Assembly: GCA_006384855.1 (NCBI GenBank)
Contig: VCJN01001568.1
Span: forward strand, 1-64,000
Reading direction: 5' to 3'
Length of the DNA stretch: 64,000 nucleotides
Source of the DNA: Tetraselmis striata
Lineage: Eukaryota > Chlorophyta > Chlorodendrophyceae > Chlorodendrales > Chlorodendraceae
Below the pieces are notes generated by a model. That model saw only the letters and a program-made list of their open reading frames with translations. It did not search any database and was not told the origin of the DNA. Below are positions 1 to 64,000 of the stretch, in pieces. Each line of letters opens with the position of its first letter. Position 1 is the first letter of the stretch. The translations under genes were made by a program, and so were the position numbers.

Positions 1-22
1 GTGCCAGGGGCACTTCCATGCC

Positions 23-1590
23 ATGTGCGCTGCCGCGGCCAACGGGAGCGAGGACCCCAATGACTGTGGGTGTGGCAAACTTGCAACTGCCAGTCCAGGG
101 AAAACTACGGCGGTGAGCATCAGCCCGCCCGGCGAGGAACAAGTGCCCCAGGCGTTGCTGCCACCCAATGCGATGCGCGGGCAGAACGACCTCCTGCTTG
201 CCTGGAAGGAGGGGGCGGAGATCAACAGTCTGGCCCGGAAGCCGCCTAAGGGCTTCGACCAGGCGATGAGCGAAGCCTGGTATCAAGCCAGGGATGCAGG
301 AGGAAGTGGCGCAACGCAGAAGCGCAGCGCAAGCGCCGGGGTGGAGGCAGGACAGCCGGCAAGGACGCAACGGACGCAGCAGGCAACGACAGCCCCCATG
401 ATGCCAACCCGGAGTACCGTGCTGCTGCCGGAAAAGCCCCGATCGCGGAGGCCACAGGTGCAGGCAGGGCCCCCCCTGTGAAGGCATATGAGATTTGCCG
501 TCTGGTGCACGCCATCCACAGACGACAAGGCAAGGACGTTGTGGACAGCTTGACATGTGTGGGTCACTAACAGAGGGCAGTTGGACGACAAGCAATTAAT
601 CCCGTGTCCATCCCTGGTCCATTGTTGAGGCGGTCTTTAACGACCAAGATTTCCAGCCTGTCAACATTTTCCTAGAGCGCGAGGATGGCACCCAAGAACT
701 ATGTGCTATTGACCATGGCCAGGCTCCCTTGTGCCACAGATCTGATGCCACTTTGCGGAGTGAGTTCCCTACCTTACCTTAGCCGCGTGTGGGTGTCTCT
801 TGCCTGTGTCGTTCTTACTGATGGCCCACATTGCACGCTTACATACTGGTTCGGCGATTTAAAAGCCGTCTTGAACGACAAGCAGTCTGCATACAACCGC
901 AGCGGTCAGAATGCAGATGGAGAGCTGCTCCCCAAGCTTAATTTTGTTGCAGCGCGCCTTGATGTGTGAGTGCGCTGCCCATGACTGGCCGCTGCCCATC
1001 TTGATTGCCTGTATATACTGAAATTATCTGGCACCGTTGCGCTGCACATTTGCCTAGGTTGTATGCATGGGACTTCTTGGACAATACGGACATGTGGGAC
1101 GTTGTCGGCAAAGAGCTGCCTCCCACTGCTCAGTTGGCTACGGAGATCTGTCTGAGCGACGGCGAGCCGGCAGACGAGCCGGTGGCAAAGAAACCACGGA
1201 GGAAGAGGTAAGTTTATATGCCTGGGCGGCTGTGTATATATCTACGTATAGCTGTGCGCACAAAGTTTACATGGCTGGGCTGCTGTGTATCTGCGTATAT
1301 ATATCTGAGTGTTGGCCCCGCCCTCCCGGATTTGTTGTTCTGCAGCAGAAACCACTCGACCAATAGTAGCGGCGCCACCTTCACAGAAGACCCCTTGCGC
1401 ACTGCCATCGCTCGCGCCCTAAATGTACAAACGGATAAGGAGGAGTCAAGCATGCGAGCAGGCAGCGAGGGCGGGTGGTAAAAACCATGAGTTTGATGCA
1501 TTGATGCGGGTGGCAGAGAGCCAGTCCCTGCCGGAGGACATGAAGCAGGCTGCTGCTGCGAGAATTCGTTGTATGCTTGGGCTAGACTAG
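23..1590 (+). CDS. Probable accessory protein of the Harbinger-like element, multi-exon, exon joins incomplete
   Basis: Several in-phase coding segments run along the plus strand: an opening stretch at about 23-480 with a basic middle, a segment near 490-560 (AYEICRLVHAIHRRQGKDVV), one at about 630-760, one at about 840-967 ending at a GTGAGT donor, one at about 1060-1207 that ends in a basic KKPRRKR cluster before GTAAGT, and a last piece ending in TAG at 1588-1590 (MKQAAAARIRCMLGLD). The basic cluster looks like a nuclear localisation signal. The position tail-to-tail with the transposase suggests the second, DNA-binding protein that Harbinger elements usually carry, but no SANT/Myb domain was recognised. 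The gene may begin before base 23. The exon boundaries are only partly resolved, so function is inference. Confidence 0.35.
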
Positions 1591-1669
1591 GTTTTTCATG
1601 CAGTGATATGCAATGATTGGCAATGACAACAGTAGGTTGGACTACAACTTGTAATAAAAATCTTACAAT

Positions 1670-3031
1670 TTACTTCTTTGCCACCCCGCGAGTTTGGCGC
1701 TGGTATGTTGGCCTGGCACGGCCAAGATCCCGCAGGTGCTGTGTGAGGCGGTCACGCATCGATGTCTTGGGATGCTTTCGCATAGACCTTGGGGCAACGG
1801 TGACCTGGTCCTGCCTCAGGGGTTTCAAGCGGTCCCCAATCATAATGTCTCTTGACAGCGGGGCAGAAAAGGGCATGTTGTCATCTACCCCCATGTTATG
1901 CAAATGAATGCAGGCATTCACCACAACAATGTTGTGCTCCATTGTGCCGGTCATAGCCCGGCGCAGGATGCCAAACTTTGCCACCAGGAGTCCAAAAGCG
2001 CACTCGATGTTGATGCGGATGCGGCTATGGTAGAAGTTGAAGTTGTCCAGGTAGACGCCGTCCTTGCCTGCCCTCCTGATTGCGCTTGTAGAGTGAGGAG
2101 TGATGAGGTAGTCGGAGCAGACATATGCATCGTCCCCAGCAATCCAAAACCCATCGGGTAAGCCCTTGCCATCCAATGCCCGACCCAGAGGGGACATCTT
2201 CCAGGCCAAGCTGCCGTGCGTGCTGCCAGCAGTAGAAAGGTCATAGTAGATAATCCTGCGGTGAGCGTCAGCTACTGCCTGCAAGTTGATACTAAAGAGT
2301 TTTTTCCTATTCCGGTAGCGCTTCACATTCTTTACCTTCTTGGCGTTGGGCTGCCCAATGTGCACTGCCATCCCGTCCAACGCCCCTATGCACCCAGGGA
2401 GAGTGTTCCCGCTGCGCTGGGTCATTTCGTCAGCAAGACGTTGTAAGTCTTCTTGGTTAAAGGGTCGGAAAGGAGTTTTGCAGCGGTTGTTGATGGCCTC
2501 CACTACCGGCCAAATGCAGGTGGAGTACACAGTTGTTGTACCGACACCGTAAAGGTCCTCGGCGTCGGCGAAGTTGCTGCCCGCCAGCCACCTCAGCGTC
2601 ACGGCCAGTTTGCACTCCGGCGGCACTGGGGAGCCCGAGGAGTTCCGGGCCTTACGCTAGCCGAGGTCGTCCAGCTCCAGGTCCGGTCGCAGCACGTCAA
2701 GCAAGCTCCATAACCGCTTCATGGTGAGCTTGAAAAGGCGCCGAAACACGCCGTCCGAGTACTGCGACAGCCGGCGCATTGCCTGATCCCTGTCCCGCTT
2801 CTCGTTGCCTGCACGGTTCGGATGGCGTGCGCCCGCGTTGCCATGGGGCGTGGCCCCGTTGTCCTCCTCATCGGTGTACGTTTCGTCTGTATGCGGTGTG
2901 TCCATGTCTATGTCCAGTGCGGCCCCGGCAACGGCCAGCATCCGAGGAAACGCGTTGCCCTCCGACTGCGCGTTGCCGTAGGTAAGTGCAAGCCCTCCAA
3001 CTTCGTCTACGGCAAAGTTGGGACGCTCCAT
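1670..3031 (-). pseudogene. PIF/Harbinger DDE transposase (DDE_Tnp_4 type), interrupted by one in-frame stop
   Basis: The protein would bind the element ends and cut and join DNA in the nucleus. The N-terminal segment (2657-3031, 124 residues) is acidic then basic; the main segment (1670-2626) is 318 residues. Landmarks of the family are seen in order: a helix-turn-helix-like LRWLAGSNF...YGVGTTTVY region, the first catalytic Asp in GCIGALDGMAVHI, the second in FWIAGDDAYVCSDYL, and the catalytic Glu in RIRINIECAFGLL, followed by CIHLHNM. The two segments share a frame and are separated by a single TAG just after LDDLG. A GTAAGG follows the TAG, but the nearest acceptor would give an intron of only about 30 nt, so a true stop is likelier than splicing. 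One lesion with the rest of the frame open implies a fairly young loss, or a misread base. Confidence 0.8.
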
Positions 3032-3304
3032 GACTGTCCAATGTGGATGGGCGGGAGGGACGGGGCGAGAGACACGAGGGAAAAGATGGTGTTTGCGGGC
3101 TCGATGGCGGCGGCGGAACTAGAAGCGGCGGCCGATTTCTTGCGATATCTGATGACAGACCAACGAATCTTGATGTTTGTCCGTATGAATCACATCTCTT
3201 GTCATGTGTTAGCGTTGTCGACGTGGCAGCCCGCGGTGCGCGAACGGTAGATGATGACAAGGATTATCTGATGACGCGATGTCCGTATGATATGCCTCTT
3301 AGCG

Positions 3305-3440
3305 GCCAGTGACGGAAATTCCAACACTGTTTGATCACCGTCTAAAACACTGCCAGCAAAATATACCCGGCACTAACCACGAAAGGTCCGCCCTACCCGT
3401 TAGAGCGTCGGCCCATTCGAGTAATAATGCGAGCCCCAAC
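3305..3440 (+). repeat. Terminal region of the Harbinger-like element, repeated at 20575-20705 in inverted orientation
   Basis: This stretch matches the reverse complement of 20575-20705 closely, with shared blocks such as GATCACCGTCTAAAACACT and GGTCCGCCCTACCCGTT. Similarity fades just past GAGCCCCAAC here. It lies upstream of the transposase start and is best read as the right terminal region of the element. Confidence 0.7.
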
Positions 3441-3453
3441 TAAGGACGATTAC

Positions 3454-3500
3454 TTACTGGTGTGAATTACAAAAAGGGCAGTTCCCCATAATTAGAAAAT
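3454..3500 (+). repeat. Dispersed short repeat block (TACTGG...TGAATTACAAAAAGGGC family)
   Basis: The block GTGTGAATTACAAAAAGGGC followed by AGTTCCCCATA is shared with 5655-5697 in the same orientation. The retroelement fossil at 3.6-4.8 kb lies between the two copies. Related blocks occur at about 27340, 60863 and, inverted, at 11810. Confidence 0.6.
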
Positions 3501-3599
3501 CAACACAGCAAGGCGCCTAAAAGCGGCCCGCATCCCGCATAAGGCGGGATGGATGAGTGATGCGCACACGGTTCAGTCCGGGCCACGCGTGCACGTGTG

Positions 3600-4835
3600 T
3601 GCGTGGGTGATCCTCGGGCGTGCTATGCAGCTTCAGCAACGGGATGGTAGACGAATCTGCGCCGTCTGATGAGGCAGCGAGCGCGCTCTCGAGCGGCCAC
3701 CAAGCTCAAGACCCCGAGGAAATCTCTTGCGAGTAAGGCCTCCTGGTGGGCCCGGGTGATGCACCGAGTGCCCCGCGATGAGAGGGCACCCCGATCCGCA
3801 GCCAAGCATGCGATACCACGCACTGTGCGGCGCACCCCCTTGCTCACCTCACCCACTGTGCCGAAGACCATGCCCGTGTACTCCGACATATCCAGGATGT
3901 CCCGAAGAGGACCCTTCTGTCCGTGCTCCGTGTTGTGCCACGCCGCATCCCGCGCAGCCAACCCCCGTTGTATGTCGCCCAACAGGGAGCGCTCAAACCG
4001 ATCCACAGCCGTGACCCGGGGCACTGCAGTGTACTTGACCCCGTACCGCATAGTCTTGAACTCCAACAGCGTGGACTTCAAGCTCCGGGGATCTAACTCC
4101 CGGTCACGACGTTGAACGCCGGAAGGGAGAGCTCTGCGTCCGGCACTAGGTCCTTGAGTTCATCCCTGGGCACGGTGTTGCCGAGAGGCACTGCCTGCTG
4201 GAACAAGTCATCCACCTCCCGCTGCACCGCGATACCTAGGTCGTGAACACAGTGATCGCGGAAGGCATCTGCGATAGCGTCGTGTTGTACACGCCAGTGA
4301 GCGTCTCCAGGCGCCGGGAGGTTCATGAGCGCGTCACCGTATAGGTCAACAGTGACGGGGTTGTGCTCCGTCGAGGGCAGAGTGATCTGGCTCCCAACCA
4401 CCGGGGCCAAGCACGGGCTAGGCAGAAGGAAGTACCCGGCAGCGACCTCCCGCAACTCATGCGGAGTCATGGCTGTCCGCGAGGTGGGGATGGCCACTGT
4501 CCACATGCCTGACGCCGCGTCGAGCTGGTTGAACAAGATCCGTTCCCTACATGTGGCAGGGAGAGCGCACACCTCATTTCGAAGCCGAGAGTTGTTGGCC
4601 TGGTCTAGAAATGCCGTCAGCTCCTTTTGCGAGCCCGACGCAGCCTCCACTTCCCGCTCCATTTGGCGCGCATCTGCGTCGCCAAGATGGCCAGCAGTAG
4701 CCGCTTGGAGGCGGCCCCACGCCTCGCGCATCTCCGCGGCGTAGCTGTCCGACCCATGAGCATCGTTGAGGAAGTGGTCATACTGGCGGGCGGAAGAAGT
4801 TGCGTTGAAGCTGCCTCGGCCAAGTACGGACTACT
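3600..4835 (-). mobile_element. Retroelement fossil: reverse-transcriptase-associated C-terminal region
   Basis: Two open stretches on the minus strand (4093-4731 and 3623-4081) read as the region downstream of the palm in algal non-LTR-type reverse transcriptases. Recognisable blocks are RERILFNQLDAASG, a PCLAPVVGSQI block followed by VDLYGDA, and GMVFGTVGEVSKGVRR. A similar VVGSKI block occurs in the fragment at 19.6 kb, so the two are probably related. No palm-domain catalytic motif or nuclease is present here. It is a truncated, broken remnant with at least two breaks. The exact class (LINE-like against another RT element) is not settled. Confidence 0.55.
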
Positions 4836-5612
4836 TACTGGTACATGATTACTTACTGGTACAAGCACCGCATGCATGTGGGATACCGCTTTGAAAAATC
4901 TGTGGGCTTCCGTGGCGATCGAAGCGGGAGCGGTGCTCGACCGGGACCGCTCGGGAGTCGGCGACTTGACCCTTGAGACAAGTGGGCTGCGCCCAGCGGA
5001 CCGCTCGCGGCCGTTATATTTGACGCTGGCGGGGCGGGGGGGGGGGGGGGGGGGCGTGCGAATACATGGTCGATTTCGCGTGCGTGTCCTCCACGACCCC
5101 CCTTGGGGCAACGAACCCCGCTTGTGCACCCCGGGGATCGCGGCGACCGAGGCGGAGCGCAACAAGCTAGCGGCGGACCGGGCGTCTTCCGCCCCGGTGC
5201 ATGCATGGTGTTCACCGGTACTACCCTTTTGTGGTTGAAGACCGCGGCCGCCTCGGAAAGTCCGCTTTAACGGTGGTCTACATCTTCGCGGTGTTACTTG
5301 TTGTGCGCAACTTCCCTGGCGGTCCTTCCGCCCCGATTCATGCTTCCTTCGTGGTCAGTCCGTCCAAGCTCTTCGAAACTTGGTTGCCAGCCAACCCGCT
5401 CAGTTCCGCCATGATCACCTGTCGCGCACGCGGCGGGGGTTGTTGCAGCGAGTCTCTGCTTGCGTGCATGGTACCTTGGGCGGCATTCTCTCTGCCGGAG
5501 TGCAGACGGCCGAGTCTGATGCGTTTGCCCGTGCTCATTCCGCACCCTCTTCTGGTGCTGATTCCACCTGGCAACTGCTGTAGTGGACGTTCTCTATTGC
5601 CTGTTCGGGTGG
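4836..5612. other. No gene recognised; GC-rich stretch with an 18-base G run
   Basis: Open frames exist on both strands, but none shows a recognisable domain or a consistent splice pattern. A G homopolymer of about 18 bases lies at about 5037-5054. The motif TTACTGGTAC appears twice at 4835-4862. Confidence 0.5.
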
Positions 5613-5700
5613 TTTCCTGATCGCCTTGTGCAGCTAGCTCATGTAACTATATTTACTGGTGCTGTGAATTACAAAAAGGGCAATTCCCCATAACTATATT
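5613..5700 (+). repeat. Dispersed repeat: CAGCTAGCTCATGTAA block plus TGAATTACAAAAAGGGC block
   Basis: Two conserved blocks sit about 30 bp apart. The first (ATCGCCTT.TGCAGCTAGCTC) also occurs at 57338 and 25760 and, inverted, at 11860. The second (TGAATTACAAAAAGGGCA) also occurs at 3460 and 27343. The same block order is seen at 11739-11885 (inverted) and 57300-57440, so they belong to one repeat family. It ends about 190 bp before the radical SAM start codon. Confidence 0.6.
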
Positions 5701-5892
5701 TACTGGTACACTGGTTCCGGCACAAACAATATTAAGGATTATTTGTGGAGGTGGCCATGCTGCTGCGCTGACATATTCGGAGCCCCTACAACTCCACGCA
5801 GAACGGTGCCACAGCCTGAGACTACGCCGCGTGCAATTCCGGCGGGGAGTAAAGTGGGCGTGCGAGACGGTGGCATTCGGAGGCGGGTGAAA

Positions 5893-8800
5893 ATGTTGTC
5901 TGCAATTACGTTGGCGCCGGCCGCACGAGCTCGCGTGGTTGCGGTCAGGGCCGCGGGCAGCAAGGGAGGGGCGAGGCGAGGCAAAAGTGGCGGCCGAGGG
6001 GGGCGAGGAGGCAAGCGTGGCGGTGGCGGCGGGGATGCCGGTGGGAAGCCCTCCCGACGCAGCCCAGAGCTGGCGATGAGCGACTTCCGCGGGGACGAGG
6101 TGCTCATGTTCCAACCCGTCAAGCACGGCAGCGACCCGCTCACCGTGGTTTACGCCTACCCCAGCGACTACACCGTCGGCATAACGAGCCTGGGCTACCA
6201 GTTGGTGAGACCGTGTGCTTGGTCTGCGAGTCCAGCGGGCTGAGCGTCACTGCGTGAACCACTCACCCCCCCCCCCCCCCCCCCCCCCGCCCGCCCCGCC
6301 CCGTTTCTGGGGCGGCGACAGGTGTGGGCGTTCTTCGAGCAACAGCCATACATCGACGTGCGTCGGATGTTCATGGATGCCAGGGACGCACTACCGATGA
6401 GGTGCGTCTACCATTTGGTTGCATCCTTAGCAACATGCCTCACCAAGCTGTGCGCAGTCCGCTTAAAGATGCAAGACTGTGCCGCCCCCACTAGGGCTGA
6501 CCTGTTGGGCTTCTCGTTCGCCTGGGAGCTGGATTACAAGAACATTTTGACATCGCTGGAAACGATGGGTATCCCCATCTCCGCAGCGAAGCGCGGGCCG
6601 GAGCACCCGCTGGTAAGCGCATGTTCAGCGGGGCAGGGGGACGAATCCGGCATGCAAACAACCGGAGCAGCGCTTTGCAGGGAATGCCCAGTCAGGCATG
6701 CTGCATGGTGTCTTATCCAGGACCCCTGCTTCGTGGCGAACAGGTGTTTGGCGGCGGGCCTGTGCTCACTGCCAACCCAGAGCCATATGCCGATTTTTTC
6801 GATGTGGTGCTGCTGGGCGATGGAGAGGGCATTCTCGCCGACTTTTCTCAGGCTGTGTACGCTGCTCGTGGCGGCTCCGGCTCGCGTCAGGAGTTGCTCA
6901 TCTCCCTCTCCCAGGTGCGCAATCACTGCGATTCGCTATATATTGGGGCATAGGTGCGTTGGAACCGCCATCGCTGATGTGGCATTGGTGGTCCACTTCG
7001 ACCAGATACCTGGTATCTACTGTCCCGCGCTCTACCACGTGGAGTATGTTACGCCTGACGGAGAAATCTCATCGATTGAGCCGATTGACAGGTGGGGAGG
7101 AGAGGGAATCGGGGATGGGTCATTTGCTTGCTTGTTTTGGCATCAGAGGGCAGCCATTCCACGGGACTGAGCCTGGTCTATGCTTGATGATGCCGGTCCA
7201 GCGCGGTCCCTCGCACCATCAAGAAGCAGACTCATATGGGCGGGGAGCTGGCCATGTCTACCGTGGTGTCGCCCCGCATGGCCTGGGAGTCAATCTACAT
7301 GGTGCAACACCCCCCCTTTCCCGCTCGGGACTCTGCTCTCTGCGGATAAAATGCTCTGGTACAGCTCTCACAATTGATATTGTGGGTAGGTGGAGGTGGT
7401 GCGGAGCTGCCCCGAGATGTGCCGCTTCTGCCTTGCCTCCTACCTGAGCCTGCCATTCAGAACAGCCAACCTACAGGTGCCGCTCAACCCCTCTGCTCAT
7501 CTGCGAACCCCCCACATCCTGTGCACTCGCATACACAACACTCCCTCTAGCCTTCCATGCCAGTGCTCGGACCCCAGACTGACAGGCAGGCAACGGCAGG
7601 AGTCGCTCATCCCCTCCATCAACCGGGGTCTTGAGGTCACAAAGCGCATTGGACTCCTTGGTGCCAGTGTGTCGCAGGTATGCACCCCCCCCCCCCTTCT
7701 TTTGGCCTGCACCAGCTCCGCCGCCCCAGTCCACACTTCTCGAGGCCACAGCTTGACGTGCCATGCATTCAGCCATGTAACAGTCCTGTGCCGCGCATAG
7801 CATCCGGACTTCCCCGAGCTGCTGGAGCACCTGACATCTCTAGAGTATGAAGATGTGCGGCTGAGCATTGCCTCGGTCCGGACCAACACAGTGACAAAGC
7901 AGTTGGCGTCAGCGCTGGCTGGTGCGTGCCCAGCTGTGGCTGCGCCCTGCGTGTCATGACTTACTTGGAGAGAGGAGAAGGACAGTGGTATAGGTACACT
8001 CACGCTTGTCCGGGCGCTTTGCAGGGCGAGGGACAAAGTCGCTAACAATCGCCGTGGAGAGCGGCTCACAGCGGGTGCGGGACATTGTGAACAAGAAGCT
8101 GGCGCAGGAGGACATCCTCGCGGCGGCAGTCAACGCCCAAGAGGGTGGCCTGGAGAAGCTCAAGCTCTATGGCATGGTGGGCGTGCCGGGCGAGGAGGTG
8201 GAAGATGTGGATGCCACAGTGGACATGATGCTGCAGCTCAAGCGCGAGGCGCCGGGACTGCAATACACCCTGGGCTGCTCAACCTTTGTCCCAAAAAGCC
8301 ACACCCCCTTCCAGTGGTGCGGCCGGCTGCAGTGTCCCCACCTTGTTGCGCGTTTGGATCCACAGTGCCTGGCATAGCTGCAGCAGGGCATCCCGTCATG
8401 AGCGATAACTCTGACGCACAATTGTCTGAGGTTCGCTGTTGCTGGCCTTCGGCCGGCAGGTACGGCGTGAGCAAGGAGGGCGACAAACGGCTAACGATGC
8501 TAAGCAAGGGGCTGGCCAAGGCAGGCATTGACTTCCGGCCAGAGAGCTACAAGTGGAGTGTGGTGCAGGCCCTGCTTAGTCGCGGCGACCGCCGCATCAC
8601 GCCGCTGCTTCTACGTGTGCGCGAGTACGGCGACAGCGCTGGCTCCTTCCGACGTGCCTTCAAGGTGTGGTGGCCCCGCATTCCGTGCTTTCATCGGACA
8701 CCGTCGAGTACACAGCAATCTCAGGCTATGTACTGCTCTATCAGCCCCGCCTGGTTGAGCAAAGCCGGTGGCGGGGCGCAACGTGCGATGACAGGACGGA

Positions 8801-9019
8801 GAGTGGCGCTGATAGCTACTGCATGTTGCCGGCTCGCAGGAGATGGCAGGGGAGCTGCCGCCGATGGAGTACTACGTGCACCACACGCACCGCCCCGGTG
8901 AGGCAGTGCTACCGTGGGCGCACCTTGAGGGCCCTCTGCCGGAGGGCACACTTGTGAAGCACGCCGAGACAGCGGCGGAGCTGATGGGTGTTGAGGCGGC
9001 TGATGTGGCTACGGTGTGA
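5893..9019 (+). CDS. B12-binding-type radical SAM protein, cyanobacterial/plastid-like, 12 exons
   Basis: A radical S-adenosylmethionine enzyme of the family with an N-terminal cobalamin-binding-like domain; its substrate is not known. Exons: 5893-6204, 6322-6401, 6495-6612, 6744-6914, 7006-7091, 7202-7301, 7390-7476, 7600-7677, 7801-7921, 8025-8316, 8460-8664, 8840-9019, about 609 residues, all phases consistent. Residues 1 to about 60 are Ala/Arg/Gly-rich and lack acidic residues early on, like a chloroplast transit peptide. Then comes the Rossmann-like part (LLGFSFAWELDYKNI, FGGGPVLTANPEPYADFFD, LLGDGEG). The [4Fe-4S] cysteines are in CPEMCRFC (Cys296, Cys300, Cys303; CxxxCxxC). SAM-binding stretches follow (IGLLGASVSQHPDFPEL, LTIAVESGSQRVRD, STFVPKSHTPFQW). 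The start is the first ATG in frame ahead of the transit-like region. Similarity to cyanobacterial proteins suggests endosymbiotic origin; plastid location is inference. Confidence 0.85.
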
Positions 9020-9025
9020 TGCCCG

Positions 9026-9030
9026 TGTAA
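9026..9030 (+). promoter_or_regulatory. Candidate poly(A) signal TGTAA of the radical SAM gene
   Basis: TGTAA, the usual chlorophyte polyadenylation signal, lies 7 nt after the stop codon. That is unusually close; a second TGTAA near 9239 inside the downstream repeat is an alternative. Confidence 0.35.
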
Positions 9031-9138
9031 GCGGCGATCCCCATGGGCGGCATTGCTGTGCCAGGCAAGAGTGGAAAGCGCTCCCTTATGTGGGGCAGGA
9101 GGGGGGCAGCTCAGGCACGTTCGGTCAAGGGGGCTGGT

Positions 9139-9286
9139 AGCGCGCTACCATATGAAACGGTTGCCAAAAGGTGCGCATGCTCATTACAAAACAATTCGCC
9201 GCCTATGCGAGTACGTGCCTCGTGACAGGTGTAGCACTTGTGTAACGCTGATGTACGCGGGCATTATGAGCGGTTGGAAGGCGTGA
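9139..9286 (+). repeat. 148-bp dispersed repeat, second copy at 44638-44785
   Basis: It is roughly 95% identical to 44638-44785 in the same orientation, from AGCGCGCTACCATATGAAAC to GCATTATGAGCGGTTG. It fills the gap between the convergent radical SAM and thioredoxin-fold genes. No coding frame or terminal repeats are evident, so it may be a short non-autonomous element or a solo end. Confidence 0.8.
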
Positions 9287-9344
9287 GGGGGGAAGGGCGG
9301 CTCAGGTAGGGGCGTGGTAGCTTGTGAGCGCACTGTATGTCCTA

Positions 9345-9349
9345 TTACA
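9345..9349 (-). promoter_or_regulatory. Candidate poly(A) signal TGTAA of the thioredoxin-fold gene
   Basis: TTACA on the plus strand reads TGTAA on the minus strand, 57 nt downstream of the stop codon at 9406-9408. That spacing is normal for a chlorophyte poly(A) signal. Confidence 0.5.
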
Positions 9350-9405
9350 TCAAGGCTGTGGCCAGGTGCATGATTCTGGGCGCGGCGTGATGGTTGGCGC
9401 CGCGA

Positions 9406-9913
9406 TTAGAACAGTGGGTCCAGCACCTCCTTCCACTCCGACAGCCCCCAGCTGCTGGAGGAGTCAAAGATAAGGCCGTTGATCATGGTGGTTGGTGTCA
9501 CGTGGATTCCGTTTTGCCGAGCAAACTTGGTGTGGAACTTGAGGGGCTGTGAAGAGAGGGGAGGCCCGAGGAGGAGGAGGGGGTGGGGGGGGGGACACAG
9601 GCATAAATCATGACAGGTTCCACACACCTCACCCATCCATCCATTCCACAAACTGTCGTATCCCACGTGCGCTCACGCCCTGGCCAAGCAAGCCCGCATC
9701 GCACCTGTGTCATGGCCGAGCCCGGATTCTTGGCGTAGACGGAGTTCTCGTCCTTAACTACCAGCATGGCCAGCAGCTTCTTGACCTCCTCGGGGTCTGC
9801 AGTGCCGGTGGTGCCAGCAATCTCGCACACTTTGGAGATGAGGTCGTTGCGCGTCATGTCGAAAGTGTGAACATCGAAGAACTTATCCTGTATTGCCGCC
9901 GCAGCAAAAAGGG

Positions 9914-9944
<31 letters not shown>

Positions 9945-10787
9945 TGGTCAGTGCCAGTGGTTAATTCCCGTTCTCCTTGCGAATTAGCCTCATATGGGAG
10001 GCATCCCCCATAGCACAGGGCTGGTGGTATGCCTTGCTGCATGATCGGAGCTGTGCTCACTCACCTTCGCAGTGGCAAACAGCTCATCTGAGAACTTGAA
10101 GAAAGCATCGTGGCCGCTGAGCTCGCCAACCGCCAGGCCGGCTTCGTGGCAGATGGTGCCCTGCAAGAGCCAATGGGTGTAAGCAGCGCAGAAGGCATGT
10201 GGAAATACCCCCGCCCCACCCCCCTCCACTCCCTCACACGCAGGCCTAGCAACAAGGGGATCAAGAGTTTCCGAGCATGTGGATGGAGGCAAAGAGAGTG
10301 TCCTGTCACCTGTGGGTGCCACCTGCGAGTACAACAGGCCAGATACACCAGTGTTTAGCCAGAGACAAAAATCCAACCTTGATGATCACTGTGAAATGCC
10401 TGCAGGTACTCATCCAGACCGTGTGGCATGTTTGTGCTGCGGTGCTGTCTGGCTGGGAAACATGTAGAGGAAGGGTGCTATCCTCTGAATTGCGCAGGAC
10501 GTAACTACCTGGCGATAAGTCTCATAGGTAATGGCATGTGAGGGGGTGGCGATCGCAGGTTGGCGGTACTGCCCCCATTCTGATGTACATGGCTGAGACT
10601 TGACAGAGGAATTGATTGGGGGTGAAAGTGTACAAGCAGTGAGAGTGTGTTGATGGATAAACATGCAGGTAGGCGCCAGCACGTACGGCTGCACTTGGTG
10701 GTACATCGTCACGCTGAAGCTCTTGTCCTTGTACGCGGGGTATACCTCTTCACGAAGCGCCTTGTATTGCTTGGCCGAGAAGGGGCA
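9406..10787 (-). CDS. Thioredoxin-fold (DsbA-like) protein with a 13-nt micro-exon; 5' end unresolved
   Basis: A thioredoxin-fold protein resembling DsbA-like proteins of algae and fungi; redox activity is uncertain. Exons in transcript order on the minus strand: 10787-10687 (CPFSAKQYKALREEVYP...), 10322-10310 (13 nt), 10160-10065, 9887-9705 and 9546-9406, with consistent phases. The micro-exon joins to give VQPWHPQGTICHEAG, the conserved block of this family, so it is strongly supported. The active-site region reads CPFS rather than CxxC, so classical disulphide exchange is doubtful. The cis-Pro loop is in GIHVTPTTMING. The micro-exon donor is GTGACA and that of the exon before it GTACGT. 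The upstream exon is probably near 10890-10990 (VANTSVIVDG), but no good donor could be matched. A poly-C tract (sense strand) of about 26 lies at 9917-9942 in an intron. Confidence 0.75.
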
Positions 10788-10989
10788 CTGCGGACGAAGC
10801 AATATGGACGCGACGCTCAGCGAATGGCGAAGTGCACAGGGCCTGCGGTGCTTGCAAGTATGAATGCTGACGATACATGTGATTCGATATTCCCGCAACT
10901 CGTGTCCGTATCCTAGTGCTGACCGCGTGTAGGCTCCCGGAGACCCCATTCCGTCGACGATCACGGAGGTATTTGCCACCTCGCTGGAG

Positions 10990-11738
10990 CATGTCGATTC
11001 GCAGATTGGGCGAGTTGGGACAAAATTACGGCCCCTGTCGGCCGAGGGTCTCAGGTCGGAGGGTATGTTTAGCAGGGTGCATGGTCAAGCGTAGGGATAC
11101 ACGACGATGACGAGCTGGGTTCGATATCATCGGCATAGACTGCGGTTGGTGCGGTAAGACCGACGGACCGCTGGCAACGGGGGCACAACCAGTGCTGTTT
11201 CAAGTACCCTGACGACAAATATGCCGGAAACCCTGTCGAGCACCCAAGTTTCGCGGCGTGCGCACCACATAGTCCAGAAACATCCCCAGCTTGACATCTG
11301 CGTTGGCCGGACCCATAGTCCAGCCGATTGGCCTGCGGGGAATGGGGGGAGGCATGATGTCTGAAGGTCAGGGTCTTGGCTTGAACTTGCGAAGTTGAGC
11401 AGTAACGTTTGGCGCCAAGTGGCACAGCATCCGACGATGATATGTCTGGCGACGAAAAACTGATCTACCTGCTGCTGCCGATCGCAGCGATCATATTGAA
11501 CTTTTTGGTTACAGGGAGAGCGTCCGGAGAATGCACGCAAAGTACGATCGCAGCGATCATCGTCACTCATCATCCCCGATTTACGCGCTACTGGTGTACG
11601 GGTACCTATAGTGTGCCGCCAGTGCCAGTAGCGATTACCATTTCTTAGGTTTTAGGGTTTTAGATCAACACAGAGCGCGAAACCGCTAAACGCGCAGCAA
11701 AATAGCCAGTATTAACTCATGAATTGTCGCCTTTATTC
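10990..11738. other. No gene recognised
   Basis: No supported coding frame was found. The palindrome-like GATCGCAGCGATCAT occurs twice (about 11488 and 11548). A short block around 11510-11550 (GGGAGAGCGTCC followed by GAGAATGCACG) recurs near 46200-46260. A two-unit TTTTAGGG-like stretch lies at about 11650. Confidence 0.4.
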
Positions 11739-12137
11739 AGGCGGCTTGCTGTGTTGATGTTTTAGTGCTGCTTTCAGCGGTGGGTTATATTTTTATTCTT
11801 GGCCTTTTTATAATTCACACCGGTACTATTTTTAGTCGCTAGCATAGATTATGGTTACATATATGGGCTAGCTGCAAAAGGCGATAAGGAAATCACCTGA
11901 GTCGCTGATAAAGATGGGTTGGGCCACTCACTTCGACAGTCGTCTATATGTAAATACAGTACATTACAGGGTTCGCTGGAAGTGCCTCCTGCCTCACAGT
12001 ACCTGTAGTCTCTGGCAGTCTGAGGTGCCGGCAACAGTCGCTTGAACGGTATTCCAAAATATCAATGAGAAGCCAGTACCTTGCACCGCCTGACGACTCC
12101 TACTCCTCTGGATAATCGCGTACGGCGAGGTGGGCGG

Positions 12138-12463
12138 GAGCGATTAAAAAGCCGGGACTTGGAGTCAGACCTAATTATTGTACTGGGATAGCCGAGGTTC
12201 CTACGACCCCCGCGGCACACTGACCTAGTGTCGCTTGCTCTTCCTCCTCCGATGTTGCTGCGGTTGTTGCCCGTTGTTGCTCAACGCGTCACCTATAGGT
12301 AGCAGCAGCTGTCGGTAGCAGCGCGGAATAATTTGTTAAACTATTCAAATGCCGACTTCTGAGCGGAGAGCGCGCGTTGCGCGCAATTGTGTCACCCCTT
12401 CCAAGAACATGATTTCGCCGCCACTCTCACCACTGCTCCGAAGTCGGCGAAATATACCTTTTT
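12138..12463 (+). repeat. Left copy of the ~340-bp repeat flanking the satellite
   Basis: It matches 14826-15177 in direct orientation with small indels, from GAGCGATTAAAAAGCCGG to GAAGTCGGCGAAATA. Confidence 0.8.
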
Positions 12464-12674
12464 GGAGGGGCTGGGCCACTCGCATTTCGTATGTAAACAC
12501 TACAATACATTACAGTGTTTGCTCGAAGTGCCCCTTGCCGCACAATAGTCTTAGCCAGTCTGAGGTGCCGGTTGTAGTCGCTTCATCGGTATTCCAAAAT
12601 GTCGATGAGCTGCGAATATACCTTGGACGTCACTCTCAACATACCCCACTCAGAGATTTATAGGTTATAGGTTA

Positions 12675-14510
12675 CGCCGTATAGACAACGGCGCCCGGAT
12701 CAACACGCGTTGGATCAGCTAGAGGTCGTGCACGCCGACGTGTACACAATTGCGCCCATTGCAACGTCATCAACACCGTGATCTGCTGCCGGTAAGCTAG
12801 GTCTAGGTACTTTTCCGATCCCTCATGCCGACCTCGCGGGATGCGTGTGACCGACCTATCGGTAGTGGAGTGCCTCGAGAACGACTAGCGCCTTGCATGC
12901 TTTGCAAGGCACGCCGGCGTGTACGCGCCGCGTTTGAGACGGGCCGTTATCATCCGAGGGACCACCTGCCGGGTAACTTCGTCCAAGTGAGCGTACACAT
13001 CTCGATCGCAGGTGGCGCAACGGTACGAGGTTACCTTGGCTGCCCTGAAAGATATAGGTTACGCCGTGTAGACAACGGCGCCCGGGTTAACACCCGCTAT
13101 ATTTTTTAGTCCAGGTAGGTGTAGGTACGCCGGCGTGCACACAGTTGCGCTCATCGCAGCGTCATGGGCAGGGTGATCCGCTGCCGGTAAGCTGGTTCTA
13201 GGTACTTCTCCGACCCCCATGCCAATATCCGCGGGTGAGTAAGACCGACACATAGGTGGCGTGCGTGAAGCGAGAACTAGCGCCTCGCAGGTCTTGCGAG
13301 GCCCGCCAGGCGTGTACGCGCCGCATACGACGGGGCATCAACAGCAAAGGGACCAAGAGCCGGTTATCTTCGACCGAGTGAGCATACGCAACGTGATAGT
13401 GCGTGTCGCGACGGTACGAGGTTACTACGGCTGCCACTCGACGATTTACGGTAATGGTATTTGTACATGTAGGCCGCAGAAAACGACGCCCGGGCGGCTA
13501 ACACCGGCTGGTCTAGCTAGCACACGATTGTACGCATCGCGCGATGGTACTTGTACGTACCAGTGCGAGCTTACCTCGGCTGCGGCCCCTCATCACAGAC
13601 TAGGTTACGCCGTAGACAACGGCGCCCGAAATAAAGACACCCGCCGGTTCGGCTAGGGGTGCACGCTGACGTGTACGCCATTGCGCCCAATCATCGCAAC
13701 GTCCTCAACATCGTGATCCGCTGCCGTTAAACTAGGTCTAGGTACTTATCCAATATGTCCCGCATGCCGATCTCGCTGAATGCGTATGACCGACCTATCG
13801 GTGGAGCGCCTCGAGAAATAACGCGTTGCATGCTATGCAGGCACGCCGGCATGTACGCGCCGCGTTTACGATGGGTCGTTATCAGCCGAGAGACCACCTG
13901 CCGGGTAACATCGTCTGAGTGTGCGCGTACGCATCGCGATCGTGCGTGGCGCAACGGTACGAGGTTATTTCGGCTGCCCTAAAAGATCTAGGTTCCGCCG
14001 TAGACAACGGCGCCTGGGTTAACACCCGCTGGTCCAACTAGGTGTAGAACGTTAGCGCGTACGCAGTCGCGCTCATTGCAACGTCATCAACATGGTGATC
14101 CGCTGCCGGCGGTAAGCTAGTTCTAGGTACTTCTCCGACCCCCATGCCGATATCCGCGGGTGCATAAGACCGACATATAGGTGGCGTGCAGCGAAAACTA
14201 GCGCCTCACATGTCCTACGAGGCACGCCGGCATGTACGCGCCGCTTCCGACGGGGCGTCAACAGCAAAGGGACCAAGTGCCGATTATCTTCGACCGAATG
14301 AGCATACGCATCGCGATTATGCGTGTCGCGGCGGTACGAGGTTACTTCGATTGCAACTCAGAGATTTAGGGTACCTGTACGTATAGGCCGTAGACAACGA
14401 CGCCCGAGCGGCTAACACCGGCTGGTCTAGCTACCGTGCGGCCGTACGCATCGCAATCGTGCATGGCGCGATGGTACCCGGACCAATACGAGGTTACCCT
14501 CGGCCCTCGG
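12675..14510. repeat. Higher-order tandem repeat, period about 930 bp, built from ~390-bp monomers
   Basis: A motif like GCCGTAGACAACGGCGCCCG marks unit starts at about 12675, 13063, 13470, 13608, 13995 and 14386. The spacings are about 388, 407, 138, 387 and 391 bp, then the array ends. Unit 1 resembles unit 4, unit 2 resembles unit 5 and the short unit 3 resembles unit 6 more closely than adjacent units resemble each other. This is an A-B-C pattern repeated twice (period 916-933 bp). Other shared blocks are CTAGGTCTAGGTACTT and GCATGTACGCGCCGC. Such higher-order structure is typical of satellite DNA amplified as a multimer. Confidence 0.8.
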
Positions 14511-14825
14511 CGGCTTTCGGTCCGAGAGGTGGCGTGCCAACACAGTCAGCTCCGCGCCGCCGCCGTCCTTGTTGCCTCTGAAACGATCCTTGTGCAATTC
14601 TGCAACGTTTAGAAAGCGGCGCAACCAATCAATCGCGCATTGTCCTTCCTTTCCCACACTACGCGGCTCGGCCGACAACGCTATTGATGGGGTTCCGAGG
14701 TAAACGTCCCCACTCAGCAGCCCCTGCCGGGCGACTCGGGCTGGGAGCCATGATTCACTCGAGCAGGGGTGATGGGCCCAAGAGCGGGTAGAGACGACGA
14801 GACGGGAGTCTTGCCGATATCACTG

Positions 14826-15177
14826 AGCGATTAAAAAGCCGGAACTGAGCCGGATCTTGGAGACCTACTAGATTGGAGCGGGATAGCCGAGGTTCCTACG
14901 ACTCCCGCGGCCCCGACGGAGGTTCCTACTACGCACCCTGATGACGTAGTGTCGCTTGCTCTTCCTCCTCCGATGTTGCTGCGGTTGTTGCCCGTTGTTG
15001 CGCAAGGCTTTAGCTGTAGCAGCAGTTGTCGGTGGGCGTGGAATAATCAGTAAAATTATTCAAGCGCCGACTGCTAAGTAAGCGGAGAGCGCGCGTTGCG
15101 CGCGACTGTGTCGCCCCTTCCAAAATCATCATTTCGTCGCCACTTTCACCACAGCTCCGAAGTCGGCGAAATAGACC
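14826..15177 (+). repeat. Right copy of the ~340-bp repeat flanking the satellite
   Basis: Partner of 12138-12463, same orientation, somewhat longer through small insertions. Divergence of the pair looks like 10-15% by eye, so the duplication is not recent. Confidence 0.8.
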
Positions 15178-15310
15178 GTCCCAATATACCAGCAACGCCT
15201 CGTGTTGGGCGCGGGATGAGGGCCTTTTTAAAGCGGCTTGTGATGGTTATCGTTTAATGCTGCTTTTCGCGGTGGATTTGTTATTGGCATGTATGTAGTT
15301 CACATTACTA

Positions 15311-18300
15311 ATAATGAGGCTTCTTTTATATATCCGCTCCCAGGACTGGCAGCTACAATGATTACGTTTCAAGGACGGTGCCGGGGCGGGCAGGAAGTGG
15401 GGGGGGGGAGGGGGGGGGGGGGGGGAGACGCTTCGGCATTATTACAGTCTTTTCACCTTTTTTTGGAGGGGCCGGAAAGCCCTAGAGGCAGAGCCGCGAA
15501 GAATTTGATGTAGTGCGGGAGGAATTGGCTGTCGCGGCGCGACCCTATGGTGGGTGCGCCGCGTCAAAGGAAATTGGGCACAGACAAGCCCCATTGGTGC
15601 TTTTAAACACACGACGAAGCGGCATGCGCGGGAGCAACACCTAATTTTATGGGATGGTTGCGTCGGGTAACCGCGCCCTGGCCGCGGAGTAGTGCCGTGC
15701 AAGCGTACGGACGATGAAGTAAATGCCGAGGCGTTGCTGTATGTGTCGATGCAGCTCCTCGGGCGGTACGGGCACACCACGTGGACATCTTGATGCCATA
15801 CTGATGGTGCCGCACTGCGCCAACCTGCTAAGTAGACACAAGAAGAGGAACCCCCAATTGCTAGTAGAAAGCATTGCAAGGGAGGGAGGGGGCGCCTTTA
15901 CATTGCCGAGACATATTGGGCGCCGGCTGCACGGCGCCGGTCAGGCAGGAGAGCAACGACAAAGAATAGTTGGCAACCGTGCCGTAGCGTGTGCCATATC
16001 CGCATGCACACTAGGACCGCGACAGCCCAAGACCTCCAAGACCTACCTGATCTTCAAGGGTTTCAGATAGGGTTTCATGCCCTGGTGGCGACCCAGATAG
16101 GGCAACTGATTGGCTAGGGTTTTATACCCTGGTCATAACCCCAATCAAGACACGAGGAGACCTACAACCAAGACCTTATGGGATTTCGCGGCGAAGTCTA
16201 GGCATTTGTGGCGAGGTATACGGCGTGGCCTCCATGGCCGGCACATGGATCCGAGGCTGGAGACCCCGCCACCGAAACACATCTAGGTGGGACCTCTAAG
16301 TCAGCCTGGGTAGGACCCCTAAGTGAACCTAGGTGGCACTTCTAAGTGGACCTCGAACAAGGACCCCGTAGGAGGACTACCTGCATACAAGACGAATAGT
16401 GTTGTATTGTTGCCGGTACGGGGCGCAAGCTATTTGTAGCCGCAGCTAGGTACTGGTAGCTGTATCGCATCTTATGAGAACAATTAGGCAGAGTACAGAA
16501 CTTTATGCGCACGCGCCCCGGCTCGCGGCGCGCGCATGTACGCGTGCGTCGTCGAGCACTTCTTTTCCCGCCCCTGGGACGGAATTGGCACTAGTGAAAC
16601 CCTTGCAGCGTCTCTACGACGGCCTTTTAGGCAGCGATCCAGTCACGGAAAGCCCTGAGTAGGCGACGCGCACTTAGCGTGACATGCAGCCTTCCAACCA
16701 TGGTTGCGATCGTTCGCGTCTATCCGATCGTGTGCGTCTAAGAGGGCCCTCCGCTTCTGCACAATCCCTCTACTCCTTTGTCTTGCTTGTAAATGCATGT
16801 CTTACATGCGAGACGCATAAGCATGAGCATGTGTACGGGACTGACGAGATGGTGTTGCCAAGGCCTTCGAGTCGTCCCCAACATTACGGCGTCGCAACGA
16901 CAATAACTATCCTCGCAGACTCAACGCCCGTCATCGGGAGCGCTGCGGCGATGCGCGACGAGTGGCATGACGCGAGGTCGCGCAGCAACGCCTATCTACA
17001 TCTCCGCCGCCGCCCACGAGCGCGCGCGGCGTCGAGATCCCGGTGGGATCGAGTGCTATACCGTCTGCTGCTCGTACTGTCGTCCGCGGCAGCGGTACTT
17101 AAAGCAAGACACTACGGATAGTCGCTTCGCTAGATCGCATAGCCTATGCGGGATGTGCCGGTCTTTGGTTGACGGACCCGGGAAAACCTGACCGTCAAGA
17201 AGGAAATGCTTATATTGGTCAATATTAGCATTTGGATATCCTACGACAGTGTTAGTCGCTATGGCTGCAGCACGAAACCCGAGAAGCCGGACCGTTCGTG
17301 TCGGTTCGGTTCGGAGCGTTGCGTTGCGCAGCCGACCGGTCCACTTGCGTTGTAGCATCCCTTTATTGCGGCAATTTGAAACTTAGAATTTGTTACAAAT
17401 GAACCAGGTTTCCTTCTTGACAGGCTGTATTTACCTAGCATAAGGGAAGGGCCCACCGCTGACCAACCCGCATAGGGTCCGCTTTTATTAAAACGCGTAC
17501 GGTGGGGCTCCTGTAGGCCACGTGGCTATGTTGCAATACATGTACTAATTTTTCATCGATGGTACGGTATACTACTACACGTGAGCTATGCGGGGGTTTA
17601 CGCTCGTACAAGGGCGCCAGCTTGTACTCGCTAGCCCGGCCGCGGAAGCCTGTGATCACGGTACCGCGCCATATATGCGCATGTTCTAGCCGCTATTCTC
17701 CCCCGAGGTCGCAGCCTCCTCCGGCAATGCGCTCCACCGGCCACGGTCAAGCAGCGAGGCCGCTCGGCCGTCGCGCTGCTTAGATCAGCCCCCACCCCGA
17801 GTTGTTGCCGGCGGTGTCCCCGGACGTCCTCGGTGAAGGCGGGGGAAACGCCCCTTGCACAGCTAACCGTATGCTCTATGATCTTGTGTAGCACAGCATT
17901 AGTTCCGGATCACCCGAGCGACGCGCGGCATCCACCTGCCCATGCTCTTGGCCGAGGTCACCGCCCGAGGGCGGCTTCCTGGGCCCTGTGCACGGTTAGA
18001 TTTACAACAGCCGCCACCGTCCAAGGTGGTGCCGATTATTGCAATGCCCCCCGTACCGGGCAGGTCACACAGAAGTAAGAAAACACGATTTTATTTCGAA
18101 CAATAACCTTGGCGAGTAGGCTGCCCCCGTCCGAGTCGTACATACCCCCTCCCCACCCTTAGGCGGATCTCTTAGTAGTGGCCGACGCAAGGCTGAGGTC
18201 GTACATAAATTATTTCTAGCAAGCCCCCGTACAAGGCTGCTGCCCGGCGGCGCTATCGGGCGCTACCGGGACAACGAATGTCATTTGAAAAGCCCTCATT

Positions 18301-18950
18301 GTAGGGCTCCCCGGTCGTCGCAGGATCATTCCGAGGACCCGCCACAATCGGCCACCCCACTCAGCCCCCTGCCGCACCCAACGGGCACGGGTCTTAGGGG
18401 TTACCAGCGCCCACCACGTGGAGAGAGGGTGGCGTCGCCTGGCCCGCTGCACCCATTATCCTCCGCTCATGGTGGGCCGCTACCTGGCGGCGGGCGCCTA
18501 CTGTGGCAAGTGTACTTTCTGCTTTCGCGCTCCACCCAGCCTTGTGATTGGGCTCGCGCTACCCACTACCCACCCATCCCTTATTAGAGAGGCCGTACAC
18601 GGGTACAAGCAAATTACGAGCGAGTAGTACGACTTAGCGTTGCTGTGCTATACACCGCGCGCGTCGCGCGACTCGTCACACATCAATATAAACCACTAGT
18701 CGCTAGTACTTGCAGGAATTATATAATATGCAAGGCCATTGACAATTCCACCGCTGAAAGCCTAAAAGCAGTACTAAAATACCAACACGAGCTTCACAAG
18801 ATCATCATATAGCACAAGATCGACAAAGCGGCCCACAATAATAATTGTACGAGTACTCGCAGTAGTAACGTATGCACCAGTCGGGTACCGTATAATGTAA
18901 ATACTAGTACTGCCAGTACTACCTTCGCCTACTTCGCCACCTCTACCATG
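15311..18950. other. Gene-poor stretch, no supported gene
   Basis: Contents noted: a mixed G-run at about 15400-15425; an open minus-strand stretch near 15650-15880 without a recognisable domain; short near-tandem blocks (ACCTCTAAGT / ACCCCTAAGT / CACTTCTAAGT) at 16285-16345; a copy of a dispersed block at 16561-16622 (see 45524-45825); and an inverted pair at about 17186-17207 and 17405-17425 (CAAGAAGGAAA / TTTCCTTCTTG). Frames at 17.6-18.6 kb are short and show no family signature. Confidence 0.4.
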
Positions 18951-18959
18951 CTGGTGGGC

Positions 18960-19800
18960 CCAGCCTTTCAAGAAGCTCAGCGCGGGTGGCACCCTGGACA
19001 TTCGGCATGTGACCGTCGGGGAGGCGGAGCGGCGCGCGGTGGAGCCGGGCGGCAACAGTGGACGACAACATGAAGGAGGCGTATGTATCGGTGCTCGCGC
19101 CATATCAACTCGGCGTTGGCTGCATCTCAGCACGGGACTCCGTGCTCATCCACGGTGTCCGCCTCATTGCCGAGAAGCTAGGCCCACGCGCCTTGATCGT
19201 CCACACAAATCTTCGCAACGCCTACATCTGTGAGGCGTGGCGCTTCCCCATCATCCAACGCCGCATCGTTTGCTCTCTTCTCCACCCCGTCATCGCTGCC
19301 CTCCTCGCCTCCCTCTCCACCTCTGAACGCCCGCGTGATGGAACGGGCTGCGTCGCGCTTCCAAAGGAGCTGGCAACTTTCATAATGGACCATGAAACGA
19401 GGTGGCCACTCTCCATTTCACTTGCATGGGACGGATCTTGCACGGCAGGCTCGACATGGCGTCGGGCGTGATGTGGACGGTGACCCCCCCCCCCCCCCCC
19501 CCCACCCCCCCCCCCCCCCCCCCCGCGAGGACGGTAATTGATGATGGCGCAGTAGATGCGGGAGGTCGCTGCCGGGTACTAGTTTTGGCCTACCCCGTGC
19601 ATGCCCCAGTGGTTGGGAGCAAGATCATTCAGCCATTGACTCATTGCAGAGCATAACCCCTCACCGTGATGATACTGTCGACCTCTATGGCGACGCGGAC
19701 GATGGATGCACTGTTTTTTTCCGCCCTCGGGACACTTTGCATGGACGAAATAATGGCCGATTATTGGCATCAAGTGGCACTACCTACACGCAGTCGCTAC
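18960..19800 (+). mobile_element. Reverse-transcriptase fragment of a retroelement, broken
   Basis: The plus strand reads APYQLGVGCISARDSVLIHG followed by PRALIVHTNLRNAYICEAW. This resembles the Q-x-GVG...D-x-x-NAFN region of the palm in algal non-LTR-type reverse transcriptases. Further on, a VVGSKI block and a VDLYGDA block parallel the fossil at 3.6-4.8 kb. A C tract of about 35-40 bases, broken by a single A, lies at 19484-19523 inside the fragment. It is broken in several places and truncated at both ends; the class is not certain. Confidence 0.5.
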
Positions 19801-20574
19801 AGTCAGATATTCTAAAAGCCGCTACATCGGCTATAAACGTAGTTTCGCCGCTAATCTAGGAAAATACCATGTTCGAAAAGCCGCTAGATCGTAGATTCAA
19901 TCTAGAACGTCGTAGATTCGACCTCCGAAGGTCCTAGAATAGCGCAAATCTAGGATAAACCAAGTAAAATTCTAGGACGCCCTAGGTTGGCATCGAGGGC
20001 CTTCCGGACCCATCTAGTACGTATCTTGGGCCTTCCGGGCCACCCCGCGAGCCATACGTCGCGACTGATGCCTAGTCCACCGCTCCACCACCCGCGCCCG
20101 GGTCCCGCCGCCTATATTCAGTGCCGCCCCGTCTTTACGGCGCCATGCATATATAGGCGCCGATTCTGGGCCCTCGGTCATGATATATCCGTCGTGTTAG
20201 GCTCGCTCTATGCCGCGTCACTCGACCTTCACCATACTCGCTACACGATGGCGACCGAGGGTGGAGCCGCGCCAACCGCAGTTGGCGAGCGATCATCATG
20301 ACCCGGACGGCTCCTCATGGCGCTCGCTCGGGCACGGTGCACTGGCGGCGCATCGAGTGGCACGGATTAGGGGGTTGTGAGGTTGGGTACCGACGGGTCG
20401 GACAATGAGAAGTGAGCAGTGATGCGGGCCGTAGCAAGATAACGATTGGACACGGATATTCGACTATGGGGGCAGAATTTTCCGGCTATGGCGTCGGGTC
20501 CTCCCTCATATTGCTTTTTTTGTTGCACATGTATCGCACGCCCGAAACGCTTTGCTCCGGGGGTTGGGGCTTGC
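19801..20574. other. No gene recognised; CTAGA-rich stretch at its left end
   Basis: Between 19830 and 19990 the sequence is dense in CTAGA/TCTAG words. The rest has only short frames without recognisable domains. Confidence 0.4.
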
Positions 20575-20705
20575 CCAACCTGGCATTACTCGAATGGGCC
20601 GACGCCCAAACGGGTAGGGCGGACCTTTGGTGGTAAGTGCCGGGTATTTTGATGGTAGTGTTTTAGACGGTGATCCAACAGTGTTGGAAATTCCTCACTG
20701 GCCTT
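20575..20705 (-). repeat. Solo terminal fragment of the Harbinger-like element
   Basis: Reverse complement of the 3305-3440 terminal region, about 90% similar by eye. No transposase sequence adjoins it, so it is a deletion remnant, a solo end, or the end of a non-autonomous derivative. Confidence 0.7.
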
Positions 20706-20844
20706 CATTTAGTCTTGCAGAATGCTTCGGCAATTGGCTTGTTGAAGTAATGCATGTACGCAAGAATAACGCAGCGTCCCGCCCTACTGTAAGGATACCG
20801 CGCAAAACGCACCAGGCACTGGGTACCCAGATGGGGATTTGTGT

Positions 20845-20940
20845 GGTAAATTTTTTTAATTACATAAGGGCCTTCACAAAAGCGCACTACAAACAGAACT
20901 AACAGCAACTATGAAAGGTTGCCAGCAAAAGAGAGACATA
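20845..20940 (+). repeat. Dispersed repeat, inverted copy at 45425-45510
   Basis: It shares AAACAGAACTAACAGCAAC and GCGCACTACAAACAGAAC-like blocks with the reverse complement of 45425-45510. A further short block (ATGCTTCGGCAAT) near 20720 recurs at 45390. A mobile origin is likely, but the family is unknown. Confidence 0.6.
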
Positions 20941-21058
20941 AGCCTGAAACCAGGGTCGAGCAGGAGGACAGGGAGCCAAGAACCAAGTAGGAGCCAAGGG
21001 AACCACGAAGTCACTTAGCTGCCAGGAACCAAAGGAATCCCCGCCCAAGGGTAGGCTA

Positions 21059-21588
21059 TCAGCCGCGGCGAGGACGCTTGCAGCCAATGACCCGGGTCAT
21101 AGCAACACATGCCGACGAGCGACGCGACGCAGGCGCATGAGCACCATCACGTGCCGCACGCGCGGCCGCGACCCCGCCAAGAACGTTGTCTGCATGTGCC
21201 ATGTTGATGAGCAAGGAGAAACGACGGCGCCACGCAGACAAGAGCTGGCCGATTTTTTTGCCAGTGTGTGCTTGGCTAGCTTTCGCGAGCTCCACCAAAA
21301 AAGCCTCGGCGTGCGGGGCCAGCGAGCCAAACTCGGAAACGGCGAAAGGAACAAAGCGAAGCATGCCGGCGGCGTTTCGGACACCCTCGTCATACTTCTG
21401 GATTTTGTGGCGATCTGCAGCCCGCAAAGCAGTCGTTGGATCCGAGGTTGACACGCCGAGGATAGGGGCAATGGTGGTATCGACAGCAACCGTGTTTCCG
21501 CGGATACCGCCATACCCAAAAAGCCCAACATCGGCAGGCCGCCCGTCGCTGGCCTTCGTCGTTGCCCTTCGTCGCTGCTGTGGTACAT
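21059..21588 (-). mobile_element. C-terminal fragment of a non-LTR-type retroelement
   Basis: The minus strand reads DRHKIQKYDEGVRNAAG, then RFVPFAVSEFGSLAPHAEAF, then SAWRRRFSLLINMAHADN. This KY-x(n)-FVPF-x-S-x-x-G-x-x-x-x-EAFL...RR-x-S-L pattern is the conserved C-terminal region of many algal and metazoan LINE-like proteins. No reverse transcriptase precedes it, so it is a truncated remnant. Confidence 0.55.
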
Positions 21589-21649
21589 ATCCTTACACCT
21601 ACCCAGGGCTTTCCGTAACTGTACCGCTGCCGAAACGGCCTTCGTAGAC

Positions 21650-22519
21650 CATGCAAGGGTTTCACTGGTCCTGTCCCGGGGGCGGAAAAATGGGGGGAAA
21701 TCGTACAGGGTAGATCGAGCGCGCCGTCTCCCGGAGCGGCAAAATAATCTACGAACTTGGATCTACCAGACACCTAGCGACTACGGGTAGCGGCTTTTCG
21801 AATATTGGCTTAACCCTTGCAGCATAAGAATGTGCTGCGCGCGAAACTGCGATGATACTACTGGTATTTGGGGGGGGGGGGGGGGGCGTGCGGTCGTCGT
21901 ACGGTCGATGTACGTATTTAGTACTAGCAGGATATCTTAATAACCTCAAATAATACGAACTGACATTTTTGCACCACTTTTTGTCCGTAAATATCGCCCA
22001 TACTTGTTCGAGAAATGGACCGGCCAGGCGGCGTGCTTTTTCGTCGCGACAAATAATATCGACACAGCACGGGCAATGTATGTATAAGTCGCGCTAGTCG
22101 CTAGCGACTATATATATATGGTCAGATGTAGTCATCTAGAGGTTTACAGTACATTAGCTATGTTGTACTGCGCACGACCCCCGAGGTCGGCGCACGGACT
22201 AAGGCCTGCCGGCCCGCACCAGCACTATGACCTGAGGGATCCACCCTCGGGCACAGGCACTCTCTGCTTTGCGCTCGCCTCAACCGGCTCGCGCACCCAC
22301 CCACCCTCAGCCATCTTTTTGCGCTAGGAGACACCCAGGCCAAGCCTTCGATGTAAGCGAGCTGACATTCTTTGGCAAACAGTGCCTCCTTGGGTAAATG
22401 TATACGGATAGACGTGCGCAAAATCTCTGCTATAGCAGGGGTAACTGCTGTACGGAAGCTGCGCGCGCGCCCCCCGCGATGACGTACGAATAACGTATTA
22501 TTAAGCAGAATGTACGAGG
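21650..22519. other. No gene recognised
   Basis: It contains a 16-base G run at about 21870-21886 and short AT-rich tracts. Open frames at 22.1-22.4 kb lack domain features. Confidence 0.4.
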
Positions 22520-22557
22520 ACCTTTCTGATTGTCCTCTTTTTTTGGTGATTTCCGAT

Positions 22558-22889
22558 ATTTCAAAGTTGAGTCTGGTTTTGCCAAAAAGGTCGCGCAGGC
22601 TGTTTTACACAGTCAAGAGCCGAAATTGGCAGGAAGGTTTAGCGAAAAGCGTGGAGGGAAAACGGAGTCAGGGGGGGCGCTGCGTGGAACGCAGCGAAAA
22701 CTGGAAGATGGCAGGCTCAGCTGTTCTGGCTGCTTTTATGTCTACTCGTGCTGCACCCAACAAGGGCGCAACAACAGTTACTAGTTCCCGTACCACTGCG
22801 CAGCACTTGTAGCTGAAAAGCGGTTAGGTCAAGGATGGAAACCCCATAAACTAGTTTAGATCATTTCAAAGTTGAGTCTGGTTTTGCCA
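22558..22889 (-). repeat. B1-A2-B2 end of the split-direct-repeat element
   Basis: Block B (about 27 bp, ATTTCAAAGTTGAGTCTGG on the plus strand) occurs at 22558-22584 and 22863-22889. Repeat A2 lies between them at 22679-22864. Confidence 0.85.
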
Positions 22890-22942
22890 GTCTTGAGCGA
22901 ACGTAGAGAGCGGTGGATTGACGGAGAAGGGGTAGCGCCAAG

Positions 22943-24568
22943 TCATGAAGGAGGCACTGGGAAGGCCACCGCTGCGGAGTCCTGTTGGACTTGGAAGTGG
23001 CGGAGGGGGGCGATGTGTCCAAAGAAGAACCACGCGCCATGAGAAGGAAGAACGTTGGGGTCGATGTAGTCCAGAACGACATCGGAGTTAGTGGCCCAAC
23101 CGCCTTGGTAGCGGATGTGGGACAGTGGCGCTCCGATGGCGTTTGCTGCAGAGGCTGCGCCCTTGCGTAGACTGTGTGAAGTCCAGGAAGTGCCAGCAGG
23201 AGGGGCAGCGTTGACTAGGTTGACCGCTGTAGACAACCAGTCTGACATCGTAGCCGCAGTCCAAGGTTTTGACTGCTCAGCCACATTTACAGCCCAGAAG
23301 TTGGAGGCAGCCAAGCCAACAGTAACCAGGGGGACAGACTGGACGTTGTCGATGAAGTAGCGCAAGAGTCGTGCCACTCGAGGGTGCTCGGACACCGGAA
23401 GGAGAAGTACGCGCAGGTCGTCGGGTCCCCGACGGCCAGCGCGACCCTTCTCGCGGTAGATCTGCAAGGTGATGTTGTAGGTGTCGACATGCACATCTTG
23501 CGCTCGACAGGAGACGCCAGTAAGGCCCCTGGCAAAGAACAGGAAGTTGACAACCGAAGCCAAGAGGGCTCGGTAGTCGAGGTGGGACTCTGGGTAAGGA
23601 GCAGACACAATTAGCTCGGCCTTTGAGACGAAGCGGTAAGCTACATCCGCAGGCAGAGGGACACGCAAAGGGGCAGCGTCCAGCCGGCGCTGCCGCAACA
23701 TTAACCCACGCCTTGCCGAAGTGAGGTGTAGGCTGTCCTTGGCGATCGGGACGAGGTTGTGCAGCTCGAAGAAGGTGTTGATGGCAGACAGGTAGGGCTG
23801 CAGCGACTTAGCTGCGATGTGACCTCGCTCCCCGATCCAGGCAACGTACCGAACAACAGTAGCAGTAGTCGCCTCCAGCGGGCTGATGTTCTCGGAGTCG
23901 TGGCAGAACTCAGCGAACTGAGACAGTCTGCCGGCGTAGCTCTTGAGGGTCTGCGCGCTGAGGGAGCTGGAGAGCAGGTCCAGCGTCCGCTGGCCTAGCT
24001 CGTCTGAGCCGAACGCGTCCTGCAGCCGAGATCGCAGTGACGCAGCCCATGGAGCGATAGCTGCGGGCTCGTCGATTACGTAAGTGCGTCGTTTTACTGA
24101 CAGAGTTCCACCGGCACGGCTACTGTTCGCAAAGTACTCGGCAGCAGCGGTTAGGTTCCCGGCGGTTGGCCGGTAGTTGCTGGACGGGTTTGCAGTAGCT
24201 TCAGTACGGGTTTGCGGGGCTAGGTTCAGGTAAGAGGGCCGCCCCGCGCGCCCGTCGCGCTCGTAGCGCCTGTCCCGTGCGTAACGTACACGCGCGAAAC
24301 TTGGTCGTTGCGAACCGGTTGTAACACGTAGTGTAACAACCGACGAACGCAGAGATGGGGTTGTAAGAAAGGCGGATGGTTGAGCCGCCATGTGCAGGTG
24401 TGCGGATGGTTGAGCCGCACTCGGCTGTAGCTGTAAGAAGCGCCGCACCGAGGAAGGTCTAAATGAAGTCTGTAAGGTGGGGGGGTCAGGTCCTGACACA
24501 GGGCGCTCATCCCGCCGTTGAGCTGCAAGGGTGCGTTTTGCGGCGGTCACCGAAAGGTGGCCTCGCAA
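22943..24568 (-). CDS. Tyrosine recombinase of the DIRS-like element
   Basis: A 541-residue open frame. The N-terminal 120 residues are low-complexity. A core-binding SAM-like domain follows (LSAQTLKSYAGRLSQFAEF ... SLQPYLSAINTFFELHN). The catalytic domain then shows the family's residues: Arg in FARGLTG, Lys in YREKGR, HSLRKG (HxxR), GGW, and the nucleophile in VLDYIDP. It would integrate a circular DNA form of the element by site-specific recombination without target duplication. It lies 36 nt after the gag-like frame on the same strand, so the two are probably expressed from one transcript. Confidence 0.85.
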   Translation of the reverse strand: MRGHLSVTAAKRTLAAQRRDERPVSGPDPPTLQTSFRPSSVRRFLQLQPSAAQPSAHLHMAAQPSAFLTTPSLRSSVVTLRVTTGSQRPSFARVRYARDRRYERDGRAGRPSYLNLAPQTRTEATANPSSNYRPTAGNLTAAAEYFANSSRAGGTLSVKRRTYVIDEPAAIAPWAASLRSRLQDAFGSDELGQRTLDLLSSSLSAQTLKSYAGRLSQFAEFCHDSENISPLEATTATVVRYVAWIGERGHIAAKSLQPYLSAINTFFELHNLVPIAKDSLHLTSARRGLMLRQRRLDAAPLRVPLPADVAYRFVSKAELIVSAPYPESHLDYRALLASVVNFLFFARGLTGVSCRAQDVHVDTYNITLQIYREKGRAGRRGPDDLRVLLLPVSEHPRVARLLRYFIDNVQSVPLVTVGLAASNFWAVNVAEQSKPWTAATMSDWLSTAVNLVNAAPPAGTSWTSHSLRKGAASAANAIGAPLSHIRYQGGWATNSDVVLDYIDPNVLPSHGAWFFFGHIAPLRHFQVQQDSAAVAFPVPPS

Positions 24569-24604
24569 GGCTCATGCAGCTCCGACGAGCGGCGCCCCAC
24601 GCCA

Positions 24605-25459
24605 TCACTCGTGCTCACCTTCGCGGCCGCGTCCACGTCCGCCGCCACGTCCTCGCCCACGCCCGCGACCTGCAGCTGCAGCCGCTACTCGAGAAGTAGC
24701 GGTCGCCTTGGCGCTGCTGGCAACGGTCGCCTCGAAGACACGACGCTCGTAGTCCCTCATAAGGTCCCCAAAAATCGCAGAACCCAGATGCTCCGCAGCA
24801 GGCTGAAAATGCTGAGCTCGCAGCACATCCAGAACACCTTGGTCACCGTGCACACGCTTGATCTCATTCAGCCTCCGCAGGAAGGCTAGACGAAAACGAA
24901 ACGCCTTGTCGATGGCCTCGGCGTGATTCCGAGCTCTCGCGAGGTAGGGGGTGAAGTCCTGGTTAGTGGCGGGGACGTAAGGTAGCAGCTCGTCGAGCGC
25001 CACGAAAAGGGCGGCCATGTGAGCCCCGAAACACGACATCCACAAGTACTCCTCCTGGGCCGGCAGACGCCGGTCATCCTGCTTGAGGTACTCGTTCGTT
25101 AGGTCGGTGCTCAACGGGAAAAGTCCAGGCACTCGGCTGACCGGTCGAACGGCCTCGTAACCAGACTCTGCTCTCTGCAGTAGCTCTGGCACCGCGAGGT
25201 AATCATCCTCGGCACTCACGGATTTTGCTCCGACACGGCCGCTCTGGGCTAGCTCTAGCAAGTCGGGGCGCTCTGCGGCTCCCCCGCTGCCTGTCGGCTG
25301 TCCCGCGAAGCGCTGCCCTGAGCCGGAGCCATGTGCCCCTTCTCCATCAACAACGCGATCACGAGCCGTCAATTGTGCCACAGTTGTAGCCAATGCACGC
25401 ACATCTGCTTGCAACGACGTGAGCGTCGGCTCAACGACGGGTTCTTCTCCATCTGACAT
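24605..25459 (-). CDS. Gag-like protein of the DIRS-like element, RG-rich tail
   Basis: An open frame of about 284 residues starting at MSDGEEPVVEPTL. It has a short N-terminal helix-rich part, a polar linker, a helical core (LFPLSTDLTNEYLKQDDRRL ... LDELLPYVPATNQDFTPYL ... FGDLMRDYERRVFEATVAS) and an Arg-Gly-rich C-terminus that would bind nucleic acid. The position ahead of the recombinase corresponds to gag in DIRS elements; no zinc knuckle is present. Capsid function is inference from position and composition. Confidence 0.6.
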   Translation of the reverse strand: MSDGEEPVVEPTLTSLQADVRALATTVAQLTARDRVVDGEGAHGSGSGQRFAGQPTGSGGAAERPDLLELAQSGRVGAKSVSAEDDYLAVPELLQRAESGYEAVRPVSRVPGLFPLSTDLTNEYLKQDDRRLPAQEEYLWMSCFGAHMAALFVALDELLPYVPATNQDFTPYLARARNHAEAIDKAFRFRLAFLRRLNEIKRVHGDQGVLDVLRAQHFQPAAEHLGSAIFGDLMRDYERRVFEATVASSAKATATSRVAAAAAGRGRGRGRGGGRGRGREGEHE

Positions 25460-25573
25460 AGTAACGCACGGACGTACGGACGAGAATATCACACTCGGAT
25501 GGCGAGCCGGGTGTGGTCTTGAACAACCTGGGGTGACCTTGCTCGCAACGGGTTACGAGACAGTTTTTACATC

Positions 25574-25759
25574 GCTGCGTGGAACGCAGCGAAAACTGGA
25601 AGATGGCAGGCTCAGCTGTTCTGGCTGCTTTTATGTCTACTCGTGCTGCACCCAACAAGGGCGCAACAACAGTTACTAGTTCCCGTACCACTGCGCAGCA
25701 CTTGTAGCTGAAAAGCGGTTAGGTCAAGGATGGAAACCCCATAAACTAGTTTAGATCAT
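25574..25759 (-). repeat. A1 repeat of the split-direct-repeat element
   Basis: Same orientation and, by eye, same sequence as 22679-22864. Confidence 0.85.
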
Positions 25760-27752
25760 ATCGCCTTCTGCTGCTAGCTCATCGAAATATAATGTACGTG
25801 GATACTGTAATTAGATGTACGTGGGTACTGCCGGAGTAGGGTACCTCTATTGCTTCGGTGTGTTAGACAAAGCGCGAATCTCATTTTGCCAAAGGAGCGT
25901 GTAGCTTGATTACAAGACACTCGCCATACATATAACTACACCCCTCCACATAAGTCCGGGTTCTGCATTTTCGATCGCAAAGCGCATGCATGGGCGAGGA
26001 TGACGCCGGCTGCATGTGCATACATGCTAACTACAGTGGGAATAGATCGGGCGAACGCCTATTGTGCGCTTTATACCCACCCGCGCGACAACACGACCAT
26101 TTATTTGTGGGCGCCCCTTACAAAACGAGAAATCGGTGCATGATGCGTTGGCGCCGGAAAATTGTGGGTTGCGCCAACCGTCCAAACCTATGGAAATAGC
26201 GGCACTCGTCGCACCAAACTCGGTGAATACGGCCCTTGGCATAAAGTTGCACACACCGTGCGGGTAGGCCACTGAAAGCATGTCGCTGTAGGCACGACGT
26301 GACGCCCCAACGACAAGTTGGCCACTGTGGGGAGCAGTTTTGGGGTGAAAATGCTGTTGTTTCTGTGGCGAACGCACGTAGGAGAGGCGCTCGATGGGCC
26401 CCTTGGCGTAGGGCGATGCTCTACTATGGGGGCGCCTGGTGGAATGCCAGTTGCACCGTTTCGTGGGCGGGGTGGCGCGGTAGGGGCGTGGACTTTAATT
26501 ATTATGAAATTCCTTGAAAAATACTGTGGAAAATGGCATTTTGGCTGGTAGATGTGTGTATCGCTAGGAGGCGGCACATGCCAAGTGTTGGTGGTCCGTG
26601 GTCATCCACACACATAACGCTCTCGCACAGCTGGGTATGGGGCTTAGACACGCACTTGGCGCAAAGGCATGCGCCCGACATGGGTGGGCACATGAGGCAG
26701 TGAGGGGCAAATTGGATGATCATCTTTGGGGATTTTTTCCGGAGCCCCCAAAAATCATTTTATGATTTTAGAAGATTGTTTTCGACGCAGATTTGAACGA
26801 GCAATCGCGTGGTATTTTTAAAACAGTTTTCTGAGCAAAACCTGAGAAGGTATAGCGTTTTCAAGCCAAGGGGGTGTTGCTGAGCGTGGCCGACATTGAT
26901 GCCACGCCAGTATCGCAACGCGACATGTACTAGCCGCCGCCCACACAGCTGCACCCCAACCAAATGCACCCGAGCCCCTCGCCAATGTGTTTCCTCACGC
27001 GTTCATGGCCATTCCGCCGTTTGGTTGTCTATTCACGCGCGTCGGCGTGTGCGTGATACCGACCATGGTTTTGGTGCAGTTACAGGCGACGCCAATCCAC
27101 GCACCAAGTGCAGCGTGACACCCTAGTCAAACGTCTTTAAGCTTCGGTTTGAGCCACTCGTCATGCAGGTTTTATAAAACCCTCTGAGATTCCAGGGTTT
27201 CATCTCATAGACCCTACGTTCAGGTACCCTAGACTTCTGAAGTCTTGAGACTGCCAAAAAGGGACCCCAAACTTATGTGCAGGGGTGTAGAAGGGCGGGC
27301 TGAGGCCGGTGCGAGTCCCCTGTAGTCGCTATGTTATGGTGTGAATTACAAAAAGGGCAGTAACAAATCCACCTACTGCTAAAAGTAGTACTAGAAAATC
27401 CATACATCGCTACGTTGTGGTATACCCTGTACCGGTATTTTGTGGTCGCTTACCGGTACTCGTCCCTTCATGTAGCATAATATTTTGAATATGTGGAAAG
27501 AAGCGCTTACAGATAAAGCACCTAGAGGTACATAACATCGGCCTCTCTCTCTTTACACTACGTCGTCACTGGTGGCTGGCAGCTACAGGGTACCTCTGGA
27601 GCGACAGCACGCGCCACCGCCCACCGCCGCTGTTGCTGCGGGGTAATTAATATAGATACTAATCCTTACTAGTAGTAGGAGTAGGAGTAGCCTCGTCGAC
27701 GTGACCGAGGCCTGACGATAAGGTGTGGCCAGGTGGTCGCTGCGCGCGCATG
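25760..27752. other. No gene recognised; repeat remnants
   Basis: It begins with the right half of the repeat split by the DIRS-like element (ATCGCCTTCTGCTGCTAGCTC). Frames at 26.0-27.1 kb are short and without domains. A further dispersed repeat block lies at 27340-27400. Confidence 0.4.
27340..27400 (+). repeat. Dispersed repeat block (TGAATTACAAAAAGGGC family)
   Basis: GGTGTGAATTACAAAAAGGG followed by CAGTAACAAATCCACC, as at 3460, 5660 and 60863. Confidence 0.55.
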
Positions 27753-27757
27753 AGTTG

Positions 27758-27993
27758 TATTATAGTACAACAGTACTAGCGCAGTGTGCCAGCAGCGTGC
27801 AGTGTGCAGTGTGCGAATGTGCACAGCGACAACAGTATCCTGGGCGCCCGCCAGGTGCGCGCGCCGCTACATGGCGGCGCGGGCGCTGCCGCGGGCGCCA
27901 CACACTTCCTTTAACCTCACCGCATCCTCCTACCCCTCCCACTCGGCTGCCCCTCGTCAGGGGCCCACGCCCGTGCCATGCACCAGGGCTATA
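27758..27993 (+). repeat. 5' LTR of the copia-derived element
   Basis: Begins TATTATAG and ends CTATA. It matches 29191-29434 in direct orientation and is preceded by the AGTTG target duplication. Confidence 0.8.
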
Positions 27994-29190
27994 AGAGGTT
28001 ATGGTGCCCTCCTAGCCTCACAGCGTCGCTTCCCGCTGTGTGCTCCGTCTCGTTGCGCCGCGCCCGCCTGCACGGCGCGCCCTCCTGGCCATGTCGCCCG
28101 GGTTCTCCGTGAGCGTTTGTATGTCCGACCTCATGCCTGCCCCGCCGCCGCCAGGCGCCGGCGGATCCTCCGACCAGTGGCCCGCACTCGACCAATCCTT
28201 TGGCCTCCTATCCCCTGCCTCCTGGGGACAAGTCAGCTCTGCAGCGGTCCAACACGCCGTGCAGATGCAGCAAGCTGCCTCAGCCGAACTGATGTCTCAG
28301 CTGCTCGCGCTGATGCGAGACATCGCGCACGATGCTGCCACGGCCGCCGCCCGCGCGGTTCTCCATGCACATGACCTGCCCCGGCTCTCTCTCCAGCACG
28401 AAACGGCGCAGCCGGAGCCCGCGCCTCCGCCGCCTGCCGCCCCCGTGCAGCCGGAGCCAGTGCCTCTACCGCCTGCCGCCCCCGTGCAGCCGGAGCCCGT
28501 GCCTCCGCCGCATGCCGCCCCCGCGCAGGCGGAGCTCGTGCCTCCGCCGCCTGCAGCCCCCGCGCAGCCGGAGCCCGTACTTGCCGCCGCCACCTCAGCG
28601 CCCGCCGCTATCCGGCACGCCGCCATCCGCGCAGCCAGAGCCCGTGCCTCCGCCGCATGCCGCCCCCGCGGAGCCGGAGCCCGTACCTGCCGCAGTCACC
28701 TCAGCGCCCGCCGCTATCCCGCACACCGCCATCCCTTCAGTCGCCGCCATCTTGCCAGCGCCATCGCCACCGACAAGGCCCCGCTCCCCCGAGAGGACCA
28801 TGAAACGTATCGGTGCTGGTTTCCTGGGCTCTGTCAACTTCCTCACGATGTGCACCGGACCGGACGTCGCCTTCGCTGTCAGCGTGCTCAGAAGGTTTCA
28901 GTCTGCGGCCCCGCAGAAGACCCACCTCATGCGTGCTCTGCCATCTCAAAGGCACCCCTGGCCTGGGCATCACCTACGGGGCCACTGAACCGGGGGGGCT
29001 CGCCTCGTAGTCTACTCAGACTCCGACTGGGCAACTGACACCAGCAACCGGCGCTCTCAGTCCGGTGACATCAGCATGCTCAATGGTGCCCATCATCAAA
29101 TAAAGCCATGTCAGAACCTACTCACACCCTGCTGCTTAGACAAGCATGGGCACTAGTCAACTGTATGACCGGCCTATGCTTGAGAGGGGC

Positions 29191-29434
29191 TATTATAGTA
29201 CAGCAGTACTAGCGCATTGTGCCAGCAGGGTGCAGTGTGCAGTGTGCAGTGTGCGAATGTGCACAGCGACAGCAGTATCCTGGGCGCCCGCCGGGTGCGC
29301 GCGCCGCTACATGGCGGCGCGGGCGCTGCGGGCGCCACACACTTCCTTTAACCTCACCGCATCCTCCTGCCCCTCCTACTCGGCTGCCCCTCGTCAGGGG
29401 CCCACGCACGCCCGTGCCCTGCACCAGGGCCATA
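29191..29434 (+). repeat. 3' LTR of the copia-derived element
   Basis: Partner of 27758-27993. It has an extra GTGCAGT unit and a few substitutions, and is followed by AGTTG. Confidence 0.8.
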
Positions 29435-29439
29435 AGTTG

Positions 29440-29851
29440 CCCCTCGTCGTCGGTTCTATAGAGGACTTGAAAGATTATAGAAAGTACTGGTACGTCACAT
29501 CTGAAACCGTCTTAATGATTATCTGATGTACAACCTCTGAGCAGCAGCAGTCGGATGGCCACCCGCCGGCGTTACCGTTAGAGACTAAACCCACAGCACA
29601 TCGATGACGGTATGTAGCTCGCTACAGGGTGAAGAAACCGTTAATTAATAGCGACATATATATATAAATATATTAATAGCCGTTATATTCCGCCGCTGGC
29701 CCACCCGAGTGCGCTTTGCATCACTTCAGCTTCAGCGCTGCACGTGCCCCTTGCGCGTACCCACAGCGGCACAGAGCGACGCAGCTCGTGCCCCAGCCCA
29801 GGCTCTCGTCAACCCTCCGCGCCACAAGGCTACCTCAACGCTGCAGCGGGC
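29440..29851. other. Upstream region of the PDR transporter gene
   Basis: No separate gene is seen. It contains an alternating TATATA tract at about 29656-29680, roughly 170-195 bp before the start codon, followed by GC-rich sequence that is probably 5' leader. No other promoter element is recognised. Confidence 0.4.
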
Positions 29852-32800
29852 ATGGAGCCGCCGGAGCACGAACCTGGCGCTGAGGCGGACGGCCTGACAT
29901 CGTACCCCCGTGAAGACGTCGACAGCGAGCCGGATGAAAGCAATGATGTTTTCGAGGAAGATGAGACCGGTGCAAGCAGCGGCGCCGACGTCGGCGCCGA
30001 CAGCACGGCATCGCGCGAGCTGAAGCGCGCTGTCAGCGTGCGCGTGAGCGAGGTTGAGAACAACCTGACGATGGGTGAAGTGGACGCAGAGGCGGTGCCG
30101 GGGTTGCTCGGCGCGGCCGCGGCGGAGCAGCGCGATGCGGAGATGGCGGAGCTGGTGGCGGCAGCGGAATCGCGCGACAAGTTGGAGAGTGCGCGCGCGC
30201 GGCGGGTCAAGCTGCCTCCGGCCAGCAGCAGCCCTTCCCTGGTGGATCGCTTATCACGCGGTGCCAAGGAGGTTGCCAGGGAGGCCAGCGGGAAGATAAA
30301 GCCGGTGCTGTCGCGGCCGTCGTTAAAGCAAGTGAGGCAGCGCCTCACGCGCGACACTCTGGCCATCAAGGTGGACAAGCTAGACCTAGTGGGCCGGCTG
30401 CTGGCGTACAGGTGAGCCCCCCCCGCCCCCCCCCCCCCCCCCCCCCCACCCCCCACCGAAACAATGTCGCATACCCGAATTGCAGGTAGCAACGTCTAGT
30501 TTCAGGAACTTCGACGTACAATGGCAACGCAAAGAGGGGTCGACGCGGGTGGGGGCAGGTCGGCGCTGTTCGGCAAAACGCGATGTCGCTCGCCTCGACG
30601 CGAGGGGCTAGGCCCCTGGCGGTGACTGCCATTGGTGCGACGGGGCTGCTGGGCGGCAGACGCTCTATCATGCGGGGAGCGTCGCGATTGCCGAGTTTCG
30701 GTGGTGGGCTATCCTGTGAGAACTCGGCAGTATTGGGAAGGGGGGACGTTGGCAGCGAGTGCTGTTTGTGTGAAATTCTCCGCTACGCGGAGGGTTGGCG
30801 AAGGAGGATATGGATTGGTGACTGCTGTTGGTGCCTGGCTGGAGGGGGCACGTGCCCATACATATGCTTGCAGAGGTTATGTCATCGCCCAGCCTGAACT
30901 ATCTCCCTATGTGGACCTGGCCAGGTCGACAAGTGGGCAGACCTTCCAGGAGAAGCTGGCTGCAGAGCTGAAGGCCGTGGACGTCAAACTGCCGACCATC
31001 ACAGTGCAGTACAACGATTTCTCCATTACCGCCAACGCTAAGAAGGGCGACAGCATCTCTAACGTTGCCAACACCATCACGTCCAACCTCAAGCGCCAGG
31101 TGGGCGCCTCGGGCTAGTGCCCCCCCCCCCCCCCCCCCTCCAATACATGCTCCTGTGTGAGCAGCATCTCAGCCCTGACCTGTGCCGCTGCTTCATCCAG
31201 GAGAGCGTCAACAAGAAGATCTTGAATGGCGTGTCAGGCGTACTGCGGCCGGTCTGCCCCCCCGCCAGGACACCCCCCTGCACCCAAGCCCCCAAAACAA
31301 CGCTTCTGCACCCTCCTACGCTGGTGACGCTGATAGGCTGTCTACTTGTGCCCCCCCTCTTCTGGCACAGGGCCGCGCCACGCTGCTGATGGGGCCGCCA
31401 GGAGGCGGCAAGTCTGTCTTCATGAAGGCGCTGAGCGGGCGGATCAAAGAGAGCAAGGATCTGACAGTGAGGGCCCCGCAAGCCAGAGGCTGCTAGGCAA
31501 AGTAACGATGTCAAATAATCCCAGTACCGCCATCAGCTTAGCCTTGCCATCCAGCGTACTGATTTTCGTCCTCCATCTTCCCCTCCCTCCTATCCCGTCA
31601 CCGCTCAGTTCACCGGCGACCTCTTCTACAATGGGCACCGCCAGGACGAGTTCAGGATTGAAAACAGCTCGGCGTATGTGGAGCAGGTGCGGCTACCTCT
31701 CGTATAGCTGGATATCATGGCAGTCCGGTTTTGCCACATGGCTTCTTCCGGGGACATGCAGACCCCCTCGCTGACTGCCCCCCCCCCCCCCCCCCTCCCC
31801 CGCCAAAAACACCCCTCTGGCCCCTGCTTCCAGATGGACAATCACTTCCCGACACTTACTGTCCGCGAGACATTGGAATTTGCCAAGCAATGCCAGCGTG
31901 GCGTGGGTGAGGGCAGCATCGTGAAGACTGTCAAGCTGCTGCTGGCCAGCCGCAGGAAGCGCAACCTGTCGGCCGCGGTGCGCACCTACAATCCCCGTCC
32001 AAAAATCCCTCGCGCCGGACGATCACCGCCGAGATATGTCTGCCCCAACCAGCTCTCAGCTACTAAATCGCATCTGCGGCGCTGGTGACCAGCTGATGGA
32101 GCAGCCTGACGTGTCCGCTGACTCTCCCCTCCCTTGTGTCGGCAGGCCGGTGGCTCGAGCATGTCGTCGGCCTACTCTGCCACGGACCTTGTGTTTGAGA
32201 ACCTGCTGCATGAGCTGAACAGCTCAGGCACGGTGGTGGTGGACTACGTCCTCAAGCTGATGGGCATTGACGGCTGCCAAGACACGGTGGTTGGTGACGC
32301 GATGCTGCGCGGCGTGAGCGGCGGCCAGAAGAAGCGCGTCACCACCGCGGAGATGCTGGTGGGATTCACACAGTTGCTGCTGATGGATGAAATCAGTACA
32401 GGTATGAGCCGCAAGCGGGCTGTCGGGGCTGGGGAGAGGGGGGGGGGGGGGGGGGGGGGCGAGAGGGTGTCCCTCTCTGAAGCCAGTCTGAGGCAAGCCG
32501 GACTGCACTCGCTGTCTTCCAGGCCTGGACTCCGCCACAACATTTCAGGTGGCGCTGTTCATCACCAACTACACGCATGCCATGTCGTGTACCACTGTGG
32601 TGGGCCTGCTGCAGCCTCCGCCCGAAACGGTGGCGCTCTTTGACGACATCCTCATCATCGCCGAAGGGTGCGGGCCCCCTCCCCCCTTTGCTTGCTCCAA
32701 TACATGTGCCTGTGCACATACGCATACATGCACATTGTGAACATGCCTTTTGATGCGTCGCAATGTAACTCAAGGGGAGCGATGGCATGGGCTTCTAGCG

Positions 32801-35800
32801 CTCATGTCCCGTTTGGATGTATGAAAGTGCTACGTGCTGATCGTTGGGCACAGCCCTCATTCTCCTTCATTGGGAATATGGACTCCCGAAGGGGGGTGGA
32901 GGGGGGGGGGGGGGGGGGGGGGATCAATTGCCCAGCCTTGCACGGTACAGCTGCTAAGAAGGCACCTGTCCTGCGATCACCTGGAGTGAAATGACAACTC
33001 TCCCAGATTCATTCCCTGGAATGATACGCTGCAATGTGAGCCTCTCCTGCCCCCCCGTTGCGGCCGCCCACAGGAAAATTGTGTACCACGGCCCCACTGC
33101 GGAGACGCTGCCCTTCTTTGAATCTCTGGGCTTCACCTGCCCCTCGCGTAAGGACATGGGCACCTTTCTGCAGGAGCTCTTCACGCCGCAGGGTACGTCT
33201 CCCGGGAACCTGGTGCCATGCTTGGCATCGCAAAGTTCCTGCCTCGCTCTCCAAGAGTCATGTTCCTGATCGCCAGGCGGTCTGTCTCTTGCATGACCTG
33301 ACTTGTGCGCCGGGGGGGGTTGCAGGCCAAGTGGAGTACATGCAGGGCGACCGCAAGACAGACTCCATGGATGAGCTTCTGCTGAGCGTGGACCAGATGG
33401 CGGGGGCCTTCTGGGCCAGCGACACCGGCAAAGCGCTCCAAGCTGAAGCTGCAGATACGGTGGACCGCGGTCTGAGCCACCCGGACGCGCTGCGCAAGCA
33501 GAAGTACGCGCTCAACCCGTGGGAGGCGTTCATGGTGCTCTTCAACCGGCAGGTGACGCCAGCTACCGACCAGCAGGGCCATCTTCAGCAGTTTGGGCAT
33601 CAGCCGCCGCACCCCCAATGTCCCGCCACTTACCCTCCTGGCGGCTGTGGGCGCTGTTGGTGCAGGTGCTGCTGCTGAAGCGCAATACAAACTTAATCTA
33701 CACGCGCGCGGGTTTTGCCATCATCACCGGCCTCATCCTCGGCACCGTTTTCTTCCAGCTGGAGCCCACCCTTGGTGAATCGCGCTCCTACTTTGGCCTT
33801 TTCTACCTCATTTGCATGTACCTGGCGCTGGGCAACCTGCCGCAGGTCGCAATCACCTTCAACGCCAAGAACATCTTCTTCAAGCACAAGAACAACAACT
33901 TCTTCCCCGCCTGGATTTACGTCCTGGTGCAGCTGATGGTGCACATCCCCTTTGCGCTGGCCGAGTCGCTCATCTTTGGCATCTGCATGTACTTTCTGTC
34001 AGGCCTCTCCACCACCAGCGCTAAGGTGAGTGCTTGCAGCACCCTGTTCTACTCGCACCCATTTGCCCATGCGTTGTCTGTCCTGGATCGCGACACGTGC
34101 TGTCCCCATGGCTGACTACCTCCCGGTAATTTCGTTGCAGTATTTCTTCATATGGTTTGTCATCGCTTTCTCGACTCACGTCAGCATGGCCACCATGTTC
34201 CGCTTCATCGCAAACATCTCACCTTCCATGGTGCGCGCATCCTCCATCGCGTCGCTCGCGCTCCTCATCAACGTGCTCACCTCTGGCTACACCATTGTGT
34301 ATGGGGACATCCCTCCCTGGTGGATCTGGCTCTACTGGATCAGCCCCTTCGCGTATGCCATTCGCGCGTTTGTCATCAACGAAATGACGGCACCGCGATG
34401 GGAAATGCGAGGTGCGGTGCTACCCCGCTGAGCGCAGGACGCCCGCACAGCCCTATGCAACTGGCCCCACCCCTCCGCAGCTTGTCCTCAACCGTCGTCC
34501 TGACACAGTGGAATTGAACAGGTGTTGTCGCTCTGGAGGGCTTTGACTTTTTCACCGAATCTTGGTGGATCTGGGCGGGCGTGGGATTCCAGTGGGCCTT
34601 CACCATTGTCGTCGTCATGCTGTCTTCTCTCACGCTCACCTACCTGGACACGCGCTCCGCACACCAGGTTGGCAGCCCCACCCCGGCTGGTCGCAGCTGA
34701 GCGGAACCCCACAGGATGTTTCACCACTTGCGCATGCGCATCAGGTTATCGCATGCCGTAAGGCAGAACCAGGCGCCAACAATGGCCAAATCTGGCTACT
34801 GTATGGTCTCAGGCTGCTCGCAGCTTTGCATCTGACGCGGCACCCTCGTTCCTTTCCAGGTTCGCATCAGCGACCGCCAGCGTGACCAGGCCATGGCGCA
34901 GGCCAGGAGCGAGTTCAGGCGCGCCAAGCTGCAGCTCAAGGAGCTGCAGAAGGAGCTTAAGTCGGGACCTACCAGCCCTGGTCCCAACGCCGTGGCCATC
35001 AAGATGCCGACCACCGCGTCAGGACCTATCCCCTTTGCGCCCGTCTCCCTCATCTGGCGCGACCTCAAGTGGGTGGCTACACCCCAATCACCGCCCCACT
35101 CTGTGTGCCGATATGCCAGACACACGATTTCGCTTTGGCGTGCCCATGGCATGCTGGCCTCCATTGCGACGCTGCCCGTCTCCCAGGCTGATTTGCTTTG
35201 GGTGCCTGCACAGGTACGTGGTGAAGACCCCGAGCGGCGCCAAGCTGGAGCTCCTGAAGGGCATCTCTGGCTTTGGCCGCCCCCGCCGACTGACCGCGCT
35301 CATGGGCGGCAGCGGCGCGGGCAAAACCACCCTGATGGACGTCATCTCTGGCCGCAAGACGCAGGGCGAGATTCAGGGCGACCTGCTTGTCAACGGTGAG
35401 CTCCCCAGTGCTGCCCCTCGAGGCTATTCCGCGCGTTTCCCTGCTGATTGAGCATGTCCTCCCAAGATAGACATTGTGCCGCAAAAACGTATCCAGCACC
35501 CTTATGCTTCGGTTATGTATACCAGCAACGATGTGATGTTAATCCATGTGTAGAGTCACACCCCTTCCTGACAGTCGCATTGGCGGATGATCTGCTCGTG
35601 CTGGTGCGGGTCCGTGCTGGGTGCGTTGCTAGCCAGCAGCCAGGCATCCCACTGAGCCATAGCCTCAGTTAGTCTGAAGCCCCTCAGCCCATGGAGCCTG
35701 AAGCATCTCTGCTGCCGCTTGCTGCCAGGCGCGCCAAAGAACCAGGCGTCCTTTTCCCGCATCATGGGCTACGTGGAGCAGACCGACATCCACAGCCCGC

Positions 35801-38189
35801 AGGCCACGGTGCGCGAGGCGCTCAGCTTCAGCGCTGCGCTGCGGCTGCCAGCAGACACGAGCGACATGCAGCGCGACCAGCTGGTGCAGGACGTGATCAA
35901 GATGGTGGAGCTGGACAGCCTGCAGGACCAGCTGGTGGGCGTGCCTGGGCTGACAGGCCTGTCAGGGGAGCAGCGCAAGCGGCTGACCATTGCAGTCGAG
36001 CTTGTATCCAACCCCAGGCACTTTGCCCTCGCCCCCACATGCTTGCTTAGTGACTTCCTCTGCGACTCACGGCGTGTGTCTCGCCACACTTACTGCTGCC
36101 TCTCTGCATTTCAACATGGTGATGGTATCCTTTGGCTCTCTGTCCGTCCCACTCCTGTTTGTGCCTGCGCAACTCGCCCATCGCCGTGTTGCTAACTGGG
36201 CGCCTGCCCGCCGTGCCGCAGCGTGGTGTTCCTGGACGAGCCAACCAGCGGGCTGGACGCAACGGCCGCCAGCGTGGTGGTCCGCACCATGCGGACCATC
36301 AGCGAGGCGGGCCGCACGGTGATGGCCACCATCCACCAGCCCTCCATAGAGATCTTTGCCGCATTCGACGCGCTGGTGCTGCTCAAGCGCGGCGGCCGGC
36401 TCATCTTCTTTGGGGAGCTGGGAGAGGCCTGCGCCAATCTCATCAACTACCTGGAGGATCAGCCCGGCGTCCCCAACATCCTGGACGGCTACAACCCTGC
36501 CACGTGGATGCTGGAGGTCTCGGGCGGGGATGTTGAGGTCAACGGTGTTGTCAAGGACTTTGCCAACCTGTATGAGGTGCCCCCCCCCCCCCCCCCCCCC
36601 CCCCACCCCCCCTCCCTCTCAGCCATACACACTGGTTCGGCAGACTGGCACTTCCCCAAACAGAATGTGCCCAAGCCAGTGCTCACATGCTGTGTGCGGT
36701 GCCTTCCCTGTTCCTCGCAGGAGTCGGAGCTCAAGGCGGCAAATGATGCGGAAGTGGAGAACGAAATCACGGCCAGCCAGTCCGCCCCCAAGATCGACGG
36801 CAGTGGCGCAAAGTCGGTGCCCCTGGGACGGCAGTTTGTTTTCCTCCTGCGCAAGAACTTCCGCACGTACTGGCGCTCCCCCAGGTGAGGCGGCCCTCCA
36901 CAACCTGCGTCAAACGCCCACCGCCACGTACCCCGGTGTCCGCCGCATCGCACCGTCGCTCACGCGCCCGCTTCCGCCGCCGCAGTTACAACATCACGCG
37001 GATGATCGTCATTGCGGTGATGGGCGCCATGTACGGCTCCATCTACTGGCAACAGGGCCTCGCCATCACAGGTGGGGGCAGCCCCCCCCCCCCCCCCCCC
37101 CCTTTGCCTGCACCCCCTCTGCCATTCTGATCTGCCCCTGGCGCTGTGCATCGGGGAATACGTGCAGGCCGTCATCCCACCCGCGGGCCACAAGCTTGCC
37201 GCTAACAAACCCCCCCCCCCCCCCCCCCAACCCGCCGCCGCGGTCCCCGGCTCACCCTTGTGAAATGTCCACAGCAACGTCCATCGACGAGAACCGAGTG
37301 CAGAATTTGCTGGGCGTCATCTTCAGCTCCATCACCTTTGTGGCGGTGTTCCAACTCACGGCCGTGCAGCCGATTGTCGCGTATGAACGCTCGGTGAGGC
37401 TGCTGCAGCTGCCATCGGTTTCCTGCGGCGCCAGCGTCCCGCTTTCTGTCGTCAGCCTCCCACATGAGGGGAGCGCGTAGACCCTCCGTGACCTGTTGAC
37501 AGTGTTTGGCACGGAGGATAGAGAAACCAATGGGTCTGTCGCGCCTGGCTGAGCCCTCTGCTCCCCCCCCCCCCCCCCCCTGCCAACCCGCGCCCCACCA
37601 GGTGTACACGCGCGAGTCGGCAGCCAACATGTACAGCGTGTGGCCGCAAAGCCTAGCGCAGGTGCTGGTGGAGCTCCCCTTCCTGGTGGTGCAGGCGCTC
37701 ATCTTCGTGCCCATCCTGTACTTTATGGTCGGCTTTGTCCCGGACGCCGGCAAGTTTTTCTTCTTCCTGCTCGTCAACCTGGCCAGCCTCTCGCTGTTCA
37801 CGCTCTTCGGGGAGTGGCTGGTGATGGTGACGCCCAACCAGCAGCTGGCGCAAGTCTTTGGTGCGGGGCTGAACCAAGTGTGGAACATCATGTGCGGCTT
37901 CCTGGTCGCGTTCCCGCTCATCCCGGCCTGGTGGCAGTGGGCGAACCGCGCCACGCCCTCCACCTGGCTCATTTACTGCATTGCCGCCAGCCAGATGGGC
38001 GACAGCCAGGCCGTCGTGAAGGCGGTGCTCCCCGGCGACGAGCGCCCACTGGGCGACTACCTCGCCGCCAACTTTGGCTACGAGTACAGCTTCCGCTGGC
38101 CGTCCCTCGGCATCGCGCTGCTCTTCATCCTCTTCTTCCGCATCACCTCCACCCTGGCGCTGCGCTACATAAACTTTGCCAACCGCTAA
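29852..38189 (+). CDS. Full-size ABCG/PDR-type ABC transporter, 21 exons
   Basis: A pleiotropic-drug-resistance exporter that pumps lipophilic compounds across the plasma membrane using ATP; substrate unknown. Exons: 29852-30411, 30925-31099, 31201-31251, 31371-31466, 31609-31686, 31834-31977, 32146-32401, 32523-32667, 33074-33192, 33326-33552, 33666-34025, 34141-34411, 34522-34667, 34860-35068, 35214-35395, 35729-36017, 36222-36576, 36721-36884, 36986-37071, 37275-37393, 37602-38189; about 1,539 residues. NBD1: Walker A GPPGGGKS (270-277), signature VSGGQKKR (about 425), Walker B LLLMDE. Membrane domain 1 follows, with ERS-like loop and [23 protein letters not shown]2: Walker A GGSGAGKT (977-984), signature LSGEQRKR, Walker [11 protein letters not shown]. 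Membrane domain 2 closes the protein. The acidic N-terminal 120 residues are lineage-specific. The start is the first ATG. The exon 6 end is the least certain join. The intron after exon 16 uses a GC donor. Confidence 0.9.
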
Positions 38190-38238
38190 ATTTAGACAGC
38201 CTCCATCTCCCTCCTGTGTAGAAGACAGCTCCCATCTA

Positions 38239-38243
38239 TGTAA
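38239..38243 (+). promoter_or_regulatory. Candidate poly(A) signal TGTAA of the PDR gene
   Basis: TGTAA 50 nt past the stop codon, the usual chlorophyte signal at a normal spacing. Confidence 0.5.
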
Positions 38244-38249
38244 CCGCCC

Positions 38250-40889
38250 CGAACTTGCAGTCATCCTACCATCTGACCCGATGACCGTAGCCTCATGGAA
38301 TGCTTTCTACTACACACCATGCACCCTGGTTGCTGAATACAATGGCGGCAGCCCTGGGATTACAAATGCGTGCTACAATGTCATGAGCCCCTTGGCCTTC
38401 TTACACCGCCGCATACGGTCGTCGCGAGTGAGCCATAAGCGCTGTCAGCGTAGCCCGCGTCAACATGACCGGAGAGCAGGAGATGTTTAAAAGGCGTTTT
38501 TTCTTGTCAGCGGCGGCAGTGTTAGTAGATGGCGTTTCGATACAGTACGGAACGGAACCCGGCACAAACACACGGGGATCCCCAGGCTCCCCATCCCGCG
38601 CAGCGCATGCGAAAGCTGCAAGGCAACATGTCAGGAGGAGCATGCAACAGCATCATCTGACAGCGGGAGACTCGGCCTCGTAATTCGTCCGTCCAGGAAC
38701 CAAAGTGAGGCAGGCAGTCGCCGCGACAAGCATGGCATAGCAAGGAGGTGATGGCTTGGCGGTAGTTCCCGCGTTGCAAAGACAGCATATGAACCAGCAC
38801 CGATGAAGCCGAGGGATCCAAACGCTGCACGCAGCATTATTCCGACACGACAGTCCAATAGCAATGGGCGTGCTGCACCGGCCGCGAAGGAGCATCATCG
38901 CCCGGTCCCTTGTGTTGCCCACCGGCAAGGGCCACATCACCGGTAGACCCAAGCCAATGGGCGTCCCCGTCGTTCCACCTCAAGGGGCGGACGCTGACAT
39001 GCGTGACATAATGACGAGTGACATAGTGACATAAACATGCGTCAATTAAGGGTTCAATATAGACTGTTTGTTGTTCACTCGCACCGCCGCGCAGGGTTTT
39101 GTGCGCGCCGAAATTGATAAGACGAACAAGCAGGCATAAGGTAGATCTGCTGAGACCCAGCAATGTCCGCTGGATAAGATACCGATTTCTTCGTCATGTG
39201 CCTCATCACGTGACCGGCATCCTAACCTCGCATCCACTGATTTTTGGCATGGAGGCAACACCTTGTCCTGGGAAATGCTGTCAATCTGCTGATGGATATG
39301 GCGGGTGGGCCGCGCGGCTGAGGGGGGGGGGGGGGGGGGGGGGGGTAAATCAGCACCAGAGCGACACAATGCACATTCAACTTTTTTCGCCGCGAATGAA
39401 ATCATTCTTCTTGTTTCGATGAATCACATGTCGGCCTGATCTCCCATAATATCGCGGATGATCATCCGCCCATATACATATATACATACATATATATCAG
39501 CATCTGCTGGGCTATACTCTGTACAACATGATACATATTTTCACAAACGTGTCATGCCTCGCCTTTTCGCCAAATCTGAGCTTATGAATAGATGGGCAGC
39601 TGAAAAAAGGTTTTATGACCTGAAACCCTGGAATTTGGCGCATTCATGCACAATAGTAGAATAATTATCATCATAGGTTTAAATCAAACCCTATGACCCA
39701 AACACCTGCGCAACACGGGTGGTCATGGCGCCGCATTATTTGATGTTTTAAGTACCCCCGCAGAACACGTGCCGCCATGCATAGCGGGATGGCAATGGAC
39801 GGTTGAGGAAACATGTAAGCAAAGGGTCGGTTAGGATGTTGCTGAGCGCGGTGAGACTATGTAAGCGCGATTTATGCACTGCACGGTTTGTAGTGTTGAT
39901 ACCATCGCAACTGCAGTGTCGAGCACCCTAACACGACACGATGATAGTCAGATGAGCGTTGCAATAAGCAGGGATTCGCAGTTGCTTACAAAATTCCGAA
40001 TTACCTAATTGAATCCTTAGCGAGGAGTGCTAGTCTGTACCTGGGGATCCGTTTGGGGCATCGGAACATGTTTATGCACCTTTCGCGGGCTATCTATAAC
40101 GTAAAAATACGCCGCAACATGACGTTAATTGCAACATGGGGCCACATCAGGGGCGCGTGCAACTTCACGGCACGCGCATATCTTAATGTAATACTCGACA
40201 CCAGCCGATGGCCTGAAAGTGCGTTGGGTGTACTCGCGCACAGACCACATCGCTCACACTTGGATGGTATTCAACGGTTGCACGCCCCCTGGAGGCCTTG
40301 AGCGATGCACACGGCCGCCATACTCGCTCCCTCTTTATTACATAATGACTTTTACCAACATCAACGCATTAAGTGCACAGCATTCCCACTATGCCCAAAA
40401 GTGACACGCAATGAGCATATAGCCATGCATCACTACTACAGGAAAGCTTTGCTCAATGGCAAGGGGCCGCGCAAAGACCGCCCATGCTTGCCCATGCAAC
40501 GATTCGTCGAAGAATAACATTTTAGCCCCCGTGATTTACATTTGTTCCTTCACCGGGCCACCCATGCGTTAGCAACGGACATGTGGTATCATGTGAGCTT
40601 ATTCTGAATGGCCTTACGCAAGACCGACACAACCCGTTGTGAAAAAATCGTGCTCATATACACGGAGAGGGCAAACAGCGGCAGATATCAAACGCTGACA
40701 TCGGACTTCGGGAACAAACCGTCTATCAAAGACTTCTCGGCTGCGTCGTCTCAAAGGACCTCGGGCTCCCACCACCCAACCTCCGCCCCGCGCGCAGAGT
40801 CGGCGACACGGAAGACAAGAACGACGACAACCTCCTCCGGGTCGCGGTTCATATACCGGACTCCTTTCTACCCCGTTCCAAACAACCCC
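38250..40889. other. No gene recognised
   Basis: Frames on both strands are short and domainless. A G run of about 24 lies at 39320-39343 and a TATATACATACATATATA tract at about 39475-39497. The right end grades into the transposon remnant on the minus strand. Confidence 0.4.
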
Positions 40890-42674
40890 AACAGTCGATG
40901 AATGGGGGCAAACGGCAGGGAGGAGGCACATCACCTCATAGACGTTGAAGTCGTAGAAAAACTTGCGCGGTTGAGGCGTGGCGGGGCGCGGGTGGCGCAG
41001 CGACTCGGGTGTCCAGCGCGTCAGATTACGGCGAGTAGGGCCGCGGTCGTCGTAGCTCCAGTCACCATCTAGGGAGTGCCCTTACCGATGCTCGTCGCAC
41101 GGGCATCAATGAATGATATACTTCTTTATGTCCAGGACGTTCATGCACTGCTCCACCTTGTACCACGTCTCGGTAAGCTCTGACCCGTCCTTCGGTAGCA
41201 TGTGTTTCCTCAGAACTTCGACAACCTCTCGAACGCCGCCGTCTTTATGTTGTGCTTCCGCTTCCACTCACAAAGGTTAAGCGCGGCCTCCATCAAGGTC
41301 GCGTCGGCACCGTCCGGTGTACAATTGACGGCGTCTGTTGCGAAGGGGGCGGAGGAGCAGGTGCTAGCAACGACGGAACTAGTAGGCGGCTAGGCGCCAC
41401 ACATGCGGGGGAGGAGGGGGAGTCGACACGATACATGCTTACCTCTTCCCGTCGTCGTACTTCCCTCGAGCGCTGTTGGCCCCGATGTTGACGTCATACC
41501 TCGCTCCAACGTCTCATCCACCGTCGCTGTCGTTGCGGCTGTCGTCAGAGGGGTTGCCTTCCACAACCCCCGCGAAAATGCCTTCGGCGTTGCTATCGGC
41601 GTCGCTGTCGGAGTCGAGAAGTTCGCGTAGCTCATGTCAGGTGCACATGCGCACAAGCATCTAAACGAACGCGCGTGTAAACGGCATCTTCAGCAAATCA
41701 TCGTTTGCACGTTGCCACTGCGATACTCTTACCAATACCTAAACTGTGGGGCAACAACGCGGGCAAGCACCCCCCGAAGGCACCGTCGGTGGGTGCGCAA
41801 GGGCCGCACCGCCGGTAGGTCGACAATGGCGCCTTGCGGCAACCTGCAAGTGAAATCGCCCAGCTGCTCTGTCTTCAAATCCAGCGCGGTTGTATCTCCG
41901 ACTCAGTTAGCTCTTCCCAGTCGCCATCGTCGTAAATCACCTTCATCGCCATCTTCCTATCAGCCGGGTCTGCGTCCTCGTTATCCCATCTCCAACTGGC
42001 GACCTTGATGTTGGATGATACACACGGGTGGCTATGACAGGGCGGCGGTGGGCCTATGTCATGTGTAACGGGACGTCAGGGAGGGCAACGGAGGGAGGGG
42101 GCGGGGGGATACCTGGCCGAGAAAGCTCCCCCGCGTCTCGAACGTCTTGGTTATGACAGCGCCCACGTGAAGTTCGGCATTCATCTGTTGCGCTGCCATG
42201 CTTGCTGCCAAGCCACCATGAGACGACACCGAACGCCCCTCCCCGCCGTTGGGTAGTGCGGGGCTCGCTGATTCGTTTTGGGGGAGACGAGAGCGGCGGA
42301 GAGGGCGGCGGGAGCGATGGCGGCAGCGACGGTATCGATGCACCCGGCTCGCCCCGCGTTTCGGTCTGACCGGGTCCGGACGGAGCAGAGGCGTGACGGC
42401 CGTACGGCGCAGCAACTACCGCAGGGGCGCCATCACCACCCGCTGCGACAGGCGCCGCGGTGTCCGGAGGCGGCTTGGCGCACGCCTCCGTCCCTATGCA
42501 ATGCATGTGCGTGTCGTAGAACCGATTCCCCGTGAAAGAGACGCCACACGCGCAGCAGCGCATTCTCTTTGCCACCTCTTCCCAAGTCCCCTTGGCAGCG
42601 AATCCAACCTTCCTTGCCCGCCCTCTGTCAGGAATACGGCGCTTGGAGTTGCGACGCCCTGTGGTGCACCACAA
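40890..42674 (-). pseudogene. Remnant of a DNA transposon transposase (Tnp2/KDZ-like), with BED-like zinc finger
   Basis: On the minus strand the first part (42674 downward) has a zinc-finger-like RCCACGVSFTGNRFYDTHMH (CxxC...HxH) as in transposase N-termini. An acidic segment follows near 41860-42000 (YDDGDWEELTESEI). Then an alpha-helical block near 41150-41330 reads DATLMEAALNLCEWKRKHN and later HMLPKDGSELTETW, ending at CPCDEHR. The LP-x(n)-C-x-C-D-x-H order resembles Tnp2/KDZ transposases upstream of their catalytic core. Stops and frame changes interrupt the unit: at least one stop within the helical block and a stop after YDDGDWEELTESEIQPRWI. No catalytic DDE was found. Family assignment is tentative, and introns may explain some of the interruptions. 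Confidence 0.35.
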
Positions 42675-43072
42675 CTCAGCGCCGGCGGCTCGCAGCGGCG
42701 GGGGTTGTTAGGGGCTAGTCACTGGCGCTCAAGCGGCTGCTGCGCATGGTAAGGTATCCGCGCGACTTGCAGCAATTTAGCGGGCCTTGAGACCTACGGG
42801 TGATAGCTTGTGATGAGGCGTTAAAGTACAGTGTGGCGAAAGTCCCAACGATTACGGGTAGCCTCGCGAGGCGCGATGTTGGTCCAGTGTACTATGGGCA
42901 TGGCACAAGATGGTACTGGTAGCATATTACGGCATGTGGGCGAGCCGGGCACGTCATTGCGACTACCGAGCATCGCAGAAAAGTGGCGATTACACGGTAG
43001 ATACGGCGATTACACGTCCATTCCCTGGAAAAAAATCGCCTTTACGGTATAATTACGAGACAGTCCGGGAGG

Positions 43073-43370
43073 CTAGTGCACCTTGTGCGTGCCGTCAGTC
43101 ATAAGGTGCAAGGGCAATCCAAAAAGCAAAGCCATCCGAAGAGTGCTCAGGAGCTCGAGCGAAGAAAAAGCCACTGCACTCGACTCTTCTTCGTCTCGGA
43201 GCACAACCAAGTCAGTTTCTGACACCTTATCAAAAGTCGTGCCTGAAGGCATTGCCTTCGACTCGGCCCGTTCGCGCAAGTCGTGAAAACATGTGAGGTG
43301 GAATACTCCCTTACCGAGCTTGATAATAAAATATTTTTCCACCGCCTTAAAATTTGAGTCAGGAGCTGGG
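43073..43370 (-). pseudogene. Transposase fragment with a TDGT motif
   Basis: The minus strand reads EKYFIIKLGKGVFHLTCFHDL and, further on, LRMALLFGLPLHLMTDGTHKVH. An Asp in a hydrophobic-xTDGTxK setting resembles the first catalytic Asp of MULE- or KDZ-like transposases. The frame loses the pattern right after this point, and neither the second Asp nor the Glu is found. It may belong with the remnant at 40.9-42.7 kb, but the order on the strand does not prove it. Confidence 0.35.
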
Positions 43371-43734
43371 GCCGCAAGCCGTCCAAGACTCCGGCAGCCC
43401 AGTGCACACGTAGTCAGCGTGGAAGCAGCCGGCTGTCGGGCGCCATGGACCCCGGACGCCCGGGCAGCAAAATCCCGCAGCCGGCGGCCAATCCAGTGGC
43501 GCCACCCCCACCCATCACAATCACGCGGGCGGTAGCGAGGCCGCAGCCGCAAAGGTGCCCAAAGATAAGGGCAGTGGACCGAGCACTCATGTGCTCGCCT
43601 CGCCCATGGGAACGAGGAGCTACAGATGGGGGGGGGCGGTCGCCGCCGCATAGTGCAGTGACTACTGTATATGGCGAGCAGCAGCCTCGACTTTACGCGC
43701 CCATGTGACATCAAGTAAATGATTATGATTACAT

Positions 43735-43945
43735 GAGCTAGACGCAACATTCAAGAAATCCACACAGAAATCCAGAAGGAAATCCAGCTACGGGCCAACA
43801 GAGGCGGGAACCGCCATGGTAGCCTCCGACCAGTCATCGCCACCAGCCAGCCGCCGCTCCACGCAGTAGGGACGCTCTCCCCAGCACACAATCCCGGGGC
43901 ACTCCAATAGCGGCACTAGGCCGAATGTAATGTGAAGGCGCCGAC
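43735..43945 (+). repeat. ~210-bp repeat, second copy at 45866-46085
   Basis: It opens with TACATGAGCTAGACG, contains AATCCAGAAGGAAATCCAGC and runs to GGCACTAGGCCGAATGTAAT. The copy at 45866-46085 carries one extra AAATCCAGAAGG unit. Part of the right half is duplicated again at 44105-44165 (CACTCCAATAGCGGCG). Confidence 0.75.
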
Positions 43946-44637
43946 AGGAAAGGAGCTTCGAAGTTGAGGTCTCGCAGCAAGGAGCGGAAGTGGGGGGGTG
44001 AGTCCAACCCTGAACAGGGCGCCACGGGCGTGCAACAGACGCAGGCCACCCAACGCCAGATGCGCCGCCAGCTCGGTCGCGTCCTTTTCCGCCAAACGTA
44101 GAACGCCTTCCCCAGCACAACATCCCGGGCCACTCCAATAGCGGCGCTGAGCCGAATGTGATGGGGAGGCGCCAACAGGACAGGAAGGGAGAAAGTGCTC
44201 AACGAGTAGGGAATGCAGAGCCGACCGGGCCAGCAACGACGTAAGACGCCGATGTGACATCAAGTACCAGAATCACAACATACGGGTAGCGATCCAGGTC
44301 GCTACAGGTATTCGCAATCCGTATCGCTATTTCGCCAGGAGAAGGTTTATATACTACACTTCAAAATTAATTGTAAGCGAACTGTCCAGCAAGGGGTAGT
44401 TGGTGAGCAATTTTCGAGTTTCAACGCATTACGAAAACCCTCCGAGCTGGGGACGCGGGGTGACCTGCCGGGGTTTACAATTAGTTCGGGGTGCGAAAAC
44501 TACTGCTCAAATCATAGAACTCTGACGGAATTATAAGCGATCTATGCCGAATTTGGACTTACGGGTTTTTATGCTCCTACGCGCCCGCCGTAACACGAAG
44601 AGTTAGATACGTGCTTGCCCCACTGTGTAGAGCTAGG

Positions 44638-44785
44638 AGCGCGCTACCATATGAAACGGTTGCCAAAAGGTGCGCATGCTCATTGCAAAACAATTCGCCG
44701 CCTACACGAGTCTGTGCCTCGTGATAGGTGTAGCACTTGTTTAACGCTGATGTACGTGGGCATTATGAGCGGTTGAAAGGCGCGA
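44638..44785 (+). repeat. 148-bp dispersed repeat, partner of 9139-9286
   Basis: Same orientation and about 95% identity with the copy downstream of the radical SAM gene. Confidence 0.8.
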
Positions 44786-45424
44786 TGCGGCATCACTCGC
44801 AGTGCCATGCGAGCACATTTTGGGGCAGTCTATTGCTATAGGGGCATGCCAAAGACTCCTCATGTGTTGCGCGTAGGCATATTTTTCTGAATATTTGTGC
44901 TAATGTAAACTCGAGATGTGCGAAATTCGTGCCTCGTTTTTACATATACATACACATCAATGTACATGGCCAAATCGATTCAATCTACAATATGGGGGTT
45001 GTAGCCAGCACTCCTACCCAACATACCCCTATATTAGGATTGGCGCCACGCCCTTCGATTGCGCGTGAGCACAGACCCTACCCAAAGTAGGGTTTGCCAT
45101 TTATTTTGAAGCGTAGTGTATGTGACCATTTTTGGCCTGCGATTCTCGTACCCGCGAACACAGCGAAGGGTTCAAATCAGTGATTTGGTTAGTTTGGATA
45201 AGACGCGGTATCCTAATACGCGTTATCCTAGTTGCTATACCCAAAGGCAGACGAGCAATTTATATTTCAAACACCGTAAATCCTAAATGAACCCGCTGCC
45301 ACGTCGTACTACCGGCGAAGTCCTCGTCATCATGGACGAGGCAGCGACAAGTGGGAAACGCGAGGTCGATAACTATCACCCCTGAATATGCTTCGGCAAT
45401 TTGCTTGACTATAACGGAGCGGCA

Positions 45425-45510
45425 ACCTTTCATGGTTGCTGTTAGTTCTGTTTGTAGTGCGCATTTTGTGAAAGCCCTGATGTAATATAATATGATTGTG
45501 TAAACTACAA
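45425..45510 (-). repeat. Dispersed repeat, inverted partner of 20845-20940
   Basis: The reverse complement shares CAAACAGAACTAACAGCAAC and the following TGAAAGGTTG with 20845-20940. Confidence 0.6.
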
Positions 45511-45523
45511 CAGAGCGTCGCCT

Positions 45524-45825
45524 ACCCAGGGCTTTCCACAACTGGATTGCTGCCAAACCGGCCGTCGTAGGGTCGCTGCAAGGGTTTCACTGCCAGTCCT
45601 GCCCCGAGGGCGGGGGAAAAACTGTCACCCCATTTATTCTCGTCGTATCGACGACGATGGTTGTCACCTTTTTAGGGTTTTAAAACCCGTTCAACCCTAA
45701 ACAAATAATACATATATAAATGCACGTACTGATACCAGCAGGAGTAAACTACCAGTAGTTTTTTTTTCCGTCCCCGGGACAGGACTGGCACTAGTGAAAC
45801 CCTTGCAGCGTCTCCGTAGTCGCAG
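45524..45825. repeat. Inverted pair of a dispersed block (GTGAAACCCTTGCAGCG)
   Basis: The block, in inverted orientation around 45530-45625, recurs forward around 45762-45822. Other copies lie at 16561-16622 (forward) and about 21590-21690 (inverted). The pair could fold as a long imperfect hairpin. Confidence 0.55.
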
Positions 45826-45865
45826 CGTCTCAGTAGTAGTGTCTCCATACACATTCGTCGTGATT

Positions 45866-46085
45866 ACATGAGCTAGACGAAACATTCAAGAAATCCACAC
45901 AGAAATCCAGAAGGAAATCCAGAAGGAAATCCAGCTACGGGCCAACAGAGGCAGGAACCGCCAAGGTAGCCTCCGACCAGGCATCGCCACCAGCCAGCCG
46001 CCGCTCCACGCAGTAGGGACGCTCTCCCCAGCACACAATCCCGGGCCACTCCAATAGCGGCACTAGGCCGAATGTAATGCGAAGT
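45866..46085 (+). repeat. ~215-bp repeat, partner of 43735-43945
   Basis: Direct orientation, about 95% identical by eye, with one extra tandem AAATCCAGAAGG unit. Confidence 0.75.
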
Positions 46086-46089
46086 AGTA

Positions 46090-46882
46090 GTGTCGCCATA
46101 CACATCCATGAATTTAGTTGCTGCGAGTTCGGCGGGTACGGCCGTACGGGGTACCGATACTGTAGGTAGTGACAGCCTTTCCGTGCTTCTGGACGCTCTC
46201 CCAAGTACGCTCACCCCAGTACTTTCCGTGCATGCTCTGGACGCTCTCCCTGTAACCAAGAAGTAATAGTGCCAGCCTGATAGGTAATGTGAGGGAATGC
46301 GCTTACGTTTATCGGTGGCAAGAGTCTGTAGTATAATTACATGAGCTAGAGTCTGTAGTGCTACTCCGAGGTTGTGAGTTGTGAGCATTGTCTGATTACA
46401 GTTCGGCAGGGCGCCGCGCTGATATATCAGCGGGCGCAGTGCGGACGACAGGGCGCAGGCGCAGCCACTACTAGTGGGGCGCGCGCTACGCGCCTTAATG
46501 TGTGCTATGGTTGATTAGGGTTAGTGAGGGTATAGGAGATATCCTCACAGGTAAAGACTACCGTATACCGTGTAATTGATCATTGATGTGATTGATTACC
46601 GTATACTCGTACCGGTACCGCATCCTGGCGGTCGGCCGCCCATATCCTCCCGGCGGCGCGCCGCCGCGCCGTCGTCGCAGGCTCGCAGCATTTTAATAAC
46701 GCCACTACTGGTATCAGTACCGGGCGGTACACGCTCCTGGTACCATAACTCTACCCCGTACCCGGCGGAGAGGGTTGTCTCAGTCTAGAGCTTCTCCGCC
46801 GCTGCTCACTGCCGACGGTAGCTACCGTGCTAGAGACTTTGAAGCAACATCCCTTGTTGAATGTGAATTCATCGTGTCAAGG
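46090..46882. other. Region upstream of the cyclase gene; no gene recognised
   Basis: It has short repeated blocks at 46200-46260 (GGACGCTCTCCC twice). The rest is unremarkable; no promoter element is clear. Confidence 0.35.
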
Positions 46883-49800
46883 ATGACTCGCTGGCGGCAC
46901 CTCTCACCGATTCTACTCGTTGTCGCCCTGCTGAGCCGCGCACAGAGCAGCAGTGTGCAAGCGATATGTACCGACAGCGGCCCTTGGGGACAGGTACGTA
47001 CTCGAACATGCACAGCCCCCGGTGACCCACCAGCCCTTTGCGATCTTGCTGCTATATGCAAAGTGGCAGCAATATTATTCCGCAACAACTACTGGTACTC
47101 ATGAAGCCGATGTCTTGAGGATGCTTTTGTGGCTAGTCGCTACGTGGCCGGCTACTCGGTAACAGGTCGTCCTTGGTTTCTTGGACTCCACGGACCTCTC
47201 CCCCAGCTCGGCCAGCTCGGCTGCCAACTCGGCACTCCTTTTCGTCTGGTTTTATCCATGTTTTATTTTTTGCGCTATATCCCGGGATGACGGGTACCGG
47301 TACCCGCCTGTACGGCTGCAGAAACTCTCGCAGGTGCGCGTACCCCGTCCCACCCTCCTGGTTAGGTCCTTCTAATTTTCTTCCATATAAATAGCTAGTA
47401 GCCTAGTACAGGCTTCCAGTCGCACTTTCCTTTCCCTGCGGACACAACTCGGCAGTCAGCCGCCGGGGTAGTTCGACGACACGCTGTGACGAACAAGAGC
47501 ACACGGCTTGCCTCTGCTGGTGAACTACTCACCAGGCAAGGGTTTCTCCGGACCCACCCCCCCCCCCCCCCCAGCCCCTCGCTCAGCACAGACACACACC
47601 GCGTTCGCGACAGCTATCGGTACCTCGTGCATGCTGCTTGTTTGCTGACGCCGTATCTGCTGTGGCTGGATGTTGCCTTTCATTAGGGCGTGTGCTCGAC
47701 GAGCAGCCCAGAGGCCTGTTTGGAGGGCTGCCTGGCAGGCACCCCATGGGATAGCCTGCGGATCGAGCTGGGTACGGCGCCCGCGCGGGTGCGGCGCCAA
47801 GAATGGACGCCGCCGACGGTGCGGAATCCACCGTGGCTGAGCGGCACGCTGCTGGCGAGCGTCTATCGAATTCTCGCGAAGGTGCGTCGACGTTCCCACT
47901 CTGGAAAGTACCAGAATCTCGCAGAGCAGCCCAAAGGAATGGGAGGGAAAAAGACAGCGTGGTGATGATATCCTCACGCCACGCACAGCACTCGCCTTGG
48001 GCTTTGCCACAGCAAACAGTCACGGAAGCGCACAATTCTGATGAGCCGAGGGTGAGGGAATTAGGGCTGTGATGTCTGACTTGCACCTACCCAACTTATG
48101 CTGCGGGGAATACGAGTAGTGTGAATAGTGGTTATTGCGCCCCCATGCCCATGTGCGGCGCTGCCAAGGGATGGGATGGCCCGCCTTGAGACATGCTCCA
48201 CCCTATGCCTTAGGTTGCTCTCAACGGCTTGGCGCTGGTGGCTAACACTGGCTCGCTCAATGAGGCGCAGGAGATGCTGGGCTACGACGAGGTGTACACC
48301 ATCACATCCGCCTCGCGCAGCGGCGTAGAGGCAGCAGCCAGCAGCGAGTGCGGTGCCATAACACTGGAGGGCTGGCAGACAGATGCCGCAACAGATGCCG
48401 CCCTGCTAGGGGGTGGGCCTGGCGCGGGTAGCGGGAAGGCGCTGTCCAGCCCCCTGGGTGCTGTGGGCTCGGAAGGCCTGTACGTGCCCTCCCGCATGCC
48501 GCAACAATCCACGTACTACCAGAGCCTGCCGCCGAGCGCCTTCCCGCCGGACGGCACCATGGGGCCCTCCGACTTGGATGGCTACTTCCCGGAGGGCAGC
48601 CCCTGGGGCTGCTCCGCGCAGGAGGCTGGATGGAGCGTATCGCAGTGCCAGGAGGGGCGCTGGTGAGCATGGGCGCCGCCTTGTCCCCAAAGCGCCTAAA
48701 TCCCAGGCGCAGCTACGTTGATCCACTCTGCAGTGCGCCCCTGACGTGCCCTCCGCCATTGCCAGGTACCCTACCAACTGCGGGCAGACTTTTCCAAGCA
48801 ACACCTGTGCGGAGATGTACATCCCGCTGCAGTCGTGGTCGGATGGTGCGAGCACCCAGGCACCTTGTCCCCCCGCCCTCCCTGCGCATGCGATTCCCCC
48901 GCAGCCGGCGGCAGCTGTAGGAAGACATATAATGCCGTCCGCGCCGATCTTGAGGCTGTCTTTCCGTGCTGCTCTCCCTTGGCACGCCGGACCTGCAATG
49001 GTGATCGGATCTGTTGATGGTAGTAGCGCAGGCACTTGTCACTGGGTTGTGAGCGCTGCCTGAGAACATGTACCAAGTCTAAACAGAACATGCGACCATG
49101 TGCTCCAGGCTGGTGGGAAGCAGCTGCGCAGAACCTTGGCCTCAACTTCTCTGCAGTTTACACCAGCTACCAGGGCCAGGTGGACCTGGTGCGGAGCGCC
49201 TATGAGGAGGGCAGGGACATCATGTACTACTGGTAGGTGTCCCCCGCCAGCATGCTCGGCTGCTGGCTGCTGGATGATAACAGGCTCGTCCAACTCAGAC
49301 TACGGCCTGCTGCCGCTGCGCAGGTGGCAGCCAGACCCGCTGACGTCCACGTACCCATCCCAGCGCGTGATGCTGCCGCACTTCTCCCTCGAGTGCGCGG
49401 CCTCGTACGACAGCGACCCCCTGCTGTCGGGTGTGGCCTGCGAGCGCGAGGACGTGGCGCTGCGCAAGTTTATGAATGCGCAAGAGGCGGAAGCGCAGCC
49501 GGACCTGTACACCCTGTGGAGCCGCTTCCATGTGTCGACCGCCGAGCTACGCCACCTGATGAGTTTCCATGTGCAGGGCGGCGGCTCCCACGAGACGATG
49601 GACGGCGCAGCTTGTGCGTGGCTGAGGTCGGAGGATAACACCGCACACTGGCAAACTTGGTTGGACATCCACGACCCCTGCGGGACGGCAAGCACGGGCG
49701 AAGTGTGGGACCCTTCTGCGATGGCCTGCGTGCCGATGGCAGAACCCCCAGCGCAGGGTGGCGGCACAAACCGCATGCTGCTCATCGGGGCGGTGGCAGT

Positions 49801-52800
49801 GCTCTCGGCGCTGTTGCTGTGTGCCTTTGCTGTGTGCGGCGTCACCTTGTGCAGGGTAAGTGCGGCTTGCTGCGGGTGCTCTACACAGCAATCTAGAACA
49901 TGCGGGTGCAGGACATGCATGTCATTTGTCGGCTGGGTGATTAGTTTCAGAAAGTGATAACAGTAGTGGCAGATAAGGAAGACAAATGGTTACGGGCGAC
50001 TGACACTGGCGGCTGCTCGGTAAATTGTGGCAGGCAATGCGCATAAGTCCTATGGGGAGGCACAGTGTGCCCCCCGGGCTTGGCCCTGAAAAAACAGTCA
50101 CACTGGTGATAACCGACATTCAGGGTAGCACCAGTCTGTGGGATGCGTACCCCGAGGAGGTGAGCTGCCCCTGTGTTGCCACCCTCTCTGCGACCCACCT
50201 GTTTGATGTGCGCCTGGTCGGTGTGACACAATGCGCCTTGGGGCTGTGGCTGGACGGCGCGCAGATGGCCAAGGCTGTGGCGCTCCATCACCGCTGCCTG
50301 CGTGCGGCACTCAACGAGTGCAATGGCTACGAAGTGGCCACAGAAGGGGACTCCTTCAAGTGCGCTTTCCACACGCCAGGTGCGAGCCGGCCGCAGCCTC
50401 GCAAGACCCCTCTGCAGCGCCTGAAAACAGGGCTATTCCCTTGCTGCGGCGTTCGCGTGGTGTGGATAAAATTGACGGCCAGTGGGTAATGCCTGCAGAG
50501 GATGCAATCAGCTGGGCGATTCTGGTTCAGGTGAGTGCGGGCAAGTGCAGTCGCCCATCTTTGTTTGCTGTGTGGAATGCAACGTGAAGTTCTCTATCCT
50601 GCCAAGTTATCTGCGGACAGGCTGGAGATGCTTTGCTTAGCACACCTGTGGGCGTGTTGCTGCCTGCAGCTGGAGCTGTTGGCTGCACCCTGGGACCCAG
50701 CCCTGGAGGACGGTGGCATGGGGGACTTCGGCGAGGCCACCAACTGGGCAGACATGAGCCGCAAAAAGACCAGCAGTAGAGACATCAGCCACTTCAAAAG
50801 CTTCAAAGACGGTGGAGTTCCCCGAGCCGCAAGCGCATGTTGGCTGCTCCCTAGAGTTAGATGGATGCTCAGTTTTTGGTTTTGAATGGAGGGGGGAGGG
50901 GGGGGGGCTACCTTACTTGGGTCCTGGATGTCAAAGGTAAGTTCACGGTTGCGTCAGGTGTGGAACAGTGCTGTGTGTACTCTGCGCTTTGTGTGGCTGT
51001 GGTTGGAGGAGTGTTAGCAAGTCGGCATCGTCAGAGACATGTCTGCATCCTGACGTGCCCGATCCTCCGCTGTCCCTAATCAGCCGAGAAGGACTTGGAC
51101 GCAAAGAGCATCCGGCCGCGTCGCTTGATGTTTGACATGAGCACCGCTGGTGCCACCAAGTTCTCCAAAATGGCAACCGCAAAGGTGAGCCCCCCGTGCC
51201 GCATTGCTCCTGCATAGGCAAGACCCGCCGCCACCAGCTGATCCTGGTGCTACCGCTCTTGTCCCATCACACACAGGACCCGGAATGCGCTGTGAGGCAC
51301 AGCAGCTGTCAGGCTGCCGTGCCCGCCTTCCGAGGACTGCGAGTCCGCATGGGCATCCACACCGGCACCGCCAATGTGGTTGGCAGGCATGACAACACGC
51401 GGCGAGTAACATATGGTGGCAAGGTGTCTCCCTTCAGCCCTGAAGCTTCTCTTCGCGCGCGCGCGTGTGTGTGTGTGTGTGTGTCCCACTTATAGCCCTT
51501 ATTTTGTCTGCTGACATTCACATGCAGACGCAGATGCCAATCAACACCAAGCAGTTGCATATGCATACATACATATGTATGTATGTATGTATGTATGTAT
51601 ATGTGTATCTGTATATATTGCTTTTTGGCACCGCTTTAAGCACCACCCCTTTCCTTTTCAGCAATCGGCCCCGTGTTTGCGCAGGTGGCCGCCATTGCCA
51701 AGGCCGTTTCAGACGTCCCCTGCGGCGGGCAGATCGTTGCCTCCAGTGACACCATTGCGGCCATCGGCTCCATGCACGGCCTCATGCAGTGCGTCAATGA
51801 GCGCTGCTTTGGCTGGGCATCGGCAGCGGACCCCCCAGAGCGACAGGTCCCGGGCATGCTGACAGTGATTCACCTGGGGTCGCACCTGCTGGGCCGCCAG
51901 TCTCTCAAAGCCCGGGTGCTCAACCCATATACGACAGCGCTGAAACCAAACTTGCAAGAGCAGGAAGAGATCCGCCGTTCTGCTGACCATGCGCAGCATC
52001 ACTCGAGAGTCCGCATGAATGTACCTGACAATGCGCGCTCCGAGTCGAATATCCAAGAAGCCACTCGGAGATCCAAATCGTACGGCTCGCGCAATGAGCT
52101 ATCTCCAAGCATCGCGGTAAAGCCAGCCAAAGAGCAGCAGCCACTTCTGCCGCTGGCATCGGTGGGCCTGGCGGACATGCCCGACCTGCTGACTTACGCC
52201 GAACAACTTCAGAGGAGCCAAGAGCTAGTGACCATCGTCCCATATCCGCTCCGCTCCCGTTATTGGTGCGTGCATGCCACCTTCACCAAAGCGACGCTGT
52301 GTGTGGCTGTGTTTTTGGCAATTGACACTCCTCTTGTGGGCCACATCCCCCTTCAAAGAGGTAATTGCGTACTCGATCTGTTGGCTGAAGCCCCCCCCCC
52401 CCCTTCTCCCCTCCCCTTCCCTTCCTTTCCCTCACAATGCAGGTGCTTTCCAAAGATTGACACACAGCAAGTATCCGCGGGGTACCATGATGCCCCGGCA
52501 GCCGCAGGCGTGACAATCATGTTCATCTTCATGGAGGGATGGGACGAAATGAAGGACTGGGCTGAGATATCCAAGCGCCGCTCCGATGTCCTCATGGAAG
52601 CCAAACAGATGCTTGAGCTGCAGGTGTCCCCTCCCCCCCTCGTGTGATTGTAGCCCCCCCCCCCCCCCCCCTTCTCCCTCTAGTCTAGCAGCACTTGTGC
52701 AGCCTTGCTATGGGCATTGGCTCCCAGGTCCCCCAAACACACCTTGACACACTGCTAGATTAGGGCTCTCGCTCCAACTCGCCTGCTACTTTTGAGTGTG

Positions 52801-55012
52801 CTGTTCTGTCAGGACCCCCGTGTCCGAGGAATGGAAGGAGCACATATTCCTATTCATATTCCTCTTATTGGCACCACCCCCTTCTGCCGCAACAGTTCTC
52901 ACTTCCCTCATTCTCACTTCCCTCTGACACCTTCCCTCTTCCGGGCGCATGGGGTGCCTTTCTTGGCAGGTTCGAGCGAACTTGATTGGCTTCCGCGGAT
53001 ACGAGGTGGAGGGCGAGGACGGCTGCTTTGTCTGCGCCTTTGGCAACGCAGTGGATGGGCTGGAGTACGCGGTGTCGCTGCAGGATTGCATGGCCGAGAC
53101 GCCATGGGACCCCGAGCTCCTGCAGGCGAGCTGGTGCCGGACGGTGGTCTCCAACGGGAGTCAGCTGCTGTCCGGCCCGCGCCTCAAGATTGGGCTCTGC
53201 ACGGCGGACGCCCTGCAGGCGCAGCCGTCCATGCGCACGGGGAGGATGGAGTACTTTGGATGGGTCATGAACCATGCGGCGCGCGTGGCGGCGGCTGCGC
53301 ACGGCGGGCAAGTGCTGTTCCATGAGCACACCCGCAAGGCGCTGGACATCGACAAGCTGCATCACTCCGTTGTCGTCAAGTACTGCGGGAAGCACAAGAT
53401 GAAGGGCATCAACAAGTCCATCAACGTGTACCAGGTGGGCGGCCAGATGTGCAGCCTTCCTGTGATGTGCGACCATTGGCCTGCTCAGGATCAATGGAAG
53501 AGAGGATGGCATCGGCGTACCATAGCACCACAAAGCGTGTGGTAGGCATGGAGGAGGCGCGGGCTGTTGAGTAGGTGGACATGTTATCATCATCGTACAG
53601 TCAGACATTATTAACGCACTGGATGTACGCATGGCAGGCATGTGGACCGCACTTTTGGGAGCACTCCTTCCCTCCGCTGGACACCAAGGATGTGGACAAG
53701 ACTCTGCAGCCGCTGGCGGAGTACTTGGCTCTGCAGGGCGGCGACAAGCGGAGGAGCTCCATTGCCAGGCTGAGCTTTGCCAGCTGCGGATCTTGTTTGG
53801 ACAGAGAGATGGAGGGTTCTGAAGACCCCGAGGTGGATGCCAAGCTGGAGGTGCGCAACGATTGTCCGCCGGTTGCGAGCACGGGCTGTGCATGCTTGCA
53901 TGCAATGTAGTGAACATATAACCATCCCGAGATCAGAAGCTGTGCTGCTCGTGTATGATAGCTGCACTGCCGGCTGGCGCCTGCCTCTCTGGTTTTGTCT
54001 CCCGGACTCTCTCTCTGCCTGCACTGCGAATGAGTCCATGAGTTCTGCTGCTGAGCCATGCTTTTGCGCCTGCAGAATATCGTGAATGAATCGAGAAAGA
54101 GCACCGAGGTCCACCGGAGGCTGACGCTAGATGACCGCCTCCGGCGAGTGATTCCAAAGCGCAACGGCAGCGGACGCAGTAGCTTAGATTCCAGATGCAT
54201 GGAGCTGCGTGCAGCAGAACAAGGAAAATACAGTGGTGCGCCCATCGAGCAGTATCGTCGGCAGCTACGTGGTGCGATGCCTGCGGGAACGACGCAACAT
54301 GTGAAATTTCGCACATCGCAAGGGGCCAAGGACGAGTCCCAGGAGAAGGTAAGGGCCTCCCGGCCATCGCTGACAGTGTTGGTCGATGAGACAGCCAACG
54401 GTTGGCGCAGGTTAACATTGTGAGCGCAAAGTCATGACATTACGCTTTCATGCTCTTGTGGCTTTGTCATTGGCAGTACCGAGGGCATTGGATTCGGTGC
54501 TATCCAATTACCGCCACACTGAGTGTGCCCACCATCCTGCCCCCCCCCCCCCCCCCCCACACACACACCCTCCCTTGCAGGTCGATCCTGTGGGGATAAA
54601 TACCGAGCCCCCGCCGACCTGCCGCCAGCAAATGTCAACGAGCAAACGTGACGAGAGCTCGTCGCCTGCCGCTCCGCACATCGGGTTACACCGTAGTGGC
54701 AGGCGCTTCTCAATGGGAAGCACCACCGGCTCCAAGTCTCTGGAGTTGCGGCCTGACCGCCTCTCTGATGAGCAGGAACAGGCAGATTTAGCTTGGGCAA
54801 GCTCGCGGCGGCCTACGCTACTGGACTTTGCGACAGCCGGTCCTGCCTCGGGGTCCAGTGAGGCCAAGGCTGAGCCCAGCCTGCCATGGGACACGAAAGC
54901 ATTGGACAGTTTTGCCAGTGCTGCATACAAGCTGCCCGACAGCCCTGGCACAACTGGCAACGCCAGTTCCCCTGGGAAACGCATCCCAAGCGCCAGTGAC
55001 AATAGGGTGTGA
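46883..55012 (+). CDS. Receptor-type nucleotide cyclase: binding-protein ectodomain, one membrane span, two class III cyclase domains
   Basis: Likely makes cyclic nucleotide in response to an external ligand. Exons: 46883-46993, 47166-47333 (uncertain), 47687-47881, 48214-48662, 48766-48845, 49109-49232, 49324-49855, 50034-50159, 50265-50379, 50499-50530, 50670-50811, 51084-51184, 51277-51415, 51662-52265, 52443-52623, 52970-53434, 53638-53850, 54076-54348, 54581-55012; about 1,493 residues. A signal peptide (MTRWRHLSPILLVVALLS) precedes an ectodomain resembling OpuAC-type solute-binding proteins (YTSYQGQVDLVRSAYEEGRD, MYYWWQPDPL), with many cysteines. One span lies at about 530-552. Cyclase domain 1 has VTLVITDIQGSTSLWD (Asp581) and EVATEGDSF (Asp624), but YAIGPVFAQVAAI lacks the Asn and Arg. 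Domain 2 lacks the metal Asps (TIMFIFMEGWDEM, EVEGEDGCF) but keeps Asn1134 and Arg1138 in EYFGWVMNHAARV. A long Ser-rich tail follows. Adenylyl or guanylyl specificity is open. Confidence 0.85.
51465..51484 (+). repeat. (GT)n microsatellite in a cyclase intron
   Basis: About nine to ten GT units directly after a CGCGCGCG run, inside the intron between 51415 and 51662. Confidence 0.9.
51563..51605 (+). repeat. (CATA)/(TATG) microsatellite in the same cyclase intron
   Basis: CATACATACATATG switching to TATG repeats, giving a self-complementary stretch. Confidence 0.9.
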
Positions 55013-55218
55013 GCAGTCTCTGATAGTCTGTTCTTAGGGTTTATGGAATCGATAGACAACAGTCATGTTGAGCTCCTGGGAGCAGCACTGTAGCGTGCAT
55101 CTCATGTGGCTTGCATCTGGCCGGTCAACAACGTACCGGCCCACTGTGACATTATATCAGCCAGGCACTGCGGATGTGATGATCGTTGAGGTGTTGTCAA
55201 TGTGAAATGGCGCACATT

Positions 55219-55250
55219 TCACATTTCACATTTGTCAATGTGAAATGTGA
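55219..55250. other. Perfect 14-bp inverted repeat with 4-nt loop, 3' of the cyclase gene
   Basis: Left arm TCACATTTCACATT, loop TGTC, right arm the exact reverse complement. It lies about 207 bp past the cyclase stop codon and would fold as an RNA hairpin if the 3' UTR extends this far; the next TGTAA is near 55502. A partial third copy of the arm lies just upstream (55197-55210). Confidence 0.75.
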
Positions 55251-55259
55251 GGAGGGACC

Positions 55260-57299
55260 GAACACCAGTTTTGCGGAGAACATCTATATCGTTATTATGT
55301 CATGGTCAATATCATTCAGACACACCAATATAGTATGAAGTAACTTGACAGTTGAATCAGCGATGCGTCGATTGTTCAGAAAATTTTAAAAGAACTACGG
55401 GTTCTATATCACTGGCCTACAGTTCCATGAATTGCATTGCCAGCGCTTTGAAGTACCACAGTAGCAGTACCTCCCAACCGTGAGATCGTAATCGGACGGC
55501 TGTGTAATTAAGGACAGTGGGCGGGCGGGTGGGCGGGTGGGTGGATTATAGTACTTAGTAGTACATGCCAGTAGATAAGCGCTTTAGTCATGCACCTATA
55601 AGCCCGATCCGCTGCACTATACGGGTACCCGCACGGCAATAAAGCTCACCGCCGAAAAATCGACGCTTCGCTGGATAACGAAATTGGCGTGGGCTTAAAT
55701 AAGGCGAATCACAGCTGGTAGAAATGGCGCGGCCGTTGTGCATCATAGATTTTGCGAGAATGATATATGTGCGTACGTGTACTTGTGGGTACACAAAGGG
55801 GGGTAGTGTAGTCGTCTTCTGCTTTGTCTTGATACAAACGCTGACTAGCAGCCGTTGTTTTGTCCCCCTGCAAGTGCCTAGCATCAGTAAAATACAGGAC
55901 CGCCAGTAGCAGTCTATAGGTGGCAGGTTGCTGATTGGGCAGCGAGTCCGGTTATGGGCCTATGCTGTGTCGTAGGGGGAAGAGGCTATATATACAGTAT
56001 ATATAGCATAGTATATATGCAGTACATACCCATGATATGCAGTACATGCCCATGAATCATCATACTGAGGCAATACTGCAAAGTAGAAACACTGTGATTC
56101 AATGAGGTTAGTGGTCCGCCCCACTACAACTCTAAAAGGAACAAGTAAACCATTTGTGACAGATAATGATATAATCGTCATACATTTCTGGGGGTGCTAG
56201 GAGTGCTGCGCAAGCGCTGCACAAATAATTGAAGCAATTGTTATATACATCCACTCGCATGCAGTCGAAGAAGGGGGCTTTACTTTCGCGTTTATTAGTT
56301 TATAGTATAGGTGATTTCCTAATACCTTATCCAGGTTATTGGTCTTGTAGTTGTATCATATATTATTTTATATCACTTATGCACATTTACAGAGCTGTGA
56401 CTGATTGCGGTTACCATTAAGGATTTCATGGACAATTAAGGGTGTGTACCCGTTATTGATCTTCTTGGAGTAAGCATTGCCCGTAGTACGGCGGGGTAAG
56501 AATATTCCCTTTTCCTTCATGTTGAGCTCCCGAAATTCGACACCGGTGCGATGAAGGTAATTGGGTAGGAACTATGCCTTGCGTAAAGTTTAATGAGATT
56601 TATCACAGGATTTTGTGAGCAATCCATGCAATCCTATAGATATCCGCATAGGTGTCTTGTTAGGTTGCTCAATATGAGGGCAAGAATGCAACTGCGATGG
56701 TATCAACACACACCGTGTAAAGGCTCACTTGGCCCCGCCGCGCACACCAACGTCCTATAGCATCTTTGCGAACATGTCTCCTCAACCATTCATAGAACAC
56801 GGCCATCCCACCATGCCATGTACTAGGCATGCGCGTTGGCACATGTGAGGCACCAATCCCACTGTGGGGATACTTGACACGCCCCATGTGGCGCCAGCAT
56901 GGCCACTCATGTGGCGCATTTGTTAGAATCACATGGCTTGATCTAACCCTGTGATGAAAAAAGTTAATAATAAATGTGCAATATTCTGGGGATTTAGGTC
57001 ATAAACAGTGTATTTAGCTACCCATTTTCGTAAACTCAAAATTGGCGAAAGGGGGCCGGGGAGTTATCTGAGTGGAAAAGTATGCTAGAGCAGTACCGGT
57101 ACGTAGTAATAATATGCATATGAAGTTGAGTAGGCTGCGGCGGCGGCGGCAGGCGGTACCCGTACTACATATTTATTGGTCGTAATATTTACTACTGGTC
57201 GTACGACTGGTACGGCGGTACCCGTATTATATTATCATAAATCATAATCATATTTTACCGTAGTATAATAGCACGCTTCCACCCCGCAGTCGCTGTAGA
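55260..57299. other. AT-rich stretch without a recognised gene
   Basis: Frames are short. It includes a GGGCGGGCGGGTGGGCGGGT tract at 55520-55540 and an alternating TATATA-rich stretch at 55985-56020. No domain, RNA gene or terminal repeats were recognised. Confidence 0.4.
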
Positions 57300-57440
57300 G
57301 GACCTTTCTGATTGCCTTTTATTTTGGTGATTTCCGATATCGCCTTCTGCTGCTAGCTCATGTAATTATAATAGCACGCTGTGTGTGTGACAAAAGCGCA
57401 GTACCAGCAAATCCACCGCTGAAATCAGTGGATGTTTTTC
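57296..57440 (+). repeat. Dispersed repeat copy containing the empty insertion site of the DIRS-like element
   Basis: GACCTTTCTGATTG... runs through TTTCCGATATCGCCTTCTGC uninterrupted to TGCTAGCTCATGTAATTATA. The same sequence flanks the element at 22558-25759 on both sides, split at the ATAT. Further right, a hairpin-forming AATCCACCGCTGAAATCAG plus TGGAT segment matches the family's second block. Confidence 0.8.
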
Positions 57441-57589
57441 GCCAACGACGGGACAGCATCACAACAGGATCTCGTCCCGAGACTTTTAATCACTATACTA
57501 AAATTATGCTAGTCACTACAAAGTCAGGATTATGTAGCGCGCTATACCTTCAGTGAGATTCATGTTGTATTGCTGACGATGGATTGTAT

Positions 57590-60500
57590 GATCTAAACTA
57601 GTTTATGGGGTTTCCTCCCTTGACCTAACCGCTTTTCAACTACAAGTGCTGCTCAGTGGTACGAGAACTAGGCACCTGTCGTTGCGCCCTTTTTGGGTGC
57701 AGCACGAGTAGACATAAAAGCAGCCATAACAGCTGAGCATGCCATCTTCCAATTTTCGCTGCGTTCCACGCAACGATGTTAAAACTGTCTTGTAACCTGT
57801 TGCGAGCAAGGTCACCCCATGTTGTTCAAGACCATACCCGGCTCACCACCCGTGTGTGCTATTCTCATCCGTACGTCCGTGCGTTACCATGTCAGATGGA
57901 GAAGAACCCGTCGTTGAGTCGACGCTCGAATCGCTACACGCATACGTGAAGGCCCAATCTACATTGCTGCGCGAGCTTGCAACAGCGTTGGCCCAATTGA
58001 CGGCTCGTGATCGTGTTGTTGATGGAGACGGGGCACATGGCTCCGGTTCCGGGCAGCGCATCGCGGGACAGCCGACAGGCAGCGGGACAGCCGACAGGCA
58101 GCGCCCCGACTTGCTAGAGCTAGCCCAGAGCGGCCGTGTCGGAGCAAAATCCGTGAGTGACGAGGATGACTACCTCGCGGTGCTAGAGCTACTGCAACGA
58201 GCAGAGTCTGGTTACGAGGCCGTTCGACCGGTCAGCCGAGTGCCTGGACTCTTCCCCCTGAGCACCGACCTAACGAACGAGTACCTCAAGCATGATGACC
58301 GGCGTCTGCCGGCTTTTGAGGAGTATCTTTGGATGGCGTGTTTCAGCGCCCACATGGCCGCACTTTTCGTAGCTCTCGACGAGCTGCTGCCCTACGTCCC
58401 TGCTGCAAGTCAGGACTTCACTCCCTACCTCGCGCGAGCTCCGAACCACGCCGAAGCCGGCGTTTCGCTTTCGTTTGGCCTTTCTACGGAGGCTTGATGA
58501 GGTCAAGCGTGTGCACGGTGACCAAGGTGTTCTGGACGTGCTGCGAGCCCATCACTTTCAGCATGCTTATGAGCATATGGGTTCTGCGATTTTTGGGGAC
58601 CTCATGAGGGATTGCGAGCGTCGCGTCTACGAGGCGACAGTTGCCAGCAACGCAAAAGCGACCGCTACCGCTCGGGTAGCGGCAGCGGCTGCAGGGCGCG
58701 GGCGTGGACGAGGACGTGGTGGTGGACGCGGGCGTGGCCGCGAAGGCGAGCACGAGTGACGGTGTGGGGAGCCTTTCGTCGGAGCTGCTGGAGCTTTGCG
58801 AGGCCACCTTTCGGTGACCGCCGCAAAGCGCACCCTGGCGGCTCAACGACGGGATGAGTGCCATGTGTCAGGAGCTGAACCCCCCACCTTACAGACTTCG
58901 TTTAGACCTTCCTCGGTGCGGCGCTTCTTACAGCTACAGCCGAGTGCGGCTCAACCATCCGCACACCTCTACATGGCGGCTCAACCAACCGCCTCCCGTA
59001 CCATTTCATCACTGCGTCCGTCGATTGTCACACTGCGTGTTACAACCGGTTCGCAACGACCAAGCTTCGCGCGTGTACGTTACGCGCGTGACAGGCGCTA
59101 CGAGCGCGAAGGGCGCGCGGGGCGGCCCTCTTACCTGAACCTAGCCCCGCAAACCCGTATAGATGCTGTTGCAAACCCGTCCAGCAACTACGTACCGGCC
59201 AACCGCCGGGAACCTAACCGCTGCTGCCGAGTACTTTGCTAACAATGGCCGCCCCCCTTGTCACTCTGTCGGTAAAGCGGCGCATTTACGTAATTGACGA
59301 GCCCGAAGCTGTCGCTCCTTGGGCTTCTTCACTGCGATCTCGACTGCATGATGCTTTCGGCTCAGACGAGTTAGGTAAGGGCAGCGGACGCTCGACCTGC
59401 TCTCGAGCTCCCTCACCGCTCTGACACTCAAGAGTACGCCGGCAGACTCTCCTAGTTCGCGGAGTTCTGCCACGACTCCGAGAACATAGCCCGCTGGAGG
59501 CGACCTCTGCTACTGTCGTCCGGTACGTTGCATGGATTGGTGAGCGAGGGCATATTATCGGGGCTAAGTCGCTGCAGCCCTACCTGTCCGCAATCAACAC
59601 GTTCTTCGAGCTGCACAACCTCGACCCAATCGCCAAGGACAACCTGCACCTTACTGCAGCTAGGCGTGGGCTGATGCTGCGGCAGCGCCGTCTAGAAGCC
59701 GCCCCTTTACGAGTTCCTCTGCCTGCTTATGTAAATAGCTTACAGCTTAGTTCGTCGAGCGGGCCGACTTCATTGTGTCTGCTGCCACCACAGAGTACCA
59801 ATACAACTTTCGAGCCCTGGTGGCCTCGGTTGTCAACTTCATGTGCTTTGCCAGGGGACTTTTTGGCGTGTCCTGCCGAGTGCGGGATGTGCATGTCAAC
59901 GATTACAACATTGCCCTGCAGGTGTACCGCGAGAAAGGTCGCGCTGGCCGACGGGGCCGCGACGACATGCGCGTGCTTCTCCTTCCGGTGTCAGAACACC
60001 CCCGCGGTGCACATCTCCTTTGCATTACTTCATCGACCAGTACATTCTGCCCCCCTGGTTCCTGTTGCCTTGGCTGAAACAAACTTCTGGGCGGTCACCC
60101 CAAGCGAGCAGTCCAAATCTTGGACCGTGCCGCTACAATGTCGGACTGGCTATCTGCAACCGTTCGTCTTGTCGGTGCTGCCCCTCCCGCCGGCACTTCC
60201 TGGACCTCACACAACCTTCGCAAGGGAGCAGCGTCTGCCGCTAACGCCATCGGAGCTCCATTGTCCCAAATTCGCTACCAAGGCGGCTGGGCTACTAACG
60301 ACGTCGTTCTGGACTACATCGACCCCAGCATTCTTCCTTCACCCGGCGCGTGGTTCTTCTTTGGCCACATTGCGCCCCTCCGCCACTTCCAAGTCCAACA
60401 GGACTCCGCAGCGGTGGCCTTCCCGGTGCCTCCTTTATGACATGGCGCTACCCCTTCTCCGTCAATCCCCCGCTCTCTCCGTTCGCTCATGACTGGCAAA

Positions 60501-60824
60501 ACCAGACTCAACTTTGAAATGATCTAAACTAGTTTATGGGGTTTCCTCCCTTGATCTAACCGCTTTTAAGCTACAGGTGCTGCTCAGTGGCACGAGAACT
60601 AGGCACCTGTCGTTGCGCCCTTTTTGGGTGCAGCACGAGTAGACATAAAAGCAGCCATAACAGCTGAGCCTGCCATCTTCCAGTTTTCGCTGCGTTACAC
60701 GCAGCGCCCCCCCTGACTCCGTTTTCCCTCCACGCTTTCACTTCACCTTCCTGCCAGTTTCGGCTCTTGACCCTGTACAAGTCCCTGCGCAATCTTTTGG
60801 CAAAACCAGACTCAACTTTGAAAT
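57590..60824 (+). mobile_element. Second copy of the DIRS/PAT-like tyrosine-recombinase element, broken
   Basis: Same layout as 22558-25759, on the plus strand: A1 (57590 to about 57775), gag-like region from 57889, recombinase region to 60440, B1 (60494-60520), A2 (60521-60706), tail, B2 (60798-60824). A1 and A2 differ by about 5%, so this insertion is clearly older than the other copy, whose repeats are identical. Both coding regions are broken, with roughly half a dozen breaks in total. Again no reverse transcriptase lies between the two coding regions, which shows that its absence is a family trait and not a private deletion. Confidence 0.85.
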
Positions 60825-60862
60825 ACGGGTACGGTATTACAATTAAAGTACCAGTACCTGTA

Positions 60863-60905
60863 CCGGTGTGAATCACAAAAGGCCAGTAGTAAAAATTCCA
60901 CCGCT
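60863..60905 (+). repeat. Dispersed repeat block (GGTGTGAATCACAAAAGG family)
   Basis: Follows the DIRS-like copy by about 40 bp. It shares GGTGTGAAT.ACAAAA and TTCCACCGCTG with the blocks at 27340 and 57390. Confidence 0.5.
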
Positions 60906-61899
60906 GCGTAAGGATTATGTGGGAAGCTGGTCGCTACCAGCAATCCTGAGGTAATCCACAGGGAATCCTTAGCTCTAGATACGAAATCGTCAACACTATA
61001 CGATATACTAAGCTGCTGGTTAGAAGCCGCTGTACTACCCACAGCAGTTCGTAACTCGTACCGTTGCAACGGCGCGTCATTACTATACGGCGTTACGGGG
61101 GTAAAAACCCGCCAACGCCAACTACCTGGTACGTCCGTACCTTAGCGCGTACCTGGTACAGGTACCGGTAGTGATCGTAAGACGAGCAGCCATTTCATGC
61201 CTCACCCGCCAGTAAGGATTGGCGCTACCTGGTGCCCGAAGGCCGCCACATCGCCTACTGGGCATTACCTGTAGCACCGCCGATTTTCTCTACATAGCGA
61301 CCAGCGATCAGTTGAGTAGTACAGGTACTGGTCTATCGCTAAAGGCAGCTCGGTACCGCTCTCGCGGGTACTCGGCGGGTAGCACTTTCACATACGCTGA
61401 CTAATCAAAAGTTCGCCTCCATGATACACATGAATACATGCTGATGGCAATGTGAGCGGTACCGACCTGTCAAGAGTACAGGTGTAGTCTGGCGGTACCG
61501 GTAAAAGTTGTTACAACTCGTTACATTACATTATTACGGTCAATATACATCACCCGGAGACGCTCCGCCATCTCCGCCATCAACCACCCCGAGCGCAGAA
61601 CGTAACGGCCAATGAGGTGACTGGTGATGCACTAGTGGAAGCATTTGCTCCTTGGTCTGCTGCATAAATTGGCGGTGTGCCCAGAAGATGCAACAGGAAG
61701 ACGAGTCGTCGTCACTGGTCCCTGACGCCCCAACCCTGACTGGAAGTGAGTCAGTGGTGTCCCGTAGCCGAATAGCCGAACTTACTGCACTGCACCTCTT
61801 GTATTTTGAACTTTGTCACACAAGAGCGAGCTTTGCTGGGCGGGGTTTTCCAAACTCTCGATTTCCTCTAAGGATCGGCCACAGCTGACCCATCCAGCC
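60906..61899. other. Region upstream of the secreted-protein gene; no gene recognised
   Basis: Rich in GTACC/GGTAC words, with no supported coding frame. The last 250 bp are probably 5' leader of the next gene. Confidence 0.35.
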
Positions 61900-64000
61900 A
61901 TGGTGCCGCCAGTCTCCCCCGTCCCTCGACGTCTCCTAGCGGCGACAACGACCTTGCTGCTGCTGCCGTTGCTTCTACTGGCGGGTATGGTTCAGGCCGA
62001 GCCACAGTACGCGAGGTGTGCGCCCGTCATCAATGCGCGCGGCGTGCGGGACGCTTGCGGGCACTCGATAAACCCTTCCGCCGTCTCCTACCTGCCGACC
62101 TCCCGCAAACTGGTCATTTCGGGGCATGAATACATCATCCACGCCTCTGAGGGAGAGGACGGCGTGTTCACTGTCGACGGCTGCTACTACGGTGAAGGGA
62201 GAACGCTGGGTAGTGGCGACATCGAGGCGAGCGCGTCGCTTGACTTCGCTCTCGGTAGCATGCCAACCATTGAGACCGATCCAACTGGCCGACTCGCCAT
62301 CAATTGGGCCAAGGTAAGGCTTTTCGTATCACCCACTTCTCTACAACAAACCTTATCTCGCTCTCGTAGAGAAGGAGCAATGCTGACGAGTGTCTTGTCG
62401 AGAAGCGCGAATGCATCTGCCTGCCACCCTGTCGGGAACGCTTACAAACGCTGAAACTGCCGCCGCCGCCGCCCTCAGATGAAAGCGTTGGAGAGTCACA
62501 TTCTTGTCGTAGAGGAAAATTATTCGTTTCGCGGCGTGTACCTCGTCGACACGTCCCGCCTCGGCACTGGCTTTGTTCGCTCCGATGTCGCCACGGTGTC
62601 GCGCTTCGAGCTGCCGGTGTACCTGAAAAATCTGGAGGCACTGGCGTTTGTTCCTGATCTCTCAGACGACGACTACCTCGGCATCATGATCATGGGATCC
62701 CAAGACAGGGTGTTCAAGGCCTGCCGCATCCCCCTGGGCGATAGCTCCAAGCCGGTGCGCTACCCGTGCACCCACCACCTACTGACGTGCGACTCACCGG
62801 TACAGGCGGCCGTTAGACATATTGTGAGCAGTTTGCCATATTACCGCTGCTGGGTACAAATCGAATGGCGAACTTCTGTGCGTGCCCACGCAGGTTCGCT
62901 GCGAGCGCGAAAGTGCATACTACCCCGATGGGTCAGTGGACTCCATGGAGTACGACCCCACATTCGAGGTGATGCCCGGAGTATTCGGGGCTCTCGTGAT
63001 CGGCGCGGACCCCGCGGATCACGCCGTGTACGTGGATCCCTGGGCCCTGGCGCTCCGCGGCGAGATTGTCCGCTGGTCTGGCCAATTTGAAATGCACAGC
63101 GGCCGCGTTGGCAGCGTTCCCATGATCGGGCGGGAGGGACATGCCATATACGGCAACAAGGTGGGGCTCATCCCTTCGACATGTCTAGCCCGCTACAATC
63201 GTGTACATGGCAGCCAGACTTACGGATGGATGGCCTGCCATCACCTCCCCGCTGTGCCCTCCCCAACAGGTGTTCTACGCGCTCGACCAGAACAGGCGCG
63301 CCAGTGGCGCTGTGGTGTGCACCATGCGCAACAAGCCGCGCTCCATTGCCCGACATGTCACCGGGTGGCACCCCGCGGATGCGGGCAACCCCATTGCCTC
63401 ATCGCAGCTCAGCGCCAGCGGTGTGCTTGACAGCAGCGCGCTCTTCCCTGCACTTGTTTCCACAACGGAGCCGCTGGTACCAATGGAGGAGATCACTGCT
63501 CTCTACACCCTGCGGCGCTGGCCGGCGTATGCCCTCAACGGCGATGGCGAGTGCGGGGGCGTCTGCCGGCAGGAGAAGGACGTCATGTGCATGCTCTACC
63601 CTCAGCTCTGCATGTACCTGCGCTGCCAGGAATTCAGGTACCGTGCGATGCCCCGACTCACAGCCCTCTCTCAAGGCGGCGCACGCGCAGAGTCACCCTG
63701 ATTCTGCCCAGCCCTGAGGCTGTCCATGTCTGACATACGCAGGTCCGGCCGCTTCAGCCTCGACATGGAGGATGCCTGCGGCGCTGTCAGCACAGGCGAC
63801 GAGGCATTCAGCCTGGGCGCCGCGGTGTCGGCCCTAAGCCTCACAGATGGAGAGGTCATCCAGGTCTGGCGCATGCTGACCCCTGCAGACGGCGGGCGGT
63901 GCGGCAAGGAGTGCCAGCAGTCCCGGGACCTGTTGTGTGGCGTATCTGCGGAGCTCTGCCAGCAGCTGCAGTGTGAGGATGCCCGGGCGGGCAATGACAG
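61900..64000 (+). CDS. Secreted cysteine-rich protein, unknown function, 5' part only
   Basis: Exons: 61900-62313, 62479-62799, 62894-63160, 63270-63637 and 63743 to the right edge, with consistent phases; about 510 residues seen, no stop reached. The N-terminus has a clear signal peptide (RRLLAATTTLLLLPLLLLAG, then MVQAEPQ). The next 300 residues are beta-rich with repeated hydrophobic-x-V segments (FRGVYLVDTSR, LGIMIMGSQDRVFKACRI, HAVYVDPWALALRGEIVRW) and may form a propeller-like domain; no family was recognised. The C-terminal part carries two copies of a cysteine module: GECGGVCRQEKDVMC and GRCGKECQQSRDLLC, each continuing with x6-C-x4-C. The start is the ATG directly before the signal peptide. 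An extracellular-matrix or receptor role is possible but is inference. Confidence 0.7.

Follow-up and report, generated by a model that had tools for sequence, protein, structure and literature searches.

A candidate composite class III cyclase site in a predicted single-span OpuAC-type receptor of the green alga Tetraselmis striata

Introduction

Can two class III cyclase domains of one protein, each lacking what the other keeps, share one active site? The question is raised by a gene on contig VCJN01001568.1 of Tetraselmis striata, at positions 46883..55012 (+) of the 64,000-nucleotide stretch analysed here (the window; all features below lie on its forward strand, +). A sequence-only reading of this stretch had proposed that domain 1 keeps the metal-binding Asps, that domain 2 keeps the transition-state Asn and Arg, and that the alga had thus reached, within a single-span receptor, the one-site design of mammalian transmembrane adenylyl cyclases. 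Judged from sequence comparison, the best explanation, and in our view a fairly probable one, is an OpuAC-type single-span receptor for a small solute with one composite class III cyclase site.

Results

Gene model and receptor architecture

The hand-built, in-frame GT-AG model comprises 18 exons and 1432 aa, and predicts in order a signal peptide, an OpuAC (glycine-betaine-type) ectodomain, one membrane span and two class III cyclase domains. Exon 1 (46883..46993) would encode the signal peptide, with a hydrophobic stretch at residue 10 (Kyte–Doolittle 1.45). Exons 4–6 (48842..49627) encode the C-terminal lobe of an OpuAC-like ligand-binding ectodomain, which was absent from the earlier description; PF04069 matches residues 278–421 at 32.5 bits (E 8.6e-8, curated cut-off 21.2) over the C-terminal half of the profile only, and a PDB sequence search with the ectodomain gave no match at E ≤ 1. 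The span itself, LLIGAVAVLSALLLCAFAV (49778..49834), is the protein's hydropathy maximum (2.79), against 1.52 and 1.45 for the next-best peaks. Hydropathy thus agrees with the single-span receptor first proposed, as one strong span plus leader, and these two elements suggest that the ectodomain lies outside and the cyclase part in the cytosol.

Domain 1 (exons 7–13, 50097..51933) and domain 2 (exons 14–15, 52504..53434) stand in one frame of this model, joined by GT-AG introns and separated by a 131-residue linker (51934..52503, from exon 13 to the start of exon 14, including intron 13), in which a Pfam scan found no family above cut-off. The open frame 51640–52647 covers the last part of domain 1, the linker and the first part of domain 2, and is uninterrupted through intron 13, as expected if both domains belong to one protein, which had been claimed before. 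The C-terminal tail (exons 16–18, 53638..55012) continues in frame to a stop, consistent with the gene end at 55012 given previously, and the three open frames containing these exons had no Pfam match at E ≤ 1. The window also holds plant-like PDR-transporter and transposon matches.

Complementary losses in the two cyclase domains

Domain 1 matches PF00211 at about 55 bits (E about 1e-14 with either join considered below, curated cut-off 21.9) and the trypanosome structures 1fx4/1fx2 at E about 1e-18; domain 2 matches PF00211 at 28.8 bits (E 1.1e-6, curated cut-off 21.9). Catalytic positions and segments were compared with 50 bacterial and 2 trypanosome relatives (n = 52), in which the two metal, two base and two transition-state positions read D,D,K,D,N,R in 39/50 bacterial rows and in both trypanosome rows. 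At the same positions, the readings are D,D,A,T,A,A for domain 1 and F,G,E,E,N,R for domain 2. In alignment to class III relatives, domain 1 keeps both metal Asps (50115..50117 and 50349..50351) and shows Ala in place of Asn and Arg (51691..51705 in the profile alignment of join 51423|51685), and domain 2 has Phe (52528..52530) and Gly (53021..53023) at the metal positions and keeps Asn (53270..53272) and Arg (53282..53284), so that the residue losses reported by the sequence-only reading hold for both domains. None of these four positions is lost in both, and the full set of two metal Asps, Asn and Arg is predicted only for the pair, for neither domain alone. Within EVEGEDGCF of domain 2 an Asp sits one residue ahead of the lost second Asp, which makes a shift of the register by one residue possible there; the first position is Phe.

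Further residues are divided between the domains. Domain 1 has Arg at the phosphate-binding Arg position (51385..51387), which is Arg in trypanosomes but in only 15/50 bacteria, and domain 2 has the Lys of the beta7–beta8 loop (53402..53404; Lys or Arg in 47/50 bacteria), where domain 1 has Gly. The base-selecting residues are Ala and Thr in domain 1, and in domain 2 Glu at the first position (53009..53011; Lys in 49/50 bacteria) and Glu again at the second (53249..53251; Asp in 50/50), a Glu/Glu pocket that the earlier description did not contain. For five well-conserved positions, each retained by one domain and not the other, the probability of a clean split is 2 × (1/2)^5 = 1/16, which is modest when taken alone.

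The metal loop scores 45.7 bits in domain 1 (18/52 relatives no higher) versus 10.0 in domain 2 (0/52), and beta4 scores 36.1 versus 0.0. The transition-state helix scores 56.5 bits in domain 2 (12/52 no higher) and, depending on the join, −10.0 or 0.0 in domain 1 (0/52), where −10.0 is a rough value because this alignment was held to the relatives' length and the residues that the first join, 51415|51662, adds were cut; that join was seen uncut in a separate profile alignment of both joins. For beta1–alpha1 and beta4 in domain 1, and for helix alpha4 in domain 2, the scores fall inside the range seen in the 52 relatives or exceed it. Against a composite site count the beta2–beta3 hairpin, which scores 6.1 bits in domain 2, near the relatives' bottom, and only 30.2 in domain 1 (median 54.0), and the fact that no protein or homologue carrying the same domain pair was found in the searches made. 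In beta7–beta8 both domains score poorly, at −3.2 and 8.2 bits versus a median of 35.1.

Exon 15 of domain 2 is predicted to have the class III cyclase fold. Its model (mean pLDDT 82.4) matches 1fx4 best among known structures (E 3.1e-4, prob 1.00, TMq 0.64), superposes loosely on it (rmsd 7.4), and is weakest (block means 61, 63 and 69) at residues 81–110, which hold the second base residue, Asn and Arg.

The exon 12/13 join

Intron 12 (51416..51684) allows two in-frame joins, 51415|51662 and 51423|51685. The former, taken in the sequence-only reading, is probably wrong and the latter fits better: it gives RVTYGGKVAAIAKAVSDVPCGGQ with no gap in the helix against the cyclase profile, scores 131.5 versus 124.9 bits with that profile, and has a slightly better splice-site sum (12.50 versus 11.87 bits); Pfam scores leave the two unseparated (54.9 versus 55.2 bits). 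The motif GPVFAQVAAI, on which the losses in domain 1 were originally read, depends on join 51415|51662 and so, with 51423|51685, may be partly intron, but the changes of Asn to Ala and Arg to Ala are the same with both joins in the profile alignment. A Lys at the Arg position was considered for join 51423|51685 and rejected; it needs a hand alignment anchored on YG, not GGQ, and the profile alignment gives Ala. Joins restoring Asn and Arg in domain 1, which the original proposal had named as a threat to itself, were not found among the 82 in-frame exon 12/13 joins enumerated, none of which produces the Asn..Arg/Lys spacing.

Relatives and origin

For both domains, the nearest solved cyclase domain is that of trypanosomes (1fx2/1fx4). 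In a 35-row profile search 1fx2 was matched at E 2.7e-31 versus 2.7e-7 for AC8, and phmmer with either domain alone found no mammalian adenylyl cyclase at E ≤ 1. Since the trypanosome receptor and bacterial single-domain cyclases are nearest and the mammalian ones far behind, the two-domain design probably arose separately from that of mammalian adenylyl cyclases, in line with the independent arrival suggested at the outset. In the tree, domain 1 groups with the trypanosome rows (100/89), with a program warning that long branches meet. Reconstruction of a duplication history was dropped on account of this warning and of domain 2, which is highly diverged (branch about 3.4) and unplaceable.

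Searches of the window by tblastn with domain 1 (the model without its insertion), domain 2 and the ectodomain found this gene only and no paralogue; domain 1 also matched exon 15 of domain 2 (29.6% identity, E 1.8e-8). Viral contigs queried with the domain 1 alignment and exon 15 gave no relative, phages gave no match to domain 2, and plasmids queried with domain 1 residues 1–85 gave six Sinorhizobium records. Among papers listed by searches of the open-licence PMC literature, no title or opening of an abstract showed an algal OpuAC-cyclase or two complementary cyclase domains on a single-span receptor, and the Coccomyxa genome paper (PMC3446292) contains no word beginning with cyclase, cAMP, cGMP or receptor.

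Discussion

Proposed composite site and substrate

If the preferred explanation is right, the OpuAC-type ectodomain would bind a small solute, domain 1 would give the phosphate Arg along with its pair of metal Asps, and domain 2 would give Asn, Arg and the loop Lys. The two domains would pair head to tail, and the one composite site may catalyse cyclic-nucleotide formation; the reciprocal second pocket would be dead and might have a regulatory role. Of the one-site design proposed earlier, the complementary half-sites in mammalian C1/C2 order stand, while the analogy halts at this half-site logic, because the base pocket is Glu/Glu and not the Lys/Asp of ATP-using cyclases.

Half-site rules and the GTP- or ATP-selecting residues of class III cyclases are set out in passages of PMC6592433 and PMC7384201, where the base pair of guanylyl cyclases is Glu plus Cys, Ser or Ala; a Glu/Glu purine pocket is not named in their passages on base residues. 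The first Glu of domain 2 matches this rule, and the second stands where the rule has Cys, Ser or Ala. With a Glu/Glu pocket, ATP is less likely than GTP or than a relaxed or unusual substrate; should the site prove active, we regard a preference for GTP as an evenly balanced prospect. Only tentatively do we suggest the fuller picture of a green-algal betaine/choline-class receptor, independently evolved, which would make cGMP or a non-canonical cyclic nucleotide at one intramolecular composite site with a Glu/Glu purine pocket, its dead second pocket being free for regulation.

Alternative explanations

Both cyclase domains may have decayed, leaving a pseudoenzyme receptor whose domain pair binds nucleotide or partners without catalysis. 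The base-selecting residues are changed in both domains (Glu/Glu in domain 2, Ala/Thr in domain 1), the tree branches are long and beta7–beta8 is weak throughout; the very diverged domain 2 and its weak hairpin are also compatible with decay. However, random decay does not describe the erosion, which is reciprocal, with beta1–alpha1 and beta4 of domain 1 and alpha4 of domain 2 intact-scoring and each of the four metal and transition-state positions kept in one domain, and we consider a pseudoenzyme unlikely, though a serious candidate.

The composite site could also be intermolecular, with domain 1 of one receptor pairing with domain 2 of a second and ligand-driven receptor dimers acting as the switch. 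Such an arrangement is permitted by the linker, as is the intramolecular one, and dimerised cyclase domains are required in the single-span trypanosome receptor cyclases, as described in passages of PMC6027212; but tandem domains in one chain make an intramolecular pair simpler, and we think an intermolecular site distinctly improbable. That each domain partners another cyclase of the same cell has a precedent in separate-chain heterodimeric cyclases such as chytrid NeoR/RGC (described in part of PMC8815786), but leaves the complementary losses inside one chain unexplained and seems very improbable. Least credible is a gene model so wrong as to restore the lost residues or split the domains: one join is ambiguous and the model was hand-built from DNA alone, but the 82 joins restore nothing, the catalytic residues of domain 2, like those at the metal and base positions of domain 1, fall inside exons, and the frame 51640–52647 is open through intron 13.

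Significance and comparison with known systems

The split-site trick itself is known; here it is met on an unfamiliar receptor type and with an unusual substrate pocket. If active, the composite site would be a further, apparently independent instance of two cyclase domains sharing one active site, and would place this design in a simple one-span receptor whose solute-binding ectodomain is recognisable. It would then offer a compact system for studying ligand, membrane span and single catalytic site together, its natural Glu/Glu pocket would test what decides the choice between ATP and GTP, and a solute-to-cyclic-nucleotide pathway in green algae would be suggested.

Bacterial kinase- or ATPase/TPR-linked class III cyclases (52 loci) are 28–45% identical in the best segment of the cyclase domain and share the motif GRMDYFGP..N..AAR.....GGQ. 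In the frames seen they have a single cyclase domain each, in contrast to two here, and 39/50 carry the complete DDKDNR set; OpuAC occurred in 0/10 proteins scanned out of the 52.

Mammalian transmembrane adenylyl cyclases have 12 membrane spans (two sets of six) without a binding-protein ectodomain, whereas the algal receptor has one strong span plus leader. The metal/transition-state split and the domain order are the same (domain 1 as C1, domain 2 as C2), and the base pair of C2 is Lys/Asp (ATP) versus Glu/Glu in domain 2. The passages of PMC6592433 on C1/C2 describe a pseudo-heterodimer in which the metal Asps come from one domain and the transition-state Asn/Arg from the other, one pocket being live and the second degenerate.

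Alveolate P4-ATPase guanylate cyclases (TgATPaseP-GC, PfGCalpha) likewise are tandem pseudo-heterodimers with Glu in the base pocket, and for Toxoplasma TgATPaseP-GC this arrangement and a predicted use of GTP are given in part of PMC6592433. According to the same part, their order is inverted (GC1 transition state, GC2 metal), whereas domain 1 is the metal half here, and they have many spans, a P4-ATPase fusion and Glu/Ala, in contrast to the Glu/Glu of the algal receptor.

The trypanosome receptor-type adenylyl cyclases (GRESAG 4.1/4.3; PDB 1fx2, 1fx4), like the predicted algal receptor, combine a single span with an extracellular ligand domain and a cytosolic cyclase. Passages of PMC6027212 describe a large extracellular domain with Venus-flytrap modules and one complete cyclase domain that requires dimerisation. 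Where these cyclases have one complete domain with Lys/Asp base residues, the algal receptor has two complementary half-domains and Glu/Glu.

A predicted single-span receptor gene with two cyclase domains

We modelled by hand a single multi-exon gene on the + strand (46883-55012), in which 15 exons with GT-AG introns and the frame kept reach the end of the second class III cyclase domain (domain 2) and 3 further exons run to the stop, for a total of 18 exons and 1432 residues. The predicted receptor begins with a hydrophobic leader, and by hydropathy only one segment, LLIGAVAVLSALLLCAFAV, is a strong membrane span (Kyte-Doolittle 2.79; next-best stretches 1.52 and 1.45). OpuAC is a glycine-betaine-type solute-binding domain, and ectodomain residues 278-421 match the second half only of its profile (PF04069; E 8.6e-8, 32.5 bits, cut-off 21.2); the ectodomain sequence matched no solved structure at E<=1. 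After OpuAC, Pfam finds two PF00211 domains, domain 1 (E about 1e-14) and domain 2 (E 1.1e-6), with a 131-residue linker separating them. In domain 1, some 85 residues are inserted ahead of beta4, after the hairpin (window 50712-51330, +), possibly as a regulatory insert.

At the exon 12/13 boundary, the sequence-only reading had joined 51415 to 51662, which encodes RVTYAIGPVFAQVAAIAKAVSDVPCGGQ. This join is now doubtful, since profile and splice-site scores favour an in-frame one, 51423|51685, encoding RVTYGGKVAAIAKAVSDVPCGGQ. Pfam was blind to the choice (55.2 vs 54.9 bits), but a cyclase profile built from 52 domains (50 bacterial, 2 trypanosome) favoured the second join (best domain 131.5 vs 124.9 bits, with the helix ungapped), and the donor and acceptor sum was slightly higher for it (12.50 vs 11.87 bits) with a position matrix derived from the gene's 16 other introns. 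The remaining joins of that reading, at 52265 and around exon 15 (52970-53434, part of domain 2), match our model.

Other joins could also have restored Asn/Arg in domain 1, which that reading had named as a refutation. We enumerated 82 in-frame exon 12/13 joins (GT/GC-AG, open, introns of at least about 40 bases, last exon base 51340-51639, next exon's first base up to 51759), and none of them gives Asn followed by Arg/Lys four residues on in the stretch searched. Moreover, it is difficult to assign the domains to separate proteins, because one open frame, 51640-52647, covers the last part of domain 1, the whole linker and the first part of domain 2 and continues across intron 13 (window 52266-52442, +; 177 nt, a multiple of three, stop-free). 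Retention of this intron would extend the linker and leave the protein unbroken.

Complementary losses in the two domains

Catalytic residues were read from an alignment of 50 bacterial domains out of 52 loci (the partial L051 was left out and L052 was unmatched), whose columns we take to be equivalent to numbered mammalian cyclase residues. With positions listed as metal, metal, base, base, Asn, Arg, the string DDKDNR occurs in 39 of 50 bacterial domains and in the two from trypanosomes (bacterial counts by position: D 49, D 50, K 49, D 50, N 43, R 48). By profile alignment, domain 1 reads DDATAA with either join and domain 2 reads FGEENR, which confirms the losses noted in the sequence-only reading: metal Asps are kept in domain 1, Asn/Arg in domain 2. 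According to passages of PMC6592433 and PMC7384201, the two Asps of class III cyclases serve the metal and Asn/Arg the transition state, base residues Lys/Asp go with ATP and Glu plus Cys, Ser or Ala with GTP, and the mammalian C1/C2 pair has one live and one degenerate pocket.

Two further positions split in the same manner. At the phosphate Arg position domain 1 has Arg and domain 2 Gln (Arg in only 15/50 bacteria). At the basic position of the beta7-beta8 loop, Lys/Arg in 47/50 bacteria, domain 1 has Gly and domain 2 has Lys. Domain 2 has an Asp one residue ahead of the lost second metal Asp, where the hairpin register could have shifted. The residue split by itself is only modestly unlikely: for five well-conserved positions, each retained in just one of the domains, a clean split has a chance of 2 x (1/2)^5 = 1/16.

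The segment pattern is stronger evidence for the split than residues alone. Segments were scored against the same 52 relatives, every relative being scored with itself excluded. In domain 1 the metal loop beta1-alpha1 scored 45.7 bits (equal to or above 18/52 relatives), against 10.0 (0/52) in domain 2; the values for beta4 were 36.1 (52/52) and 0.0 (0/52), and the transition-state helix scored 56.5 bits in domain 2 (12/52) and, in domain 1, 0.0 with the second join or -10.0 with the first (0/52), the latter value being rough as extra residues were cut from the alignment. Each of these three segments is thus eroded in one domain and kept in the other. The hairpin (30.2 and 6.1 bits for domains 1 and 2; 1/52 relatives no higher for each) is reduced in both, more so in domain 2, and beta7-beta8 scored low in each domain (-3.2 and 8.2 bits; 1/52 for each).

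Predicted fold of domain 2

An AlphaFold2 model of just exon 15 (155 residues, aligned with 34 bacterial rows; beta1-alpha1 lies in exon 14, outside the model) had mean pLDDT 82.4 and pTM 0.77 and was least confident at residues 81-110 (block means 61, 63 and 69), which contain the second base residue, Asn and Arg. A class III fold is predicted for domain 2 because this model matches cyclases in Foldseek against the PDB: 1fx4, a trypanosome cyclase, ranked top (E 3.1e-4, probability 1.00, rmsd 7.4; TM-score 0.64 normalised to the query length), 5 of 84 matches had E<=0.001, and the best 50 of the 84 were all cyclases.

Other features of the window and the bacterial set

Two stretches look like copies of a mobile element, one at 22946-25552 (-) with a tyrosine-recombinase ORF (PF02899, E 5.6e-8) and one at 57796-60489 (+), whose tyrosine-recombinase ORF (59425-60489) gave no Pfam match; they are diverged, and their common upstream ORF contains MSDGEEPVVE. 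A transposase ORF at 1673-2656 (-; DDE_Tnp_4 E 2.5e-22, Plant_tran E 6.8e-9) is presumably Harbinger-type, and PDR-type ABC transporter exons lie at 32122-38186 (+; ABC2_membrane E 1.2e-29, PDR_CDR E 1.8e-6, PDR_assoc under cut-off). Three cyclase-bearing bacterial assemblies are titled Klebsiella pneumoniae (L005, L019, L021; L005 is among those scanned with Pfam below); their cyclases fall in the tree amid Myxococcota, Planctomycetota and other Pseudomonadota rows, and the titles look doubtful.

Discussion

One composite cyclase site built from domains 1 and 2, as the sequence-only reading had proposed, is the interpretation that we prefer, with the balance somewhat in its favour; the earlier interpretation is borne out in part, and the mammalian analogy drawn with it ends at the base pocket. 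Ligand at the OpuAC-like ectodomain would change the receptor state, and the two domains of one chain would close head to tail. Domain 1 would present metals and phosphates, while the base pocket and the residues for the transition state would come from domain 2; the mirror pocket, with neither set, would be dead.

Both base positions of domain 2 are Glu. Judging from its residues, GTP may be weakly favoured over ATP, because Glu at the first position is the main GTP-selecting residue, the second being less conserved among guanylyl cyclases (part of PMC7384201). Glu at the second position is absent from the base pairs named in the relevant parts of PMC6592433 and PMC7384201, and an unusual or relaxed substrate is a possible alternative.

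Among solved proteins, both domains come closest to 1fx2 and 1fx4, receptor-type adenylyl cyclases of trypanosomes (domain 1 E about 1e-18, mainly via its first 92 residues; domain 2 E 2.5e-5). At E<=1, the 8 solved sequences matched by domain 1 and the 5 matched by domain 2 included no mammalian adenylyl cyclase, and the exon 15 profile with 34 bacterial rows reaches them weakly (AC8 E 2.7e-7 vs 1fx2 2.7e-31). In the tree, domain 1 groups with the trypanosome sequences (100/89; the program warned of long branches), and domain 2 has diverged too far to be placed; a published tree has two class III groups in green algae (PMC8115329, in part).

The receptor matches trypanosome receptor cyclases in topology and is nearest to them in sequence, but these have one complete domain and require its dimerisation (a section of PMC6027212), whereas the receptor has two incomplete ones. 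Bacterial relatives, with cyclase domains 28-45% identical in the best segment, have a single one each in the frames seen (51/52 loci matched); a second stretch in two loci (E about 5) was not credible. A Pfam scan of 10 of the 52 showed a kinase (8) or ATPase/TPR (2) as partner, and OpuAC was found in none. The transmembrane cyclases of Trichomonas carry a single cyclase domain (PMC2914791, in part), and chytrid NeoR/RGC cyclases form a heterodimer from two chains (PMC8815786, in part). The Toxoplasma P4-ATPase guanylate cyclase is reported to have the reverse domain order (portions of PMC6592433). Mammalian C1/C2 divide the labour as proposed for the receptor, with matching order, but the likeness stops at the Glu/Glu pocket. 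Searches of openly licensed PMC papers turned up no report of a receptor of such design. The half-site logic is already known; what is new is the receptor type, the Glu/Glu pocket and an origin that was probably separate.
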